Positions 1 to 64,000 of a stretch of 64,000 nt of DNA are shown here, piece after piece. Source of the DNA: Vallitalea guaymasensis (GTDB taxonomy: Bacteria > Bacillota > Clostridia > Lachnospirales > Vallitaleaceae). The notes below the pieces were generated by a model. It worked only from the letters and a program-made list of their open reading frames with translations. It was not told the origin of the DNA and ran no database searches. A program made the position numbers and the translations under genes. The first letter of the stretch is position 1; every line of letters begins with the position of its first letter. Location of the stretch: NCBI RefSeq assembly GCF_018141425.1, contig NZ_CP058561.1, forward strand, positions 620,001 through 684,000, written 5' to 3'.

Positions 1-639
1 ACTTTCATAAGCACGTTTACGTACATTTTTATCTTGTGAATAAGCCATATTCCTTACAGTACTGATAGGTTTTATTTCTTCCTCCAGACCATATTTAGCT
101 GGGAGTTTAACTTGTAGCGTAGATAGTAACTGTTGATGCAGCTTAGTCCAAGACGTGGAACCTGTATTCTTCATTTTTGCTATAATGCTCTCTGTATCAC
201 TATCCAAGCTATGTTTATTTATTTCTACCATTTCTTGCAATATGTATCCATGTTCTTGTAGATATGGTGATGAAGATATCACCTTATCAAATTCATCAAT
301 TTCACTTATATAATCACCAAACATAACTTCTAATTGTGTATAATCAGGATATAATGCTTCTATTATATTAAGTTTCTCCAATGCTATCTGGTTAGTTGTA
401 TCTGTAGCAGATTGCAAACGTGCATATGCAGCATATCTATCCATCTTATAATCTATTGATGTCATTTGTTTAAGTATATATGTTATTTTATCAGTATCAT
501 TCAGTTTATTGTCAGTTAATTCTTCATTAAACCATTTTTTTAATGATTGTATCTCATTTCTTACATCTTGTAGATCCTTATCCATCTTAGGATCATCAAA
601 AGATGCATATAGAGATGTCAAATCCCAATGTGTACTCAT
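1..639 (-). CDS. M3-family oligoendopeptidase (PepF-like), N-terminal part, runs off the left edge
   Basis: An open frame reads leftward from an ATG at 637-639 to the window edge, so about 213 N-terminal residues are visible. The protein begins MSTHWDLTSLYASFDDPKM, the Trp-Asp-Leu-x-x-Leu-Tyr opening typical of bacterial oligoendopeptidase F-type proteins. The rest is the helical N-terminal region of the M3 family. The HExxH zinc site would lie outside the window, so catalysis cannot be checked. The start is supported by the Shine-Dalgarno AAAGGAG about 7 bases upstream. These enzymes are usually cytosolic and degrade short peptides. Family assignment rests on the N-terminal pattern only. Confidence 0.72.
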   Translation of the reverse strand, partial: MSTHWDLTSLYASFDDPKMDKDLQDVRNEIQSLKKWFNEELTDNKLNDTDKITYILKQMTSIDYKMDRYAAYARLQSATDTTNQIALEKLNIIEALYPDYTQLEVMFGDYISEIDEFDKVISSSPYLQEHGYILQEMVEINKHSLDSDTESIIAKMKNTGSTSWTKLHQQLLSTLQVKLPAKYGLEEEIKPISTVRNMAYSQDKNVRKRAYES

Positions 640-735
640 TATTTGACTCCTTTCACCTTATATTATCTTTTATATCTTCATTATAGATTAAATAAAACAA
701 TTTATCTATAGATAATTGTTATTATTAATATATAT

Positions 736-1236
736 TTATTTATTAAGGTCATTTCTTTTTTCCATAATTAAAAATTCCATTTCCCCTTTTTGCCCTTTTC
801 TTTTAAAGGTCATCTTTTTTACGAATCCTAATTTTTCATATAATTTAATTGCTCTTTTGTTAAAATCAGCTACTGTAAGCCTAAAATTCTCTGATGTTAA
901 TTTGGATTGTGCGTATTCTAATTGCTTAACCATAAAATCATACCCTATTCCTTTACCACACAAATCAGGTCTTATACCCAATCCTACATCCAGAAAATTA
1001 GTCTTTTCATAAGCGCCATATTCGTTTCCTGCGGGTACTTGTGCTGCTTTACCAAAACAATAGAATCCAATGATATCATCTTTCTCATCTAATACTGTAT
1101 AGTAAGAACCATTTAATAATTCATCCATATATTCATTGCTTCCATCTCCACTGTAGATATTATATGGTTGTTCATAAGTCCAGTTAGATATAAGCTCAGC
1201 ATATTTACGATTCATATCATACACATAATACTTCAT
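736..1236 (-). CDS. GNAT family N-acetyltransferase
   Basis: This 166-residue protein has the GNAT fold signature. The acetyl-CoA binding segment lies around residues 86-105 (GLGIRPDLCGKGIGYDFM, matching the R/Q-x-x-G-x-G/A pyrophosphate loop). It is followed by the C-terminal Asn-x-x-Ala-x-x-x-Tyr-x-x-x-Gly-Phe motif (NKRAIKLYEKLGF). Length is normal for a single-domain GNAT. The ATG follows a GAGGGGG ribosome site. The substrate cannot be predicted. It is a single gene between the peptidase gene and hpt, with its own spacing on both sides. Confidence 0.88.
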   Translation of the reverse strand: MKYYVYDMNRKYAELISNWTYEQPYNIYSGDGSNEYMDELLNGSYYTVLDEKDDIIGFYCFGKAAQVPAGNEYGAYEKTNFLDVGLGIRPDLCGKGIGYDFMVKQLEYAQSKLTSENFRLTVADFNKRAIKLYEKLGFVKKMTFKRKGQKGEMEFLIMEKRNDLNK

Positions 1237-1355
1237 TTTTTTATCCCCCTCATACGATATTTTTTATAATCTGTCTTAGAATATCTTACCATTTAAATGT
1301 ATTTGCTTCAATAAAAACCCAAGTTTGGATTTCTACTATTTCTTTAATTTGGTAT

Positions 1356-1383
1356 TAAAAAAGACTATCAATTATGATAGCCC
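1356..1383 (-). terminator. Rho-independent terminator of hpt
   Basis: Read on the minus strand, the sequence after the hpt stop forms an 8-bp stem (GGCTATCA with TGATAGTC, one G-T wobble) with a 4-base loop, followed at once by six T. It lies about 10 bases past the hpt stop codon. Confidence 0.75.
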
Positions 1384-1392
1384 TCTTTGTTC

Positions 1393-1929
1393 TTATTCAT
1401 ATGCTTCTCTTTTTAAAATTCCTACAAAAGGTAGATTCCTATATTTTTCATTGAAATCAATACCGTATCCTACTACAAATTCATCTGGTATGTCAAAACC
1501 TTTATATTTTACATCAATATGTGCCTTTCTTCTATCTGGCTTATCTAATAAAGTACAGATATCTATGCTTTTGGCACCTCTTGATTTTAGATTTTCAGTT
1601 AAATAACTTAATGTAAGTCCTGTATCAATTATATCCTCTACTACTAAAACATGTCTGCCTTCAATATCTTCATCTAAATCTTTTAATATCTTAACAACTC
1701 CGGAGCTTTCTGTAGAACTTCCGTAACTGGATATAGCCATAAAATCTAATGCTATAGGGATGTTAATCTTTCTAATCAAATCTGCAACAAATACATTTGC
1801 TCCCTTTAATACACCTATTACAACTAAGTTCTTTCCAGCGAAATCCTTAGTAATTTTATCAGCAAGTTCAGTAACTTTCTTTTCCAAATTTTCTTCTGAT
1901 ACAAGTACTTCCTTCACATCGTTTAACAT
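1393..1929 (-). CDS. hpt: Hypoxanthine phosphoribosyltransferase
   Basis: The enzyme transfers the phosphoribosyl group of PRPP to hypoxanthine or guanine in purine salvage. The 178-residue product has the type I phosphoribosyltransferase PRPP loop (VVEDIIDTGLTL, about residues 92-103), the flexible-loop region ISSYGSST and the downstream GYGIDFNEKYRNLPFVG segment of bacterial HPRTs. I start at the ATG in 1927-1929, not at an upstream in-frame codon, because AGAGAGG lies about 6 bases before it and the protein then begins MLNDVKEVLVSEE as in homologues. It is monocistronic with its own terminator. Confidence 0.93.
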   Translation of the reverse strand: MLNDVKEVLVSEENLEKKVTELADKITKDFAGKNLVVIGVLKGANVFVADLIRKINIPIALDFMAISSYGSSTESSGVVKILKDLDEDIEGRHVLVVEDIIDTGLTLSYLTENLKSRGAKSIDICTLLDKPDRRKAHIDVKYKGFDIPDEFVVGYGIDFNEKYRNLPFVGILKREAYE

Positions 1930-2102
1930 GATATTTCCTCTCTTTCTCAATCTAGGTCAATGATATTATAACATCTATCAAGTAAAATGTGAACATATTT
2001 TTTGATTTTAATTCTAATGTTCGATATTATTATTTATCAACTTTTTCTATTTCAAAACATAACTATATTTGATATACTGTAAGAAAAAAGGAGGTATATA
2101 TC

Positions 2103-2564
2103 ATGGAAAAAGCTAATGCTCTTGAAATAATTAATTTCGCTATATCTATAGAAGAAGAAGGAATAAAATTCTACAATGAATATAGTAAGTTAGCCAAAGG
2201 AGAAATCAAGGATTTATTACTAAAACTAGCTTCTGATGAAGAAAGTCATGCAGATGAATTTCGTAAAATGCTAGATAAAGTAAGTGCTGACAATTATTAT
2301 TTTTCTGAAGAAGTTGATGAATATTTCCGTTCTTATGCTAACCATATTGCTTTTAATCGCAGAAACCAAAAATTGACAAGCATAAAAGAAGTTCTTGAAG
2401 TAGCTATAGAAACTGAAAAAATCACTACAGAATTTTATCAAGGACTTATACCTAAGACATCAGATGAAAAAGTAGTAAATATATTAAAAACTCTCGTTGA
2501 AGAAGAAACTAAACATCGTGTTGTTTTAGAAGATTATCTTAAAAAAACTGATGAACCTAATTAA
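2103..2564 (+). CDS. Ferritin-like (rubrerythrin-type) diiron protein
   Basis: This 153-residue all-helical protein has two ExxH-type motifs of the ferritin-like superfamily. The first half contains EEEGIKFYNEY and DEESHADEF (about residues 17-27 and 46-54). The second half repeats the pattern with ETEKITTEFYQGL and EEETKHRVVLEDYL. These supply the Glu and His ligands of a diiron site. The rubredoxin domain of classical rubrerythrin is absent. Members are generally linked to peroxide handling or iron binding in anaerobes. The start follows AAGGAGG by 8 bases. Transcription diverges from hpt and the gene ends inside its own terminator hairpin. Confidence 0.82.
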   Translation: MEKANALEIINFAISIEEEGIKFYNEYSKLAKGEIKDLLLKLASDEESHADEFRKMLDKVSADNYYFSEEVDEYFRSYANHIAFNRRNQKLTSIKEVLEVAIETEKITTEFYQGLIPKTSDEKVVNILKTLVEEETKHRVVLEDYLKKTDEPN

Positions 2565-2580
2565 GTTCATCAGTTTTTTT
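2545..2580. terminator. Bidirectional terminator overlapping the end of the ferritin-like gene
   Basis: ACTGATGAAC at 2547-2556 pairs perfectly with GTTCATCAGT at 2565-2574. An A tract precedes it and seven T follow. The left arm lies within the last codons of the ferritin-like gene. The convergent aldolase gene ends at 2588, so the hairpin serves both strands. Confidence 0.85.
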
Positions 2581-2587
2581 CTTTTAT

Positions 2588-3244
2588 TTATTTGCCTTGT
2601 CCATATTTATATTTTGCAAATTCTGCCATTGCCTTGATATTTTCTTCTGACAAAGGCACAAAATCTTTTCCAGTTGATTTTATCAACTGATATATCTGTG
2701 CAGTCACTTCTAAAACATTTGCAACTTTGAAAGCTGCTTCCATACTTTCACCTACGCATACCGCTCCATGAGATTGAAGCAAACAAGCATTCGCTTCTTT
2801 TCCTAAGGCTTTTATACATTCTTCTGCAAGTTCTTTAGTACCAGGTAACGCATAATTAGCAGTTTTAACTGGAGCTCCTAATGCTTGTGCCGCTTCATCA
2901 ATCAACAATGGTATACCTTCTCCCATACAAGAAAATACAGTTGAATATATAGGATGGGTATGTACAACAGCTTTTACTTCTGGTCTATTTCTGTAAACGC
3001 TAAGATGTAATTCTGTCTCGATTGTTGGTTTTCTATGTCCTTCAACAATCTCACCATCCAGATTGCACACAACAACATCATCTGTAGTACAATTACAATA
3101 ATCCATTCCACTTGGTGTCAAATATACAAGTCCTGTTTCTTCATCTTTAGCACTTATATTCCCCCATGTTTCAATTGTAAATCCTGAATCAATTAATTTT
3201 TTTCCTGATTCGATAATTAGTTTTTTATAGTCCATTTCTTTCAT
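2588..3244 (-). CDS. Class II aldolase/adducin family sugar-phosphate aldolase (FucA/RhaD-like)
   Basis: The family cleaves or epimerises ketose phosphates with a zinc enediolate mechanism. Here the protein has the N-terminal TWGNISAKD and TPSGMDY motifs, the zinc-binding AVVHTHP (about residues 93-99) and the third-ligand region QSHGAVCVGES. Two starts fit: ATG at 3244 (AGGTG just upstream) or ATG at 3235, giving MDYKKLIIESG (AAAGG upstream). I use the former, 218 residues. It lies downstream of a sugar kinase on the same strand with a 59-base gap that contains a LacI-type operator core. The true substrate is unknown. In this context a deoxyketose phosphate cleaved to DHAP plus an aldehyde is a reasonable inference. 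Confidence 0.85.
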   Translation of the reverse strand: MKEMDYKKLIIESGKKLIDSGFTIETWGNISAKDEETGLVYLTPSGMDYCNCTTDDVVVCNLDGEIVEGHRKPTIETELHLSVYRNRPEVKAVVHTHPIYSTVFSCMGEGIPLLIDEAAQALGAPVKTANYALPGTKELAEECIKALGKEANACLLQSHGAVCVGESMEAAFKVANVLEVTAQIYQLIKSTGKDFVPLSEENIKAMAEFAKYKYGQGK

Positions 3245-3279
3245 CCTTTCACCTATCATTTTTGATTGTTCATTTATAT

Positions 3280-3289
3280 TAACAAGTTA
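3280..3289. promoter_or_regulatory. Probable LacI-family operator core before the aldolase gene
   Basis: TAACAAGTTA at 3280-3289 equals the inner ten bases of the palindrome TGTAACAAGTTACA found before the glycyl radical operon (there read on the opposite strand). It lies 36 bases upstream of the aldolase start. The outer bases of the palindrome are not conserved, so this is a weaker site. Confidence 0.5.
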
Positions 3290-3303
3290 TTTTGTTAACA
3301 ATG

Positions 3304-4776
3304 CTATATTAATCTTGAATACCTATCTACTATACCGTTTTCTTCTACTTCAACATGATACTCTTCTAGATCAATAGATTTTTTAATAATCTCTCTCATC
3401 TCTTTTAGAGATATTTCTTTTTTAAAATGCTTAATTTGAACGACAATATTGCCAAGAGATGTACTTTCTTTACTACAAGCAATAATTTTTTTTCCAGTTC
3501 TTTTTGCAGTCAATTCATTTACTACAATATTTTTTGAGCCGCCACCAACAATAAATATCTCTTTGAACTCTTTCCCTATTACTTTTTCAAGACTATTTAT
3601 TGTTTGAGCGTAACAACAAGCCATTGATTCCTGAACTGCTTTTATTACAATACTCCAATCAAATTTACCTTTATGCTGATTCGTCTCTACCAAATAATTA
3701 TGTATCTCATTACCCATATGCTCTGGATTAAAAAATCTGATATTATTAATATTAATAAGTGGCACTTCCCCTTGGTACATATCCGCAATATTATTTATTT
3801 CTTCCCATGAATTATCTCTTTTTGTAATTTCATCATATTCTTTTTTTATTCTCTGAATAATGAACATTCCTGCACTATTCTTTAATATGGTTATCTTATT
3901 GAATGCACCTAATTCATTGGTCAAATTACTTTCCAACACTTCTTTTGTAACTACAGGTTCATCTAATTCTGCACCTATCAATGACCAAGTACCTGAACTT
4001 ATGAATGCAAAATTATCATCCATTGACGGTATTGCAACAACTGCAGAAGCAGTATCATGGGAAGGTACAAGAATAACTGGAATATCATAATCAATACCTA
4101 ATTCATCTTTTATTGAAGGAAGTAGATTATCTATAGTATCACCATGTACACCTATTTCACTAAACAACTCTTTTGGGATACCAAATTTGTTACATATTTC
4201 TAAGCTGATATCTTTTGTAATAGAACTTAACAATTGTGTTGTACTTAACTCGCTAGGTTCATTTATCATTACTCCTGTCAACATATAATTAAGAATATCG
4301 GGTATCATAAGCAGTTTATCTGCTTTCTCAAAAATATCAGGCATTTTTTCCTTTATTCCATTGAGCATGAACACGGAATTAATTTTGTCACATAGTATAC
4401 CAGTGTCATAAAACATTTTATCTTTTTCATCTTTTGAAAGATTGTTCAATGATTTTTCACCGATTGTATTTCTATAACTTAATGGATTACTTAGCATATT
4501 TTTGTCTTTATCGTATAATGCAAAATCCACACCCCAGGTACAAACGCCAATAGAATCAATTTTATCCACTTTCCCCAGCACTTCTTTCAGACTTTTTATA
4601 AAAAAATCGAATATCTTATACAAATCCCAGTAATAATAATCTTGTACTTTGGTCATACCATTAGATTCTTGTGCAATAACTTCCGTTGTAATTTTATTAC
4701 CATCGTACTTACCAAGAACAACTCTGTAAGAAGAATTACCACAATCTAACGAAATAATATTTTTGATAGTATTCAT
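3304..4776 (-). CDS. FGGY-family carbohydrate kinase, rhamnulokinase-like
   Basis: This 490-residue protein has the two actin-like domains of the FGGY kinases. The N-terminal phosphate-1 loop is IISLDCGNSSYRVVLG (about residues 7-22). The region GVCTWGVDFALYDKDKNML followed by NPLSYRNT resembles RhaB rather than xylulokinase. The C-terminal adenosine motif is IFIVGGGSKN (about residues 418-427). I start at ATG 4774-4776, preceded by GGGAGGT, because the 29 upstream residues are not family-like. It is 25 bases downstream of the activase gene and probably co-transcribed with it. The likely role is phosphorylation of a keto-sugar for the adjacent aldolase. Substrate is inferred, not shown. Confidence 0.85.
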   Translation of the reverse strand: MNTIKNIISLDCGNSSYRVVLGKYDGNKITTEVIAQESNGMTKVQDYYYWDLYKIFDFFIKSLKEVLGKVDKIDSIGVCTWGVDFALYDKDKNMLSNPLSYRNTIGEKSLNNLSKDEKDKMFYDTGILCDKINSVFMLNGIKEKMPDIFEKADKLLMIPDILNYMLTGVMINEPSELSTTQLLSSITKDISLEICNKFGIPKELFSEIGVHGDTIDNLLPSIKDELGIDYDIPVILVPSHDTASAVVAIPSMDDNFAFISSGTWSLIGAELDEPVVTKEVLESNLTNELGAFNKITILKNSAGMFIIQRIKKEYDEITKRDNSWEEINNIADMYQGEVPLININNIRFFNPEHMGNEIHNYLVETNQHKGKFDWSIVIKAVQESMACCYAQTINSLEKVIGKEFKEIFIVGGGSKNIVVNELTAKRTGKKIIACSKESTSLGNIVVQIKHFKKEISLKEMREIIKKSIDLEEYHVEVEENGIVDRYSRLI

Positions 4777-4801
4777 ATTAACCTCCCTTGTATTTTTTAT
4801 G

Positions 4802-5710
4802 TTATAAGATTTTAAAATGAAAATCATAATCTTTGAACATATGACTAATACACTGTAGATCACTTGTGGTTAATGACTTCATATCACCCATCTCGTATTT
4901 TCTTCCTAAGCCTTCATACTTTGGCATTCCCAGTCTGTGATAGGGTAAGAAAACAACTTCTCTAATATTATCTAATGTCTGGATGAAATCTAAAAATTGT
5001 TTTATTGAATCAGTATCATCATTGCATCCCGGAATATAAGGATATCTTACAGATAATTTGCCTTTATAATTATTTGATAGCCATATTAGATTATCTATGA
5101 TAAGCTTATTATCTTTACCTGTTAATTCCTTATGTTTCTCACTATTCATATGTTTGATATCATAGAAAATGTAATCAGAATAATCACATATTTCTTTCAT
5201 ATTCTTGTTATCTATATATCCACAAGTTTCTACTAAAGTGGTGATATTATATTCTTTTAATTTTTTACTACACTCTTTTATGAATCTGCTATAGAATAAT
5301 GGTTCTCCTCCGCTAAAAGTAATACCACCACCTGACATCTTATAGTACTCTATATCTTTTAGAACTTCTTTGATTAATTCATCAACACTCATATCCATAC
5401 CAACTACACATCTTGCATTATTCACACAATAATCAACGCATCTTTCACAGTAATTGCATAGACTAGCATTAGTTATGAAACCAAACTCTTCTCTTAAATC
5501 TATAGCTTTTTGATTACATATTTCTATGCATCTGCCACAATTAGTACATGGAGCTTTTTTGAACAAAATTTCTCTTCTAAATTCTTGTGATTCAGGATTA
5601 GCACACCATTTGCACCTTAACTCACAACCTTTTAGAAAGACTACTGTCCTAATACCTTCACCATCTTCTGTTGCAAATCTTTCAATATTAAAAACTCTTG
5701 CGGTCTCCAT
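4802..5710 (-). CDS. Glycyl radical enzyme activating protein (radical SAM)
   Basis: It installs the glycyl radical on the partner enzyme encoded just upstream. The radical SAM motif is CxxxCxxC (GCELRCKWC, near residue 30). An inserted ferredoxin-type domain carries two more Cys clusters, CTNCGRCIEIC and CNYCERCVDYC, as in dehydratase-type activases rather than the short PflA. GGGITFSGGEPLFYS supplies the GGE SAM-binding motif. METARVFNIERFATEDGEG is the standard N-terminus, and GGAG lies 9 bases before that ATG (5708-5710). An alternative ATG lies 15 bases further upstream. The gap to the enzyme gene is about 24 bases, so the pair is one operon. Confidence 0.93.
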   Translation of the reverse strand: METARVFNIERFATEDGEGIRTVVFLKGCELRCKWCANPESQEFRREILFKKAPCTNCGRCIEICNQKAIDLREEFGFITNASLCNYCERCVDYCVNNARCVVGMDMSVDELIKEVLKDIEYYKMSGGGITFSGGEPLFYSRFIKECSKKLKEYNITTLVETCGYIDNKNMKEICDYSDYIFYDIKHMNSEKHKELTGKDNKLIIDNLIWLSNNYKGKLSVRYPYIPGCNDDTDSIKQFLDFIQTLDNIREVVFLPYHRLGMPKYEGLGRKYEMGDMKSLTTSDLQCISHMFKDYDFHFKIL

Positions 5711-5734
5711 ATATTTCAGCTCCATAACTCAACA

Positions 5735-8146
5735 TTATATTTCTAATTCCGTTCTATTAATAACATCTAACTGGACTTCCGGTACTAATGTAGTAAATAA
5801 TGCACTATAACCAGATACCCTTACCATCAGATCATTATAATTTTGTGGATTTTTCATGGCTTCTTTATATATCTCACCATCAACAACATTAAATTGAATC
5901 TGCTGACCATAGTTATTAAATAATACTTTAACCATATCAATAATTCGCTTTCTATTTTCTTTGGTAGCAAGTGCTGGTTTAATAAGTCTCATATTGAATA
6001 TTGCACCTTTTTGGAACCATATACTAGGCAATTTAGCTATTGAATTACATGTTGCTGTTGCTCCATTTTTTTCTGTACCATTAGCAGGAGATATACCATT
6101 ATTCACTGGTTCTCCACTTTTTCTTCCATCAGGAGTTGCTCCTATACACCTTCCAAAAGCAATATTTCCAGTAACAGGGCTCTGACTATACGAGTAACAG
6201 CATGGTATAGGTCCTTTTCCATATTTAGAACTTTTGTAATCATGTCTATATGAAGAACCTATGAAATCTTCCAATTTCACTACCCAACCATCAACGATAT
6301 CATTATCATTACCAAATTTTGGAGCTTTATTTTTTAATATTAATCTAATTTCTTCTCCTTTTGGTGTAGTATCATTGTCTTCAAAATTAGTTTCTAGTGC
6401 ATATAATAACTGTTCAATGGTTATAATTTTTTTATCAAAAACAACGGTATCAATAGCAGCTAATGCATTACCTGCACTAATAGTTCCTGCTGTAGGTCCT
6501 CCATCGGCTGAATACAAGGAACCACCTTCAACAAGATCTAAGCCTCTTCCGATACAATCTTCAACTAGCGAAGCCCTAAAAGCGTTAATATCATTAAGAA
6601 CGTGAATCTCATCGTTGATATGTTCAGTAATTACTTGAAGGTCCATAAAAAACTTAAGCAATTGTTTATATTCATTAAATATTTCCTCTGTAGATTCACA
6701 TTTTCTAATGTCCTTGGTTGTTTTCTTAAACAGCATTCCTGTTTTTGGATCAACACCATTGTTCAATGTTATTTCTAATATTTTTTCAACATTCAACCAA
6801 GGTCCTTTTGCAGCAAAATCCCATTTGCCAGGTATTGAAGCTTCAATACAACCATCTGGAGACCAATCTACCAAGTCTTCTTTTGCTATACCCATATTTT
6901 CTAATGTCCTCATAAATGCCTTATCATTGTAAAATGCCGGCTGGCCTCCTTGATGTACCATAACAGCTTCCAAAGCTTTTAGCATGAATTCGTCACTGGT
7001 CTTATCAAACCATTTCACTGAGATAGAAGGTGTAAATAATTTCACATCTTGACATGCCTCAATACATAGATATGAAACATCGTTTACTGCATCTTTGCCA
7101 TCTACTGTCTGACCTCCAATAGCTAAATTAATGAACATTTGATATCCTAGGAAAAATTCTGAGTCAGGCCATGAACGAAGTTTATTGAGCTCATTACATT
7201 TAATAAAAAATGCTTCAATAATCTCTAATCCTTGTTCTCTTGTCAATATACCTTTTTCTATATCATTTCTATAAAACGGATAAACATATTGGTCGAATCT
7301 GCCTAGTGAAATAGCATGACCATTTGATTCTAGATGCACTGCCAATAATATTAAATAAATACTTTGAACTGCTTCATGAAAAGTTTTTGCTGGATTTAAT
7401 GGAACATTTCTACATATGTTTGCTAAGTCTAATAATTCTTTTTTTCGATTTTCGTCTTCTATCTCATTGGCTTTTATCTCACATTGATACGCAATTCGAT
7501 TAGAAAAATTAACTACTGCTTGATTTCCTTTTAAAGCACCTTCCAAAAACCACTTTTTCTTTACATTGCCAGGTTCTTTCAAATCAAGTTCTGATATCCT
7601 TTTCTCTATCCTTGTAATAACATCTTTTAGACCTTTTTTCAAAACCAAATTATAATCTACTATGACATTACCTAATCCTGCCGCCGATACCCAAGTATCA
7701 TCAATTATACCTGCATCCCAAGCTTCATTTATCTCTGTAGAAAGAGTTTTCCTGAAATTCTCATATAATGATTTACCTTTCCAATAATCAATACATGCTA
7801 GAATCTCTTGTTTTGTTTTCTCATCATAATAGAATTTGTCTCCAGGTCTTTCATCAAAATAATATGGATTACCATCAAACTCTTCTATCAACCATTCATA
7901 TGAATATTCAGGATAGATTGGTGATGATTTGGGACATTTGGCTTGATTACCTACAATTATTTCATCATCTGATATAACAATTGACATTTTATCCAATACC
8001 TCATAGAATCCTTCTGCTCTTCTTATGGCAATAGGTAATCCTTCAGATTGTTTCATAGATTCAGTAAAAATAACGCATCTTTCGGAACAAATCTTTGGCT
8101 GAGTCTCAAATAATCTTTTTCTTAATTTTGTTATTCTATCATTCAT
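5735..8146 (-). CDS. Glycyl radical enzyme, dehydratase/lyase type (PFL superfamily), substrate unknown
   Basis: This 803-residue protein is a full-length member of the pyruvate formate-lyase superfamily. The C-terminal glycyl loop RVSGYSALF puts the radical Gly at about residue 779. The active-site Cys is in DGCIEAS (about residue 430). The Cys-x-Glu pattern belongs to dehydratases and related lyases and differs from the Cys-Cys of true PFL. The usual Pro after that Glu is Ala here, followed by IPGKWDF, so no characterised subgroup is assigned. I start at ATG 8144-8146, preceded by AAGGTG. The neighbours (activase, sugar kinase, class II aldolase, LacI) suggest a polyol or sugar substrate rather than an amino acid or aromatic acid. 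Confidence 0.9.
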   Translation of the reverse strand: MNDRITKLRKRLFETQPKICSERCVIFTESMKQSEGLPIAIRRAEGFYEVLDKMSIVISDDEIIVGNQAKCPKSSPIYPEYSYEWLIEEFDGNPYYFDERPGDKFYYDEKTKQEILACIDYWKGKSLYENFRKTLSTEINEAWDAGIIDDTWVSAAGLGNVIVDYNLVLKKGLKDVITRIEKRISELDLKEPGNVKKKWFLEGALKGNQAVVNFSNRIAYQCEIKANEIEDENRKKELLDLANICRNVPLNPAKTFHEAVQSIYLILLAVHLESNGHAISLGRFDQYVYPFYRNDIEKGILTREQGLEIIEAFFIKCNELNKLRSWPDSEFFLGYQMFINLAIGGQTVDGKDAVNDVSYLCIEACQDVKLFTPSISVKWFDKTSDEFMLKALEAVMVHQGGQPAFYNDKAFMRTLENMGIAKEDLVDWSPDGCIEASIPGKWDFAAKGPWLNVEKILEITLNNGVDPKTGMLFKKTTKDIRKCESTEEIFNEYKQLLKFFMDLQVITEHINDEIHVLNDINAFRASLVEDCIGRGLDLVEGGSLYSADGGPTAGTISAGNALAAIDTVVFDKKIITIEQLLYALETNFEDNDTTPKGEEIRLILKNKAPKFGNDNDIVDGWVVKLEDFIGSSYRHDYKSSKYGKGPIPCCYSYSQSPVTGNIAFGRCIGATPDGRKSGEPVNNGISPANGTEKNGATATCNSIAKLPSIWFQKGAIFNMRLIKPALATKENRKRIIDMVKVLFNNYGQQIQFNVVDGEIYKEAMKNPQNYNDLMVRVSGYSALFTTLVPEVQLDVINRTELEI

Positions 8147-8180
8147 ATCTATCAGCACCTTAATATGTATTTTGCGTTAA

Positions 8181-8194
8181 TGTAACTTGTTACA
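8181..8194. promoter_or_regulatory. LacI-family operator, perfect palindrome, before the glycyl radical operon
   Basis: TGTAACTTGTTACA consists of arms TGTAAC and GTTACA around TT. It lies 35 bases upstream of the enzyme start codon. AACTTGTTACA recurs at 8386-8396 just before the divergent lacI gene, which argues for autoregulation by that LacI protein. Confidence 0.72.
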
Positions 8195-8382
8195 ATTATT
8201 ATTATATGCTTATTTATATATATTGTCAACACTTTAATGTTTATTATTCCATATTATTTCACTACTCCCCAGTTATTTTATGCATTCAGACTAATGATAT
8301 GCTGGAGGATTCTGTTTTAAATGTAATTATTAGCAATAATTCATAATTAGCCAAATTGACTTGCATTATCACTATTTTTATA

Positions 8383-8397
8383 GTAAACTTGTTACAT
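8383..8397. promoter_or_regulatory. LacI-family operator before the lacI gene
   Basis: The 11-base sequence AACTTGTTACA at 8386-8396 is identical to part of the palindrome at 8181-8194. The left half-site here has an extra A (GTAAACTTGTTAC). It lies about 20 bases upstream of the lacI start, a position suited to repressing that gene. Confidence 0.62.
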
Positions 8398-8416
8398 AAT
8401 AAGAAATTAAATAGGG

Positions 8417-9427
8417 ATGATGATTAAATTGAGTAGTAGTGAAAAAAAATATTTTGGTATTAGAGATATAGCAAAGATAGCAGGTGTTTCAACAGCCACC
8501 GTTTCAAGGGTTATCAATTCATCTGATTCAACATCTGAAGCGGTTAGAAAAAAAGTTATGGCTGTTATTGAAGAATATAATTATGTTCCAAACCAGATGG
8601 CAAAAAATTTATTTTCCAAGACTTCGAATTCAATAGCCATATTTGTTTATGATATGGAAAATCCATTTTTTACATCTTTAGTAAAGAAACTTAATAATAT
8701 TGCTTTCAAAAACAAATATACTCTATTAATCTGTGATACGGAGAATAACATTGACAAAGAACGGGAGTATCTGAATTATTGTAAAAGCATACGTACTTCA
8801 GGAATAATACTTACTGAAGGAGTTAATTATAATCTTTATTCATCTGACAGCCAGACTATTGCCTGTTTGGATAGATCAGCAGATACCAAATTCTCAACTG
8901 TACGTTCAGATAACATGAAGGGGATTAGGATGTTAATTGATTATCTATATAATCTTAACCATAGAAAAATTGCTTTTGCTGGTGCTATGGATGAATTTCA
9001 GACAGCAAAAGAACGTAAAGACAGCTATATTAAGTCTTTAGAGTCTCATGATATACATATTAATGAAGATTATATCTTTACTGGTCACTTCAATTATGAA
9101 ACTGGAGTTAAAGCACTTAATTATTTTTGGTCACTTAATGAGAAACCAACCGCGATTGTATGTGCTAACGACCAGATAGCAAAAGGACTTATTATGGAAG
9201 CCTATAAACTTAATATTTCTGTTCCAGATGATTTATCAGTTGTAGGTTTTGACGGGATTGTTTCACCATATTTCTATCCAAGAATTACAACCATTGAACA
9301 AAACATAAAAAAAATAGCTAAATCATTATTCAAAGCTATAACTTCAAAAACACATACTCCAGTTCATGATATAATTGATGTTTCAATTGTGATTGGGGAA
9401 TCTTGTAAGAAAATTGATTTAGAATAA
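8417..9427 (+). CDS. LacI-family transcriptional regulator
   Basis: An N-terminal LacI helix-turn-helix spans about residues 12-60 (IRDIAKIAGVSTATVSRVIN, then VPNQMAKNL for the hinge). A periplasmic-binding-protein-like effector domain follows, with the motifs FVYDMENPFFTSLV, HRKIAFAG, ANDQIAKGL and SVVGFDG. Length (336) is normal. Two adjacent ATGs lie very close to the AGGG ribosome site, so initiation could instead use the TTG at 8429. It diverges from the glycyl radical operon and shares operator sequence with it, so it most likely represses that operon until the pathway sugar is present. Confidence 0.9.
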   Translation: MMIKLSSSEKKYFGIRDIAKIAGVSTATVSRVINSSDSTSEAVRKKVMAVIEEYNYVPNQMAKNLFSKTSNSIAIFVYDMENPFFTSLVKKLNNIAFKNKYTLLICDTENNIDKEREYLNYCKSIRTSGIILTEGVNYNLYSSDSQTIACLDRSADTKFSTVRSDNMKGIRMLIDYLYNLNHRKIAFAGAMDEFQTAKERKDSYIKSLESHDIHINEDYIFTGHFNYETGVKALNYFWSLNEKPTAIVCANDQIAKGLIMEAYKLNISVPDDLSVVGFDGIVSPYFYPRITTIEQNIKKIAKSLFKAITSKTHTPVHDIIDVSIVIGESCKKIDLE

Positions 9428-9477
9428 AATAGACTCTGTTTAGCTAAACTTCACTTACAGCTAAACAGAGTCTATTT
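9427..9477. terminator. Strong bidirectional hairpin between convergent genes
   Basis: A perfect 19-bp inverted repeat (9427-9445 with 9459-9477, outer bases AAATAGACTCTG, loop of 13 bases) sits between the lacI stop and the stop of the convergent methyltransferase-like gene at 9487. There is no long T run, but position and stability fit a bidirectional terminator. Confidence 0.72.
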
Positions 9478-9486
9478 ACATTAATC

Positions 9487-10536
9487 TTATTCTCCTCTGC
9501 ACACTCTTGCAGTCTCTACCATTGCTAAATACCCTTCAATTGGTACATAGCTTGGAATTGAGTTTCCAGAACCTAGAGCAAATCCTTTATGGTCTACAGA
9601 ATAATTTATGACGTTTTTAACATACTCTCTTATTTCTTGTTCACTACAGCGGCATAAGACATCTGTATCTACTCCGCCAAAATTACCAATTATATCTCCA
9701 TATTTCTCTACCCAAACAGAGAATGGAGCTATCTGGTCTTCATTAGAATGTTTAGCATTGATTTTTGCTACATTAATAAGGTCATCCATAACGTCAAAGA
9801 TTTGTCCACATGAATGTAGTAGAAAAGGTTTATTATAAGAATGAACTGCTGCAATTATCTTTTGATATTGAGGTATTATATTATTTCTGATATCATCTGC
9901 AGATATTAAAGTTTGACTTTTGAATCCTAAATCATCACCAAATCTACATACAGCATAAATATCTCCAAACTCTTTCAAAAATCTTTCCCATATGGCAAAC
10001 ATAGTCTTACCAACTGTACTAAACAAGTCCTTATAGAGTTCAGGGTCATCAATTGAGATATAACATAATTCAGTATATCCTACTAGGTCTTGAACACATT
10101 CAAAAACTCCGTTACCTGGTCCCCCTATTGCTTTCATACCTTGTGGCATTTCTTCTCTTAATAACTTAAAATCATCTGAAAAAGCATCAAAAAATAGATC
10201 TGGTATCTCTGCCCAAGGATATTTATTAAAATCTTCTCTTGTCTTAATAACACCAGGCTGGTGGTTTCCTAATGCACCACTACCAGGCATTATCTGTCCT
10301 ATACATCTTTCCATGGATACTGTATCATATCCCATTTCTTTGAAGAAATTTGTATAGTTTCTCATATATTCTCTTTTATCGGCTATATTTCCATTTAATA
10401 ATTCAACAAATTCTTTATTAAGAATCTTTTCCATTCTTTCATCTGAAATAATATGCTCATACAATGGCATTCTTGCAGGCTTAACATTATTTGCTGCATT
10501 CAAGATATTATTATAATCTGGAACGAATTTACTCAT
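9487..10536 (-). CDS. Uroporphyrinogen decarboxylase (URO-D) family protein, MtaA/methyltransferase-like
   Basis: This 349-residue TIM-barrel protein belongs to the URO-D superfamily. It has the HSCGQIFDV segment, matching the His-x-Cys zinc motif of MtaA-type methylcobamide:thiol methyltransferases. It also has the C-terminal LGSGNSIPSYVPIEGYLAMVE, the usual Gly-x-x-x-x-Ile-x-x-x-x-P-x-x-N/E region. True HemE enzymes have a conserved N-terminal Arg/Asp substrate site that is not evident here, so haem synthesis is unlikely. The acceptor is unknown and no corrinoid protein is adjacent. The start has GGAGGT upstream. An AraC regulator gene precedes it on the same strand and an inverted repeat lies between them. 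Confidence 0.78.
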   Translation of the reverse strand: MSKFVPDYNNILNAANNVKPARMPLYEHIISDERMEKILNKEFVELLNGNIADKREYMRNYTNFFKEMGYDTVSMERCIGQIMPGSGALGNHQPGVIKTREDFNKYPWAEIPDLFFDAFSDDFKLLREEMPQGMKAIGGPGNGVFECVQDLVGYTELCYISIDDPELYKDLFSTVGKTMFAIWERFLKEFGDIYAVCRFGDDLGFKSQTLISADDIRNNIIPQYQKIIAAVHSYNKPFLLHSCGQIFDVMDDLINVAKINAKHSNEDQIAPFSVWVEKYGDIIGNFGGVDTDVLCRCSEQEIREYVKNVINYSVDHKGFALGSGNSIPSYVPIEGYLAMVETARVCRGE

Positions 10537-10553
10537 ATTGATTACCTCCTATT

Positions 10554-10582
10554 TTAATCTATAGTTCCTAATTATAGATTAA
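10554..10582. promoter_or_regulatory. Inverted repeat upstream of the URO-D family gene
   Basis: TTAATCTATA at 10554-10563 is the exact reverse complement of TATAGATTAA at 10573-10582, with a 9-base spacer. It lies 18 bases before the start codon and directly upstream of the ribosome site. It could be a regulator site or a leader hairpin. Confidence 0.45.
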
Positions 10583-10616
10583 CTCAACAGGCGATTAAAA
10601 TATATCTACTTTTTGC

Positions 10617-11489
10617 TTAATTCTTTGCAGTTTTTGCTTTTTTTATCTTACTAGGTGAATATCCTCTTATCCGTTTATATACACGATTGAAACTAGATAC
10701 ATTATTATACCCTACTTCATAAGCGATTTGAGATATATTCATATCTTTTGAAATCAAAAGCTTCTCTGCCTCACATACCCTAACAAAATCAATGTACTCT
10801 TTATAATTCCTCCCAGTAGCTTTTTTGAAGAATCGAGAGAAATGATAATAGCTTTTATTAACCATAGATGCGGCTTCTTCCAAAGTTATATTCTCTTTGT
10901 AATGGAGTTCAATATATTTCAGCAAAGGATTGATTTCTATCAATTCATTTTCTTTGATAGTTGGTTGGAATAATCTTATATTATCATTTCTTATCAATAT
11001 AGCAATCATTTGATAAATATATCCCTTTATAAAGATCTCATATCCCATTTTTTTATTAATGAACTCATTATATGCCCCCATAAATAAATCAATTAGTTCA
11101 TCTGTACTTTGAAATACTCTTGGAGAATCATCTTTATATTTATTCGCGCTCTGTAAAAAGGTAATTATATATTTGGATTCATAAATATTCGATATGTTGC
11201 TTATCATTTCAGGTAAGAACTTTACAACTAATATTTTAGTCTTATCCTCCGCAGCACACCATGTACCATGAATATCCCCATTGTTTAATAGAATAATATC
11301 ATTAACATTAACTTTTAAAACCCTATCATTTATCTGTTGCAATGCTGTACCTTGAATCATGTATAATATTTCAATACAATCATGCCAATGAGGCTTAACA
11401 ATAATATTTGATTTTTCATTGTCTTGGATAAATATTTCTACTGGAAAAGGTAATTCTGGTGAAATCAAGTTTTCTTTGTAAGGTTTCAT
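10617..11489 (-). CDS. AraC-family transcriptional regulator with cupin sensor domain
   Basis: The N-terminal half (about residues 1-140) is an AraC-type cupin (KPHWHDCIEILYMIQG, then LLNNGDIHGTW). The C-terminal 100 residues hold the two AraC helix-turn-helices (ITLEEAASMVNKSYYHFSRFFKKATG and MNISQIAYEVGYNNVSSFNRVYKR). I begin at ATG 11487-11489 with GAGGAG 9 bases upstream, giving 290 residues, rather than an in-frame start 7 codons earlier. The URO-D family gene follows after about 80 bases on the same strand and is the obvious target. Confidence 0.88.
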   Translation of the reverse strand: MKPYKENLISPELPFPVEIFIQDNEKSNIIVKPHWHDCIEILYMIQGTALQQINDRVLKVNVNDIILLNNGDIHGTWCAAEDKTKILVVKFLPEMISNISNIYESKYIITFLQSANKYKDDSPRVFQSTDELIDLFMGAYNEFINKKMGYEIFIKGYIYQMIAILIRNDNIRLFQPTIKENELIEINPLLKYIELHYKENITLEEAASMVNKSYYHFSRFFKKATGRNYKEYIDFVRVCEAEKLLISKDMNISQIAYEVGYNNVSSFNRVYKRIRGYSPSKIKKAKTAKN

Positions 11490-11594
11490 GATATGATTCT
11501 CCTCAAACAATATAAATGATATTTTTAAAACTTTTCATCTTCCTTTTAAGATTGTTTATAATAATATGATACATTATGCCAGCTAATCTGAAAA

Positions 11595-13490
11595 GGGGCT
11601 GTTGCACTAAATAATTAGTGCACAGCTCCATTTTTGTCCATTTTAAAAAATCTTGGGCTACAAAAAGTCCAAGATTTAGTGTAAAATTTAATTATGACTA
11701 GTAAAAAAATCTTACATAAAAATTATACAACGAATGGGACATTATATCAATTAAAACTCCCATTAAATATTGAATACGTAATACCAGAAGACGATTCGGT
11801 TAGGTTGCTAAGTCATTTTGTGGAGGAATTGGATTTATCAGATTTATATGAGACTTATTCTCGGATACGAGAAAATCAGGCGACACCAACTCAACTTCTA
11901 AAACTTGTGATTTATGGCTATATGAATAACATTTATTCCTCTAGACCATTGGAGCGTGCCTGCCAAAGAGATATAAATTTTATGTTTCTTTTGGAAGGTA
12001 AAAGTGCTCCAGATCACACTACACTTTCAAGATTTAAAACCTTACATTTTGCCCAGTTAGCAAATCAATTATGGCTAAAGTGACAGATTTCTTATATGAC
12101 CTTGGTGAAATTTCAGGTGAAGCTATTTTTATTGATGGAACCAAACTTGAAGCCAATGCCAACAAATATACTTTTGTATGGAAAAAGGCAGTCAAAAGGC
12201 ATATGGCTAGAAAACTACAACAAGCAGCCGACTTTGTTGCTACTTGTGAAGAACTCTTTGGTATCAATCTCATCTACTCAAATGAAGTGAGAATCAAACA
12301 CTTGAAACAGCTTAGAAAGAAGCTGTATGTGATAAAAAAGATTGAGAAGATTGAGTTTGTTCATGGTCCTGGTAGACGAAAGACACCATTGCAAAAAGCC
12401 ATAGAGGAAGTTGAACACTATCTTGATAAAATCAAAGAGTATACAAAAAAACTATATATCTCAGGTAGCAGAAATAGCTATTCAAAAACGGATCAAGATG
12501 CAACTTTTATGAGAATGAAAGAAGATGCCATGAAAAATGGGCAATTAAAACCTGCGTATAATCTACAACATGGTGTAGATGCGGAATATATTACATGGGT
12601 AACAGTAGGTCCTCAGCCTACAGATACAACAACATTGAAGCCTTTCCTTAAAGAAATGGAAGAACATCTAAATTTTAAATATAAAAAAATAGTGGCTGAT
12701 GCAGGATATGAAAGCGAAGAAAATTATGGATTTATAGAGAAAAATGGACAGATAGCTTTTATAAAACCTGCAAACTACGAAATATCAAAGAAGCGAAAAT
12801 ACAAAAATGATATTAGCCGTGTAGAAAATATGGATTATGAAAAGGATACAGATACCTATATTTGTAAGAATGGCAAACGCCTAGAAGTAACAGGTACAAT
12901 TAACAGAAAAAGTAGAACAGGATACCAGATGGTAAAGACCCAGTATCAATGCGAAGATTGCAAAGATTGTAATTATAAAGCCCAGTGCATTAAAGGACGC
13001 AACTGTAAAACACCGTTAGAAGAAAGAACCAAACGCTTAGAGATTTCTAAAGAATTCATGAAATATCGAAAAGAGGATTTGGTACGGATAGTTAGTGATG
13101 AAGGTATTGAGTTGCGGATAAATAGAAGTATTCAAGCAGAAGGCTCCTTTGCACAAATCAAACAGGATATGGGATTCAGAAGATATTTAACCCGTGGTAC
13201 ACAGAATGTTTTAGCTGAGAGTATCTTTCTCGCCTTAGGAAATAACATGAATAAACTACATCGAAAAATACAAAATGGTCGCCTAGGGAAATATCTACAT
13301 TCAGTCAAGAAAAGTGCATAGTTTTTAGTATTTAAATTTTACAGAATCAATATATTTTATACGTTTATTGGAACGTCTATTAAATTACCCCATTTTTGAA
13401 AATTAGTATTAGATATGCTGTCAAAGAAGTTAATCAATGCACAAAAAAAGGCTTGCATTAGCCAATTTTATTGGCTAATGCAACAGCCCC
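11595..13490 (+). mobile_element. IS1182-family insertion sequence
   Basis: The ends are short terminal inverted repeats: GGGGCTGTTGCACTA at 11595 and TAATGCAACAGCCCC ending at 13490, one mismatch. Both ends carry inner palindromes (TGCACTAA with TTAGTGCA at the left; TTGCATTAGCCAA with TTGGCTAATGCAA at the right). A hairpin at 11648-11677 (AAATCTTGG with CCAAGATTT) precedes the transposase and may shield it from read-through. No matching target duplication is visible, because the right end abuts a truncated IS256 element. The transposase is frameshifted, so the copy is probably inactive. Confidence 0.85.
11694..13321 (+). pseudogene. IS1182-family transposase, interrupted by a frameshift
   Basis: Two overlapping frames together make one IS1182 transposase. 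The first (11694-12083, 129 residues) has the N-terminal InsQ-type region PLERACQRDINFMFLLEG and DHTTLSRFK. The second (12071-13321) begins at the expected next residues, with the catalytic core GEAIFIDGTKLEANANKYTF and KKIVADAGYESEENY, a Cys-rich insert, and a C-terminal EGSFAQIKQDMGFRRYLTRG. The break is in CAATTATGG near 12066: adding one A (CAA ATT ATG) restores the family sequence. A single-base deletion is the simplest explanation. Programmed -1 slippage is possible but not typical of IS1182. Confidence 0.82.
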
Positions 13491-14817
13491 ATTATTATTA
13501 ATCTAAATCCGCCGTTGATATTCTATCCTCAAAATAGATGAAGAGTTGCTCCATGATTTTAGGCCATTCACGTGGCTTTCCTTTCCACTTAGCTGTGATA
13601 TCCATCATTGCTAAGTAAAGGGATTTAAACAAGGAATCATCTGTTGGAAAGATTGATTTTGTCTTGGTTACTTTTCGTAACTGCCTATTGAAATTTTCGA
13701 TCGCATTTGTCGTATAGATTATCTTTCTGAGTTCTAGTGGATACTTGAAATACGTGGACAATGATGGCCAGTTGTTTCTCCAAGAGCTGATGGAACTGGA
13801 ATATTTCTTACCCCATTTATCTTCTAATGCATCTAACTGTTGTAAGGCAATATCTTCTGTAGAAGCTTGATAAACAAGCTTTAAATCCTTCATATAAGAT
13901 TTGATATCCTTGTAGGAAATAAACCTTGTTGAATAGCGAATCTGGTGTACAATACATCTTTGTATTTCCGTTTGGGGATAGACTGCATGAATAGCATCAC
14001 CGAATCCACTTAACCCATCGACAGACATAATAAGAATATCTTTTACACCTCGATTCTTAATTTCGTTAAGTACACCTAACCAGTATTTAGCACTTTCATT
14101 ACCACCAATCCACATCCCTAGAACCTCTTTTTTGCCATCTAACTTGATACCGATAGCGATATAAACAGCCTTCTTGACAATGGCGTTATTTTCTCGAACA
14201 TTGTAGTGAATCGCATCCATAAATACGATGGCATATTTTTCAGTAAGAGGTCTGTTTTGCCATTCTTTAGCTATTGGTAGCACTTTATTAGTCATTCTAG
14301 AAATCATTTCCGCAGATGCATCAACACCGTAAACAGATTTAAGATGAGTTGATATATCTCTCGTAGTCATGCCTTTGGCATACATAGATAAGACTTGATC
14401 TTCAATGTTTGAGACATCCCTTTGGTACTTCTTTACGACTTGAGGTTCAAACTCTCCGTTTCGATCTCTAGGAATATCGAGTTCAATATTTCCTGAAGAT
14501 GAACGAACAGTTTTCTTACTATAGCCATTCCGACTATTATTGGTTTCCTTTTCGTGGTAGTCATACTTACTGTAACCTAGTTCATCTTCAAGTTCTCCTT
14601 CAAGCAGACCTTGAATCATATCCCCAAGTAAGTCTTTGACCGTATCATGTGCATCCTGGGCTGTTTTAGGTTGGTACTCTGCAATAAGTTGTTTGATTAA
14701 TGCTTCTCGTTCTGGTGATCGTTTTTTTCTTGCCATAAAAAATCCTCCTAGATTATATTTATTTTATCATTAATCTAGAAGGATTGCTATTTACACAAAA
14801 TTATTTACAGACTCACT
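13491..14817 (-). mobile_element. IS256-family insertion sequence, missing its transposase-distal end
   Basis: The promoter-proximal end has the IS256-type repeat, read on the minus strand as GAGTCTGTAAATAATTTTGT (around 14797-14816). The distal end should carry an inverted copy some tens of bases past the transposase stop at 13498. Instead the IS1182 right terminus ends at 13490. No IS256 end is found on the far side of IS1182 (before 11595) either. The distal end was therefore lost when or after IS1182 inserted. The proximal end lies against the stop codon of a flavoprotein gene at 14819. Confidence 0.75.
13498..14736 (-). CDS. IS256-family (mutator-type) transposase
   Basis: This 412-residue protein has the family layout. 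The N-terminal region contains LLGDMIQGLLEGELEDELGYSK. The RNGYSKKTVRS and DIPRDRNGEFEPQVV segments follow, then the DDE core with the first Asp in YAIVFMDAIHYNVR, the second in ILIMSVDGLSGF and the Glu in IIYTTNAIENFNRQLRK. The frame is intact and starts after AGGAGG, so the protein may still be made. The element lacks one end and may not move itself. It is a different subfamily from the transposase at 23514-24737, which shares only the core motifs. Confidence 0.93.
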   Translation of the reverse strand: MARKKRSPEREALIKQLIAEYQPKTAQDAHDTVKDLLGDMIQGLLEGELEDELGYSKYDYHEKETNNSRNGYSKKTVRSSSGNIELDIPRDRNGEFEPQVVKKYQRDVSNIEDQVLSMYAKGMTTRDISTHLKSVYGVDASAEMISRMTNKVLPIAKEWQNRPLTEKYAIVFMDAIHYNVRENNAIVKKAVYIAIGIKLDGKKEVLGMWIGGNESAKYWLGVLNEIKNRGVKDILIMSVDGLSGFGDAIHAVYPQTEIQRCIVHQIRYSTRFISYKDIKSYMKDLKLVYQASTEDIALQQLDALEDKWGKKYSSSISSWRNNWPSLSTYFKYPLELRKIIYTTNAIENFNRQLRKVTKTKSIFPTDDSLFKSLYLAMMDITAKWKGKPREWPKIMEQLFIYFEDRISTADLD

Positions 14818-14818
14818 A

Positions 14819-15466
14819 TTATATAGAATAGGGTCTATCAAATCTTTTTTCATATGCTTTATTGTCTTTTAGAAATTTGTTCCACATCTTGTTAGTTAAT
14901 CCTAGATTTGTTAATACCTTAAAGAAAATTAGTTTTAATCCTTTTATCTTATAAGGTTGCTTTATTTTAGTTATCAGTCTTTTATCAAATGTATTGGTCT
15001 CATCATATATCTTGCCAAACTTCTGCAATCGCTTAAATAATTTATATGTAAATATTTTAGGTAACATATAAATTGCTGCTGCTTCAGGTTTGATTAACGT
15101 ACCTAGATAGATCATATTTAATTCCTCTGACATAGATTCAAAATATCTCTCAATATATTCTCCTTGAAATCCTTCAGAAAATCCAAACTGAAGTATAAAA
15201 CCAATTTTTTTAGGATTATTAGTATCATTTACATGTAAATGTTCAATAAATTTCATCACTATCCCTGGCATACCATGAATGTATAATGGTAATGCTATTA
15301 TGACTGTATCATATTTCATAACCTGATTAGACAATATCTTATAATCCTCTTCAATAATTCGTTTTACAACTACATCACTATGTATTTTCTTAGTAAAATT
15401 CTCAATGAATATTTCTGTATTGCCATTCTTACCCTTAGGTGATCCGTTAATAATTATAGTTTTCAT
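14819..15466 (-). CDS. Flavodoxin-fold NAD(P)H-dependent oxidoreductase
   Basis: The protein opens MKTIIINGSPKGKNGNTEIF, the FMN phosphate loop of NAD(P)H-dependent FMN reductase/flavodoxin-like proteins. VIIALPLYIHGMPGIVMKF supplies the second flavin loop. Length is 215 residues. The start codon overlaps the stop of the preceding gene as ATGA (15463-15466), indicating translational coupling. The longer frame to 15481 is not used. The pair is a recurrent clostridial arrangement, with a short Cys-rich flavodoxin protein followed by this one. Electron donor and acceptor are unknown. The gene ends directly at the IS256 border, but the C-terminus looks complete. Confidence 0.82.
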   Translation of the reverse strand: MKTIIINGSPKGKNGNTEIFIENFTKKIHSDVVVKRIIEEDYKILSNQVMKYDTVIIALPLYIHGMPGIVMKFIEHLHVNDTNNPKKIGFILQFGFSEGFQGEYIERYFESMSEELNMIYLGTLIKPEAAAIYMLPKIFTYKLFKRLQKFGKIYDETNTFDKRLITKIKQPYKIKGLKLIFFKVLTNLGLTNKMWNKFLKDNKAYEKRFDRPYSI

Positions 15467-15932
15467 TTTGTTGCCCCCCAAGTATTAATATCCTTAACCA
15501 TGATGTTTTTAGAACGATATTGAGTGAATGTCCTTATAATATAATCTTCAAGGATTTGTTTACCATTTTTCATGGAAAAATTACCTTCATAGTAAAATTC
15601 TATATCGGGATATTTATTATATCTAGCTAGGTGGTTAGACCCTTCTTTAGATATTTCTATATAAGGTAGATAATGGCATATTAATCTATCTATTATCGTC
15701 TTCATCTTACCGCTTATGAAACCTTTTTTTATTTGAGAAAAGATTATAACCTTATCTGCTTCAAGATATTTTCTATGAAATTGATCTAAATCTCTAAAAA
15801 TACACTTTCCAGGAGTTTTAACCAACAACTCCAACATCCTGTACAATCTTTTGGATTAAACGTATCCAAATTCAACTCATAACTAGAGTCTAATTTAATA
15901 TTGCTACATTCTCTTATTACTACTGTTTTCAT
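15463..15932 (-). pseudogene. Cys-rich flavodoxin-family protein with a -1 frameshift
   Basis: The original start is ATG 15930-15932, preceded by GAGGTGAA. This frame reads MKTVVIRECSN and on to DCTGCWSCWLK. The conserved continuation TPGKCIFRDLDQFHRKYLEADKVIIF is in the -1 frame and runs to 15463. The switch is at an A4 run (T4 on the plus strand, 15816-15819). Five A would give CWSCWLKTPGKC, the expected family motif, so one A is missing. Slippage of tRNA-Lys on AAAA would also restore the protein. Together the two parts make about 155 residues. A flavin-linked oxidoreductase role is inferred from the family. Confidence 0.75.
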
Positions 15933-16053
15933 ATTTCACCTCGTCTTTATTAATAAATTAATTATAAAATGTTAAGGCTACTCCATACAAATACCATTTT
16001 TAACTAAATTAGTATTATAAAAAAATTAGTATTGAGTCATCTCCATACTAATT

Positions 16054-17280
16054 TTAATCTCTTTCAAAAACCATAATTCTTGAATTAACTTTATCTCCTT
16101 CAATGAAAAACCCATTTATATTCTCCCCTTCTAAAAGTATGGTTTCATCATAGATTTTATTTTGTTTATAATTATTCCCCTCAATGATATCTGATATTGT
16201 AATACTATCAAACAACTTTCTTCTAGCACAATCCAACCTTGTCAACATATTAAAGGATTTAAAATATAGATATAAACCTATAATACTACTTCTGTCTTTT
16301 AAAATTGGAATTATATATTCATATATATTATATTCCCATCTAAAACCGTTAACAAATGAAGCATAAAAGTCTATACCTATATCCACAGATTTCTTCTTAA
16401 ATGGCAAATCAAAAAGCTCACTACAAACATAGATAATATTGGCATTAGGAAACTTAGACTCTATCGATGTTTTAGCAATTTTAAGTTTATTAAAATCATC
16501 ATCAATTAACATCATTAATTTTATATTCTGCGTTCGTTCTAGTAAATTTATCTCCAATAATCCTAAACCTGATTTCATGAAACAAAGTATTTTATCAGAT
16601 AAATTCTTTTCAATAAGTATCTGCACAATCTCTTTGGTAGAGCTCATCATAAAATCAATATATGATTGGGGTAAATCATTAATAGTTGTATCTATTGGAT
16701 TATTATACTTAATAAACGGTTCAATAATATTATCATCATCATGTTTTGTTATAATAATACCTTCTCTGATAGAAATAGAATAACCACAATCACATACACT
16801 TAATCCTTCATAAATAGAATTATTTTTTAACACACCTTTACTTATTTCAATGGGTTTACCACACTTAGGGCAGCATATATATTCTAAATTTTTAAATGCT
16901 ACCCCCTTTTGTTTCAGGTTTATATTTTGTTTTTCATCTATTGTTTTAATTTCATCATCAAGTGCTTGGATAATCCTATTCAAATCATTTATTTCTAATT
17001 CTATTGACTCTCTTTTCTGTAACAATATATCTTTTATATAATTACTCTTCGTCACTGTTTTTATTTTGTTTAATTGCTTGATTAAAGTAATTTTCTTAAT
17101 CTCTTGTAATGTAAATCTCATTTTTTTTAAATATAATAACTCATCCAATTCTTTTTGTTGTTCTTTACCGAAATAATAGTATCTTCCCTTACGAAATGGA
17201 TGAATTAGATTTAGTCCTATATAATATCTAATTGTGTCTATACTTTGATTATTTAATTTTGCAAACATACCTATTCTCAT
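16054..17280 (-). CDS. MerR-type HTH protein fused to a zinc ribbon and a methyltransferase-like domain
   Basis: Residues 1-70 are a MerR winged helix (RIGMFAKLNNQSIDTIRYYIGLNLI, then RYYYFGKEQQKELDELL). A coiled coil covers about residues 80-120. Residues 130-160 form a zinc ribbon (CPKCGKPIE, then CDCGYSI). The last 230 residues resemble a class I SAM-dependent methyltransferase, including KLMMLIDDDFNKLKIAKTSI, NANIIYVCSELFDLPFKKKSVDI and a terminal beta-rich region. The usual glycine-rich SAM loop is weak (MKSGLGLLEINLL), so it may bind SAM or a ligand without catalysis. The start is ATG 17278-17280 with AGAGG upstream. No obvious target gene is adjacent. Confidence 0.7.
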   Translation of the reverse strand: MRIGMFAKLNNQSIDTIRYYIGLNLIHPFRKGRYYYFGKEQQKELDELLYLKKMRFTLQEIKKITLIKQLNKIKTVTKSNYIKDILLQKRESIELEINDLNRIIQALDDEIKTIDEKQNINLKQKGVAFKNLEYICCPKCGKPIEISKGVLKNNSIYEGLSVCDCGYSISIREGIIITKHDDDNIIEPFIKYNNPIDTTINDLPQSYIDFMMSSTKEIVQILIEKNLSDKILCFMKSGLGLLEINLLERTQNIKLMMLIDDDFNKLKIAKTSIESKFPNANIIYVCSELFDLPFKKKSVDIGIDFYASFVNGFRWEYNIYEYIIPILKDRSSIIGLYLYFKSFNMLTRLDCARRKLFDSITISDIIEGNNYKQNKIYDETILLEGENINGFFIEGDKVNSRIMVFERD

Positions 17281-17417
17281 CAAATATACCTCTATTTCTC
17301 TAGAAATACTTAATTAAGACAATTCCATTTAAAACCATTCTAATCATATCATACTTTAACATTATTTTTCAATTGTAAGCATATTTTGTGGTAGTTTGAC
17401 GATGTTTACACCTAAAA

Positions 17418-17480
17418 TAAAAAAGCACCAATTTGGTAAAATATCATAATAATCTTATCCAAACTTATAGGTGCTTTTTT
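17418..17480 (-). terminator. Terminator after the flavin reductase gene
   Basis: AAAAAAGCACC around 17419-17429 pairs with GGTGCTTTTTT at 17470-17480 across a roughly 40-base loop that holds a smaller inner stem (TTTGG with CCAAA). Read on the minus strand it lies 13 bases past the stop of the flavin reductase gene and ends in T. In the other direction it also insulates the MerR fusion promoter. Confidence 0.6.
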
Positions 17481-17492
17481 ATAAAATATGTA

Positions 17493-17984
17493 TTAAATTA
17501 AATCCAACTTAGAATAATCTATACTTCCATCTTCATTCACAATATTTTCATCTGCATTAATATTTTCAATCTTTCCTATAAACATTTCATGTGAACCTGT
17601 CATTATTGAATCAACAACAGTACATTCAATATTTACTGGACAATCTACTAATATAGGTGCATTAACTTTGCTAGCATCAGCTGTTTTTATATTCATCTTA
17701 GCTAATTTATCTTCGTCTCTTGCACTTACGCTACCTAAATAATCAAATTCTTTTTGATAATCTTTTGTTGGTAAGTTTACAACAAAACATTTAGTATCTT
17801 TTACCATTTGGTATGAGTGTCTTGATGGAACGATTCCAACCATAACCATTGGTGGATCATAGCTGCAGTTACCACAATAACCAACAGCAAGAGCATTATC
17901 CTTACCATCTTTATCTCTACAAGATACTAATACCTTAGGTGCAGGTTGTAAACTGGATTTTGTTACGAATTGTTTTTTGTTCAT
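17493..17984 (-). CDS. Flavin reductase-like domain protein (FMN-binding split barrel)
   Basis: This 163-residue protein belongs to the flavin reductase-like family. It has ALAVGYCGNCSYDPPMVMVGIVPSRHSYQMVKDTKCFVVNLPTKD, the core segment for binding FMN at the dimer interface. VDSIMTGSHEMFIGKIENI is the typical C-terminal strand pair with the Ser-His region. Anaerobic members are often flavoredoxin-like electron carriers. It starts after AGGAGTTATTAT and is monocistronic. Confidence 0.87.
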   Translation of the reverse strand: MNKKQFVTKSSLQPAPKVLVSCRDKDGKDNALAVGYCGNCSYDPPMVMVGIVPSRHSYQMVKDTKCFVVNLPTKDYQKEFDYLGSVSARDEDKLAKMNIKTADASKVNAPILVDCPVNIECTVVDSIMTGSHEMFIGKIENINADENIVNEDGSIDYSKLDLI

Positions 17985-18428
17985 ATTATAATAACTCCTT
18001 TTCTAATTAAAATGAGTAAATATTATTTTACTTTAACTATAATGTTACTCCTTAAGATATTTATTGTCAATTTGTATTTTATCCATAATTTCTCATATTA
18101 TATAAGCTAGATTTATTCAAATAGGTAGATATCCATTTAACTTCGTTATATTAGTTAAAATTTTATTATATTTTTCAGTAGATTTACTAGTTAAATAATA
18201 CCAATTAATAATTGATATTGGATGTCATTATTTAAATTGTACTAATTTGATAATTGAAATAATTGCAGGAAATAAAATTTTTTATTTACTTTTATAGTTT
18301 ATCATTGTATAATTTTTTATAGAAGAAAAATGACTATGTTGCATTTTTATAGTGAAGCATCATATGTCACAAGCAATAAAGTCAGCTACGTTTATATAAA
18401 TAATTTAACATAAATCAAGGAGGTACAT
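17985..18428. promoter_or_regulatory. 444-base divergent intergenic region with a candidate ddh promoter
   Basis: No gene is seen here. A candidate promoter for ddh has TATAAT at 18308-18313 with TTTACT 17 bases upstream (18285-18290), leaving a leader of about 110 bases. I looked for a lysine riboswitch or T-box, which would suit a diaminopimelate gene, and did not find their conserved cores. The rest is AT-rich without clear repeats. Confidence 0.4.
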
Positions 18429-19421
18429 ATGAAAAACATAATTAAAATTGGTATTGTTGGATACGGAAACCTAGGAAGAGGCGTTGAATTTGCAATTAAG
18501 CAGAATCCTGATATGCAATTGGCTGCTATCTTTACAAGAAGAGACCCAAAAACTTTAGTAGTTGCTGATAACAGTGTAAAAGTATTATCTATTGCTGATG
18601 CAGAGCAATATAAAGATGATATTGACGTATTAATTCTCTGTGGTGGTTCAGCTACAGATCTTCCTGTACAAGGTCCTCAGTTTGCAAAAATGTTCAATAC
18701 AGTTGATAGTTTCGACACTCACGCTAAGATTCCTGAATACTTTGAAGCAGTTGACGAAGCAGCAAAATCAAATAATAATCTAAGTATTATTTCAGTTGGA
18801 TGGGACCCAGGTTTATTCTCAATGAATAGATTATTATCCCAATGTGTTCTACCTGAAGGTAATGATTATACTTTCTGGGGTCGTGGTGTAAGCCAAGGTC
18901 ATTCTGATGCAATCAGAAGAATAGAAGGTGTACAAGGTGCAGTTCAATACACTATTCCTATTGACAGCGCTTTAGAAAAAGTTAGATCTGGTGAGAATCC
19001 TGAACTTACTACTCGTGAAAAACACATTAGAGATTGTTATGTTGTAGCAAAAGAAGGTGCAGACAAAGCTAAGATAGAAAATGAGATTAAAACAATGCCT
19101 AACTATTTCTCTGATTACGATACTAATGTTACTTTCATCAGTGAAGAGGAATTGAAAGCTAACCATTCAGAAATGCCTCATGGTGGATTTGTAATCCGCA
19201 GTGGTAAAACTGGAGAAGATAACAAACATAATCAAATCATTGAATTCTCATTAAAATTAGATAGTAATCCTGAACTTACTGGAAGCGTTTTAGTTGCTTA
19301 TGCACGTGCTATCCATAGATTGAGTAACGAAGGGGCTACTGGAGCAAAAACTGTTTTTGATATTCCACTAGCTTACTTATCACCTAAATCTGGTGAAGAA
19401 TTAAGAAAGCAATTGCTATAA
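18429..19421 (+). CDS. ddh: meso-Diaminopimelate D-dehydrogenase
   Basis: The enzyme makes meso-diaminopimelate directly from tetrahydrodipicolinate using NADPH and ammonia, a one-step branch of lysine and peptidoglycan precursor synthesis. The N-terminal Rossmann motif is IGIVGYGNLGRGVEFA, followed by FTRRDP. Substrate-site segments are FDTHAKIPEYF, SVGWDPGLFSMNRLL and GRGVSQGHSDAIRRIEGV, which are diagnostic of Ddh rather than DapB. At 330 residues it is full length. An exact AAGGAGG precedes the ATG. It stands alone, and the group IIC intron begins about 55 bases downstream. Confidence 0.96.
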   Translation: MKNIIKIGIVGYGNLGRGVEFAIKQNPDMQLAAIFTRRDPKTLVVADNSVKVLSIADAEQYKDDIDVLILCGGSATDLPVQGPQFAKMFNTVDSFDTHAKIPEYFEAVDEAAKSNNNLSIISVGWDPGLFSMNRLLSQCVLPEGNDYTFWGRGVSQGHSDAIRRIEGVQGAVQYTIPIDSALEKVRSGENPELTTREKHIRDCYVVAKEGADKAKIENEIKTMPNYFSDYDTNVTFISEEELKANHSEMPHGGFVIRSGKTGEDNKHNQIIEFSLKLDSNPELTGSVLVAYARAIHRLSNEGATGAKTVFDIPLAYLSPKSGEELRKQLL

Positions 19422-19474
19422 TTCTATAGAATATAGAAGAGGTACTTGTTTCAATAAAAGTATAATAATGTCTA

Positions 19475-21391
19475 ATTGAGTAGGGGGTCATTCATTAATT
19501 GAATGACCGACCTCTCACACCACCAAGCATACCGTTCGGTACTTGGCGGTTCAATAAGAATTAACATACTTGTGCATATATTTCAGTTAAAGACACTAAT
19601 CCTGATTTCTTTAGCTTTGCATTAGTTATGGTTTTTGATAAGATTGGGCTATGGGCTGTTCGCCAATAACCTTTTCTTGTATTTGCAAACTCCCATGCTT
19701 TTCCTTCATCAATACCTAGTTTTCTAAGATTCTTATACTTGGTTTTGATTTTCTTCCATTGTTTCCAATAGCACATGCGAAGTCTACTTCTTAACCATTC
19801 GTCCAATTGTCGCATTTTATCTTTCATTTTTGCCAGTTTAAAATAGTTAATCCAACCTACTATCACTTGTTTAATTTTTATATAGGTTGCTTTTATATTT
19901 CCTATTCTACTTCTGCCTGTCAGATACTTTATTTTCTCCTTCAACTTTCGTATTGACTTTTCATGTACTCTAAAATCCACTCCACCTTTTACGCAGTAGA
20001 ATGAATAGCCTAAAAATTTCAGTTTCCATGGTCTACCAACTTTACTTTTTTCTTGATTCACTTTCAACTTGAGTCTTCCTTCAATAAACTTTGTGATACT
20101 TGCCATGACACGATGTGCTGCTTTCAAACTTTTCACATAAATATTACAGTCATCTGCATATCTTACGAATCGCAAACCTCTTGTTTCTAATTCCACATCT
20201 AACTCATTTAGCATGATATTACTCAATAATGGCGATAAATTTCCGCCCTGAGGCACACCTTTTGGTGGTTTACTGATGACACCATCTTTCATAACACCTG
20301 CTTGTAGATATTTCCTTATCAAACTTATAACTCTAACATCCTTGACTTGTTTATAGATTAATCCTATTAACTTATCATGGTTAACTGTGTCAAAATATGC
20401 CTCTAAATCTAAATCTATTGCATATCTATAACCATCATTAATATATGTTTTACATTGTTTCAAAGCATCATGACAGCCTCTATTAGGTCTAAATCCATAG
20501 CTATATTCTGAAAATATTTCTTCAAATATTGGACTTAACACTTGGGCTATTGCTTGTTGGATAACTCGGTCTACTACTGTTGGTATGCCTAATTGCCTTT
20601 TCTTCCCATTGTCTTTTGGTATTTCTACCCTTCTAACAGGTTGGGGAATATACTTCCCCTCTAGTATCGATTCCTTCAAGTCAGCACCATGTTCTTGTAA
20701 ATAAGTTAGAAGTTCATCTACTGTTAATTTATCAATTCCATGGCTTCCTTTATTTTTCTTGACTCTTTTAAAGGCTTCGTTCATGTTGTCTTTGTCAAGA
20801 ATTCTTTCTAATAACGCACTAGTATATACATTTTCGTCGTTTTGCTTCCTATCAGACGTCAGTGAAATACTATGCACTTTCTCTTTACCATCCAGTTCCA
20901 CTTTACTCTCTAGAGAATAGTCTTCTTTATGAAGTTGTCTGCTTTTAACGTATTTCTCTGTTTCTTTCAATTCTTCAAAACCTCCTATCGTTCGGTCCTT
21001 CCTAGTCATTCTATAGCATGACTTAGTACTATGACCTCTGCTGACTTCTGATAGTTCAGCCATACATCACTGTATGGGTTGTTATTTCAACATTCATTTC
21101 CACAACTTATCTATCAGATCTCCCCAGGTAAGAGCGCAATCTTCCTCTCCATCTATCTGCCACATTTACATCTTTTGTTTTTGAGTAGTTATTGGACTTC
21201 GACTTGTTAAGCAGTCTTATCCACAAAAGATGCCTTTTATGTGATTTCTGTTCGTCAGACCAGAGATTTGCCCTCAGACTTCCTTCAGATTCGCAATCAC
21301 TCACGACACCCTTGTCTTAGGCTATGCACTTTCCACTACTAGGACATGCTAGGGACTTTAACCCTTAAGATTGCGCCCATGCTGGGCGCAC
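19475..21391 (-). mobile_element. Group IIC intron (minus strand)
   Basis: Read on the minus strand the intron begins GTGCGCCCAGCATGGGCGCA at 21391 and ends CTACTCAAT at 19475. The 5' segment (AGGGTTAAAGTCCC, then a Lys/Thr-free structured region with GGGTGTC and AATCTGAAGGAAG) and the domain V hairpin at about 19517-19552 (GAACCGCC pairing with GGTGGTG, then GTGAGAGG) match the group IIC layout. Domain VI follows with an imperfect GGTCATTCA/TGAATGACC stem. The reverse transcriptase gene lies in domain IV. The 5' exon is the terminator hairpin at 21401-21436, the classic IIC target. Confidence 0.9.
19561..20970 (-). CDS. ltrA: Group II intron reverse transcriptase/maturase
   Basis: The protein has the reverse transcriptase domain with RRVEIPKDNGKKRQLGIPTV, YGFRPNRGCHDAL, the palm motif IDLDLEAYFDTVNH, PPKGVPQGGNLSPLL and the catalytic FVRYADDCNIY. 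The maturase (X/GIIM) domain GWINYFKLAKM through WEFANTRKGYW follows. No HNH endonuclease domain is present, as expected for class IIC. I place the start at TTG 20968-20970, 8 bases after AGGAGG. That gives 469 residues, matching the 470 of the second intron protein, whereas upstream in-frame codons are intron RNA. The frame is intact. Confidence 0.9.
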   Translation of the reverse strand: MKETEKYVKSRQLHKEDYSLESKVELDGKEKVHSISLTSDRKQNDENVYTSALLERILDKDNMNEAFKRVKKNKGSHGIDKLTVDELLTYLQEHGADLKESILEGKYIPQPVRRVEIPKDNGKKRQLGIPTVVDRVIQQAIAQVLSPIFEEIFSEYSYGFRPNRGCHDALKQCKTYINDGYRYAIDLDLEAYFDTVNHDKLIGLIYKQVKDVRVISLIRKYLQAGVMKDGVISKPPKGVPQGGNLSPLLSNIMLNELDVELETRGLRFVRYADDCNIYVKSLKAAHRVMASITKFIEGRLKLKVNQEKSKVGRPWKLKFLGYSFYCVKGGVDFRVHEKSIRKLKEKIKYLTGRSRIGNIKATYIKIKQVIVGWINYFKLAKMKDKMRQLDEWLRSRLRMCYWKQWKKIKTKYKNLRKLGIDEGKAWEFANTRKGYWRTAHSPILSKTITNAKLKKSGLVSLTEIYAQVC

Positions 21392-21400
21392 TTATAGAAA

Positions 21401-21436
21401 TGCTGTAATCTTTATTAATAGATTACAGTATTTTTT
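21401..21436. terminator. Transcription terminator hairpin used as target by both introns
   Basis: CTGTAATC and GATTACAG flank a short AT loop at about 21402-21428, followed on the plus strand by a run of seven T ending at 21437. It is the only non-intron sequence between the two intron 5' ends (47 bases). Its parent gene is no longer adjacent. On the minus strand the stem is followed by CATTTCTATAA. Confidence 0.8.
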
Positions 21437-21438
21437 TG

Positions 21439-23341
21439 GTGTGCCCAGCATGGGCACAATCTTAAGGGTTAGAGTCCCTAACGCGACCTAGTAGTGGTAA
21501 GCGTATAGCCAATGACAAGGGTGTCCTTGGTGACAAGGAATCTGAAGGAAGTCGGAGGGCAAATCTCTGGTCTGACGAACAGAAATCATATCAGGCAGTT
21601 GCTATGGATAAGGCTGCCAAACAAGTCAAAGTCCAATAACTACTCGGAAATAGTAACTGTATATATGGCAGATATATGGAGAGGAAGATTGTGTACTTAC
21701 CTGGGGAGATCTTACGGACATAACACAAACGATATAACATTCGTAGTTATGGTTGAAACAAGATTTACCGTAAGAAGTCAGCAGAAATCATAGTACTTTA
21801 ACAGTTGCAAATGTTAGAGGAAGGATGGAACTTTAGGAGAGATGAGTAAATGAAAGTAACTAATCATGGAGCTAAAAACAGAAAACTTCATAAGAAAGAC
21901 TATCTACAAATGGTATCGACGGAATCGAAAGAGTATGTAGAAGTGTTGATTCATGAGAAGATTGCTGAAAACAACCATCTTATCACAGATTTTCAAGAGG
22001 CGGAATTGCTAGAGAAGATTTTAGAACGAAATAACCTAAATAAGGCATATAAGAAAGTAAAATCAAATAAAGGTAGTGGAGGAATTGATAAGATGAGCGT
22101 AGATGAACTTCTAACGTTTCTTAAAGATAACAAAACAGCCTTAATCAAGCAAATAAGAGAAGGTAAATATAAGCCTAATCCAGTCCGTAGAGTAGAAATA
22201 CCAAAAGAAGAAAAGGGTAAAGTAAGAAAACTAGGAATACCAACAGTAGTAGATAGAGTAATACAACAAGCAATAACAGGGGTATTATCACCAATCTATG
22301 AAAAGCAGTTTTCAGAAAATAGCTATGGATTCAGACCTAATAAAAGTGCTCATGGAGCACTAAAGAAATGCTGTAAAAATGTAGACGAGGGATACATATA
22401 CGTGGTAGACATGGACTTAGAGAAATTTTTTGACATGGTATGCCAAAGTAAACTAATTGAAATATTATCAAGAACAATAAAAGATAATAAGATAATATCG
22501 ATTATACATAAATATCTAAATGCAGGAGTAATAAATAATGGAATGTTTGAGAAAACAGAAAAAGGAGTACCACAAGGTGGACCACTCAGTCCATTATTAA
22601 GTAATATAATGCTAAATGAGTTGGATAAAGAATTAACTAAAAGAGGGCATCGATACGTAAGATATGCAGATGACCTAATGATATTTTGTAAAAGCAAACG
22701 AGGAGCTACGAGAGTACTAAAATCGATAATAGTATTTATAGAAAAGAAGCTATTCTTGAAAGTAAATACAGATAAAACAGTAGTAGCACATGTGAGCAAA
22801 GTAAAATTTTTAGGATATACATTTTATAGATACAAAGGGAAGTGTAGGTTAAGAGTACACAAGAAAAGCATAAATAAAATGAAGCATAGACTCAAAGAAC
22901 TGACAAAGAAAAGTAATGGTTGGGGAAATGAGTACAGAATCCTAAAATTAAAACAATATATAATTGGTTGGTTGAATTACTATAGACTAGCAGATATGAA
23001 AGGAATCCTCAAAAGAACAGATGAATGGCTAAGGAGAAGAATCCGAGCAATCTACTGGAAACAATGGAAGAGAGTAAAAACTAGATATAGAATGATAAGA
23101 AAATATAACTTACCCTTATGGAAAGTACATGAAATGGCTAATTGTAGGAAAGGGACATGGCGTTCAACAATGATGCTAAATAGTGTGCTTACAAACAAAG
23201 AAATAGTAAATCTAGGTTATATGACCATGACTCATTATTACTTGAAAATATGTGAAAACTAGAGAACCGCCGTATACCGAACGGTACGTACGGTGGTGTG
23301 AGAGGTCGGAATATCAATTAATGATATTCCTCCTACTCGAT
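21439..23341 (+). mobile_element. Group IIC intron (plus strand)
   Basis: The intron begins GTGTGCCCAGCATGGGCACA at 21439, directly after the T run of the terminator, and ends CTACTCGAT at about 23341. Domain V (23264-23298, GAACCGCCGTATACCGAACG) and the following GTGAGAGG and domain VI (GGAATATCA with TGATATTCC) closely resemble what I recall of the Oceanobacillus iheyensis class IIC intron. The 5' domain includes AAGGGTGTCC and AATCTGAAGGAAG. It differs from the minus-strand intron throughout, so they are two separate insertions, not a duplication. Confidence 0.92.
21850..23262 (+). CDS. ltrA: Group II intron reverse transcriptase/maturase
   Basis: This 470-residue class IIC intron protein has RRVEIPKEEKGKVRKLGIPTV, YGFRPNKSAHGAL, VDMDLEKFFDMV, KGVPQGGPLSPLL and the YADD active site (YVRYADDLMIF, about residue 274). 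The maturase region GWLNYYRLADMKGILKRTDEW and the end MANCRKGTWR follow. No endonuclease domain is seen. Start ATG 21850 follows AGGAGAG. The stop lies just before domain V. It is about as long as the protein of the neighbouring inverted intron but clearly divergent in sequence. The frame is intact, so this copy could be mobile. Confidence 0.93.
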   Translation: MKVTNHGAKNRKLHKKDYLQMVSTESKEYVEVLIHEKIAENNHLITDFQEAELLEKILERNNLNKAYKKVKSNKGSGGIDKMSVDELLTFLKDNKTALIKQIREGKYKPNPVRRVEIPKEEKGKVRKLGIPTVVDRVIQQAITGVLSPIYEKQFSENSYGFRPNKSAHGALKKCCKNVDEGYIYVVDMDLEKFFDMVCQSKLIEILSRTIKDNKIISIIHKYLNAGVINNGMFEKTEKGVPQGGPLSPLLSNIMLNELDKELTKRGHRYVRYADDLMIFCKSKRGATRVLKSIIVFIEKKLFLKVNTDKTVVAHVSKVKFLGYTFYRYKGKCRLRVHKKSINKMKHRLKELTKKSNGWGNEYRILKLKQYIIGWLNYYRLADMKGILKRTDEWLRRRIRAIYWKQWKRVKTRYRMIRKYNLPLWKVHEMANCRKGTWRSTMMLNSVLTNKEIVNLGYMTMTHYYLKICEN

Positions 23342-23434
23342 AAATTTTCAAAAAAAATACCCCTCTAGTTAATTTTATAATATTTTATAAAAAATACATA
23401 AAGAGACTTATCCTAGCCAAAGAATAATCTATAA

Positions 23435-25056
23435 GAGAATGTCCTAAAAAGTGTGTAAAATATCTCCAACCTGGCTAAAATCTAAATAAAAATGCCAGGA
23501 AGGAGATTTTATTATGGCAAATAATCTTATTACTAAAGAACAAGCACAATCAATAATTGAAAACAATGATATCAAAACTCCACAAGATATTATGGGTGCT
23601 CTAAAAAATATGTTTAGGGATGTTATTCAAGAAATGCTTGAAAACGAGATGGATGAAACTCTAGGCTACGAACGTTACGATCATGACCAACCTAAATCCA
23701 ACTATCGAAATGGTTATTCTCAAAAGAAAGTTCGTTCTTCTCTAGGTGAAATAGATATTGATGTGCCTAGAGACCGAAATGCTGATTTTGAACCTAAGAT
23801 TGTTCCTAAACGGAAAAAAGATATTTCAGATATTGAGAAACAAATCATAAGTCTCTATGCTCGTGGTATGTCCACAAGAGATATTCATGAACAAATGAAT
23901 GAACTCTATGGAATAAATGTTTCGGCAGATATGGTAAGTAGAATAACGGATAAGCTAATACCAACAATTAAAGAATGGCAAGGAAGACCCTTAGAACCTA
24001 TATACCCTTTTGTTTTTATGGATGCAATTCACTTTAAAGTAAGAACCGAAGGACGCGTTATCAATCGAGCAGCTTATGTGATCATTGGTGTTAACCTAGA
24101 TGGTATGAAGGATGTATTAGGTATCTGGATAGGTGAAAACGAGAGCTCTAAATTCTGGTTAAACATTCTTAATCAATTATCTTCACGAGGAGTTAAAGAT
24201 GTCCTTATCTTCTCTGTAGATGGGCTTTCTGGTATGAAAGAAGCTATCCAAACAGTTTATCCACGAGCAGAAATACAGCGTTGTATCATACATCAATTAA
24301 GAAATTCATTCAAGTTTGTATCCTATAAAGATTACAAAGAATTTACAAGAGATTTCAAAGAGGTTTATCGTGCTTCATCAGAAGATTTAGCTTTATTAAA
24401 GCTTGATGAATTAGAAGATAAATGGGGAGCTAAATATCCTCATGCGTTAACGAGTTGGAGAAAAAATTGGGATGTATTGTGTCCATTTTTTAAATTCCCA
24501 GATGACATCAGGCGTATTATGTATACAACAAATGTTATTGAAAATCTTAATAGGCAATATCGTAAAGTAACAAAGAGCAAATGTATTTTTCCAACAGATA
24601 CATCCTTACAAAAAATGCTTTTTTTAGCTACAGATAAAGCTACCAAAAAATGGACACAAAGGTATCGAGGTTGGGATAAAATACTCAATCAATTAACCAT
24701 TTTATATAATGAACGTATAACACCTTATATTGGCTAACTACCGTTCACTTTTACGAAGTAAAGGTAGTATAAATCTCCACCTTTACTTCGTAAATTTTAC
24801 ATGCATTTAGTAAGTGCTGATGGGACCCAAAAATGAAACAGAATATATTAATTTCCCATCATATAAAGAGTTTAGCATGTAAAAACGTTCACTAAACAGT
24901 GTTAATTCTAGAGATTTTGCACCCCAAAAATGATACTATTATAGTATTGTCATAATACAGCTAAATTATGGGAATATTATTAATAAATATAAAAATAACC
25001 ACCCCAGCCGTACATAGCTAGGATGGATTTTTACACACTTAGTGTGACACTACCAT
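23435..25056 (+). mobile_element. IS256-family insertion sequence with an unusually long 3' segment
   Basis: The left end is GAGAATGTCCTAAAAAGTGT at 23435. The right end, read inward on the minus strand, is TAGTGTCACACTAAGTGTGT at about 25053. They share TGTCNNANNNAGTGTGTAAAA. The transposase occupies 23514-24737, leaving about 300 bases before the right end, more than usual for IS256. That stretch has a 16-bp hairpin at 24750-24794 (TTTACGAAGTAAAGGT and its complement) and a palindrome ATACTATTATAGTAT. No target duplication was identified. Confidence 0.7.
23514..24737 (+). CDS. IS256-family (mutator-type) transposase
   Basis: This 407-residue protein has the same order of motifs as other IS256 transposases: MLENEMDETLGYERYDH, RNGYSQKKVRSSLGEIDIDVPRD, ARGMSTRDIHEQMNELYG, and a DDE core with Asp in PFVFMDAIHFKVR, Asp in VLIFSVDGLSGMKEA and Glu in IMYTTNVIENLNRQYRK. 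The frame is intact with GGAAGGAG upstream. It represents a different IS256 subgroup from the copy at 13498-14736. It lies about 100 bases downstream of the plus-strand intron. Confidence 0.93.
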   Translation: MANNLITKEQAQSIIENNDIKTPQDIMGALKNMFRDVIQEMLENEMDETLGYERYDHDQPKSNYRNGYSQKKVRSSLGEIDIDVPRDRNADFEPKIVPKRKKDISDIEKQIISLYARGMSTRDIHEQMNELYGINVSADMVSRITDKLIPTIKEWQGRPLEPIYPFVFMDAIHFKVRTEGRVINRAAYVIIGVNLDGMKDVLGIWIGENESSKFWLNILNQLSSRGVKDVLIFSVDGLSGMKEAIQTVYPRAEIQRCIIHQLRNSFKFVSYKDYKEFTRDFKEVYRASSEDLALLKLDELEDKWGAKYPHALTSWRKNWDVLCPFFKFPDDIRRIMYTTNVIENLNRQYRKVTKSKCIFPTDTSLQKMLFLATDKATKKWTQRYRGWDKILNQLTILYNERITPYIG

Positions 25057-25161
25057 CTATAAAAAAACTGAAACAAGTCCAGTTCCTTAACTAGATTATC
25101 TTTAATTTATATCATTGAATCAATGCTTATTATAGCTTTATTCTTTTTACATTATTATAGT
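24738..25161. other. Non-coding tail of the IS256 element and flank
   Basis: This 424-base gap has no convincing gene. It holds the 16-bp hairpin at 24750-24794 just past the transposase stop, probably its terminator. It also holds a GATGGG/CCCATC inverted repeat (about 24818-24861), the ATACTATTATAGTAT palindrome near 24943 and the probable right end of the IS at about 25053. The last 100 bases lie past the stop of the minus-strand dockerin gene. Confidence 0.5.
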
Positions 25162-26274
25162 TTAATTGTTTGGTTCATAATTTGAATTTGATAATAATTC
25201 ACATACAATTAATTTCAAGTCAACATCTTGGATATCTCCATTATCATCTACATCAGCATGATATTTTGTTGTATTTGTATCAGCAGCACTCATACCATAA
25301 TAATACCCATCAATTGCTAAATCAATCAATGTAAATTCTCCATTTAAATTCACATCTTTTACTTCCTCAATAATAATATTCTTTTCTCCACATTTTTTTT
25401 CTTCAATATCAAATTCTTCATTAATATTTGCAATATGCCCTTGCGTAATATCAATTAATCCTTCCCCAGCTTTTGTTGCTTTGAAATTTAACTTTATAAT
25501 AATTGTATTATCTTTTGCTACATTTTCTTTACCTTTGCTAGCGATAATAAAGCGTAGCTCTCCATTTTTATCTTCTGGACTATTATAAACTTCAAGACCT
25601 TCTACATTCTCATATCCAACATACTGGAATAAATTTGCATCATATTTAATTTTTATATCTTCTGCATAAATATCTGATACATTATGTATAACAATATCTG
25701 CAACAAGTTCTTGTCCTTCTTTAATTTTGCTAACTGATTCTATATCTAGTGAAGGTTCAATAATAACATTTTCATTATACGATTTTAACTGTGCATTTTC
25801 ATCAATATCTACACAATCAAAATACATCCTTTCACTACCGTTACCTACTATTTTTACATAATGTTCTTTATCTTCAAGGTCAGTTTTTTCAAATGTAAGC
25901 CCCATATCATTATTTGGTAACTGACTCCAATTTGCCATTTCATATTCTACACCATCAATAATTATCATATTACCATTATTCATCCCAGAATATCCAACTC
26001 CATAAGTTCTTATTTTAGTTCCTGTGAAGTTAAAACAAATTTGCTGTTGGTCAGGACTTGTCTGTCCATGAATATCTCCATCATATACTGTACCATGACT
26101 CCAATTTGTATAATACAATTCTCCAATATAACTTATTCTTGAATCTGAATCATTAACCCTTTTCCATCCCTCTGTAGGTGTTAATAACTTACTTCCTAAA
26201 GATGCAGCATATAGATTAATATTACAAACGAATAGTAATATTACTACCACTAACATAATTCTAAATTTTTTCAT
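25162..26274 (-). CDS. Secreted protein with a cohesin-like and a dockerin-like module
   Basis: Residues 1-24 are a signal peptide (MKKFRIMLVVVILLFVCNI, then LYAA). Residues 30-165 look like a beta-sandwich, galactose-binding/CBM-like domain (VYDGDIHGQTSPDQQQICFNF, KIRTYGVGYSG). Residues 180-290 resemble a cohesin fold (QELVADIVIHNVSDIYAEDIKI through ATKAGEGLIDITQGHIANIN). The last 70 residues carry two dockerin-type calcium loops (DVNLNGEFTLIDLAIDGYYYG and DVDDNGDIQDVDLKLIV). Dockerin-cohesin proteins belong to extracellular polysaccharide-degrading assemblies. No glycoside hydrolase is adjacent. The start follows GGAGGT. An IS256 element lies immediately downstream. Confidence 0.78.
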   Translation of the reverse strand: MKKFRIMLVVVILLFVCNINLYAASLGSKLLTPTEGWKRVNDSDSRISYIGELYYTNWSHGTVYDGDIHGQTSPDQQQICFNFTGTKIRTYGVGYSGMNNGNMIIIDGVEYEMANWSQLPNNDMGLTFEKTDLEDKEHYVKIVGNGSERMYFDCVDIDENAQLKSYNENVIIEPSLDIESVSKIKEGQELVADIVIHNVSDIYAEDIKIKYDANLFQYVGYENVEGLEVYNSPEDKNGELRFIIASKGKENVAKDNTIIIKLNFKATKAGEGLIDITQGHIANINEEFDIEEKKCGEKNIIIEEVKDVNLNGEFTLIDLAIDGYYYGMSAADTNTTKYHADVDDNGDIQDVDLKLIVCELLSNSNYEPNN

Positions 26275-26577
26275 TTTTTTACCTCCATATAGTTTATATA
26301 CGAATAAAGCTATTGTTTTATCTTACTTAGTATATACTATTTTGCATGTCGAACAAAAGTAATTTCTGTCGAATTTACAAACTTTATAAAATAAAATAAC
26401 ACTTGACACTATAAAATATTTAATTAATCATTATAAACTATATTTAAAATTACATTTATATTGAAAAGCCAGCATAACTCTTACGAATTATACTGACTTT
26501 TGTTGGGGCTGTCTATTTTACAACTGCCCAGTTTCTTTCATTACACTTACTAAAATCCTTAAATATATTTAAAGATT
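26275..26577. other. AT-rich intergenic region, 303 bases
   Basis: No gene is seen. It should hold the promoter of the minus-strand dockerin-containing gene. Two short, weak inverted repeats near 26466-26505 (AAAAGCCAG, then CTGACTTTT) may terminate the minus-strand gene that ends at 26578. Confidence 0.35.
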
Positions 26578-26964
26578 CTATTTAGTTGGTATTATCATTT
26601 CAAACCAGTCATATTCAACGTTGTCAAGATAAAACATTTCAAATTCATCTTCTCTTCCAACATAAAGTTTTTTTATCACTGGATTGTTTTCAATAGTGTT
26701 TAATTTAATTTGCATGTCCTCTTCAATAACCACATCGCCACTTATTCTCAGTGTTGATGAATTTTTAGACTTTGTTATCCATTCTGCATAAGGATTAACT
26801 TTTAGCTGCTTAATAGTCCTTCTCTTGTTTGATGTACCGAAAAGTATTCTATTATCCTCGGTAATCATAATTCCAAAGCCTCTTACTCTAGGCTTTCCAT
26901 TTTCATCTACTGTTGCTAAGAATCCCATAGGGTTTTCCTTAATAAAATTTAATTCTTTACTCAT
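26578..26964 (-). CDS. Pyridoxamine 5'-phosphate oxidase-like (split-barrel) flavoprotein
   Basis: This 128-residue protein starts MSKELNFIKENPMGFLATVD and continues GKPRVRGFGIMITEDNRILFGTSNKRRTIKQLKVNPYAEWI, the standard small PNPOx-like/general stress FMN-binding barrel. Such small proteins usually bind FMN or F420 and are not true PdxH enzymes. It diverges from the tetR gene at 27212, and an inverted repeat lies between them. AGGAG precedes the start. The substrate is unknown. Confidence 0.85.
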   Translation of the reverse strand: MSKELNFIKENPMGFLATVDENGKPRVRGFGIMITEDNRILFGTSNKRRTIKQLKVNPYAEWITKSKNSSTLRISGDVVIEEDMQIKLNTIENNPVIKKLYVGREDEFEMFYLDNVEYDWFEMIIPTK

Positions 26965-27110
26965 AATATTAATCTCCTTTTTTATTTTTTGGTTTTTTTC
27001 TAATTATATTTTCACTTTCTTAAACGTGACAATGCATCTTGTACAATTCATATTTTTTTACGCTCAAAGTAATCATAAATTACATACTTAAATCTGTAAT
27101 TATATTAATT

Positions 27111-27140
27111 ATTGTATAGAATATAGATATGATATACAAT
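27111..27140. promoter_or_regulatory. Inverted repeat in the PNPOx-tetR divergent region
   Basis: ATTGTATA at 27111-27118 and TATACAAT at 27133-27140 are exact reverse complements with a 14-base spacer. The site lies about 70 bases before the tetR start and 150 before the PNPOx-like start. A TetR operator is a reasonable guess, but AT-rich repeats are common here. Confidence 0.35.
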
Positions 27141-27211
27141 GGTTAATATAAGTCAAAGTGATATATAATAGACATATATATAATTAATGACTATTAAATA
27201 GGAGGAAAATT

Positions 27212-27820
27212 ATGGGTAACAAGATAGATTTAAGGATAGTACGAACGAAAAAATCTATAAAAAGAGCATTTTTAGATTTGCTTAAGGAGAAAAACTATAA
27301 TAAAATCACTATTCAAGATATAGCACAAGAAGCAATGATTAATCGCAATACTTTCTACCTACATTATTTAGATAAAGATGATTTACTAGATCAGCTTACA
27401 TCGGAGTGTTTAATCAAGTTAAAAGAAAGTATGAATGCTAATAGTAATATTGATACAATTGACGCTTTAGGGTATGATGATTTCTATGAATTGATTAAAA
27501 AGGTTTTTGAGACTATTGAAAAAGATATTGATTTTTATAAAATAATACTAGGAGATGAGAGTATACCGTATTTATCCATAAAATTCACAAATGTAATCAA
27601 GAATCATATGAGTGAAGGATTAGATAAGTCTAAACAATTAAAAACTGGGGTGAGAAATATAGACAATAGAAAAATCTACGTTGAATACATGGCAACGGGG
27701 CTTATAGGCGTCATTCGTTTTTGGATTAATAATATGCATAAATATTCTATAGGAGAAGTATCAGAGATAATAATTAATATGTACTCGAAAGATATATTGG
27801 AATTGCTAAAAAACTGTTAG
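27212..27820 (+). CDS. TetR-family transcriptional regulator
   Basis: This 202-residue protein has a TetR DNA-binding domain at residues 8-55 (RTKKSIKRAFLDLLKEKNYNKITIQDIAQEAMINRNTFYLHYLDKDDLLDQL). A helical C-terminal domain of the type found in clostridial TetR proteins (PF14278-like, with MATGLIGVIRFWINN) follows. AGGAGG precedes the ATG. The neighbouring divergent PNPOx-like gene and the downstream DUF362 gene are possible targets. Confidence 0.9.
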   Translation: MGNKIDLRIVRTKKSIKRAFLDLLKEKNYNKITIQDIAQEAMINRNTFYLHYLDKDDLLDQLTSECLIKLKESMNANSNIDTIDALGYDDFYELIKKVFETIEKDIDFYKIILGDESIPYLSIKFTNVIKNHMSEGLDKSKQLKTGVRNIDNRKIYVEYMATGLIGVIRFWINNMHKYSIGEVSEIIINMYSKDILELLKNC

Positions 27821-27953
27821 AACTTAAAATAGACTAGGTGTATCTATTTTATTATTTTAAAATGTATTTTTTTACAATAACCTATATACGAGTGAATAAT
27901 TACCATTAAAGGCGCAAATAATAATCTAAAACTTTATGTAAAAGGGTGATTAT

Positions 27954-28859
27954 ATGCGTCAAAGAAAAAGAATGTCTTCAGATATTTCAATAACTCGTAA
28001 TGCAAATGAAAGTCAGGCTATAACAGAAGGACTTAATAATATTACTGCCAATCAATTGATTAATAACAATGATGTCGTTGTCATAACACCTAATTGGGTT
28101 AATCTAGATAAACCTAATCCTTCATCAGGAGTTGTTGTTGGCGACGAAAGTCTTAGAACTATTATACAATACGTCAAAGGTTCCAATCCCAAGAAAATAA
28201 TTATTGCGACCGGCTCAGGTGGTCAAGCCACTGGTGATGTTATGAAAAAGGTTGGGTATGATCAAATAATCCAAAGTGAAGGTGTAGAGTTTGTTGACTT
28301 GAATTATGGTCCATACACTACTTTAAGTCTTAATAACGAAAGACCTTCCTCAACAAAGATTAATCAGATAATAAATGAAGCTACAGTTCTTATATCTTTC
28401 ACACAGTTAAAACATCATGAATCAGCTACCATGTCAGCATGTATAAAAAACATTGCACTAGCATGGCCTCCGGCAGAAATCCATGGTTACCCTAAAAAAG
28501 CTCTTGGAATACATGATAATCTTCACAGCTTCATAACAGCCATGGCAGAAGCGATTCCTATAGATATATCAATCGTGAGCTGTAATCCTACGATGATTGG
28601 AACAGGTCCAACTGGCGGAGTTCCTAGACATACTGAGCTTGTTATCTGTGGAACAGATCCTGTTTCTGTAGATACTATCGGTGCTAGATTCTTAGGTTTC
28701 AAAACAGAGGCAGTTCAGTACTTGGATAAATGTGATAGACTAAAAATCGGAGTGACTGATTTAAAACAAATGAATATGACTGGCTTGGATTTAGTTAGTG
28801 CTGAGCAGCAATTCAGTAAGACCGTCTATGGTGAAACAATAGCTATAGATAGCAAATAA
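27954..28859 (+). CDS. DUF362 domain protein
   Basis: The 301-residue protein has the DUF362 pattern: VVVITPNWVNLDKPNPSSGVV, then IIIATGSGGQATGDVMKKVGY, LISFTQLKHHESATMSACIKNIALAWPP, and NPTMIGTGPTGGVPRHTELVICGTDPVSVDTIGARFLG. The ferredoxin domain that many DUF362 proteins carry is absent. The family is uncharacterised and often sits near iron-sulphur or redox proteins. AAAGGGTG lies before the ATG. It ends at a strong terminator shared with the convergent RAYT gene. Confidence 0.85.
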   Translation: MRQRKRMSSDISITRNANESQAITEGLNNITANQLINNNDVVVITPNWVNLDKPNPSSGVVVGDESLRTIIQYVKGSNPKKIIIATGSGGQATGDVMKKVGYDQIIQSEGVEFVDLNYGPYTTLSLNNERPSSTKINQIINEATVLISFTQLKHHESATMSACIKNIALAWPPAEIHGYPKKALGIHDNLHSFITAMAEAIPIDISIVSCNPTMIGTGPTGGVPRHTELVICGTDPVSVDTIGARFLGFKTEAVQYLDKCDRLKIGVTDLKQMNMTGLDLVSAEQQFSKTVYGETIAIDSK

Positions 28860-28889
28860 TAAGGATTAAGCTAGCCTATGTAAAAAAAT

Positions 28890-28937
28890 AAAGGACTTAC
28901 ACCTAATAGCTTCAGCTATCTTGTGCTAGTCCTTTTA
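28890..28937. terminator. Bidirectional terminator between DUF362 and RAYT genes
   Basis: AAGGACTTACAC at 28891-28902 pairs with GTGCTAGTCCTT at 28923-28934 with small mismatches, and an inner AGCT/AGCT stem closes the loop. A and T tracts flank it. The convergent genes end at 28859 and 28939. Confidence 0.75.
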
Positions 28938-28938
28938 A

Positions 28939-29697
28939 TTATCCTATTTTTGTCGCATTTTCAATTATTCCTCTACCTAATCCTAATACTCTGCTTAACT
29001 GTCTGATACTGGCACCTGTTTCTTTTCTAATCTGTAGTATCATCCTATCCCGATTACTCTTGGATATATTATTAATGTCTTTTATATCATATTTTGCTTC
29101 TAACTGATCCTTTAATTCATTATCAGTCAATTTTGTTTTGTTATAATACTCAAGACATTGGTCAGCATTAGGTTTCATCATATATTCTTCAAATTTTTCT
29201 ATGTTATTAAAGTAATTAAGTATGTTGTCAGTATCTAATTGTACATTATCACCGTAATACTTATCTATATATTTATTGTAACTGCTCCAAACATATACAG
29301 ATGGTGATTTTATAATATCTGCTTTCACAGGGTTTTGATGTATGTATCTAGCAACCTTCAAGAGATAATTTTCACTTTCTACTACTTCACTTTTATACCT
29401 GTTTTCAAATAGATGTCCTGATCTACCATACTTATTGTTATGCCACTGAACATAACTTACTGTTATTCTTTTGATACTATTCCCTATCTCTTCATTCTCT
29501 TTGATTAATAGATGTATATGATTATCCATAAGACAATAAGCGTATAAAGAAAATCCTCCTGATTGTTTGGCTTTCAGTAAAGTATATAAGAATTTCTCTC
29601 TGTCTTCATCATCTAAAAAAATATTACGCTTGTCTATTCCACGTAACATAATGTGATATATACCTGACTTGCTTCTTTCTCTTCTTTGTCTCGCCAT
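28939..29697 (-). CDS. REP-associated tyrosine transposase (RAYT, Y1 HUH nuclease)
   Basis: The 252-residue protein has the Y1 transposase fold. Motifs are SGIYHIMLRGIDKRNIFLDDEDREKF, the HUH pair in YCLMDNHIHLLIKEN (about residues 53-67), and YSSYNKY-like WSSYNKYI. The probable catalytic Tyr is in the VSYVQWHNNKYGRSGHLFENRYKS region and its alpha-D helix. The C-terminus adds a DnaA-type helix-turn-helix (GASIRQLSRVLGLGRGIIENATKIG), as in many clostridial RAYTs. RAYTs are usually domesticated and act on REP-like palindromes. A large imperfect palindrome spans its start codon. Confidence 0.9.
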   Translation of the reverse strand: MARQRRERSKSGIYHIMLRGIDKRNIFLDDEDREKFLYTLLKAKQSGGFSLYAYCLMDNHIHLLIKENEEIGNSIKRITVSYVQWHNNKYGRSGHLFENRYKSEVVESENYLLKVARYIHQNPVKADIIKSPSVYVWSSYNKYIDKYYGDNVQLDTDNILNYFNNIEKFEEYMMKPNADQCLEYYNKTKLTDNELKDQLEAKYDIKDINNISKSNRDRMILQIRKETGASIRQLSRVLGLGRGIIENATKIG

Positions 29698-29744
29698 TTG
29701 ACATCACCATAACAAATATATCATATTTATGGTAATGTGTCAAA
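29697..29744. repeat. REP-like imperfect palindrome at the 5' end of the RAYT gene
   Basis: TTTGACATCACCATAA at 29697-29712 pairs with TTATGGTAATGTGTCAAA at 29727-29744, with one two-base bulge, around a 14-base AT loop. The right arm is followed by AGAAACGTCCCC, a tail I have seen next to RAYT genes. It is the likely recognition structure of the transposase. Confidence 0.6.
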
Positions 29745-29767
29745 AGAAACGTCCCCTAGTCATATGC

Positions 29768-30085
29768 TTACTCCTTAGTAATATCCATTTCTACTTTTTG
29801 TGGCAAAGCTAGCCCACATTCAACTTCAATACCTTTTAATATTGCAGTTGGTATTGGGCATGATGGATGCTTGCAGTATTTTTTAGACAAATCAAATACC
29901 TTAGATTCACCAAATGTTCCAAAAACTTCACCAAAACCATCTACTCCTATAAGCTCTTCACTCATATTTTTATAATTAGGACATTCCGTTTCAATAATAA
30001 TATTTACATTCTGCATATCTTCTGATTTGATGTGGATAGTTGTATCAAAGCCACATATTCCTGGTTTTACTTTTACATTTGCCAA
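29768..30085 (-). CDS. Small conserved clostridial protein (DUF6951-like)
   Basis: The 105-residue protein has the pattern KPGICGFDTTIHIKSED near the N-terminus, a central IIIETECPNYKNM, and KYCKHPSCPIPTAILKGIEVECGLALP at the end. Six Cys occur in short motifs, suggesting metal or Fe-S binding. I recognise it as the type annotated DUF6951, but function is not known. It starts after GGAGGAT and is divergent from the DUF5320/DUF134 operon, sharing the intergenic region with it. Confidence 0.65.
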   Translation of the reverse strand: MANVKVKPGICGFDTTIHIKSEDMQNVNIIIETECPNYKNMSEELIGVDGFGEVFGTFGESKVFDLSKKYCKHPSCPIPTAILKGIEVECGLALPQKVEMDITKE

Positions 30086-30190
30086 TATATTATCCTCCTC
30101 TGCTTTTAAGGTTATTAATTAATTATAGTTTCTATGGAGAAATATTTCTATTAAGTATTTGCTATTTTTATAATTATTTTAATTTAGTTA

Positions 30191-30239
30191 TTGACATATG
30201 CCCAAAACGTGTTATAATTTGATTATGAGCATATGCCCA
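30191..30239 (+). promoter_or_regulatory. Promoter with twin CATATGCCCA operators for the DUF5320/DUF134 operon
   Basis: TTGACA at 30191-30196 and TATAAT at 30213-30218 are separated by 16 bases, a near-perfect sigma-A promoter. CATATGCCCA occurs at 30195-30204, overlapping the -35 box, and again at 30230-30239 just past the -10. The second copy extends to a near palindrome, TGAGCATATGCCCA. This layout would allow repression, most simply by the DUF134 protein encoded in the operon. Confidence 0.65.
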
Positions 30240-30264
30240 TTAAATAATGAAAGGAGCGATAATT

Positions 30265-30465
30265 ATGCCAAGAATGGATGGAACAGGTCCACAAGGTAAT
30301 GGACCACTAACTGGAAGAGGTTTAGGAAGATGCAACGATGGTAAAAGTAAGAATGTTGGTGGTAACGGAATAGGTTTTAATAGAAAAAGATGTGATAGAC
30401 TATTCTTAAGAAGAAGAAACAGAGGACGTTTCTTTAACAATTCAACAGATAACGATAATAATTAG
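30265..30465 (+). CDS. DUF5320-type small Gly/Arg-rich protein
   Basis: The 66-residue protein begins MPRMDGTGPQGNGPLTGRG and continues LGRCNDGK, the hallmark of DUF5320-type proteins that accompany NifX/NifB-like and DUF134 proteins in anaerobes. Two Cys are present. The C-terminus is basic, then rich in Asn and Asp. I choose ATG 30265 because AAGGAG lies 9 bases upstream, rather than an in-frame codon at 30247. Function is unknown. It is the first gene of an operon with the DUF134 protein. Confidence 0.75.
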   Translation: MPRMDGTGPQGNGPLTGRGLGRCNDGKSKNVGGNGIGFNRKRCDRLFLRRRNRGRFFNNSTDNDNN

Positions 30466-30508
30466 TAGTCTATGTTTTCTAGAAATAACTTATTAGGTGG
30501 TGATTAAT

Positions 30509-30850
30509 ATTCCTAGACCAAGAAAAAGAAGAAGAATAGGCTGTAGACCACAGTTTCAGAATTTTGGACCTCATGGTCCTAACTGCAATAAGGAAATCAT
30601 CAATCTTAAAATTGAAGAATATGAAAGTATTAGATTGATGGATCTAAAAAATCTTGATCAATCTGCATGTGCAGAACTAATGGGTATTGGACGTTCAACT
30701 TTTCAGAGAATATACAAAGAAGCTAGAGGTAAAATAGCTGATAGTATTGTTAATGGAAAACGTCTAATTATTGAAACTGAAGATTTTGACCACCCAGGTG
30801 GAAAAGGTCACTGCCATAGACATTTCCAAGATAATAATCAAGATAATTAA
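30509..30850 (+). CDS. DUF134 (UPF0251) DNA-binding protein
   Basis: The 113-residue protein has the DUF134 layout. A basic N-terminus, PRPRKRRRIGCRPQF, is followed by IINLKIEEYESIRLMDLKNLDQSACAELMGIGRSTFQRIYKEARGKIADSIVNGKRLIIE, a sigma-70-region-4-like helix-turn-helix. Homologues start MPRPRK or MARPRK. Here the codon before PRPRK is ATT (30509), and the ribosome site AGGTGGTGA at 30495-30503 overlaps the only upstream in-frame GTGs. A rare ATT start is therefore likely; the alternative is GTG 30497, adding four residues. The His-rich C-terminus (GGKGHCHRHF) may bind metal. Confidence 0.78.
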   Translation: MPRPRKRRRIGCRPQFQNFGPHGPNCNKEIINLKIEEYESIRLMDLKNLDQSACAELMGIGRSTFQRIYKEARGKIADSIVNGKRLIIETEDFDHPGGKGHCHRHFQDNNQDN

Positions 30851-30898
30851 TTCTAAAGGAATCTGGATAATACATTTTGGTGATGACTACAACTTTTA

Positions 30899-30944
30899 GA
30901 AGATAGACTAGGCGCTTATAGCTAAACCTAGTCTATCTTCCTTT
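30899..30944 (+). terminator. Terminator of the DUF5320/DUF134 operon
   Basis: GAAGATAGACTAGG at 30899-30912 and CCTAGTCTATCTTC at 30927-30940 form a perfect 14-bp stem with a 14-base loop, followed by CTTTATATTA. It lies about 50 bases beyond the DUF134 stop and also faces the convergent gene ending at 30991. Confidence 0.8.
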
Positions 30945-30990
30945 ATATTACCTTATAAAACGTCTTATCATACAGGTAATTTTACTTAAA

Positions 30991-32622
30991 CTATGGTTGG
31001 TATAATGGATCTAATCCTCCCTTTGGATGTGGCATTATTGTATTATCGCCATCATCAGGGTCAACTTCATTATAGTATCCATCTCCATCACTATCCACTC
31101 TATTAGGATTAGTTGCTACATAATTATTATTGTTAACTGTATAATTAATACCGTCTGAAGTCTTGATGACTACATTTCCACTTACGATACCATTTCCTAT
31201 ATTAGTATTGATATCTCCTCTTTCTGTTAAATAAACATCACTGGTTGCTAATATAAGGTCCATGACACATTGTCTAGGATGACCATATGTATTACTATCC
31301 CCTACCGAAACAACAGAAACCTCTGGGTCAAGCTGATTAACAAAAGTAGCATTGCTTGAATGATCACTACCATGATGATTAACCAAATATACATCAACAT
31401 CCCCTACTTCTTTTGCCACACTCAGTTCAATGTCATGATATGAGTATCCGTAATTACTGGTGCAGAACTCTCCGTCTAAATCTCCACCTATCCATTCATC
31501 AAAATCTCCATAGCTTAGTTTAAGTCCAATACTATAGTCATTCTCAGAAGGTGGATATGCATCATTACTGAAGTCTCCTTGCAGTATTGCTCCATTACCA
31601 TCACATGTTATTATATCAACTGTTACTCCACTACCCAAATCAATTAGATTGGTTCCTTCAACTGCTATAACAGGATTTAATTTGTTATTGCCTGTTCCTT
31701 CTAAATAAGTTTTCCAATTTCTGAATGTACTGCTTGTTTGACCTAGATAATTATTATAGTCTCTATGTATCATTTGACCAATAACAAAATCCTGCTGTTC
31801 TACTAGATTCCATAATCCACCGTAACCAATATAACCTATATGATCACAATGAAAATGAGTTATCAACACATAGTCTATGTATTTTGTACCTAACACACTC
31901 TCTACATATGGACCTACAACTGAAGCATCCGCATTGCTATTCCAATAGGATTCCCCTACATCAACTAACATTGACCTTCCAGTAGGTCCTACTATCAGGG
32001 TTGCATTTCCTTGCCCTATATTTATGTGATGTATTTCCAAGTTGCCAGGAGTCCAAGAACCTGAACCACTAGAAGAATTGGAATTCAAAGCTTTTGGAGT
32101 GCCGTATCCACATTGATATGTAAGAGTTGAACTATTCCAATTCGTTGAGACAGTACCACCTATATTGGAGTTTATTCTCTCCATTGTAGCTTTTGTACCA
32201 TTATTACCTGCATGCCAGCTGTTGACACTATCAATTACATTTCCGTTATTATCTTTTAATTGTAGAATTTCACTTGAGTTTTCTAATGAACCAGTATAGA
32301 TTAAATCAGCATTGATATTAGGAACTGAAGTATTGTCTGTCCTTTCTAATAGATAATAGGATTTTGCAGGAATAGTACCTGTTAAGTTAATGGAAGGAGT
32401 TCCATCAACTGCATTTAGAGTCCATCCATTGAGATTAATGTTTGTGTTTGTATTGTTATAGAGTTCAATCCATTCATCGTAAGCACTGGTTGTTGTTCCC
32501 ATCCAGCAGATTTCATTAATGACTACCTCTCCACCTGTTGCAGCATAATTATTGGTATTGAACAGAAAAAGTGGCATAGTCAATACCAATATAAGCAATA
32601 GTCTGATACTTTTTTTCATCAT
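30991..32622 (-). CDS. Secreted lamin-tail domain plus metallo-beta-lactamase-fold protein
   Basis: A signal peptide (about residues 1-28, ending NNYAAT) precedes a lamin-tail (LTD) domain: VVINEICWMGTTTSAYDEWIELYN, then INLNGWTL and TMERIN. From about residue 195 a metallo-beta-lactamase domain of the ComEC/hydrolase type begins (LEIHHINIGQGNATLIVGPTG, then VLITHFHCDHIGYIG with the HxHxDH zinc motif, and VYLVNHHGSDHSSN). The last 35 residues hold a calcium-binding repeat (DSDGDGYYNEVDPDDGD). LTD plus MBL proteins are likely extracellular nucleases or phosphodiesterases. ATG 32622 follows AGGAGG by 7 bases. Confidence 0.85.
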   Translation of the reverse strand: MMKKSIRLLLILVLTMPLFLFNTNNYAATGGEVVINEICWMGTTTSAYDEWIELYNNTNTNINLNGWTLNAVDGTPSINLTGTIPAKSYYLLERTDNTSVPNINADLIYTGSLENSSEILQLKDNNGNVIDSVNSWHAGNNGTKATMERINSNIGGTVSTNWNSSTLTYQCGYGTPKALNSNSSSGSGSWTPGNLEIHHINIGQGNATLIVGPTGRSMLVDVGESYWNSNADASVVGPYVESVLGTKYIDYVLITHFHCDHIGYIGYGGLWNLVEQQDFVIGQMIHRDYNNYLGQTSSTFRNWKTYLEGTGNNKLNPVIAVEGTNLIDLGSGVTVDIITCDGNGAILQGDFSNDAYPPSENDYSIGLKLSYGDFDEWIGGDLDGEFCTSNYGYSYHDIELSVAKEVGDVDVYLVNHHGSDHSSNATFVNQLDPEVSVVSVGDSNTYGHPRQCVMDLILATSDVYLTERGDINTNIGNGIVSGNVVIKTSDGINYTVNNNNYVATNPNRVDSDGDGYYNEVDPDDGDNTIMPHPKGGLDPLYQP

Positions 32623-32887
32623 CAAATAACCTCCTTAGTTATAAACATATAGTATTCATTCTGTTATTTACTAAAGATAGTATGTCCGTAGATGTTAAAG
32701 CAAGTATATAGTTTTAATGATAAAATGTGATTAATTGGGATATTATAGAATATTAATTCAGAAATATTCAGTATAGAAATATGTATATGAAAAGCAAAAA
32801 AAGATATAATTAGATATTTCTAATTTATACCTTAATAATATCACAGAGAATATTTACTGTCAATTTTGATAATTATTTGACACAAGT

Positions 32888-33349
32888 CTATGCCTTTTTC
32901 CTGACATCTTTTATTTTGGGAAATACATTTACGATTATGGATACTATTATACCTATGAAGGTATCAATCACTCTATTAACTGCATATATATGAGATGGAG
33001 TACCTTTTAGATTAGTCATAATCGCTATAAATACTATACAAGCGATAACTATAGAATCACTTTGCTTACAAAGATTACATAGGTAAATGACGAGTACAAT
33101 TCCCAGACCAACTACTATTGAATAGTTTCCAAAAACAAGAGCCAGAATAAGCCCAATGACTCCACCAATAGTAGTACCAATCATTCTATTCTTCCCTACA
33201 ACAAAAGAATTCTGAATAGAATTTTTCATACATATAACCGCAGCTATACACGCATAAAATGGATATGGCCTGTTTAATAATTGAAAGATACAAATGCATA
33301 TAAAAACCGATATGGCAGTTTTTATATTGCGTGAACCTATTTTCATCAT
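32888..33349 (-). CDS. FUSC/aromatic acid exporter-type membrane protein
   Basis: This 153-residue protein has about four to five membrane segments (TAISVFICICIFQLL, PFYACIAAVICM, MIGTTIGGVIGLILALVFG, IVVGLGIVLVIYLC, IVIACIVFIAIM). The order NRPYPFYACIAAVICMKNSIQNSF and then GKNRMIGTTIGGVIG matches the ArAE/FUSC membrane half. The final RVIDTFIGIIVSIIVN is the second conserved Arg-x-x-Asp/Glu-T-x-x-G motif. The soluble half of larger family members is missing, as in many short Firmicute versions. AAAGG lies 10 bases before the ATG. Substrate unknown. Confidence 0.8.
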   Translation of the reverse strand: MMKIGSRNIKTAISVFICICIFQLLNRPYPFYACIAAVICMKNSIQNSFVVGKNRMIGTTIGGVIGLILALVFGNYSIVVGLGIVLVIYLCNLCKQSDSIVIACIVFIAIMTNLKGTPSHIYAVNRVIDTFIGIIVSIIVNVFPKIKDVRKKA

Positions 33350-33434
33350 ATCTAGATAACCTTTCCGTCAAACATAAAAAATAATTCTCACTAACAAAAT
33401 CTGGGTCTTTTGTTATTATATATTTTATTATGTA

Positions 33435-33893
33435 TTACGTCAATAAATTTACATATAATATGTTAGGGCTACCTAATATCCAGCCATCAACACTCCCATC
33501 TTCGTTTATTATCGTCCCCTGGGCTAATACTTTTATATCCCCAGCACTAGGTACAAATTCATTGAACTGCTTAGTTAGGTTCTTGAAAACTCTATACTTG
33601 AACTCCTTATTATTCTCCATCTTATCTAATACACATTGTTCAACTGATATATTTTTTATATTACCTTGTGCCACACATCCAAGAGCAAAACATTTTAGAG
33701 CTTTATTACCATATGGTATATTACCAATATGAATATTAACATTAGGAATTATTCTCTTTATTTCATTTTCCACAGTTTTTTTAAATTTCTCATTGCATAC
33801 TCTATTTACCCTTTTTATGGCTTGTATTTTACGCTCATAACCTGCTTTTGCAAACTTTCTGTCTTTTATTCCATTGATAGCCTCTACACCCAT
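33435..33893 (-). CDS. Uncharacterised 152-residue protein
   Basis: I do not recognise this protein. It has a basic, helical N-terminal half (residues 1-50, rich in Lys and Arg). A mixed domain follows with NIHIGNIPYGNKALKCFALGC. The C-terminal segment KVLAQGTIINEDGSVDGWILGSPNILYVNLL reads like paired beta strands. The start ATG follows GAGGGGAGTGTT closely. It is followed on the same strand by the FUSC-type gene after about 86 bases. No signal peptide or membrane segment is seen. Confidence 0.6.
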   Translation of the reverse strand: MGVEAINGIKDRKFAKAGYERKIQAIKRVNRVCNEKFKKTVENEIKRIIPNVNIHIGNIPYGNKALKCFALGCVAQGNIKNISVEQCVLDKMENNKEFKYRVFKNLTKQFNEFVPSAGDIKVLAQGTIINEDGSVDGWILGSPNILYVNLLT

Positions 33894-34040
33894 TACATAA
33901 CACTCCCCTCAATAAGTATTTATATGGAATATATCGACATTTTTACATTGGCTTTTAATATAACTGCATAAAAATTAATACAAGAAATCAAGATAAAAAA
34001 AGGGAGATAATTCTATCAATGAATAATCTCCTAGATATTA

Positions 34041-34493
34041 TTAATTAGCTTTTGCACTAACTCTGCATTTATCACAATAGCCAAATATTTTCAATTTGTA
34101 ATCTGTACACTGGAAACCCTTCTCTTCCAATAACCTCTCATAGAAGTCATCCTTTATCAATCCTGAAGCTTCAATGACTTTACCGCATTTTTTACATATG
34201 AGATGATGATGATTTCTAGTATTCTCTATCTCTATTTCGTATTTAGCCGCACTATCTCCAAAATCGTGTTTTATTACAACGCCTTTTTTTAATAACATAT
34301 CAATAGTCCTATATATTGTAGCCATTCCTATTATGTTTTCTTTATCTTTTATTAAAGTATAGATTTCATTTGCAGAAAGATGTTTTCCTACATTCTCAAT
34401 CAGAGTATTCAATATTATTTTTCTCTGATATGTCAATCTTATATCCATTTTTTCTATTAAATTATTCATAATAGGATTTACTTCCGTACTCAT
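34041..34493 (-). CDS. Fur-family metal-responsive repressor
   Basis: This 150-residue protein has the N-terminal winged helix (RLTYQRKIILNTLIENVGKHLSANEIYTLIKDK, then IGMATIYRTIDMLLKKGVV). The C-terminal domain has the His-rich metal site NHHHLICKKCGKVIE and the structural zinc pair CKKC and CDKC. It could be Fur, PerR or Zur. The Fur-type boxes in this window (before sufC, before the nitrogenase-like operon and before the CopA regulator) make Fur the best guess. It lies downstream of the Suf genes on the same strand, 137 bases away, and may be read through. Confidence 0.88.
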   Translation of the reverse strand: MSTEVNPIMNNLIEKMDIRLTYQRKIILNTLIENVGKHLSANEIYTLIKDKENIIGMATIYRTIDMLLKKGVVIKHDFGDSAAKYEIEIENTRNHHHLICKKCGKVIEASGLIKDDFYERLLEEKGFQCTDYKLKIFGYCDKCRVSAKAN

Positions 34494-34629
34494 ATAAACC
34501 CCTCCATTTTCTTCACTATTTAATTTTATGTTAAATCAGCCTTATATATGGTTATAATCCAACATATTATTTACTTAAATATCCAAACTAGATTACTGAC
34601 AAATATTTGTTAACTTATTCATTAATCCA

Positions 34630-35583
34630 TTACATATACTGTTTTGATTGAATATTACTTCCATCAATAACTATTTCTTCTTCCTCACCTAAGAAGCCTG
34701 TTACAACTAAATCTATAGCTTGATCTTCTGTTAATCCTCTACTTCTTAGATAGTTAAGAATATCTTCTGATATTTTCCCAACTGACGCTTCATGTGTCAG
34801 AGATGCATCCTTGTTTCTGTTGACTAGTTTTGGTTCCGCCACAATGCTACCTGAATCAGATAAAAGCAATCCCATACAATCCAGATGCCCTATTCCTGCC
34901 TCATTACCAATCATATTACTGTAAGCATTAATCTGTGATTTGTATCTTGAAATCATTCTTACTCTTGAAATACCGTTAGCATCTTTTCCATTAAGATAAG
35001 TATCATCATACATATCCACTTTTCCACGTTCAGCTAAAACAGTAGTTACAAAGTTGAGAGAGGCTTTTTTATCTAGATAGTTGGAATTCCTTATATTCAT
35101 CTGCATAGGAACTTCATGGCATTTGTTATTATATGAAACTTGTGCATTTTCTTTTAATATAAGTTCCATACTTGATTCAACAGTGTCATATTTACCCCAT
35201 GAATGAAAATTATTGATTTCAATCATCGCATTTTCTTTAGCAACTATTTTGGTCTCACCACTGTGTTTACCATATAAATATTTCTTTCTCGCTGCACAAA
35301 CACTTTGTAACTTAGCCTCTACATTTTTCTCTACTACGACTAGATTGTTGGTATTTTGGACAACATACATAGAACACATAAGAATATTAGTTATTATAGG
35401 TTTATCAACAGATTTCTTTACCCATATAAAATATCCATTCTCCGGTTTCTTGCAATAGAATCCTCTTACCCAGTCATAGGTATCGAAAGCTTTAGTTATA
35501 GGCAGAATAATTAAATCTTTTTCTTCATGTATCTGAACATCATTATCTAGCTGAAGATAACTTACATGTTTTACATTTTTCAT
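34630..35583 (-). CDS. SufB/SufD-type Fe-S scaffold subunit (short, minimal Suf/SMS-like)
   Basis: The product is a beta-helical SufB/SufD-family protein of 317 residues, much shorter than SufB (about 470). It resembles the single scaffold subunit of minimal two-gene SufC-SufB systems in methanogens and Clostridia. Typical segments are AKENAMIEINNFHSWG, the beta-helix repeats LNFVTTVLAERGKVDMYDDTYLNG, and the C-terminal NRNKDASLTHEASVGKISEDILNYLRSRGL, including the Glu/His region conserved in SufB. I start at ATG 35581-35583, 7 bases after GAGGAG. It overlaps the end of sufC by 41 bases, so translation is coupled. Confidence 0.85.
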   Translation of the reverse strand: MKNVKHVSYLQLDNDVQIHEEKDLIILPITKAFDTYDWVRGFYCKKPENGYFIWVKKSVDKPIITNILMCSMYVVQNTNNLVVVEKNVEAKLQSVCAARKKYLYGKHSGETKIVAKENAMIEINNFHSWGKYDTVESSMELILKENAQVSYNNKCHEVPMQMNIRNSNYLDKKASLNFVTTVLAERGKVDMYDDTYLNGKDANGISRVRMISRYKSQINAYSNMIGNEAGIGHLDCMGLLLSDSGSIVAEPKLVNRNKDASLTHEASVGKISEDILNYLRSRGLTEDQAIDLVVTGFLGEEEEIVIDGSNIQSKQYM

Positions 35584-36244
35584 AGCCATTCTCCTCAATC
35601 AACCTCCATATTTTTTCCCAATCTTTTGATGAGCAAGTGATTTTGCCATCTAGCATCACATGTGCATAATCAGGTTTAAAATAGTTAAGTGCTTTACCTC
35701 TATGAGTAATCAATAGTATCGTTTTATCATTTAATTGTTCTTTTATCAACAAACATAATCTTTCTAGATTCTCTACGTCCAATCCAGCATCTAATTCATC
35801 CAATATTATTAAATCTGGGTCCAAACTTATAACTTGTATTACTTCTGAGAATTTTCTTTCTCCACCAGAGAAACCTATATTCACATCTCTCTGCATCAAA
35901 GATTCTATTCCTTCTATCTTAACGTTCTTTTTTCTTATTTTGTCCAAGAGTTTTGATAATTTCACGTTGATTGCAGGTGGATTCTGGTAGACTGCTGCCA
36001 TACCTCTTTGCGCTCTTTCTTCAATCTCAATATCCGATATATCTTCATCTTTAAAAAGAATCTTGCCACCTTTTATTTTATATTTGGAAAATCCTAATAA
36101 TGTACAAAGTAATGTTGACTTACCTGAAGCATTAGGACCTAATAATACATGGGTTTCTCCTTTTCCCATTTCTAAATTAAGCTTATCCAAAACTTTTTTC
36201 CCATCCACCTCAACTTCTAGATTATCAATCTTAAGTAAACTCAT
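35543..36244 (-). CDS. sufC: SufC-type Fe-S cluster assembly ATPase
   Basis: This 233-residue ABC ATPase has Walker A GPNASGKSTLL (about residue 38), a Q-loop in AAVYQNPPAIN, the signature FSGGERKFSEVIQV typical of SufC rather than transporters, Walker B LIILDELDAGLDV and the H-loop TH. It powers cluster assembly on the adjoining SufB/D-type subunit. The C-terminal CKTCKLSSAR adds a Cys pair. AGGTGAT precedes the start. A near-consensus Fur box lies about 170 bases upstream, suggesting induction by low iron. Confidence 0.92.
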   Translation of the reverse strand: MSLLKIDNLEVEVDGKKVLDKLNLEMGKGETHVLLGPNASGKSTLLCTLLGFSKYKIKGGKILFKDEDISDIEIEERAQRGMAAVYQNPPAINVKLSKLLDKIRKKNVKIEGIESLMQRDVNIGFSGGERKFSEVIQVISLDPDLIILDELDAGLDVENLERLCLLIKEQLNDKTILLITHRGKALNYFKPDYAHVMLDGKITCSSKDWEKIWRLIEENGYEKCKTCKLSSAR

Positions 36245-36574
36245 TTTATATCACCTCTTTCTTTAGTTTCTATTAATTTATGAATAATCAATAAGTTAGC
36301 TAGTCGTTGATTCTTTATTAATAGCTTTCCTTAACTTTGCTATTATTTTTCACATTTATATTATTAGTATTAACTATAAATGGCTAATTAAACTTATTGT
36401 TTCTTTAATAATGATAGTCATTATCACTTAATGTTTATAAATAATAGGCTTGAACATATTCAAAGCCCTTTCTGATAATTACTTATAACCTTCTAATTAC
36501 GGAATATTTACTTTATTTTAACATATAACGTAACCTTATTCAACTAGTTACCCGTAAAGTTTTACAAATATCCT
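36245..36574. promoter_or_regulatory. 330-base region upstream of sufC with Fur box and hairpin
   Basis: There is no gene. It holds the Fur box at 36412-36426. A hairpin at about 36447-36469 (GGCTTTGAATATGTTCAAGCC on the minus strand in two arms) could terminate the minus-strand remnant gene ending at 36575. The rest is AT-rich leader and promoter sequence. Confidence 0.5.
36412..36426. promoter_or_regulatory. Fur box before sufC
   Basis: TGATAGTCATTATCA matches the 7-1-7 Fur consensus TGATAATNATTATCA at 13 of its 14 defined positions. It lies 168 bases before the sufC start, and a Fur-family gene is the third gene on the same strand. Confidence 0.75.
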
Positions 36575-36964
36575 TTACAATTTCAATAGACCTTCTAGAT
36601 CATTTCCGTATTTCTCGAATATCTCTTCTCCAAAATCAGTCAGCATCTTATTCATATAGATATCATGTAGTATATAATTATTCAAGATTCTTATTACACC
36701 TTTGTTATAAGTATAGTAGCCCTCTCTCTTACTCTCTTGGTTCTCAAAAACAAACACTCCATATGTGTTGTCTACTACTAGAATAAATTCTGAACTATGA
36801 ATATCCTCTGCTATTCCTAATGGCGCATGCTTATACACTTTACCTAGTTCAATTATTTGATTATTCATCTGACTACTTATAATCTCAATATCACGTTTGG
36901 AAGCATCATCTAATTGGTCTTTCACTATAAGTCCATCTTCATACCAGAAACTGATAATTATCAT
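36575..36964 (-). CDS. Uncharacterised protein, possibly chimeric with a MutS remnant
   Basis: The open frame codes for up to 129 residues, but the first 20 or so (SFWYEDGLIVKDQL) look like the frameshifted tail of the adjacent MutS-like remnant. A more likely start is ATG 36868, giving MNNQIIELGKVYKHAPLG and about 98 residues. The rest has alternating strands (SEFILVVDNTYGVFVFEN) and a helical end (MNKMLTDFGEEIFEKYGNDLEGLL). No family is recognised and no clear ribosome site is present. It may be a relic. Confidence 0.35.
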   Translation of the reverse strand: MIIISFWYEDGLIVKDQLDDASKRDIEIISSQMNNQIIELGKVYKHAPLGIAEDIHSSEFILVVDNTYGVFVFENQESKREGYYTYNKGVIRILNNYILHDIYMNKMLTDFGEEIFEKYGNDLEGLLKL

Positions 36965-37160
36965 ATTGTCTATTTAGAATTTTTGTAAGTTCAATATCAT
37001 GTGAAGCTACAACAACTATACAATTTTTCTTATCTAAATATTTTAATATCGATGCAGAAGCAGCGATTAGTTCTTCTGTATTAGTTCCTTTTAAAATTTC
37101 GTCAATAAAACATATAATCAACCTATTATTATCTAAGCTTTTAATGATCCTTTTTAAATA
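36939..37160 (-). pseudogene. MutS-family ATPase, C-terminal remnant
   Basis: The frame reads LIICFIDEILKGTNTEELIAASASILKYLDKKNCIVVVASHDIEL, the Walker B, signature-helix and His-switch segment of MutS-type ATPases. Upstream in-frame sequence (YLKRIIKSLDNN) continues the family to about 37160 and then stops. The Walker A half and all N-terminal domains are absent. The frame also breaks soon after YDNYQF, where homologues continue. It is a decayed fragment. Confidence 0.75.
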
Positions 37161-37176
37161 CTTAATATTTATATCT

Positions 37177-37467
37177 TTATATAATATTAATATGCTTTAA
37201 TAATTTAACACAATCATAAAAACCGCTCTTATAAATTTCACTAAGCATTATACTATTTAAATCATTATTCATAGTTAAATAATTATCAATTATACTAACA
37301 TCATCTTTTGGTAATTTGCTTAATAAATTATTAAATTTTTTTTCAAAATTATTGATTTTGAAATTTTGATCTTTTATTTCTTTATTATACAATGATACTT
37401 CTTTTATTTTTAGGTCTAATATATCATAAATTAATTTATTAAATGATTCTGTGTAAAACTGATTCAT
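37177..37467 (-). CDS. Small helical protein, unknown function
   Basis: This 96-residue protein is almost entirely helical, with a Lys/Asn-rich coiled-coil stretch (LKIKEVSLYNKEIKDQNFKINNFEKKFNNLLSKL) and a C-terminal SEIYKSGFYDCVKLLKHI segment. The size and the GF-x-x-x-V-x-L end recall small Firmicute proteins annotated DUF6809, but this is tentative. AGGAGG lies before the ATG. It diverges from an XRE regulator gene at 37584 and palindromes lie between them. Confidence 0.55.
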   Translation of the reverse strand: MNQFYTESFNKLIYDILDLKIKEVSLYNKEIKDQNFKINNFEKKFNNLLSKLPKDDVSIIDNYLTMNNDLNSIMLSEIYKSGFYDCVKLLKHINII

Positions 37468-37528
37468 AATATTACCTCCTATTTTAGTATATATATTGTA
37501 GACTAGATATTATTATCTCTCATTTTGG

Positions 37529-37544
37529 GATATTTGTCAATATC
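37529..37544. promoter_or_regulatory. Palindrome between the small helical gene and the XRE regulator
   Basis: GATATTTGTCAATATC has 6-bp arms around TGTC. A related sequence AGATATTATTATCT occurs about 24 bases to its left. Both lie in the 116-base divergent promoter region, where an XRE autoregulator would bind. Confidence 0.4.
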
Positions 37545-37583
37545 TCATTATGAACTTTGTATAATAACATTGAGGTGAATCAT

Positions 37584-37820
37584 ATGATATTAGAACGTCT
37601 TAAAAATCTTAGAGAAGACAATGATTTATTACAAAAACAAGTAGCTGATGAGTTAAAGATTCCAGAAAGAACTTATGGTAACTATGAATTAGGAGTCAGA
37701 AGAATTCCATTAGAATTACTAATTGAACTCGCTTTATTCTATAACACCAGCACTGATTACTTATTAGGTCTTACAAATGAAAAAGCACCTTATGAAAGAG
37801 CCAAAGCTAAAAAACAATAG
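37584..37820 (+). CDS. XRE-family helix-turn-helix regulator
   Basis: The 78-residue protein is a single Cro/C1-type domain: MILERLKNLREDNDLLQKQVADELKIPERTYGNYELGVRRIPLELLIELALFYNTSTDYLLGLTNE, followed by a short basic tail. I start at ATG 37584 with GAGGTG 7 bases upstream, not at an in-frame codon at 37557. It probably regulates itself and the divergent small gene. Confidence 0.87.
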   Translation: MILERLKNLREDNDLLQKQVADELKIPERTYGNYELGVRRIPLELLIELALFYNTSTDYLLGLTNEKAPYERAKAKKQ

Positions 37821-37862
37821 TCTTCTATAAAAAAGTATATACAAAATAAAGTTATAAAACAA

Positions 37863-38258
37863 ATGTTTGTGTGGCAAAATATATTACCTTTCCCAGTTAT
37901 AGCAGATGAATTGGGTCGTGTATCAACTGAACTTGGCATGCTTCATGAGAAAAAAGGCACTAATACTGTTAGAGCAGTATTTATAGTTGATGCTAGTGGT
38001 ATTTTACGTCTCATGATGTATTATCCTCAAGAAGTAGGTAGAAGCGTAGATGAAGTACTTCGTGCTGTAAGAGCTCTACAAGCATCTGATGCTAATAAAG
38101 TAGCAACGCCAGAAAATTGGCCAAATAATGGTTTTATTGGTGATAAAGTCATTATTCCTCCAGCTAGCTCAGAAGCAGAAATAAAAGCTCGTGAAGAAAG
38201 TGTTAACAACGGAGAGATTGAATGCAAAGATTGGTGGTTCTGTTACAAATCTCTTTAA
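37863..38258 (+). pseudogene. 1-Cys peroxiredoxin (Prx6-like), C-terminal remnant
   Basis: The frame encodes the second half of an AhpC/TSA peroxiredoxin. [19 protein letters not shown], then [39 protein letters not shown], and a C-terminal dimerisation domain ending [11 protein letters not shown] are all present. The first 80 or so residues, including the peroxidatic Cys in the Pro-x-x-x-Thr-x-x-Cys motif, are absent. No ribosome site precedes the first Met. It is a truncated, probably inactive copy, although its terminator is intact. Confidence 0.8.
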
Positions 38259-38275
38259 TACCTTATATGTTAAGG

Positions 38276-38302
38276 AAGGGGCTAATAAACAGCCCCTTTT
38301 TT
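38276..38302 (+). terminator. Terminator after the peroxiredoxin remnant
   Basis: AAGGGGCT at 38276-38283 and AGCCCCTT at 38291-38298 form an 8-bp GC-rich stem with a 7-base loop, followed by a T run to 38302. Confidence 0.85.
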
Positions 38303-38332
38303 ATGAAGAAACCTAAGCTTTAAACTTCAACC

Positions 38333-39475
38333 TCACTGTGACAACTCAGCTTTTGTTAAAGTATTATTGATCTGTTGTACAAGATAATAAGCTCCTCTAT
38401 AACCCATGATAGGCAAATATGGATACTCGTTGTCTTGTCGAAAGCTTGGGGGACTTATCTGTATTACGTTTTGATTATGCAATGCTTCTATCCCATCAGA
38501 GAAACGAATGATAGCTTCTCTTTCATCTACTGTTTTTTTGAAGCCAAGTTTATATAAATATTCTTCTAAATACTTGTAAGATATATTATTGTTGTTAAAA
38601 CATAATTTATTATTATCCAACCTTGCTACTCTTCTTTTAAGCATATTTTCTTTATAAACTACTCTATTGATTTCACTATTATCTTCTGTCGGAGTAATTT
38701 CCATATTCAATAACTCACTAATACTATTCAACCATTTCTTAGTACCTTCTATACCATAAGGTGTTAAATATATATACGGTTGGTCATATGCTTCTTCTAA
38801 TAATTTTGCCGCTTCTAACCCTTCCTTATGAAGTACTATATTTATTAATGCTTTTGAAGCTTGTTCTATATCCTTAATATTAGTATCTAACATGAAAGTT
38901 GTACCAAGCTCCAATGAAAAATTCTCTTTCATGAGCCTTTTGATTTCCTTGAAATCACTACTCTGATTATAATTATATATACCTAGACCAAGTATATTAT
39001 AAAAAGGTAATTTCTCCATCTTGGGACTTTTCTTGGTAATCTCATTAACCAATATTTGTAATGTCTCATCAACACCATGTGTAAAATCATTCTGAAAATC
39101 ACAATCTGGCAGTAATATTATTTTACTATCTACTCTATCCTCTACTTGAAATCTAACACTTTCTAGATCAATTCCAATGATTGATGTTATGGACGATCCT
39201 ATAACGAAAATGTATTCTGGTTTCTCAATTTCATCTATTTCTAGAATAGCATCTATGATTCTGTCTTCATTGCCAAAAGTTACATCATGTTCATCCATAT
39301 GTGTTGTAAAAGTCTTAGCAGATGTATCCGCACCAAATTGCATAAGTCCTTCAATAGAAAAATGTGTTGTACCAGCAGGACCAAATTCTATGATAACAGC
39401 ATCATTAATACCATTTAATGTCCATAGGATACCCATTCTATCAGAAGCTATAGGATTATTTTTATATAATTTCAT
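38333..39475 (-). CDS. Nitrogenase component 1-like subunit lacking cluster cysteines
   Basis: The 380-residue protein follows the NifD/NifK/BchB fold order. It starts SDRMGILWTLNGINDAVIIEFGPAGTTHF, then MDEHDVTFGNEDRIIDAILEIDEIEKPEYIFVIGSSITSIIGID, and ends PIMGYRGAYYLVQQI. At the places where nitrogenase subunits carry Cys ligands it has Thr/Ser (GPAGTTHFS, GSSITSII). Its only Cys are near residues 125 and 293. It therefore probably contributes at most a non-Cys ligand, as the BchB-type partner of DPOR contributes Asp. It is the last gene of the six-gene operon, 13 bases after its partner, with GGAGG before its ATG. Confidence 0.8.
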   Translation of the reverse strand: MKLYKNNPIASDRMGILWTLNGINDAVIIEFGPAGTTHFSIEGLMQFGADTSAKTFTTHMDEHDVTFGNEDRIIDAILEIDEIEKPEYIFVIGSSITSIIGIDLESVRFQVEDRVDSKIILLPDCDFQNDFTHGVDETLQILVNEITKKSPKMEKLPFYNILGLGIYNYNQSSDFKEIKRLMKENFSLELGTTFMLDTNIKDIEQASKALINIVLHKEGLEAAKLLEEAYDQPYIYLTPYGIEGTKKWLNSISELLNMEITPTEDNSEINRVVYKENMLKRRVARLDNNKLCFNNNNISYKYLEEYLYKLGFKKTVDEREAIIRFSDGIEALHNQNVIQISPPSFRQDNEYPYLPIMGYRGAYYLVQQINNTLTKAELSQ

Positions 39476-39488
39476 ATTAGGGCCTCCT

Positions 39489-40937
39489 CTACATACTCGC
39501 TCTATGATTTTTCATCATTTCTACCATAGAATCATTGTCGTCCAAAGTTAATAATGCTTCCTTCATTCCGTCTGGAATCTCTTTCATATTAAGTAGAACT
39601 TTTTTCATGGGTGCGGGCATATTCTTAAGATTTTTTATTTTATCTCTAACTTCGTCCTCCATAGTACTCTTTTTTTCATCTAAAAGGCTGAAGATACCTT
39701 TTTCCTCTAAAATAGTACCTAGAACCTCAGTTATTTTTTCAAATCCAATTTTCTTAGCACAATTATCTGTTACTATCTGTACAATATTATGTTCAGCAAG
39801 AATCATTGGACTTTCATGTCCAAAATAATAATCTGGACTTAACTCACCATATATTCGCCTTAGAGGTGCAATGTTTGCCATACGTACTATATAAGGATTT
39901 ACGCCTTTATCAATTAACCTATCCATTACTTCCCTATCACTTTTTACCAGTTCTCTACATTGAATTACTATTGGAACCATACCTAACCCAACCAAGAAAT
40001 CAGAAAATTCAAAGCAACTGAAAGGCGTGTTACCGTAAATGAAACTTTTATTTTTTAGTAATTGTTCTGCAGCAATTAAATCAGATGTAACTGACTTATA
40101 CTTTTCATTAATAAGAGAATCAAATTTTATATCTAAGATATCTCCAATTTGTTCGTAAGCTTCTACTATTTTATCTAAATCCAGTGCCTTAGGAAAAATC
40201 ACATATGGAATACCCAATGACTTTTCCATCTCCTTAGCAAGTGATAAAGCTGTATGTTCAACCACTATATTCAAAGAACTCTCAGCAGCTTTTTGTATAG
40301 TTTCCATATTTACTTTAGTAGGTATGGTCATTGATATGTTCACACCGTTTTTCTTAAGTTCCTTATATAGTTCAGTATTTTCTACACCAAGATATTTGAA
40401 TCCTAGTATGTTAACTGTCTTTTCCTTTTTCTCCATAGGAGTCATAAGTGATGCCAATTGTTCTAGTGCCTTCTCAACACCTTCTATATGACTATTGCAT
40501 TTAAAATGTTCGGTCTTCACTATAAGCAGTTTAGTATCCACTTCATCCTTTAGACTACGCAAAATACTAGTAGTGTCTTCACCTATAAGTTCTACAACAC
40601 AAGTTGTTATTACCATAAGTGCTTTTGGTTTCTCTTCTCTATCTATCTTAATTATAATATCCTTAAGGTCTTCTTCACATCCAAAAGTGATATCATGCTG
40701 TTCCAATACAGCAGAATAAACACGGTCTTTTCCATTTTGACGTATCATGGCAAAATCTTTTCCATAATATGTACATTCTTCAGTTCCTATTATTAGAAGT
40801 GTTAGATCTTCAATATAAGACGCTGTCATTACTGCTCCAAAAAGAGGACAGTGAGGACCAGGAAATTGAGCTTTGCTTAAGCTCTTGATATCTTTATCTT
40901 CTCTAATATTAGTCAAACGATACTTTTCATTTAACAT
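39489..40937 (-). CDS. Nitrogenase component 1-like subunit with three conserved cluster cysteines
   Basis: The 482-residue protein is a NifD/NifK-like subunit. Cys30 (FPGPHCPLFGA), Cys55 (GTEECTYYGKD) and Cys113 (ITTCVVELIGED) occupy the three classical cluster-ligand positions. VLEQHDITFGCEEDLKDII follows, as in group IV-type proteins. The centre and C-terminus (FIYGNTPFSCFEFSDFLVGLG, SPDYYFGHESP) complete the three Rossmann-like domains. No FeMo-cofactor His/Cys pair is evident, so it is not a dinitrogenase. A helical tail of about 70 residues follows (EVRDKIKNLKNMPAPMKKVLLN). It overlaps the upstream ATPase gene by 11 bases. Confidence 0.85.
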   Translation of the reverse strand: MLNEKYRLTNIREDKDIKSLSKAQFPGPHCPLFGAVMTASYIEDLTLLIIGTEECTYYGKDFAMIRQNGKDRVYSAVLEQHDITFGCEEDLKDIIIKIDREEKPKALMVITTCVVELIGEDTTSILRSLKDEVDTKLLIVKTEHFKCNSHIEGVEKALEQLASLMTPMEKKEKTVNILGFKYLGVENTELYKELKKNGVNISMTIPTKVNMETIQKAAESSLNIVVEHTALSLAKEMEKSLGIPYVIFPKALDLDKIVEAYEQIGDILDIKFDSLINEKYKSVTSDLIAAEQLLKNKSFIYGNTPFSCFEFSDFLVGLGMVPIVIQCRELVKSDREVMDRLIDKGVNPYIVRMANIAPLRRIYGELSPDYYFGHESPMILAEHNIVQIVTDNCAKKIGFEKITEVLGTILEEKGIFSLLDEKKSTMEDEVRDKIKNLKNMPAPMKKVLLNMKEIPDGMKEALLTLDDNDSMVEMMKNHRASM

Positions 40938-41724
40938 TATTCTTGCCTCCTTTAAAAACTTTTATAGGTCTTATATGTACTTTCCCATCTTCATCGTGGG
41001 CTACAATTGCCTCTACTTTATATACATCCCTAATTAATGCTGAACTGAAAATCTTATCGGGTTCTCCAATCTTTTCAATCCTTCCTCTCTTCATGACACA
41101 TACTCTGTGAGAATACCTGCACGCTTGATTTAGATCATGTAGAACCATGACAATAGTCATATTCAGTTCTTTGTTCAATTCTTTTATCAAATCAAGTACT
41201 TCCAATTGATGACATATATCCAAATATGTTGTAGGCTCATCAAGAAGGAGTATTTTAGGATTTCTAGCTAAAGTCATAGCTATCCATACTCTCTGCCTTT
41301 CACCACCTGATAATGAATTCACGGGTTTATCCGCTAGATACATGACACCTGTTTTTTCCATAGCCCAGTTGATTTGTTCCTTGTCATAATCACTCATAGG
41401 CTCATACCATTTTTTGTGAGGCATTCTACCGTATAGTACCAACTGTTTTACAGTAAAATCAGTAGTAGAACCATGATGTTGACTTAACGCCGCTAATCTC
41501 TTAGCTATTTTTTTAGCTGATAGTTTTTTTATATCATCTTTCTCTATTAATATATTTCCTTTTTGGTATTCAAGTTTTTTTGTAATATTTTTCAGTATAG
41601 TTGATTTTCCAGAACCATTAGGTCCTACTATTGATAATATTTCTCCCTTATTGATTACTAGGTTCAGATCATTTATAAAGGGCATTTCATTATATGAAAA
41701 TGATATATTATTTAATTCAATCAC
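40927..41724 (-). CDS. ABC transporter ATPase, haem/siderophore type (FecE/BtuD-like)
   Basis: This 265-residue ATPase has Walker A IVGPNGSGKSTILKNI (about residue 34), the Q-loop in LAALSQHHGST, the signature VNSLSGGERQRVWIAM, Walker B ILLLDEPTTYLDI and the H-loop VLHDLNQACRYS. All match the iron-chelate/cobalamin/haem import class. Its start overlaps the permease stop by four bases (ATGA) and its end overlaps the next nitrogenase-like gene, so it is embedded in the operon. It energises the FecCD-type permease encoded upstream. Confidence 0.93.
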   Translation of the reverse strand: MIELNNISFSYNEMPFINDLNLVINKGEILSIVGPNGSGKSTILKNITKKLEYQKGNILIEKDDIKKLSAKKIAKRLAALSQHHGSTTDFTVKQLVLYGRMPHKKWYEPMSDYDKEQINWAMEKTGVMYLADKPVNSLSGGERQRVWIAMTLARNPKILLLDEPTTYLDICHQLEVLDLIKELNKELNMTIVMVLHDLNQACRYSHRVCVMKRGRIEKIGEPDKIFSSALIRDVYKVEAIVAHDEDGKVHIRPIKVFKGGKNNVK

Positions 41725-42707
41725 CTTTTAGCACCCCTTCTTAGTAAATATAAAAAGAATGGACCACCTAACATTGCCATCATTGTTCCAACAGGCAATT
41801 CAATAGGTGCCGCTATCATTCTAGCCAATGTATCTGCAATAACTAGAACCGCTCCTCCCATGAGCATACTTACAGGCAACAACCATTTATAGTCAGAACC
41901 AAATAGCAACCTGCTTATATGAGGTACAACTAATCCTACAAATCCAATTATCCCAACAAAAGCAACGCTTATACCTGCTAGATAAACAGCTACAAGAGAG
42001 ATAAGTATTCTTGTTAAATTTACGTTATATCCTAGATTCTTAGCTACATCATCGCCAAGCTGTAATACATTAGCTGCTCTGATACATATCAGCGCTAATA
42101 TGATACCAACAATCGAATAAATGCCAAGAAGCTTTACATCCATCCATGATACTCTAGATAATGAGCCATTGGTCCATAACATGACACCTTGTATTTTGTC
42201 TGAATTAAGGAGTGAAAGGAGACCAGTTGCCCCACCTAGAATAGCATTGACGGCTACACCAGCTAATACAATTCTAATAGGTTCAATTCCTCCACCTTTC
42301 CATGCCAACCCATAAACAATCCCACAAGCTATAACACCACCAACAAAAGCAGCTATTGGAACTAGTGACACATAACTTGGAAATAGCAACAAGATTATAA
42401 TTGCAAATAGACTAGCACCAGCTGAAACCCCAGTAATACCAGGGTCAGCCAATGGGTTCCTCATAACAGCTTGTAGAAGTGCTCCACTAGCTGATAAATT
42501 AGCACCGACAAAAACAGCTATCCATACTCTCGGAAGTCTTATGTCACTAATAATAGCTTTTTTTACAGTATATTCGTCACTGAAAAGGCTCTTAATAATA
42601 TCATCTAAAGATATCCTTACACTTCCTAAACATATACCAAGTAAAATTGATAAAATAAGCACACCAATAATAATTATCAATTTTGATTTTAGCCAATTTT
42701 TTACCAT
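41721..42707 (-). CDS. ABC transporter permease, FecCD family
   Basis: This 328-residue protein has about ten membrane helices and the FecCD hallmarks: DIRLPRVWIAVFVGANLSASGALLQAVMRNPLADPGITGVSAGASL near the N-terminus, then FVGIIGFVGLVVPHISRLLFG and ELPVGTMMAMLGGPFFLYLL at the end. The family imports ferric siderophores, haem or cobalamin as a homodimer. It begins three bases after the binding-protein stop and overlaps the ATPase start. Confidence 0.93.
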   Translation of the reverse strand: MVKNWLKSKLIIIIGVLILSILLGICLGSVRISLDDIIKSLFSDEYTVKKAIISDIRLPRVWIAVFVGANLSASGALLQAVMRNPLADPGITGVSAGASLFAIIILLLFPSYVSLVPIAAFVGGVIACGIVYGLAWKGGGIEPIRIVLAGVAVNAILGGATGLLSLLNSDKIQGVMLWTNGSLSRVSWMDVKLLGIYSIVGIILALICIRAANVLQLGDDVAKNLGYNVNLTRILISLVAVYLAGISVAFVGIIGFVGLVVPHISRLLFGSDYKWLLPVSMLMGGAVLVIADTLARMIAAPIELPVGTMMAMLGGPFFLYLLRRGAKR

Positions 42708-42710
42708 ATA

Positions 42711-43754
42711 CTATTCACCATAAATCATGTCAGCTAATTTTTCTAAAGCCTCCGCACATCTTATATTGGCAACTACACCAAAATAATGTGGGTCAAGGTC
42801 AAACACCTGCTCATTTTTTACTGCGTCTAGAGCATTCCATACTGGGTTTTCTGCAAACTCTTTTTCGAACATTTTTTTACTTGTTTCTGGGTCTGCATGA
42901 GTGAATCTAAGTATTACATCTGGATTCATTGCAACAACTGATTCAATACTAAAAGGTAAATAAGGACTTTTGATATCCATATCATCAGTTATGTTTTCCA
43001 GATTCATACGATTGGCTAAATCTCCTATGTATGACATGTCTGTAGCTAACATGAAACTTTCAGGTGTTCCAAATATTATCATGACTTTCTTACTGTCTTT
43101 ACCTTCTATCTTATCCATTACTTCCTTTTCAACTTTTTTCATGTTACCTATAATCTCATTTGCTTTATCTTCTTTGTCAAAAGCTTTCCCAATAGATTCA
43201 ATTGAAGCAATGATATCGTTGTATCCACTAGTTTTTACAAATTCAGCTTTTATTTTCTTATCTTTTAGACTTTCTTCTAAACTATCTTGTAAAGCACTAT
43301 CAGTAATAAATACATCAAGTTCCAGACTTTTCAGCTTTTCCATATCTGGTTGCATACTCATTCCAATAGCTGGAAGGTCTGCGTAACGCTCTGGTATATT
43401 ATGAGATTTTGATGATGGTACCCCTACTAAATCTATTGTTAGTGCATCAAATATTTCTGTTAATCCTATTGTTCCTACTGCAACTTTTTCAGGTATTGAA
43501 TCAAATTCCAGTTTACTATCTTCTTTTTTTGATGCGCTGGTCATATCATCAATCTCTTCTTTTTTATTATCTTCATCACTATGTACGTTTTCTTTACCTT
43601 CTTTTTCATCTACATCACTATCTTTTTCTTGTCCCTTATTGTCCTGTACCTTTGTCCCATCTTTACTCGTTTCAACTTGAGTGTCCTTAGAACTACACCC
43701 TACAGCCATCATCACCACTATTAATATCAAACATATTAAACCTTTATTTCTCAT
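42711..43754 (-). CDS. IsdE-like haem/iron-chelate-binding lipoprotein
   Basis: The signal sequence ends in a lipobox (MMAVGC, lipid-modified Cys20), followed by a 60-residue Lys/Asp/Glu-rich linker. From residue 82 the sequence follows staphylococcal IsdE as I recall it: [21 protein letters not shown], then [43 protein letters not shown] and [23 protein letters not shown]. IsdE binds haem through a Met and a His. Met134 (SMQPDM) and His286 (RFTHAD) fall at the matching places. This suggests haem or a similar chelate as ligand. Start ATG 43754 is 10 bases after AGGAGG and overlaps the nifH-like stop. Confidence 0.85.
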
Positions 43755-44508
43755 TATCATTTTCCTCCTTAATAATCTTTTGTGCTAAATCCATATATAT
43801 TTTAGACATTTCATCCTCTGGAAAAGCTTCTACAACAGTCTTACCCAGATTTTCTGCTTTTTGTACTATTGGATTCCTTGGTATATGCTGAATAATTGAT
43901 GTATCCAGTTCTGTACTTAATTTCTTAACTAGTTCACCTTCGTTTTCAATGTTCTTAGCATTTAATATCAATCCGCCAAGAGAAGCATATTCACGATTAG
44001 AGAACTGCCTTACTGCTTTGGCAATATTGCTGGCTGCATACATACTCATCATTTCACCACTTGTTACGATAAATACTTCATCTGAATATCCTTTTCTAAG
44101 AGGCATGGCAAATCCACCACAAACTACATCCCCTAGAACATCATAGATTACTATGTCAGGCTTATAGATTTCATAAGCATTAAGCTCTTCCAATAATTCA
44201 AATGCTGATATTATTCCTCTCCCAGCACAGCCTATACCTGGTGTTGGACCTCCTGCTTCTAGACATAAAACTCCACCGTCACCAATAACCATAATATCCT
44301 CTAACTTAGTCGCTCTTTTCTTCTCTTTCAATGTATGTAGAATCGTAGGAATTCTCTTTCCTCCTACAAGACTCTTCGTAGAATCAGCTTTTGGATCACA
44401 TCCTATCTGCATTACTGTTTTTCCTGTCGCAGCTAATGCTCTGGACAAATTTGATACTGTAGTAGATTTTCCAATACCGCCTTTTCCATAGATTGCTATT
44501 TTTTTCAT
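43744..44508 (-). CDS. NifH-like Fe protein (nitrogenase-like reductase ATPase)
   Basis: The 254-residue protein has the P-loop [16 protein letters not shown] (residues 7-22), switch I DPKADST, Cys94 in [10 protein letters not shown] and Cys130 in [12 protein letters not shown]. These are the two Cys per monomer that bridge the [4Fe-4S] cluster in NifH, BchL and CfbC. It should donate electrons, with ATP hydrolysis, to the NifD/K-like pair encoded four genes downstream. It is the first gene of the operon. A Fur-type box lies 26 bases before its start. Confidence 0.93.
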
Positions 44509-44533
44509 AAACTCACCATCTCTTTCCGCTTAA

Positions 44534-44554
44534 TGATATCAATTATCATTATCA
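44534..44554. promoter_or_regulatory. Fur-type box before the nitrogenase-like operon
   Basis: The 21-base site contains AATTATCATTATCA preceded by TGATATC. On the minus strand it reads as three GATAAT-like hexamers, the classical Fur array. It lies 26 bases upstream of the nifH-like start and differs at one base from the site at 44617-44637. Confidence 0.78.
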
Positions 44555-44616
44555 ATTACATTTAATATTTTTAGAATTTCTTCAATTTCTTTTGTTATTA
44601 TATCAAAATTATGTTA

Positions 44617-44637
44617 TGATATTAATTATCATTATCA
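44617..44637. promoter_or_regulatory. Fur-type box before the araC gene
   Basis: This second copy (TGATATT followed by AATTATCATTATCA) is identical to the first in 20 of 21 bases and in the same orientation. It ends 16 bases before the araC start, overlapping where RNA polymerase or a ribosome leader would sit. Confidence 0.75.
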
Positions 44638-44653
44638 ATACTAGGAGGAAGTT

Positions 44654-45916
44654 ATGAATATTTTTTTATCTAATAACAATAACATTATCTATCCGCATCT
44701 CAATCATGTACTGAAAAGTTATTATTATACTACTGGATATAGTGTTTACGCATATAATGATACTGGAAAAATAATAGATAAAATAACTAAGGATGATTAT
44801 GCAGACGTAAATAATTATATGGACAACTTAGCTGGGAGTGTAATTGCCAACTATTTACATAATACTTCTTTATCACCACGAGATTCATTAATATATGAAT
44901 TATATAAAAATACATACACTATAATAGCTCCTGTTTTAAGAGATAATATGCTTATAGCTTTCTTAATGATGGAACCTTTTACAATTATAAATCTTTCTAC
45001 AATAGATAAAAAATGTTATTTTGAAAAGTATTGTAAGGCTACAAAAATACCTATTACCTACTCTACTTTCAAAAACTTTAATTATATACATAATAACAGA
45101 CTTAATTATCTAGGACAATTATTCTATCATTTGATGTCTAAAAGCATCTATATAGGATGTCAGCATTTTAGACCTATGGAAACTATGAATAGTACGAAAT
45201 GGGGTAAAGCCCTACCTCTTGATTCTTACAATTATACAAATGGTTTTATTAATTTTCCATCTGTCAAGCAGATATGTGATTACTTGGTCATAAAAGATAT
45301 TGAGAACGCACTGAAATCATATAATACTATACAGATATTTTTAGAGCTACCTTACCAAAATAAATGTAATATAAAAATGCTAAAATATCAATTAGTAGCA
45401 TTTACTACAGTTATACAGTATCATCTGTGCATTCATTTTAAAGAGCTGAAAACCCAATTACATAAGATTTCCAATACTTGTATTTTAAATATTGACCAGC
45501 ATTATGATTATAGTACCTTGTTTCAAATTGGAGAGTTGATAATAAAAGAATTCTTTGGTGTGATAAAAAATTATGATTCAATAGAATTATCTCCGAACAT
45601 ACTTCAAGTATTAAAGTATATACATACAAATTATATGAATAATATAAAATTAGGTGATATAGCAAAGAGTATTCCCATGAACGAAAGCTACCTATCAGCT
45701 CAATTCAAGCAAGAATATCATATATCATTAAAACAGTATTTGAATCAGTATCGTATCAATCAAGCTACCATACTGATTAAGAATTCAAATTATAACCTGA
45801 CTGAAATAGCGTTAAAAGTTGGATTTGAGTCAACTAATTATTTTTCGACTGTGTTCAAAAAACATCTAAAAATGACACCAAGTCAATATTACAAAAAATA
45901 TCGTGATGATATTTGA
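44654..45916 (+). CDS. AraC-family regulator of the nitrogenase-like operon
   Basis: This 420-residue protein has a C-terminal AraC double helix-turn-helix (IKLGDIAKSIPMNESYLSAQFKQEYHISLKQYLNQY, then YNLTEIALKVGFESTNYFSTVFKKHLKMTPSQYYKKY). The 300-residue N-terminal part is a sensor-like domain of a kind I do not recognise as cupin, with a PAS/PocR-like feel (TTGYSVYAYNDTGKIIDKITKDDY). It diverges from the operon and both promoters carry Fur boxes. By analogy with YbtA-type circuits it may activate the operon when ligand and iron starvation coincide. AGGAGG precedes the ATG. Confidence 0.87.
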   Translation: MNIFLSNNNNIIYPHLNHVLKSYYYTTGYSVYAYNDTGKIIDKITKDDYADVNNYMDNLAGSVIANYLHNTSLSPRDSLIYELYKNTYTIIAPVLRDNMLIAFLMMEPFTIINLSTIDKKCYFEKYCKATKIPITYSTFKNFNYIHNNRLNYLGQLFYHLMSKSIYIGCQHFRPMETMNSTKWGKALPLDSYNYTNGFINFPSVKQICDYLVIKDIENALKSYNTIQIFLELPYQNKCNIKMLKYQLVAFTTVIQYHLCIHFKELKTQLHKISNTCILNIDQHYDYSTLFQIGELIIKEFFGVIKNYDSIELSPNILQVLKYIHTNYMNNIKLGDIAKSIPMNESYLSAQFKQEYHISLKQYLNQYRINQATILIKNSNYNLTEIALKVGFESTNYFSTVFKKHLKMTPSQYYKKYRDDI

Positions 45917-45921
45917 AAAAT

Positions 45922-45963
45922 AAAAGCATAGTTATTAAACACTTCTTTCATAACTATGCTTTT
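45922..45963. terminator. Bidirectional terminator between araC and the FAH-family gene
   Basis: AAAAGCATAGTTAT at 45922-45935 and ATAACTATGCTTTT at 45950-45963 form a perfect 14-bp stem with a 14-base loop. The convergent genes end at 45916 and 45982. Confidence 0.85.
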
Positions 45964-45981
45964 ATAATCAAAAGTATATAA

Positions 45982-46863
45982 TTATTCCATATAGTTTACT
46001 AACGTACCTATTTTTTCTATTGTACATTCAATCTTATCTCCTGATTTTAAGTATCTAGGAGGATTAAACCCTAATCCTACCCCCGAAGGTGTTCCTGTTA
46101 TTATGATATCACCAGTCTTTAACTCTATTCCTTTTGACAATTCAGATATGATGTGTGGTATATCAAATATCATATTTTTTGTATTAGATGATTGACGAAG
46201 TTCATCATTTACTTTGCAGGTAATATCTAGTGCAACAGGGGAAGGTATCTCATCTTTAGTTACTATATATGGACCCATAGGGCAGAAAGTTTGTAGACTT
46301 TTACCTCTAAACCACTGTTCATGTTTTCTCTGAATATCTCTAGCTGATACATCATTAACAATTGTATATCCAAAAATATACTCATCAACATCTTTTTTAT
46401 CTATATTAATACCGTCTTTACCTATTATTACAGCTAATTCAACTTCATAATCTATTTCATTAGTTATCTGCTCATGCCTAAGAATTGTATCTTCTGTACC
46501 TATAGTTCTATCAGCTCTTTTTGTAAAATATATAGGATACTTAGGAATGAGTTCTTTGTTCTTAACAAAATCCTTTATTTCCAAAGCATGGTCTTTATAA
46601 TTCTTTCCTAAGCACAGAATATCTCTTCTGGGGTATCTAATAGGTGAACTGACCTTTACATCGTTTAATGATATTAGATTACCTGAGTATTCATTAACCT
46701 TCTTTTTCAAGAATACCATCTTATCACTATAAATACTTATGAATTCATTCATATCATTGATGGATTCATCAATAAGCTTATTAATTGGAATAATGGATAC
46801 ATTATCTTTTATCATTATACCTACATTTTCTTTACCTTCATATTCATATGTGCATAAATACAT
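45982..46863 (-). CDS. Fumarylacetoacetate hydrolase (FAH) family protein
   Basis: The 293-residue protein has the FAH family metal and catalytic motifs: LCLGKNYKDHALEI (His-containing catalytic segment), NEIDYEVELAVIIGKDG (Glu metal ligands), FGYTIVNDVSARDIQRKH (Asp ligand) and GDIIITGTPSGVGLGFNPP. Members hydrolyse or decarboxylate oxo-acids from aromatic or ureide degradation, so the substrate cannot be named. I start at ATG 46861-46863, preceded by AAAGGGG, not at a codon 8 residues upstream. It is the third gene of a creatininase-MerR-FAH run on the minus strand. Confidence 0.87.
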   Translation of the reverse strand: MYLCTYEYEGKENVGIMIKDNVSIIPINKLIDESINDMNEFISIYSDKMVFLKKKVNEYSGNLISLNDVKVSSPIRYPRRDILCLGKNYKDHALEIKDFVKNKELIPKYPIYFTKRADRTIGTEDTILRHEQITNEIDYEVELAVIIGKDGINIDKKDVDEYIFGYTIVNDVSARDIQRKHEQWFRGKSLQTFCPMGPYIVTKDEIPSPVALDITCKVNDELRQSSNTKNMIFDIPHIISELSKGIELKTGDIIITGTPSGVGLGFNPPRYLKSGDKIECTIEKIGTLVNYME

Positions 46864-46931
46864 AGTATACCCCTTTCTGTGTATCAAATTATATATCTAT
46901 TTTAACATATGTCACACTTTCATTCCACGCT

Positions 46932-47693
46932 TTATACAATCTCAAACATTATTTCTATCTGCATCTTGCCAGCATTGATTTTATATCTTTCATATATGGA
47001 GCCTATTACAATATTATTATTTTTCGCATAATCAAATAAAGAGGCATATGCTAGATCTCTATTTTCGATTGAATCACACAATGTTCTTAAGCAAAGTTCT
47101 TTTGTTTGTGTTTTGATATCTAATTCTTCTGATACATTAGTTGTATAGGCGAATATTTCACTGATGCCATCTGCATTATCATCCAGAGACCTCTTGAAGA
47201 AATGTCCTGAACTAAGTGTTACTTTATTACCTACATAATTATAGAAATTGTTGATGATGTCATGAATATCTTCTTGCTTTTCTGTTTTTTGGTATACTAT
47301 TAATCCTTTTTCAATGTAATATTCTTTAGAAATATCAAATTCTTTATTAACATTCCTTTCTGCATGAGAAGTTGATAAGAGAGTTTTAATATTGTCTTGC
47401 TGCTTTTTTAGTTTTTCAATTTCAAATTCTATTTCTGATAATCTTTTATTGTATATATCTTTGATTGATACATCTTCTGAATCTGTGGTTATATGTTTTA
47501 TTTGTTCTAGGGAGATACCAGTTTCCTTTAATTTTATAATTCTATTTAAATCATTGATTTGTTCTCTTTTATAATAACGATATTGATTATTAGGGTCTAT
47601 ATAAGCTGGTTGAAACAAACCTATTTCATCGTAATATCTTATAGTTTTTTTATTCAGCTTAACTATGATAGCAAATTCACCTATGGTATACAT
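46932..47693 (-). CDS. MerR-family regulator with C-terminal effector domain
   Basis: Residues 1-75 are a MerR winged helix (YTIGEFAIIVKLNKKTIRYYDEIGLFQPAYIDPNNQYRYYKREQINDLNRII). A coiled-coil dimerisation helix (about 85-115) and a GyrI-like/BltR-type ligand domain of about 130 residues follow. It lies two bases after the creatininase stop, and its ribosome site GGAGG is within the end of that gene. A small-molecule effector linked to the creatininase or FAH reaction is plausible. Confidence 0.88.
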   Translation of the reverse strand: MYTIGEFAIIVKLNKKTIRYYDEIGLFQPAYIDPNNQYRYYKREQINDLNRIIKLKETGISLEQIKHITTDSEDVSIKDIYNKRLSEIEFEIEKLKKQQDNIKTLLSTSHAERNVNKEFDISKEYYIEKGLIVYQKTEKQEDIHDIINNFYNYVGNKVTLSSGHFFKRSLDDNADGISEIFAYTTNVSEELDIKTQTKELCLRTLCDSIENRDLAYASLFDYAKNNNIVIGSIYERYKINAGKMQIEIMFEIV

Positions 47694-47695
47694 GT

Positions 47696-48553
47696 CTACT
47701 TTCCTCCTTGTACTTTTAATGCAGGTATATTATACAATTTATGATGTAAATATTTTTTATAATCTTTTCTTATTAAATATGCTTCAACACATATCTTGAT
47801 TCTTTCCGCCATATTTTCATTTAATACTTGACCCAGTTCCATAGTTGACTCTTTTGGATATCCTATATGACCTTGTCCCTTTATTTTACTGCTTACTATT
47901 TCTGGTTGTATCATTTCCATTTCATTTATTGATATATCTGGAAGATTTCCATAGTTGTCATTAACTAGACCTGGACATATATCTAGCATATTTGATGTTT
48001 CTATCCATCCTCCATGGAAATCATTTGGATACTTACCTAACTTTTCTTTTACCAATTGATTTGAATCATCCTTAAAATCAAGAGTGATGTTATCTTGACT
48101 GAATATCGCCCCCATGGGAGCAAAGGATACATCTTGATATATTTTATTTATTTCATCACATGCTTGCTCTATTGCTATAAGATGTTTTGGATCTGCATGT
48201 CCAGATATTATAACTATATTTTTAATACCCCACTCAGCTATTCCACCTAACATTTCTAATACTATTTGATAAATCAGTTTTTGAGATAAATGAATGTTTC
48301 CAACAAATCCTCTTATATCACCATGTCCAAAAGGGAGCATTGGCATTGTTAAAAAAGTATACTCTGGAAATGAGTTCTCTAATTTGGTTATTGAACTTTC
48401 TATCCAATGTTTTGTTTCATATACATCTACACCTGTTGGAAGATGCCTACCATGCTCTTCTATTGGTGCAATTCCAATCATCATTACCGTTTTTTCTTTA
48501 TCCAACTCCTCAATTTGTGTCCAACATAATTCCATAATATTTCTACTCATCAT
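47696..48553 (-). CDS. Creatininase family amidohydrolase
   Basis: The 285-residue protein has the family zinc-site motifs. MMIGIAPIEEHGRHLPTGVDVYE supplies the Glu, His and Asp ligands, GHGDIRGFVGNIHLS follows, and IISGHADPKHLIAIEQACDEI is the second His segment. DFHGGWIETSNML is the catalytic Glu region. Family members include creatininase, formamide hydrolases of archaeal riboflavin synthesis and MftE-type peptidases, so the reaction is uncertain. AGGAGG lies before the ATG. It leads a three-gene run with MerR and FAH-family genes. Confidence 0.87.
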   Translation of the reverse strand: MMSRNIMELCWTQIEELDKEKTVMMIGIAPIEEHGRHLPTGVDVYETKHWIESSITKLENSFPEYTFLTMPMLPFGHGDIRGFVGNIHLSQKLIYQIVLEMLGGIAEWGIKNIVIISGHADPKHLIAIEQACDEINKIYQDVSFAPMGAIFSQDNITLDFKDDSNQLVKEKLGKYPNDFHGGWIETSNMLDICPGLVNDNYGNLPDISINEMEMIQPEIVSSKIKGQGHIGYPKESTMELGQVLNENMAERIKICVEAYLIRKDYKKYLHHKLYNIPALKVQGGK

Positions 48554-48687
48554 TATGACCTCCTTATAATTATAACCTAAGTGTATATGTTCCAGCTACT
48601 GGAATGTCAAGTTATAAAATATAAAGAGTTTATTCCCATAATTTGAAAAGCAACGTATATACACTATACGTTACCATCAAAAAAATT

Positions 48688-50418
48688 CTATGCACTACAC
48701 AAATTTCTAGTTTCAGCACTTTTCTGTGCATCCCATAATTTCCTATATAATCCATTACTGTTAAGTAGTTCATCATGACTACCCGTTTCAACTATTTTAC
48801 CTTTATTGAATACCACTATTTTATCTGCACTTCTAATAGTTTTTAGATGGTGGGCTATTACTATAACCGTCCTATCAGCCGCCAGATTGCTTATGGCCTT
48901 TTGTATTTTTCTTTCATTTATAGGGTCAACATTACTTGTCATTTCATCAAGGATTACAATAGGAGCATCTTTTAGAAAGGCTCTAGCTATAGAAAGTCTC
49001 TGTTTCTGACCTCCCGATAAACCTACACCATTTTCTCCTAATCTTGTACCATATCCCTCTGGCAGAGATTTAATGAAATCATGTATCTCAGCTTTTTTAG
49101 CCGCTTCTATGATCTCTTCTCTTGTTGCATCATTTTTACCAACTTTAATGTTCTCATATATTGAATCTGAGAATAATATTACGTTCTGCATTACAATACT
49201 TATATTTGATAGTAGCTCATCATAGTCAATCTCTCTTGTATCATTTCCACCTATTCTTATTTCTCCTTGTTGAGGATCCCAAAATCTTAATAATAAATTA
49301 GTGATAGTTGTCTTTCCTGAACCAGAAGGTCCTACTAGTGCAACCATATTACCTTCATCAATGCTTAGATTAACGTTACTTAATTGAAATTCGTCTTTTT
49401 CATAATTGAAATAGACATTATTAAACCTTATATCAAACCCATCCATTTTCTTAGGTTGATCCACTTCCTCAATAACTTTAGCATCCATTATTGCCATTAC
49501 TCTACTATAACTATCTTTGACTTTAATATAATTAAGCCAATGAGATTCAATATTTGTAAATGGCTTATAGAATTCTTTGCTGAAAATTATAAAAATTATA
49601 TAGTTAGATACATCCAGCTGCCCATAGAATACCATAAATGCTCCTACAATCGCTAATACCCCAAATGATAGTTCTAAAAACAAAAAATATTTTCCTATAT
49701 ATTTTGCTATGGATTTAGATAATCTCTTACTGCTTTCACCAAACCTATTAGTACTGTCTTTTAGTTTGTTTTCAAATGTTTCACTTTCATTGAAAGCTTT
49801 TAATAGAGGAATTCCTTTAGTATACTCTACAAATAAGCTAACCATATCAGCAAGATTATCCTGAGTATCTTCTTCTAATTTACTAGTTGATTTTATTCCT
49901 TTTATCAATAGCAATAGACCTATAGGCAAAAATGAAATCATTGCCAATCCCATCTTCCAATTAATAGCAAAAAGCAAGCCTCCAATAATGATAGCTGTAA
50001 TAAAATCGCTGAACATTCTTGACCACATATGAGCTGTAATGCTTTCAATATTATCCACATCTTTATGGATAACCGTACTAATCTCTCCCAGCCTTTCCTT
50101 AGAATAGAATCCTAGAGAAAATTGTTTTAATCTTAATGTTACCTTAGTTCTTATTTTTGCAGCAATTTCAAAACCACTGAAATGTTTTGCAAGGTCTGCT
50201 ATTGTATTAAACAATCCGTTTAATAATATTATAACTGCAAGAGCTATCCAATACATATGAAGATTGTCTGTCCTACCATCTATTATTTTATTAAGCATAT
50301 CCAAAATGACCAACATCATAGATGCACCTAATAGAGATTTCACTGTAAAGGATATTATTGATAATATAAGCATACTTTTACCTTTTCTAGTCATATATCT
50401 AAAAATAGTTGATATCAT
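48688..50418 (-). CDS. ABC transporter, fused permease-ATPase (second half-transporter)
   Basis: This 576-residue half-transporter has six membrane helices (about residues 15-300). The nucleotide-binding domain follows, with Walker A VGPSGSGKTTITNLLLRFWD, signature GVGLSGGQKQRLSIARA, Walker B IVILDEMTSNVDP (Met in place of the usual Ala) and the H-loop. Its ATG overlaps the stop of the upstream half-transporter (50415-50418), so the two probably form a heterodimer. Substrate may be a drug, peptide or siderophore. Confidence 0.9.
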   Translation of the reverse strand: MISTIFRYMTRKGKSMLILSIISFTVKSLLGASMMLVILDMLNKIIDGRTDNLHMYWIALAVIILLNGLFNTIADLAKHFSGFEIAAKIRTKVTLRLKQFSLGFYSKERLGEISTVIHKDVDNIESITAHMWSRMFSDFITAIIIGGLLFAINWKMGLAMISFLPIGLLLLIKGIKSTSKLEEDTQDNLADMVSLFVEYTKGIPLLKAFNESETFENKLKDSTNRFGESSKRLSKSIAKYIGKYFLFLELSFGVLAIVGAFMVFYGQLDVSNYIIFIIFSKEFYKPFTNIESHWLNYIKVKDSYSRVMAIMDAKVIEEVDQPKKMDGFDIRFNNVYFNYEKDEFQLSNVNLSIDEGNMVALVGPSGSGKTTITNLLLRFWDPQQGEIRIGGNDTREIDYDELLSNISIVMQNVILFSDSIYENIKVGKNDATREEIIEAAKKAEIHDFIKSLPEGYGTRLGENGVGLSGGQKQRLSIARAFLKDAPIVILDEMTSNVDPINERKIQKAISNLAADRTVIVIAHHLKTIRSADKIVVFNKGKIVETGSHDELLNSNGLYRKLWDAQKSAETRNLCSA

Positions 50419-52157
50419 GAATTTACTACCTCCTTAATTGCCCAGTTGTCTACACAGGCTTGTTCTTCAATCATCTTCTTATATAACTTACTATCTTGAA
50501 GTAGTTCTTCATGACTACCATTACCCACAATCCTACCATCTTCCATAACAAAGATTTGATCTGCATTTATTACAGTATTAAGATGATGAGCAATCGTAAT
50601 GATTGTTTTATTTTTACCTAAGTTATCTAATGCTTTCTTAATCAGATGTTCATTGGCTGAGTCAATAGCTGAAGTTGCCTCATCTAATATAATGACAGGA
50701 GAGTTTTTGAGTATCATTCTTGCTATAGATAATCTTTGTTTTTCTCCTCCTGACAGCTTAGCTCCTGATTCACCAACTATTGTATTATAACCTTTTGGAA
50801 GACTCATAATCATATTGTGAATCTGAGCTTTTTTAGCTGCTTCTATGATTTCTTTTTTGGTAGCCTCTTTCTTTCCTATCCTAAGGTTTTCTTCTATACT
50901 CATGTTAAATAAAAAAGCTTCCTGCTGGACAATTGATACTAGTCTAGACAAATCATGTTCACTGATCTTGCTGATATCTTTACCATCAATATTTATCATT
51001 CCACCACTTGGCTTCCAAAATCCCATTATTAGATTAGCGATAGTTGTTTTCCCTGAACCAGACGCTCCTACAATTGCATTAATTGAATGTTTTTTGAAAA
51101 CTAAATTAATATCTTTAAGTATTTTTTTGTCCTCATCATAACTAAATTCAACATTCTTAAATTCTATGTCACCAGATTTTATATTACTATTTATCTCATT
51201 AGTATTATTTGGTTTTACTCCCATTACAGAGTTGATTTCTCTTAGGGCGTTTTTAAAAATAATACTCATATGATGGAATATAGGAAGTTTAGCAAAAGTA
51301 TTACTAAAGATTCCACCTAGGATTATTGCTAAAACAAAAGTATTAACATCTATCTTATTATCTTTCAACAATATGGAACCCACAATTGCCAATACTACAA
51401 GACCACCTTCCATAAGCATTGTTGAAAAAGTCATAGGAAAAGAGATACTAACAGTCATTTTCTTTACCCATGAGATATAATCATCCATACCATCCAGTAA
51501 TTTTTTGGTTCTTTTCTCTTCCTTACTAAATGCTTTTATAACTGGAATGGTAGCTATATACTCTATTAGATCTTCTGACATCTTTTTAGTACTTTTAGCA
51601 TAATGCATAAATTTACCTGCAATAAGTTTGTTGAGTATTTTTTGGTACAAAAACACTAGTGGTACAGTTGATATCAAAGCCAATCCCAGACGCACATCCA
51701 TAATAAGCAAACTGACCGCTATGACAAAAGGTATTAGCATAGCTATAGTTATTTCTGGCAATCCATGTGCCAAATATAATTCTGTCTGATCAACATCATG
51801 ATTTATAATATTTGTCAAATCTCCAATTTTTCTTTTCTGAAAAAAACTGAAAGATAATTTTTTCAAATGTCCAATCATGTTTATTCTGATTTCTGATAAT
51901 ACTGAAAATGCGAAATCATGGGCTTTCCACATGGATAACCCATAAAAAACTGCTTTCATAACTTGACAACAACATATAATTCCACCAAGTATAATAATCA
52001 TCTTTGTTGTGATTTCGTTATTTGAAAGTAGACTTACCATCCTCATAACTATAATTATTGGGATTATACCAATTGTTACACTTACAGCTATCAATATTCT
52101 TGATGGTAAACTTCTCCTTTTGTACTGATTTACTGAAACGCTACTATCTTCTTTCAT
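50415..52157 (-). CDS. ABC transporter, fused permease-ATPase (first half-transporter)
   Basis: This 580-residue half-transporter has six membrane helices, then an ATPase domain: Walker A VGASGSGKTTIANLIMGFW, signature GAKLSGGEKQRLSIARM, Walker B VIILDEATSAIDSA with the catalytic Glu, and the H-loop AHHLNTV. It begins after AAGGAGG. A MarR operator (52196-52214) lies 39 bases upstream of its start and the marR gene precedes it. Co-translated with the second half at an ATGA overlap. Export of a toxic compound sensed by MarR is the usual logic of this arrangement. Confidence 0.92.
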   Translation of the reverse strand: MKEDSSVSVNQYKRRSLPSRILIAVSVTIGIIPIIIVMRMVSLLSNNEITTKMIIILGGIICCCQVMKAVFYGLSMWKAHDFAFSVLSEIRINMIGHLKKLSFSFFQKRKIGDLTNIINHDVDQTELYLAHGLPEITIAMLIPFVIAVSLLIMDVRLGLALISTVPLVFLYQKILNKLIAGKFMHYAKSTKKMSEDLIEYIATIPVIKAFSKEEKRTKKLLDGMDDYISWVKKMTVSISFPMTFSTMLMEGGLVVLAIVGSILLKDNKIDVNTFVLAIILGGIFSNTFAKLPIFHHMSIIFKNALREINSVMGVKPNNTNEINSNIKSGDIEFKNVEFSYDEDKKILKDINLVFKKHSINAIVGASGSGKTTIANLIMGFWKPSGGMINIDGKDISKISEHDLSRLVSIVQQEAFLFNMSIEENLRIGKKEATKKEIIEAAKKAQIHNMIMSLPKGYNTIVGESGAKLSGGEKQRLSIARMILKNSPVIILDEATSAIDSANEHLIKKALDNLGKNKTIITIAHHLNTVINADQIFVMEDGRIVGNGSHEELLQDSKLYKKMIEEQACVDNWAIKEVVNS

Positions 52158-52195
52158 ACTTGCCTCCTTATAATCTTATATTTATAAATAATCAT

Positions 52196-52214
52196 ACGTA
52201 TAGTATGTATACGT
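52196..52214. promoter_or_regulatory. MarR operator before the ABC transporter genes
   Basis: ACGTATA and TATACGT are perfect 7-base arms around GTATG. The same CGTATA-N5-TATACG pattern recurs at 52690-52706 before marR, which is strong internal support. Confidence 0.78.
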
Positions 52215-52231
52215 TTAGATAAAAAAAAATA

Positions 52232-52681
52232 TTATAGATGCCTTTCTGCCATCTCACTGGTTTTTTCAATAAAAGTTACCACTATTTCTAATTCATGGTC
52301 ACTTAATTCGTCTAGATATTGTAATATATCTTTATCAGATACTTTGTGATGTTCTTCATGGCTTAAATACGCTTTCTGACCTTTATCTGTTAATTTTACT
52401 AACAACCTTGTATTATTTGTCTCGTCAAGGTACTTTTCAACTAACCCCTTTCTTTCTAGCTTTTTAAGAGACTGTGAGACTGCTCCCTTAGTAACTCCAA
52501 ATTTTCTCGCTATTTCTGAAACATGTAGATTAGCATAATCTCCTATTAATTTAATTATATGGATTTCACTTCTATATATGTCTACATCTGTTCCATAATT
52601 ACGAGGATTTTTACCACAATTAGATATTTTTTCTGTCATAGTCATAAATTTTTCAATTGCTTCTTCCATATTCTTCTTCAT
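52232..52681 (-). CDS. MarR-family transcriptional regulator
   Basis: The 149-residue protein has the MarR winged helix (SEIHIIKLIGDYANLHVSEIARKFGVTKGAVSQSLKKLERKGLVEKYLDETNNTRLLVKLTDKGQKAYLSHEEHH), flanked by the dimerisation helices. It precedes the two ABC genes on the same strand. One operator sits in its own promoter and a second one before the transporter genes, so it most likely represses both. The ribosome site is weak. Confidence 0.9.
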   Translation of the reverse strand: MKKNMEEAIEKFMTMTEKISNCGKNPRNYGTDVDIYRSEIHIIKLIGDYANLHVSEIARKFGVTKGAVSQSLKKLERKGLVEKYLDETNNTRLLVKLTDKGQKAYLSHEEHHKVSDKDILQYLDELSDHELEIVVTFIEKTSEMAERHL

Positions 52682-52689
52682 ACTATCAT

Positions 52690-52706
52690 CGTATACTAGC
52701 TATACG
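52690..52706. promoter_or_regulatory. MarR operator before marR
   Basis: CGTATA-CTAGC-TATACG is a perfect palindrome with a 5-base spacer, directly upstream of the marR start. It matches the arms and spacing of the site at 52196-52214. Confidence 0.75.
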
Positions 52707-52826
52707 TTTTTGTCAACCTTTAATTTTAATAATTTTATCAAGCAGAATAAGTTTTATGAATACAACCAGTATAAAACTGGATAAATGGGTATTGCTTATT
52801 ATGACATATTATGATAATATATTTTG

Positions 52827-52917
52827 TGCAGGGAATGAAGTTCTCCCTTAGCAAAAGCTAGAACCGCTTATACGCTGATGACTTCTGTGATTATATCGCA
52901 GAACCATCAGCTTTTTT
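52827..52917 (+). ncRNA. Fluoride riboswitch (crcB motif) with terminator
   Basis: The aptamer core reads AGGGAATGAAGTTCTCCCT, then a small TAGC-AAAA-GCTA hairpin, AACCGC, and GCTGATGACTTCTGTG. It has GAAGT pairing with ACTTC, GGGA with TCCC, and the conserved GCTGATGAC of the crcB motif. GCTGATG at 52874-52880 can instead pair with CATCAGC at 52905-52911, making a terminator that includes TTCTG/CAGAA and ends in six T (52912-52917). Ligand binding would stop terminator formation and turn on the antiporter gene 52 bases further on. Confidence 0.85.
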
Positions 52918-52968
52918 ATTGAATAGATAAAAAACTTTTGTTGTGTTCTGCCAAAGGAGGATTATTAG

Positions 52969-54159
52969 ATGTTATTTAGTTTAGCATTAATTTTGATTTT
53001 AGGATTTGCACTAAGTGGAATTCTTAACAAGTTAAATCTACCTGGTCTATTAGGTATGATCTTAACCGGAGTGATACTTGGTCCATTTGTACTTAACCTT
53101 ATTTCACCAGAAATTCTTAATATTTCTGGCGACCTTAGAGAAATTGCCTTGATAGTAATTCTAATTAGGGCTGGTCTATCTCTTGATATAAGAGATTTGA
53201 AGAAAGTTGGTAAACAAGCCGTACTAATGTGTTTTATCCCTGCAACTCTCGAATTAACAGCAGTAATTATACTGGCTCCAATATTTTTTCATATAAGTTA
53301 TATTGAAGCAGCTATCATGGGGACTGTATTAGCCGCTGTTTCACCAGCAGTAGTTGTGCCAAGGATGATTAACCTAATGGAACGTGGTTATGGAAATGAC
53401 AAAAGCATACCTCAATTGATAATGGCAAGTTCATCTGTTGACGATATCTATGTTATTGTTTTATTCACCGCTTTTTTAGGAATGTATAGTGGAAAAGGCT
53501 TCGAGACTTCAAGCTTATTATCTGTACCATTATCAATAGTACTTGGATTACTACTTGGTATACTAACAGGTATTGTCTTTATCTGGGTAGTAAAAAGGCT
53601 TCATATGAGAGATACTGTCAAAGTGCTTATAATACTCAGTATTTCATTTTTATTTTTGACTCTTGAGAGTTATGTAAAACCTACAGTATCAATATCTGGT
53701 TTGCTCGCTGTTATGGCTCTAGGTGGAACCATATCTGAATCCTATAATGTACTGGCTAGAAGATTGATGACTAAGTTTTCTAAGATATGGGTAGGCGCAG
53801 AGATACTATTATTTGTATTAGTTGGTGCAGCTGTGGATATTAGATATCTGGCTGGTGCAGGTTTAATCTCTATACTACTTGTTTTATGTGCGTTAGTATT
53901 CAGAATTTGTGGTGTAAACATTTGTTTATTAAAATCAAGCTTGAATAAAAAAGAAAGACTATTTTGTTCAATAGCCTATCTGCCAAAAGCAACTGTACAA
54001 GCAGCTATTGGCGCTATACCTTTACAAAAAGGAGTCGAATCTGGGAACACGATTCTCACTGTAGCTGTTCTAGCCATTATAATAACCGCTCCCCTTGGAG
54101 CTATAGGTATTGATTATACCCATAAAAAATTCTTGAATCATGCAGCAACCAATAGTTAA
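52969..54159 (+). CDS. Cation/proton antiporter (CPA family), under fluoride riboswitch control
   Basis: The 396-residue protein has 11-12 membrane helices and the CPA exchanger motifs LNLPGLLGMILTGVILGP, ALIVILIRAGLSLDIRDLKK, GTVLAAVSPAVVVPRM and SSVDDIYVIVLF (the paired Asp of the exchanger core). A terminal LPKATVQAAIGAIPLQKG follows. The soluble TrkA-type domain of larger CPA2 proteins is absent. Fluoride riboswitches are known to precede such antiporters as well as CrcB/Fluc and CLC-F, so a role in fluoride resistance or the ion balance that accompanies it is likely. AAAGGAGG precedes the ATG. Confidence 0.9.
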   Translation: MLFSLALILILGFALSGILNKLNLPGLLGMILTGVILGPFVLNLISPEILNISGDLREIALIVILIRAGLSLDIRDLKKVGKQAVLMCFIPATLELTAVIILAPIFFHISYIEAAIMGTVLAAVSPAVVVPRMINLMERGYGNDKSIPQLIMASSSVDDIYVIVLFTAFLGMYSGKGFETSSLLSVPLSIVLGLLLGILTGIVFIWVVKRLHMRDTVKVLIILSISFLFLTLESYVKPTVSISGLLAVMALGGTISESYNVLARRLMTKFSKIWVGAEILLFVLVGAAVDIRYLAGAGLISILLVLCALVFRICGVNICLLKSSLNKKERLFCSIAYLPKATVQAAIGAIPLQKGVESGNTILTVAVLAIIITAPLGAIGIDYTHKKFLNHAATNS

Positions 54160-54178
54160 GACATATAATCAATAAAAA

Positions 54179-54232
54179 TGAGGCTCACCTAATGCATTAA
54201 TATAAAAGAAATGTATTATTGTGAAGCCTCAT
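54179..54232. terminator. Bidirectional hairpin between antiporter and copA genes
   Basis: ATGAGGCTCAC at 54179-54189 pairs with GTGAAGCCTCAT at 54221-54232 with one bulge. On the minus strand it is followed by TTTTTATTG, suiting termination of copA. The convergent genes end at 54159 and 54287. Confidence 0.65.
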
Positions 54233-54286
54233 CCTTAATTAAAGAGAAATATAATTTAAAACTCTCTGAAATGCTACTCTACTAAT

Positions 54287-56743
54287 TTATATATCATACA
54301 ACTTGATATTTCTTAATCTAAGAGCATTAGTAACCACTGATACAGAACTAAATGACATTGCGGCAGCTCCAATCATCGGATTAAGTAAAGGTCCGCCAAA
54401 TATATGAAGTAATCCTGCTGCTATTGGTATACCCAATGTATTATATCCAAATGCCCAGAATAAGTTTTGTTTGATGTTTCTAATAGTCCCTTTGCTGAGC
54501 TCTATTGCTTTTATAACATCTACAATGCTGTCTTTCATCAATACTATATCTGCTGATTCCATAGCGACATCAGTTCCTGAACCTATAGCTATCCCTATAT
54601 CTGCCTGTGCTAATGCTGGGGCATCGTTGATTCCATCACCGACCATTGCAACTCTATATCCTTTATCTTGCAGAGCTTTGACTTCTCTAGATTTATCTTC
54701 CGGTAAAACTTCTGCTATAGTTAAGCTTATTCCAACTTCTTTAGCTATAGCTTCAGCTGTTTTCTTATGATCACCAGTTATCATAGCTACTTTTATACCC
54801 ATATCTTGTAGATGGTCAATAGCTTTTTTACTATCTGGCTTAACTGTATCTGCTACAGCTACTATACCAACATATTTTCCATTAATAGCGATAAACATTG
54901 GTGTTTTACCCTCAGAAGCCAAATCCTCACCTTTACTAATATCACACTCTTTGATATTAAACTCTTTCATCATCTTTTCATTACCTAATAAAAGCTCTTT
55001 ACCTTCTATTACAGCTTTTATACCTTGACCAGAAATGGTTTTAAAATCTGTAATAGCACTAACTAATTCTATATTATCTAATTCAGCTTTATGAACTATG
55101 GCTTCACCTAGAGGATGCTCTGAACCTTTTTCTGCCGAAGCAATTAATCTTAATATCTCTTTTTTGTCATAATCTTTAGTTATCAGATCAGTAACTACTG
55201 GCTTACCTTCTGTAATTGTACCCGTCTTATCAAAAACAACAACATCAATTTTATGTGCTGTCTCAAGTGCTACTCCGCTTTTAATCAAAACTCCTTCATC
55301 TGCACCTTTTCCAGTTCCAACCATAATGGCTGTTGGTGTAGCTAAGCCAAGTGCACAAGGGCAAGCTATAACAAGAACAGAAATGAATACCTTAAGAGTA
55401 AGTTCTAGATCACCAGTTCCTATATACCATGCGATTCCAGCTAATACAGCTATTGATATTACAATAGGTACAAAATAACCAGCTATGATATCTGCCAATT
55501 TTGCAATTGGTGCCTTTGACCCTTGAGCCTGTTCAACTAGATCAATAATCTTTGCCAGTGCTGTATCATCACCAACTTTGGTAGTTTCAATCTTCAACAA
55601 CCCATTTTTATTAATGCTTGCTCCTATTACACTACTTCCAACTTTTTTTTCTACAGGTATACTCTCACCGCTTATCATTGATTCATCAACTGAACTTCTA
55701 CCCTCTGTCACACGTCCATCAACAGGTATTTTTTCACCCGGTTTTACTAGTACGATATCCCCTACTTCTACTTCATCTATAGGCATACGTATTTCTTCGG
55801 TTCCATGTAATACTAAGGCTTCTTTCGGTCTGAGTCCTATTAATTTTTTGATGGCTTCAGATGCTTTACCCTTGGAACGATTCTCTAAGGATTTACCAAG
55901 CATTATTAATGCTATGATAGTTCCTGCTGATTCAATATATAAGTCTTTTACATATTGAACTTGTCCAATACTTATTTGGTATGTTGCAACTATACCATAT
56001 ATTATCGCCGCAGATGTACCTACTGCAATAAGTGAATCCATATTGGGATGCCCAGTGAATAGAGCTTTGAACCCTCTACTATAAAAATATCTACCAACTA
56101 CAACTATAGGTATAAGCAATATAAATTGTGCAAGTGCAAAATTAAGTGGCTCATACATAGGATTGATGAATTTAGGAATTGGTAATCCTATCATATGTCC
56201 CATGGATATATATAGAAGAGGAATAACAAATCCTATGGCGATCTTTAATCTAAACCACATTTTCTTCTGTTCTATATTATTAGAATTATCTTCTTCAGCA
56301 TCATTATTCCGTTCTATTTCCTTAGGGGTAAATCCTGCTTTAATTATTGCTTTTTTAATTTCTGATAATCTTACTTTCTTAACATCATATTTTATATATG
56401 CTTTGCCCACTAGAACATTTATTGATACTTCTAAAATACCATCTAATTTATTAACACCTGTTTCAATTGTTTTGGCACAAGCAGCACAATGCATTCCTTC
56501 TATTGGTATTACAACCTTTTTTTCTTCTGAATCTTCTGAAGGCACAAATCCAGCTTTTTCAACTGCTTCAAAGATTTTGCCTTTGTCAACTACATCTTCG
56601 TCATACTCTATTTGCATTTTTTTAGTGTTTATATTAACACTAACTGAAGAAACACCATCTATTTTTTTAGTTACTCGTTCCACCGCTGATGAACAAGCTG
56701 CACAATGCATTCCTTCTACTTTATACGTTTTTTTTGTTTTCAT
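54287..56743 (-). CDS. copA: Copper-translocating P-type ATPase (CopA-like)
   Basis: This 818-residue P1B-type ATPase has two N-terminal heavy-metal domains ([11 protein letters not shown] at residues 11-21 and [11 protein letters not shown] near 84-94) and eight membrane helices. The metal site is [17 protein letters not shown]. The phosphorylation motif is [14 protein letters not shown], the nucleotide-binding HP is in SEHPLGEA, and the hinge is [30 protein letters not shown] plus the terminal YNTLGIP and [16 protein letters not shown] place it with Cu(I) exporters. It follows the HTH regulator by 34 bases, and a Fur-like box precedes that operon. Confidence 0.94.
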
Positions 56744-56777
56744 AACATCAAACCTCCAATCTTGTTATTTACATTTA

Positions 56778-57242
56778 TTATTGAAATTTTTTAAGACGGT
56801 TGGCTACTTCTTCTAGAAAAGTAGCGTTCCCCCATAAAACAAATCTAGCTCGTTTTTCTGCTGAATCATATATATAATTGAATTTGTATTGGTTTTGCCC
56901 TTCCATAGACATTATTACATCTGTTATTTCATGGGCAATGGGTTTAGCTTCTTCTTGTTCATTAACGTAATAGTCTATTATACTACACACTTGAAGCTTG
57001 TCTTCTGTTGTCCTGTTTTGTCCATCCATAAATACACAGAAATCATCTTGGCTAACATCACCATTTCCACATGCGCATTTTGAGTCTTCGTAGTATTTGT
57101 CCAATGCACTTTCATATATTCTCCATTGTCCACCTACCTTCAAAGCCTGTATTTTACCACTATATATATATCTTCTTATGGTCTTGGTATGAACTTCTAA
57201 TTTGCTAGCAACTTCATCAATAGTGTAATATTTTTCTTCCAT
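56778..57242 (-). CDS. Excisionase-type HTH regulator with Cys-containing C-terminal domain
   Basis: Residues 1-50 are an HTH_17/excisionase-like winged helix (YYTIDEVASKLEVHTKTIRRYIYSGKIQALKVGGQWRIYESALDKYYED). A segment CACGN and a C-terminal domain of about 90 residues follow (FCVFMDGQNRTTEDKLQVCSIIDYYV through RFVLWGNATFLEEVANRL). Four Cys (KCACGNGD, DDFC and LQVC) could sense metal. I start at ATG 57240-57242, preceded by AAAGGTG. It is the probable regulator of copA, which follows after 34 bases. It is not a CopY or CueR homologue. Confidence 0.75.
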   Translation of the reverse strand: MEEKYYTIDEVASKLEVHTKTIRRYIYSGKIQALKVGGQWRIYESALDKYYEDSKCACGNGDVSQDDFCVFMDGQNRTTEDKLQVCSIIDYYVNEQEEAKPIAHEITDVIMSMEGQNQYKFNYIYDSAEKRARFVLWGNATFLEEVANRLKKFQ

Positions 57243-57286
57243 GAGCATCACCTTTCTAGTATTTTAATAAATACATTATATCATAT

Positions 57287-57301
57287 TGAAAATGATTTTC
57301 A
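57287..57301. promoter_or_regulatory. Fur-like box before the HTH-copA operon
   Basis: TGAAAATGATTTTCA matches TGATAATNATTATCA at 12 of 14 defined positions. It extends to a 17-base perfect palindrome (57286-57302). It lies 45 bases before the HTH gene start. Confidence 0.6.
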
Positions 57302-57307
57302 AGTACT

Positions 57308-57346
57308 TTTGTACAAAATTGTCCAACTTTGTTCACTTTGTACAAA
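57308..57346. promoter_or_regulatory. Paired TTTGTACAAA palindromes upstream of the HTH-copA operon
   Basis: The 10-base palindrome TTTGTACAAA occurs at 57308-57317 and again at 57337-57346, 29 bases apart (nearly three helical turns). It sits directly upstream of the Fur-like box. It is a good candidate for the operator of the HTH regulator. Confidence 0.6.
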
Positions 57347-57511
57347 TTACTTGAGCATCTATATATACATTTCATTAAGTTCAATATATTTCCCTTGAAT
57401 CTTATTCAACACATTTAAATCATTATTTATAGTAATTAACACTAAAAAAGAGCTTTATTCTCCTTAGAGAAATAAAACTCTTATAATTATGTATATCCTT
57501 TTAAATAATAT

Positions 57512-58207
57512 TTACTGGTTGATTAGTATCATTTTATACAAATCATCTTCAACTTTATCAGCCCTTATTACAAAATCAAATTTATCATAGTCCAAGCAAA
57601 GATGAAAATCTTCTTTTGGCTGACTATCCTGTGTATCTACTTGATGGAATCTCTCTCCACCATTGTTTAATAACTTATCTTTTAAACTAGATAAATCAAA
57701 ATCTTTATTTAGCAACAAGCTTTTTATGTAGTCAGCACATAGGACATCTTCTTTCGCTTCATAAGAACCCCCATTACCCATTGCTACAAGAGATACTTTT
57801 TCTGGCTGTTCATGTAAAATGTATTTTGCTATAGCTTTAGCATTAACAAAACTGCCTGTTATAATTTCTGTAGCATTTTTTGCATTCACAATTCCCCTAG
57901 TACCCGCACTAGTTGTATGAACTACTGTACTTCCTTTTATATCCTCAGCTTCATTTATAAAATATGGGGAATTTCCATATTCAAAACCATCTAATAAGAG
58001 TCCATCCCTTTCACCTACTAAAATATACTCTGGATGCTCTAATTTAAGTTGTTGAGCTTTTTCTATTGTTCCAACAGTATAAATATTTTTTACCCCCTGT
58101 TGGTATAGGTAACACTCTACACTAAAAGCTCTAAATACATCAATAATGACCGTAAGCCCTTCTGCATGTTTTGCTCCTTCTAATAAATTTAGTATTTTTA
58201 TTTCCAT
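57512..58207 (-). CDS. comB: 2-Phosphosulfolactate phosphatase family protein (ComB-like)
   Basis: The 231-residue protein has ComB motifs: LTVIIDVFRAFSVECYLYQQGV near the N-terminus (the Asp-Val-Phe-Arg-Ala-x-Thr/Ser loop), LVGERDGLLLDGFEYGNSP, VVHTTSAGTRGIVNA and SLVAMGNGGSYEAKEDVLCADYI. ComB dephosphorylates 2-phosphosulfolactate in coenzyme M synthesis. In Clostridia without coenzyme M the real substrate is unclear. It lies 60 bases after the helical-repeat gene on the same strand. A small hairpin with AAGAG/CTCTT arms follows (about 57450-57482). Confidence 0.85.
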   Translation of the reverse strand: MEIKILNLLEGAKHAEGLTVIIDVFRAFSVECYLYQQGVKNIYTVGTIEKAQQLKLEHPEYILVGERDGLLLDGFEYGNSPYFINEAEDIKGSTVVHTTSAGTRGIVNAKNATEIITGSFVNAKAIAKYILHEQPEKVSLVAMGNGGSYEAKEDVLCADYIKSLLLNKDFDLSSLKDKLLNNGGERFHQVDTQDSQPKEDFHLCLDYDKFDFVIRADKVEDDLYKMILINQ

Positions 58208-58267
58208 TTCATCATCCCTATCTATAACTTAGCTTTTTCAGCTTTATCATCTTCAACAATCTATATA

Positions 58268-58915
58268 TTAGAGTTCATATTTCTTCTTTAATCTTTTAGC
58301 CATTTTCTTTGTCTTAGGACTAATGCTTTCCATACAATCATTAATAAATATATCAATTCTACTTTTATGGTCTACTGCTACTTTATTATATATTGAATCA
58401 AAAATCTCTAGAATATCGTATTTCAATAATTCTATCTGTTTTTCTGAATATGATGTTATATGCTCTATATTAAGTACCATTTCAATTATTTTCGCAATTA
58501 GGTCTTCTCTATGCTTAAGTACTTTCTTTAGATTTCTTACACAGCATTGCGCTGTCATGAATTTTTCATCATCAATACATTTAACATATTCATCAAAAAT
58601 AATATCAAACCTGTAATTAACATCAACTACTGTAAGATTAGCAATTAGTGTCATTCCTATGTCACGATGATAAGAATTTTTATGATTAAGCAACGATGCA
58701 AATTCATCCCAATATTCATAGAACAATTCTGGTTTTATTTCACTTGCATGTGCTAGAACATAATAACTATTATAATAAACCATGATTTCTTTGTAAGTCA
58801 TCAAATACAACACTACTCTATCTCTATATTCTTTATCATCTATTATTTTATCTGCTATTGCAGCTATGTCCAAATCTTTTTTCTTGATTTCTTCAATAAA
58901 TGTATTATCTATCAT
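58268..58915 (-). CDS. HEAT-like helical repeat protein
   Basis: The 215-residue protein is all-helical, with repeated helix pairs such as ASEIKPELFYEYWDEFASLLNHKNSYHRDIGMTLIANLTVVD and CIDDEKFMTAQCCVRNLKKVLKHRED. These resemble HEAT-type repeats of DNA alkylation-repair-like or scaffold proteins, but no catalytic residues are recognised. I start at ATG 58913-58915 after GGGAGG. The C-terminus is basic (KTKKMAKRLKKKYEL). It may be co-transcribed with comB. Function unknown. Confidence 0.7.
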   Translation of the reverse strand: MIDNTFIEEIKKKDLDIAAIADKIIDDKEYRDRVVLYLMTYKEIMVYYNSYYVLAHASEIKPELFYEYWDEFASLLNHKNSYHRDIGMTLIANLTVVDVNYRFDIIFDEYVKCIDDEKFMTAQCCVRNLKKVLKHREDLIAKIIEMVLNIEHITSYSEKQIELLKYDILEIFDSIYNKVAVDHKSRIDIFINDCMESISPKTKKMAKRLKKKYEL

Positions 58916-59057
58916 AGGATAACATCCTCCCATATTAATGACTTTTGAACTCTATTTTAATATGATACATTAGAGTTAATGATATTGCAAGCTACATAGA
59001 AAAGTAGAAAGTAAATGGGGTGAAATTCAAAAAATTTCACCCCAAGTAAGATATTAT

Positions 59058-61193
59058 CTAATTCATACTATTTTCTTTAATTATCTCATCAAAACTATTT
59101 GAATCCATAATATGTTTCATTGCCTTTTCAATATCTATTGGACTAGTATAACCATTATATGAAATACAATAATATATATCATTATCACACCAGACATACT
59201 CAATGTCTCTATCTGGTTCTGTCTGATTTCCGAATAACTCACATGTATAGATTATTTTCAACACTTTTCTATTATTGATATATTCCCAATTACCTTCCAT
59301 CTTTTCAAACCAAACCTTTTCAGAATCAGCTATCTCTAATTTACCAAGTTTAGTAAATTGATTATAATAATAAGGAATTTCCTGTGTTTGTACTAGATTG
59401 AAGCCACCTTCAAAATTCAGATTTATATCTTTTCTATCTTCTGAAGCTTGAATTCTAGTATATTTACCTAAAAAATCATCAATAGGTAGTTTAAAATCAA
59501 ATCCTACAATTTCTCTAGCTGTTTCCATATCTTCCATACTATACACACAAAAATCTATATTAGGTAGATCAAAGATACTTTTATCAACATCTTCTGGATT
59601 TTTTAGAGATTTAATTATTTCAGCAACTTCTGATAATGGTATTTCACCTTTAATACTATTGTCTCCATTAACTTTTTGATAATCTATGACATAATATATA
59701 TCATTTTTCTTATATATAAAATGTTTAGTAGTCTCAGAACCAAACTTAGTAACTAATATTTCGCCCTCTATACCTTCAATACTACTTGGATATCTATCTA
59801 TTTTTACTGTCCTATTACCAAAATATTCATCTGGATCTTTTTGAAACATCATAATATCAACAAAGAATCCATTATCATTATCATAAAACAATCTAGCTCT
59901 TTCATCATGTGGAAACCAAGCTAATTCGCCCAAATAATAATTGTTTTGTGGTACATAGTCTGGCACCATAAAATCAAATTCTACATTATCAATAAAACTA
60001 TCTAAATTGTTATACCTGTTACAATATAATTTAACTAAGATATCATCCATCATGTCCTTATTCTCATCTATTTCTAGATTATCTATAGAATCTTTCAACT
60101 CATCATTTTTTTGTCTAGCACTTACAGGATTAGTTAGCACTATGCCTCCAATCAATAATGCTGACATTATAGATAATGCTGTAAATTTATATGTATTTTT
60201 TTTAAACTTATTAATCATTATTATTCTCCTCTCCAACTGCTTCTTGGTATTGTTAAGATAACAAGCTAATCCTATCTGATTACGCCTTGATAGAAACAAT
60301 CGTGTTACAACCAATATACTTTCCCCATATGATATTGCATTGTCCTCGCCTAATCTATCAAGGACGTAAGTATCACAGGCTAATTCTATATCTGATCTAA
60401 TAATAGAAGTTATTTTCCATATTATAGGATTAAACCAGTGAATACCTATAGCTATAACGCTAAATATGTTGTAAATTAGGTCCTTTCTCTTATAATGAGC
60501 AAGTTCATGCAAAATCACATGTTGAAAATGCTCTTTATCCACTTTAATCATCTGCTTAGGAATGTATACACTAGGTCTAAATATACCTATTATGAATGGG
60601 CTTTTGAAATTATCTCCCATATATATATTTACATTTCTTTTTATACCTAATATCTTTTTACATTTCTCCATAATAATTAGTAACTCACTATCATCTATTC
60701 GTTCACATGATTTTAATTTATAAGTGAATCTCCCCTGTATTAAAATTGCACCAATCAGGATTATTAATAATCCAGCTAACCATATTATTGATAGTATGTT
60801 AGTAAAACTAATTTTATTTTCAACATGTGTTGTACTGACAGTAGGCAATTCTAGACGTTTATCATTATTTTTGATATAATCAACTTGTGTTATTTTTCCT
60901 ATACTATTTCTTGGAGTTTGTCGATTTTCTATATTGGGATGTATAGTGGACAAACTCTCTGATATAGTATTTTCTGCTCCATATTGTGGCAGTAGATTTA
61001 GTATACTCATAGAACTTTCTGGCACTATAAGCATACAGAATCTTAATAAAATAAAACTTAATAGTATCTGATTAAATCGGATACTTATTTTTGCTTTGAA
61101 TAGATATCTGATTAAGAGTATTATTACTGCTATTATACTTGAGGTGAACGTAACTAAAAGTACATTCATGAAAACCGTATTTAAAATATCCAT
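59058..61193 (-). CDS. BlaR1/MecR1-like M56 metallopeptidase with a non-PBP sensor region
   Basis: The N-terminal 370 residues match the BlaR1/MecR1 membrane protease. They have four membrane segments, the zinc motif HVILHELAHYKRKDLI (HExxH, about residue 228), WFNPIIWK and ELACDTYVL. A further membrane segment lies near residue 350. The C-terminal 340 residues are not a penicillin-binding domain: no Ser-x-x-Lys or Lys-Thr-Gly is seen. They contain two DUF4367-like beta modules (FMVPDYVP, then FKLPIDDFLGKYTRI). The signal is therefore probably not a beta-lactam. It follows blaI by 19 bases in one operon. Confidence 0.88.
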   Translation of the reverse strand: MDILNTVFMNVLLVTFTSSIIAVIILLIRYLFKAKISIRFNQILLSFILLRFCMLIVPESSMSILNLLPQYGAENTISESLSTIHPNIENRQTPRNSIGKITQVDYIKNNDKRLELPTVSTTHVENKISFTNILSIIWLAGLLIILIGAILIQGRFTYKLKSCERIDDSELLIIMEKCKKILGIKRNVNIYMGDNFKSPFIIGIFRPSVYIPKQMIKVDKEHFQHVILHELAHYKRKDLIYNIFSVIAIGIHWFNPIIWKITSIIRSDIELACDTYVLDRLGEDNAISYGESILVVTRLFLSRRNQIGLACYLNNTKKQLERRIIMINKFKKNTYKFTALSIMSALLIGGIVLTNPVSARQKNDELKDSIDNLEIDENKDMMDDILVKLYCNRYNNLDSFIDNVEFDFMVPDYVPQNNYYLGELAWFPHDERARLFYDNDNGFFVDIMMFQKDPDEYFGNRTVKIDRYPSSIEGIEGEILVTKFGSETTKHFIYKKNDIYYVIDYQKVNGDNSIKGEIPLSEVAEIIKSLKNPEDVDKSIFDLPNIDFCVYSMEDMETAREIVGFDFKLPIDDFLGKYTRIQASEDRKDINLNFEGGFNLVQTQEIPYYYNQFTKLGKLEIADSEKVWFEKMEGNWEYINNRKVLKIIYTCELFGNQTEPDRDIEYVWCDNDIYYCISYNGYTSPIDIEKAMKHIMDSNSFDEIIKENSMN

Positions 61194-61212
61194 AGCTATT
61201 ACTCCTTATATA

Positions 61213-61608
61213 CTACTTATTCTTAGTGCTATCTTTTTTCTTGTTATCCAACATTTTTTGAAGCTTATCAATATCTTCTTCTGACAAATCTTCTTGTTCA
61301 ATGAAGTTATAAACCAGCCTATCAACAGCACCATCATAAATTTTTTGAAGAAAACTCTTGTTCTCAACTTTTACATATTCTTTTTGAGTAATAACAGGAT
61401 AATATAAATAGTTGCGCCCTAACCTGTTATAGGATATTGCTTTCTTTTTAACAAGTCTAGTAATAAAAGTTTTAATAGTTTGTGGATTCCAATTCATTTT
61501 TTCAGATAAACTATTTATTATCTCGTCAGAAGTAATAGGATTTTTCTTCCATATTAATTTCATCACTTCTAATTCTGAATCAGAGATACTAGGAATATTC
61601 TTCTTCAT
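61213..61608 (-). CDS. BlaI/MecI/CopY-family repressor
   Basis: The 131-residue protein is a canonical BlaI-type winged helix (ISDSELEVMKLIWKKNPITSDEIINSLSEKMNWNPQTIKTFITRLVKKKAISYNRLGRNYLYYPVITQKEY). The dimerisation helices follow (SFLQKIYDGAVDRLVYNFIEQEDLSEEDIDKLQKML). Two TACANNTGTA operators lie just upstream. Release would follow cleavage triggered by the M56 protease encoded next. AGGAGG precedes the start. Confidence 0.93.
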   Translation of the reverse strand: MKKNIPSISDSELEVMKLIWKKNPITSDEIINSLSEKMNWNPQTIKTFITRLVKKKAISYNRLGRNYLYYPVITQKEYVKVENKSFLQKIYDGAVDRLVYNFIEQEDLSEEDIDKLQKMLDNKKKDSTKNK

Positions 61609-61634
61609 ATGATAAATCCTCCTATTTTTAAATC

Positions 61635-61670
61635 TACACGTGTAAATCTATTAATTAGTTTACACTTGTA
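61635..61670. promoter_or_regulatory. Tandem BlaI operators
   Basis: TACACGTGTA at 61635-61644 and TACACTTGTA at 61661-61670 both fit the BlaI/MecI consensus TACANNTGTA and are 26 bases apart. They lie 27 bases upstream of the blaI start, between it and the AraC gene that ends at 61701. Confidence 0.85.
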
Positions 61671-61700
61671 GATTTAAAATGTCAAGACATTTTTTTATAA

Positions 61701-62678
61701 TTACAAAATATCTTGCATGTCTCTATATTTTTTTGGTGTAACACCATATATCTTCTTGAATATACCCGCGAAATGTCCAGCATTATTATACCCTACTTCT
61801 TTTGCTATGTTTTGTATACTATAACCCGAATCTTGTAAGAGAATTAAAGCTTGATTCATCCTTAGTGATTTCAAGTATTCATATACAGTCGTACCATATG
61901 TTTTTTTAAAAGCTAATTGAAAACGAGTTGTACTCATACTTGCCATCTTGGACAGTTCTTCAATGGAAGGATACTTGGATAGATTTTTATTCATGTACTC
62001 TATAACCTTTTTTAATGACCTTACATCCTTATTACTGAGTTTTACATGAATTGGCTCAGTCTTAATAGCCTGCTCATAGTTATATGTAGCAAGAGCTAAT
62101 AATTCTAGTATCTTACCTTCTAGGTATATATTCATAGAAGAACCTTTTGCCCTGGAGCTTTTTATTTGCTGGAATATAAAATTAAGTTCTGGTTGATTAG
62201 GACTCTTAGATAAGAATCTTACCGCATTTTTAGCCCCTTGATAACTATCTCCATATCTTTTCTGTAGAAAATCATCATAATACTCTTTTGATATTATAAC
62301 TTTTGTGAAACGTACCGGTTCTTTCTTTTTGCAATAAACATATATTTTTTTACTATTGTTGATATAACAGCATATCCCCTTTTTGACAGGTTTAACTTTT
62401 TGATCGCCTACTTTAAAAGAACTTGAACTAGTTTCAAATTGACTTATCTCAACATAACTCTGAGTGATTTCTGATACCTTTTCAAAATCGTGTTTTGGTG
62501 TATAGTCTGCAATAATTACCATAAACATATCATTAAATGATATAAGCCTCAAACTCCCATCCCCATATTCTGGTTCCATCCTATAAAAGTGGTCTCCCTC
62601 CTGGGAATATTCGTACACCATTGTAAATGGATACTGCTCAGTTAAAACAGAATAGTATTCATGTATTGTCTCTATCAT
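61701..62678 (-). CDS. AraC-family regulator next to an ABC transporter
   Basis: This 325-residue protein has a C-terminal AraC double helix-turn-helix (YPSIEELSKMASMSTTRFQLAFKKTYGTTVYEYLKSL, then YSIQNIAKEVGYNNAGHFAGIFKKIYGVTPKKY). The N-terminal 210-residue domain is of the type found in siderophore or ABC transporter-linked AraC regulators (YGDGSLRLISFNDMFMVIIADYTP, SFKVGDQKVKPVKKGICCYI). AGGAGGT precedes the ATG. It diverges from the ABC transporter gene at 62935 and is probably its regulator. Confidence 0.88.
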   Translation of the reverse strand: MIETIHEYYSVLTEQYPFTMVYEYSQEGDHFYRMEPEYGDGSLRLISFNDMFMVIIADYTPKHDFEKVSEITQSYVEISQFETSSSSFKVGDQKVKPVKKGICCYINNSKKIYVYCKKKEPVRFTKVIISKEYYDDFLQKRYGDSYQGAKNAVRFLSKSPNQPELNFIFQQIKSSRAKGSSMNIYLEGKILELLALATYNYEQAIKTEPIHVKLSNKDVRSLKKVIEYMNKNLSKYPSIEELSKMASMSTTRFQLAFKKTYGTTVYEYLKSLRMNQALILLQDSGYSIQNIAKEVGYNNAGHFAGIFKKIYGVTPKKYRDMQDIL

Positions 62679-62934
62679 CTAATTTTACCTCCTGGAAATG
62701 TATACTGTCATTCTATCATAAATTTATATCATACAACACCTTAATTATATCATAATATTACCATTTTTCTATCTTAGAGACAATCACATAACATTGATTT
62801 TAAGGGCTTTTACCCAGTTTATTCAAAAACTAATTAATTGAATACTAGTATATTGTAATTACTATAAAAAAAGCTATAATATAGAGCATCAACAGATTAT
62901 GATAATAACTCTCAATTAGGAAAGGAGCCTAAAA

Positions 62935-64000
62935 ATGAATAAAAAACAATCTTTATTAAATAATTTGTTTTCTCTATTAAAAGGCGAACGTATTAAACTT
63001 TTTGTAGGATTGATACTTGCGATAATATGTTCTGCATTATCATTTGTACCATATCTGGCAATATACAAAATAATATATGAGTATAGTCAAAGTGGATTTA
63101 ATTTTTCATTTATCATATATTGGGCAATCATTAGTATTGCTTCAGTTATATTAAAATCTTTACTATTATCAATTGCCAGCCTTTGTACCCACTTATCAGC
63201 ATTTAACACAATGCATAAATTAAGAATCAAGGTAATCAGGTATATGTCAAAGTTGAATCTAGGTTTTTTTAATGATAACTCTCAAGGTGAAATTAAAACA
63301 GCTCTATTTGACGATATTGGAAGATTAGAAAATTTTATAGGTCATAATCTTATTGAACTGGCACAATCCTTTGTTGTACCTATCATATTATTTGTAATAC
63401 TGCTCATTATCCAGCCTATAATGGCAATATGCATATTGATACCAGCTGTTCTTGGAATCTTTATCCCAATGAAGATTATGAAAGGATATCCAGAACTAAC
63501 AACAGAATTTGCTAATACCATATCTTCTGTCAACACATCAGTCAACGAAATGGTATCGGGTATGCAGGTACTTAAAATGTATCATCTATCTGCAAAACAT
63601 TTCAAGAAATATACTAATTCATTATCACTATATACAACATGTCTCAAAAAAATGGCACATAAATCTTGTGCTCCTATAGCAGTTACCGTTGTAATACTAG
63701 ATTCTGCTATTTTATTTACATTGCCTGTAGGTGGATTTTTGTATATTAATGAAATGCTTTCACTTGGTAATTACCTTCTATTTATATTGTTGTCAATGTG
63801 TTTCTTTAGTGCTTTCTTCAATCTTATAAATATAAGAATGGGAATTATGGAGTTAAAAAGCGGATTGACCCATGTTCAAAAAATACTTAACCTTGAGCCT
63901 ATATCTGAAGGAACCATAGTTCTTCCAAAGAAGGAAAGTTATAGTGTCAGCTTTGATAATGTATCTTTTTCCTACTCTGATACATCTGTACTTAAAGATG
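62935..64000 (+). CDS. ABC transporter, fused permease-ATPase, cut by the right edge
   Basis: The frame opens at ATG 62935 after AAAGGAG and is open to the last base, giving about 355 residues. It starts MNKKQSLLNNLFSLLKGERI. About six membrane helices follow (LFVGLILAIICSALSFVPYL, IIYWAIISIASVILKSLLL and others). The linker to an ATPase domain begins at VSFDNVSFSYSDTSVLKD, just before Walker A. The divergent AraC gene suggests a YbtPQ-like or drug exporter pair whose second half lies beyond the window. Confidence 0.88.
   Translation, partial: MNKKQSLLNNLFSLLKGERIKLFVGLILAIICSALSFVPYLAIYKIIYEYSQSGFNFSFIIYWAIISIASVILKSLLLSIASLCTHLSAFNTMHKLRIKVIRYMSKLNLGFFNDNSQGEIKTALFDDIGRLENFIGHNLIELAQSFVVPIILFVILLIIQPIMAICILIPAVLGIFIPMKIMKGYPELTTEFANTISSVNTSVNEMVSGMQVLKMYHLSAKHFKKYTNSLSLYTTCLKKMAHKSCAPIAVTVVILDSAILFTLPVGGFLYINEMLSLGNYLLFILLSMCFFSAFFNLINIRMGIMELKSGLTHVQKILNLEPISEGTIVLPKKESYSVSFDNVSFSYSDTSVLKD

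Follow-up and report, generated by a model that had tools for sequence, protein, structure and literature searches.

A six-gene operon of Vallitalea guaymasensis, located in a 64,000-nucleotide stretch of contig NZ_CP058561.1 (the window), is best explained as an operon that lets an anaerobe use haem, is induced by iron limitation and encodes a NifHDK-like enzyme which reduces imported haem and frees its iron. The probability of this reading is put at about 0.6; haem as the substrate, its reduction and the release of iron are the parts that we infer. Anaerobic iron release from haem is a largely open question, and many group IV nitrogenase-like proteins are still without a known job. Here, several lines of sequence evidence connect one nitrogenase-like clade with the uptake of haem and with control by iron, and the locus names proteins and residues that are open to immediate testing. 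If true, the reading would mean a reaction new to the nitrogenase superfamily and, for Bacillota from the gut and the environment, a new anaerobic route for haem, by which this enzyme family may help microbes to get iron from haem without oxygen.

Operon organization and distribution

The six genes were called as ORFs on the minus strand (38333-44508), where neighbours overlap or lie apart by no more than 17 bp. They encode a NifH-like ATP-dependent reductase (43744-44508; PF00142), an IsdE-like lipoprotein (SBP; 42711-43760; PF01497, best NCBIfam match IsdE), a FecCD-type permease (41721-42707; PF01032, 332 bits), the ATPase of this FecCD-type importer (40927-41724; ABC_tran) and two component-1 subunits matching PF00148, namely D (NifE/BchN-like, 482 aa; 39489-40937) and K (NifK/BchB-like, 380 aa; 38333-39475). 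A divergent AraC-type regulator on the plus strand (44654-45916; AraC HTH) faces them across a gap of 145 bp. The same composition had been given by the initial annotation, and ORFs and family matches agree with it. A simple scan found no terminator 3' of K.

The genome search for the conserved block, which had been suggested along with that annotation, yielded 46 further loci, most of them in Bacillota; Alkaliphilus transvaalensis is an environmental member available in culture. Across 48 loci, several of which are cut by contig ends and three of which (L060, L062, L096) are near copies, genes at most 9 kb from D were counted using profiles seeded with the same loci: NifH and SBP genes are present in 42 each, permease and ATPase genes in 41 each and K in 47, while a flavodoxin gene lies nearby in 12. 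Calculated without L062, L084 and L096, the distances of D correlate with those of K (0.95), ATPase (0.94), permease (0.92), SBP (0.90) and NifH (0.82). Since this correlation includes permease, ATPase and SBP, importer and enzyme appear to evolve together. A viral origin of the block was considered as well and is unsupported, as neither of two candidate stretches in viral_contigs bore it out. Plasmid records match distantly (98 records), none with more than 60% identity or more than 80% of the query.

Phylogenetic placement, likewise proposed at the outset, separates D and K from the NifDKEN, BchNB and CfbD references in a tree that was built by a quick method, has long branches and includes CfbD as one reference row on a very long, distant branch. 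Of the 48 loci, 20 were sampled for the tree, giving 19 D and 20 K rows, and one of the references, of NifN-B type, entered with its first 460 residues. The D rows of the family form one group; the K rows do not, with three label changes that include the K of L037-L040, and the K of L061 stands beside L038-L040. The window's clade was defined from the D tree (11 rows, SH-aLRT 93, unstarred), and L059, L062, L063, L095 and L096, absent from the tree, were assigned to clades by likeness. Its sister clade consists of gut Lachnospiraceae, Oscillospiraceae, Phascolarctobacterium and others.

Promoter region and probable iron control

Fur-type boxes before both the operon and the regulator, and hence probable iron control, had been claimed from the first reading, and both points are borne out. 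Four overlapping matches to TGATAATNATTATCA with at most three mismatches form one box pair on the operon side (44534-44554) and another on the AraC side (44617-44637; best site with one mismatch). Three sites with at most two mismatches are found in the 145-bp gap, which was the case in 0 of 5000 shuffles, and a best site with at most one mismatch was reached by nine of the 5000. Across the whole AT-rich window, matches of this type show a modest excess only (38 versus a mean of 26). The AraC-side box pair overlaps promoter-like matches, of which five lie within 44480-44680 compared with a shuffle mean of 2.2.

In a comparison of 40 loci, which left aside L093 and L095 because of their short upstream regions as well as loci lacking NifH, a Fur box with at most two mismatches was present in seven of the 13 loci of the window's clade versus 0 of 27 other loci. 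No such site was found upstream in six of the 13, nor in the sister-clade loci, and the Fur sites of C. difficile carry three mismatches and are not above shuffle level. Taken together, the gene block is probably under iron control, with a Fur-family protein encoded outside the operon (34041-34493, minus strand; PF01475, 98.9 bits) as candidate regulator of the boxes. The ARAC label of the sister-clade regulators (approximately 230 aa) derives from BLAST and from a profile that these same proteins had seeded, not from Pfam.

These boxes also bear on the purpose of the enzyme. Haem might be reduced in order to make another tetrapyrrole cofactor, or be detoxified, without iron release being the aim; known tetrapyrrole-acting relatives (DPOR, COR, CfbCD) are biosynthetic, and ABC exporter-type genes occur near 17 of the 48 loci. 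The Fur-type boxes of the clade fit iron supply better, however, which makes such a role rather unlikely. For biosynthesis by such relatives, PMC11423573 names chlorophyll and F430.

A haem-type importer

The SBP of the window scores 275.9 bits against NCBIfam IsdE, below the cut-off of 298.65. In an alignment to 2q8p, its Met136 and His288 align with a Met and a His of IsdE that serve as haem ligands of that protein. This pair is kept in 10 of 49 SBPs, all from the window's clade, and in one more in L056; three further SBPs of the clade have the His without the Met, of which two come from ORFs missing the Met region and the third carries a His in its place. The pair is found neither in the sister-clade SBPs nor in those that adjoin a chelatase of BchH/CobN type, both in the window genome and in Hathewaya.

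Fourteen genomes were chosen to represent the window's clade. In 13 of them, the NifHDK locus contains the protein that is most IsdE-like in the whole genome, as matched by hand from coordinates and with the IsdE cut-off passed in one of the 13. In the 14th genome, that of Vallitalea sp. McLGI.32, IsdE passes the cut-off with 340 bits but is encoded apart, in an Shp/NEAT locus, and the NifHDK locus is without importer. A NEAT protein and a sortase are encoded inside the locus in L054 (= L033), L056 and L057. NEAT was rejected as a mark of the system in general, being found in five of 32 genomes and not in that of the window. Outgroup subfamilies with similar linkage have SBPs whose IsdE match is weak or absent. 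Strong homology argues for a haem-type importer, as first proposed, and NEAT, sortase and IsdE in relatives make the haem link stronger than a reading of the one sequence could see. The Met/His pair and low-mismatch Fur boxes occur in the window's clade only; in the sister clade, the substrate may be another chelate.

Other possible haem and corrinoid routes

It is unlikely, though with some points in its favour, that the system acts on a corrinoid or on a different chelate other than haem, such as a siderophore, and that the likeness to IsdE is one of fold only. Besides the missing Met/His pair of the sister clade, such a substrate would fit the Phascolarctobacterium faecium locus L089, where a cobalamin riboswitch precedes an adjacent TonB receptor gene and the receptor encoded at 13645-15501 matches TonB-B12 best. 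The receptor directly behind the riboswitch, however, is matched best by a general ligand-gated channel model and second by TonB-hemin, and three other Phascolarctobacterium receptors have TonB-hemin as best match, below cut-off. Moreover, a cobalamin riboswitch was rejected as a general mark (one of 20 loci scanned) and is absent from positions 33000-54000 of the window, which contain a fluoride riboswitch of another gene, while the window's clade has the Met/His pair, NEAT, Shp and IsdE.

Known haem-degrading enzymes were searched for in the same 14 genomes. Haem oxygenase of the PF01126 type was found in none, and ABM (IsdG-fold) had no match in 11, including the window genome; in the other three, weak ABM matches (24.7-28.4 bits, cut-off 23.1) make an IsdG-like enzyme possible. 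HutW gave no match above cut-off in the 14 genomes, and matches below the cut-off of its model occurred in 14 of 14 compared with 13 of 14 controls. A BchH-class chelatase with its own importer represents a second candidate route in the window genome.

The nitrogenase-like enzyme

Residue conservation was assessed in rows above 250 bits (47 D, 47 K, 41 H). Cys30, Cys55 and Cys113 of D are kept cluster-ligand positions, all three being present in 46 of 47 rows, with the remaining row gapped. At the two NifD cysteine places compared, K carries Thr36 and Ser95 and no Cys at either; Thr36, found in 46 of 47 rows, lies near the place of BchB Asp36, presumably the fourth cluster ligand of DPOR, and no Asp is found there. 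Cys94 and Cys130 of the NifH-like protein are kept in 41 of 41 rows. D further has conserved His residues at positions 29, 144, 150 and 374, which might share a pocket with Thr36, Thr37 and His38 of K.

In its subunits, the enzyme resembles DPOR (BchLNB), which acts on a tetrapyrrole: both combine an L/H-type ATPase with two component-1 subunits, and both have three cluster cysteines on the N/D-type subunit. Among six reference profiles K aligns best with BchB, and its AF2 model (mean pLDDT 86.5; 88.0 for D) gives a nitrogenase beta chain first by E-value in Foldseek and the highest TM with DPOR BchB chains (0.81-0.82, query-normalised), while Foldseek was not discriminating for D. Unlike DPOR, the operon is linked to an importer and Fur-type boxes, and besides the separation in the tree, the DPOR equivalog cut-offs are missed by far (K 111.3 versus 490.35, D 60.0 versus 419.95, NifH-like protein 206.5 versus 345.15). 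CfbCD of F430 biosynthesis shares the combination of a NifH-like protein with component-1, but the CfbC score is 342.6 bits with a cut-off of 402, and component-1 does not group with the single CfbD reference.

A true nitrogenase, to which the 346 bits of the NifH-like protein on the nifH model (cut-off 394) might point, has practically no chance of being correct. The nifH, nifD and nifK cut-offs are all missed, and D and K lie outside the NifDKEN branches. FeMoco has Cys275 and His442 of the nitrogenase alpha subunit as ligands; the place of this Cys275 (aligned position 226) is V in the window row, and V in 29, T in 13, M in two, C in two and L in one of the 47 rows. Because the window genome has no PF00148 gene besides D and K, and hence no NifEN, and no match to nifB (TIGR01290), it holds no nitrogenase set. 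Nitrogen fixation, already excluded in the initial annotation, is thus rejected by model cut-offs, gene content, tree and FeMoco Cys place. The latter and the gene content also speak to the idea that the importer supplies the metal, or the iron of haem, from which a metal cofactor is built in the nitrogenase-like protein; this was proposed in general terms for co-located ABC systems by Dos Santos et al. 2012 (PMC3464626). With V or T at the FeMoco Cys place in 42 of 47 rows, neither another component-1 scaffold nor a nifB match in the genome, and a [4Fe-4S] enzyme that should need no dedicated importer, this is very unlikely.

Proposed mechanism and relation to known systems

In the favoured reading of haem utilisation, iron limitation would switch the operon on, the lipoprotein would bind haem, and permease and ATPase, judging by their strong homology, would import it. 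The NifH-like protein would then take electrons from flavodoxin or ferredoxin and, hydrolysing ATP, hand them to an Fe-S cluster whose ligands are mainly the three cysteines of D, and D2K2 would reduce the imported haem in the manner of DPOR and COR acting on protochlorophyllide and chlorophyllide. Porphyrin reduction alone frees no iron except where it proceeds far into the ring; if the ring is reduced, alone or along with the iron, this might loosen the metal and provide Fe2+ for the cell, so that the enzyme would take the place of the haem oxygenase (IsdG/I) of aerobic Isd loci. Processing of an imported chelate inside the cell under iron scarcity, as originally suggested, is supported as far as importer, probable iron control and a non-fixing enzyme outside the reference clades are concerned, while a reaction on haem stays conjectural. 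Tentatively, and at somewhat less than even odds, the enzyme could be a nitrogenase-family member in breakdown instead of biosynthesis, namely a haem reductase driven by ATP, which removes the metal from imported haem or opens it when the cell is starved of iron under anaerobic conditions; as a stand-in for haem oxygenase in anaerobes, it would constitute a route apart from radical SAM and CobN-like enzymes.

The initial annotation could not confirm that the gene combination is undescribed, and the linkage itself is not new. Linkage of NifH/NifEN-like and ABC genes was noted in 2012 for NifH/ABC-ATPase/NifEN-like sets of Alkaliphilus oremlandii and Clostridium botulinum, assigned to group IV, with three Cys in one subunit and a second subunit devoid of conserved Cys (PMC3464626). 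Given the same kind of linkage (NifH, ABC ATPase, two component-1 genes) and the same Cys pattern, the operon probably belongs to this family, as judged from the published description; the pertinent section of that paper draws no link to haem, NEAT, IsdE or Fur. The presumed purpose, handling of haem iron or ring without O2, is shared with radical SAM HutW/ChuW and CobN-like BtuS/HmuS (PMC10035031, PMC6460266, PMC13227078), whose protein families are unrelated to the NifHDK-like enzyme. Among the open-access papers searched, none was found that ties nitrogenase or nitrogenase-like proteins to NEAT, heme uptake, anaerobic heme degradation or iron acquisition.

From Isd loci, the system differs by the presence of NifHDK, by the lack of PF01126 and, in most clade genomes, ABM matches noted above and, in the window genome, by the lack of NEAT surface proteins. 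Isd loci are laid out with NEAT proteins, sortase, IsdE, permease and the IsdG/I haem oxygenase. The window's SBP has the IsdE-type Met/His positions, and NEAT, sortase, IsdE-like SBP, permease and ATPase are found together in L054 and, in another order, in L056 and L057.

Operon layout and probable iron control

The initial annotation described a six-gene block joining a haem-type importer to a nitrogenase-like reductase and faced by an AraC-type regulator, a gene reading that is borne out by open reading frames and family searches. On the minus strand, the genes for a NifH-like protein (H, 43744-44508), an IsdE-like substrate-binding lipoprotein (SBP, 42711-43760), permease (41721-42707), ATPase (40927-41724) and two component-1 subunits, D (NifE/BchN-like, 39489-40937) and K (NifK/BchB-like, 38333-39475), overlap or are spaced within 17 bp, and the regulator gene (44654-45916, plus strand) is divergent from this operon. 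Beyond K, a peroxiredoxin remnant (37863-38258) comprises only the C-terminal part (profile positions 96-219 of 220).

Three Fur-type sites of two mismatches or fewer fall in the 145-bp gap between the NifH-like and AraC genes. This count was attained by 0 of 5000 shuffles, although across the window as a whole Fur-type sites are only mildly enriched. Upstream boxes with at most two mismatches occur at 7 of 13 loci of the window's clade (a group taken mainly from the D tree that includes the window, Hathewaya and Clostridioides difficile strains) compared to 0 of 27 other loci. Two of these seven upstream regions have 51% GC, where shuffles average 5.7 mismatches. With three mismatches, the C. 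difficile sites do not stand out from shuffles. A Fur-family gene (34041-34493) is located approximately 3.8 kb beyond K. Its neighbours encode a SufB-like protein and a SufC-sized ABC ATPase (34041-36426 for the whole region), and a Fur-type box with one mismatch (36412-36426) lies upstream of this pair. Some 2.8 kb past the AraC gene, a MarR-type regulator is followed by two half-size ABC exporters (48688-52681), an arrangement reminiscent of PefRCD of streptococci; nearby exporter-type genes are a feature of 17 of the 48 loci. Further on, a fluoride riboswitch (52822-52894) directly precedes a Na/H-exchanger-type gene (52969-54159).

Distribution of the cassette

Recurrence of the block in other genomes was examined by a genome_contigs scan with a five-row D alignment as query, yielding 46 loci from 61 candidate stretches. 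Together with the window and one additional locus (L036), these form a set of 48 loci over which the block indeed recurs: within 9 kb of D, K is present in 47, NifH and SBP in 42 each, and permease and ATPase in 41 each, several of the missing genes being explained by contig ends. In pairwise distances, the correlation of D with ATPase (0.94), permease (0.92) and SBP (0.90) is nearly as strong as that with K (0.95), the value for NifH being 0.82; each was matched in 0 of 500 permutations (34 to 42 loci). Judged by sequence, importer and enzyme behave as a single cassette.

Of 291 genomes drawn evenly from the class, 43 gave any D match at an E-value of 1e-10, and only five, the window's own among them, one of at least 36% identity. 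The nearest locus belongs to Vallitalea sp. McLGI.32 (75%), followed by Hathewaya massiliensis, Clostridiaceae and Alkaliphilus transvaalensis. Further carriers are three strains named C. difficile but catalogued as separate species, and hence probably cryptic lineages, as well as gut members of Lachnospiraceae and Oscillospiraceae, Phascolarctobacterium and one Methanospirillum MAG. In the latter, H, D and K of the family lie on a 3-kb contig (L093), reflecting either archaeal transfer or a binning error.

The nitrogenase-like reductase

None of H, D or K reaches an NCBIfam equivalog cut-off. In a 70-row tree of the kind advocated in the initial annotation, D and K fall apart from the NifDKEN, BchNB and CfbD references; deep placement is unsure owing to the quick method and long branches. 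The family's D rows form one group (SH-aLRT 96); the K rows do not, K of loci L037-L040 falling among them. Cys30, Cys55 and Cys113 of D, retained in 46 of 47 rows with gaps at these places in the remaining one, align with cluster cysteines of BchN, NifD and NifE in profile alignments. In K, the place of one NifD cysteine is taken by Thr36 (46/47), followed by Thr37 (47/47) and His38 (45/47), and Ser95 occupies the other NifD cysteine place compared. At the position of the FeMoco cysteine, 42 of 47 rows have Val or Thr; all 41 of 41 NifH rows retain Cys94 and Cys130, and His29, His144, His150 and His374 of D are conserved in 44-46 of 47. Foldseek searches with the good AF2 models (mean pLDDT 88.0 for D, 86.5 for K) ranked nitrogenase chains first by E-value for both, with the highest TM-scores of the K model (0.81-0.82) obtained for DPOR BchB chains. 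Besides D and K, no PF00148 gene was found in the window's genome, nor any nifB match. Overall, H/D/K looks like a DPOR-type [4Fe-4S] reductase, although set apart from DPOR itself by score and tree.

According to passages in Dos Santos et al. (2012; PMC3464626), Clostridium botulinum and Alkaliphilus oremlandii carry NifEN-like genes located downstream of NifH and an ABC ATPase; one subunit has three P-cluster cysteines and the other has no conserved ones. For cases in which such genes accompany ABC systems, the authors propose that metal is transported for assembly of the cofactor. As described in these passages, the sets very probably belong to the same family as H/D/K. No haem link for this family was found in the open-access literature searched. 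Enzymes of this kind were known before; what is added here is the assignment to haem, together with the NEAT/Isd setting and the iron-controlled clade.

Further NifHDK-like subfamilies (loci L037-L040, L043, L046, L048 and L050), most of them near FecCD importer genes, possibly serve other chelates; IsdE matches of the SBPs tested (L037, L043, L046, L050) are weak or absent. Two ORFs of about 700 amino acids (L044:11709-13805 and L049:5961-8135) include a NifH-like domain as apparent fusions.

Evidence for haem as substrate

The window's SBP matches IsdE (2q8p) with conservation of the aligned Met and His, the haem ligands of IsdE. Of 49 SBPs, 10 retain both residues, every one of them from the window's clade, and the SBP of locus L056 has them as well; the pair is absent from the SBPs of a second importer that both the window genome and Hathewaya encode beside a BchH/CobN-type chelatase. 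In whole-genome searches of 14 clade genomes, the NifHDK-linked SBP is the top IsdE-like protein in 13, that of Hathewaya scoring over the IsdE cut-off (357 bits) and the other 12 below it (161 to 290 bits; 123 for a shortened ORF). The exception, Vallitalea sp. McLGI.32, has a NifHDK locus without its own importer and encodes IsdE (340 bits, over cut-off) elsewhere, together with a Shp-type haem protein and a NEAT/SLH protein.

The Hathewaya locus (L033, identical to L054) is ordered NEAT, SBP, permease, ATPase, sortase, NifH, D, K, and NEAT and sortase genes also adjoin the block in L056 and L057. A search of 32 genomes detected NEAT genes in 5, three of which carry them within this locus. 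In the diderm Phascolarctobacterium, genes for TonB and TonB-dependent receptors adjoin the block. Five receptors tested gave TonB-hemin (three), TonB-B12 (one) or a general channel (one) as best model, all below cut-off. Flavodoxin, encoded near the block in 12 of 48 loci, is a likely electron source.

Under iron limitation, Fur would leave its boxes, and the AraC protein may sense the ligand, by analogy with siderophore regulators. Haem would enter via SBP, permease and ATPase, and NifH would pass electrons, at the expense of ATP, to the cluster held by D. The putative D2K2 enzyme would then reduce haem, either to a chlorin-like stage, far enough for Fe2+ release or through to ring opening, with His29, His144, His150 and His374 of D as candidates for haem or proton handling.

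The haem assignment is restricted to the window's clade, because the sister clade (gut Lachnospiraceae, Oscillospiraceae, Phascolarctobacterium and others) differs: it lacks the Met/His pair and boxes of at most two mismatches, and a cobalamin riboswitch lies near one sister locus, the only one among 20 loci scanned. IsdE is nonetheless the best match for seven of seven sister SBPs tested (67-101 bits). Different members of the family may thus act on different chelates. The riboswitch (L089:1891-2082) lies in front of a TonB receptor gene, some 4 kb upstream of the Phascolarctobacterium faecium NifHDK operon.

Possible other haem routes in the clade

PF01126 haem oxygenase was found in none of the 14 clade genomes, nor was HutW over cut-off; ABM (IsdG-fold) matches are lacking in 11 and weak in three. 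A CobN-family gene is present in two, the window genome and Hathewaya, which may for this reason have another haem route besides NifHDK. In the window genome, where D and K are the sole PF00148 genes, a second FecCD-type importer is followed by a BchH-class chelatase large subunit (857.5 against a BchH cut-off of 829) and ChlI/ChlD-like genes (contig 1, about 3341437-3352261; L126:3438-14262). This set, a possible porphyrin dechelatase, has a similar counterpart in Hathewaya (L127).
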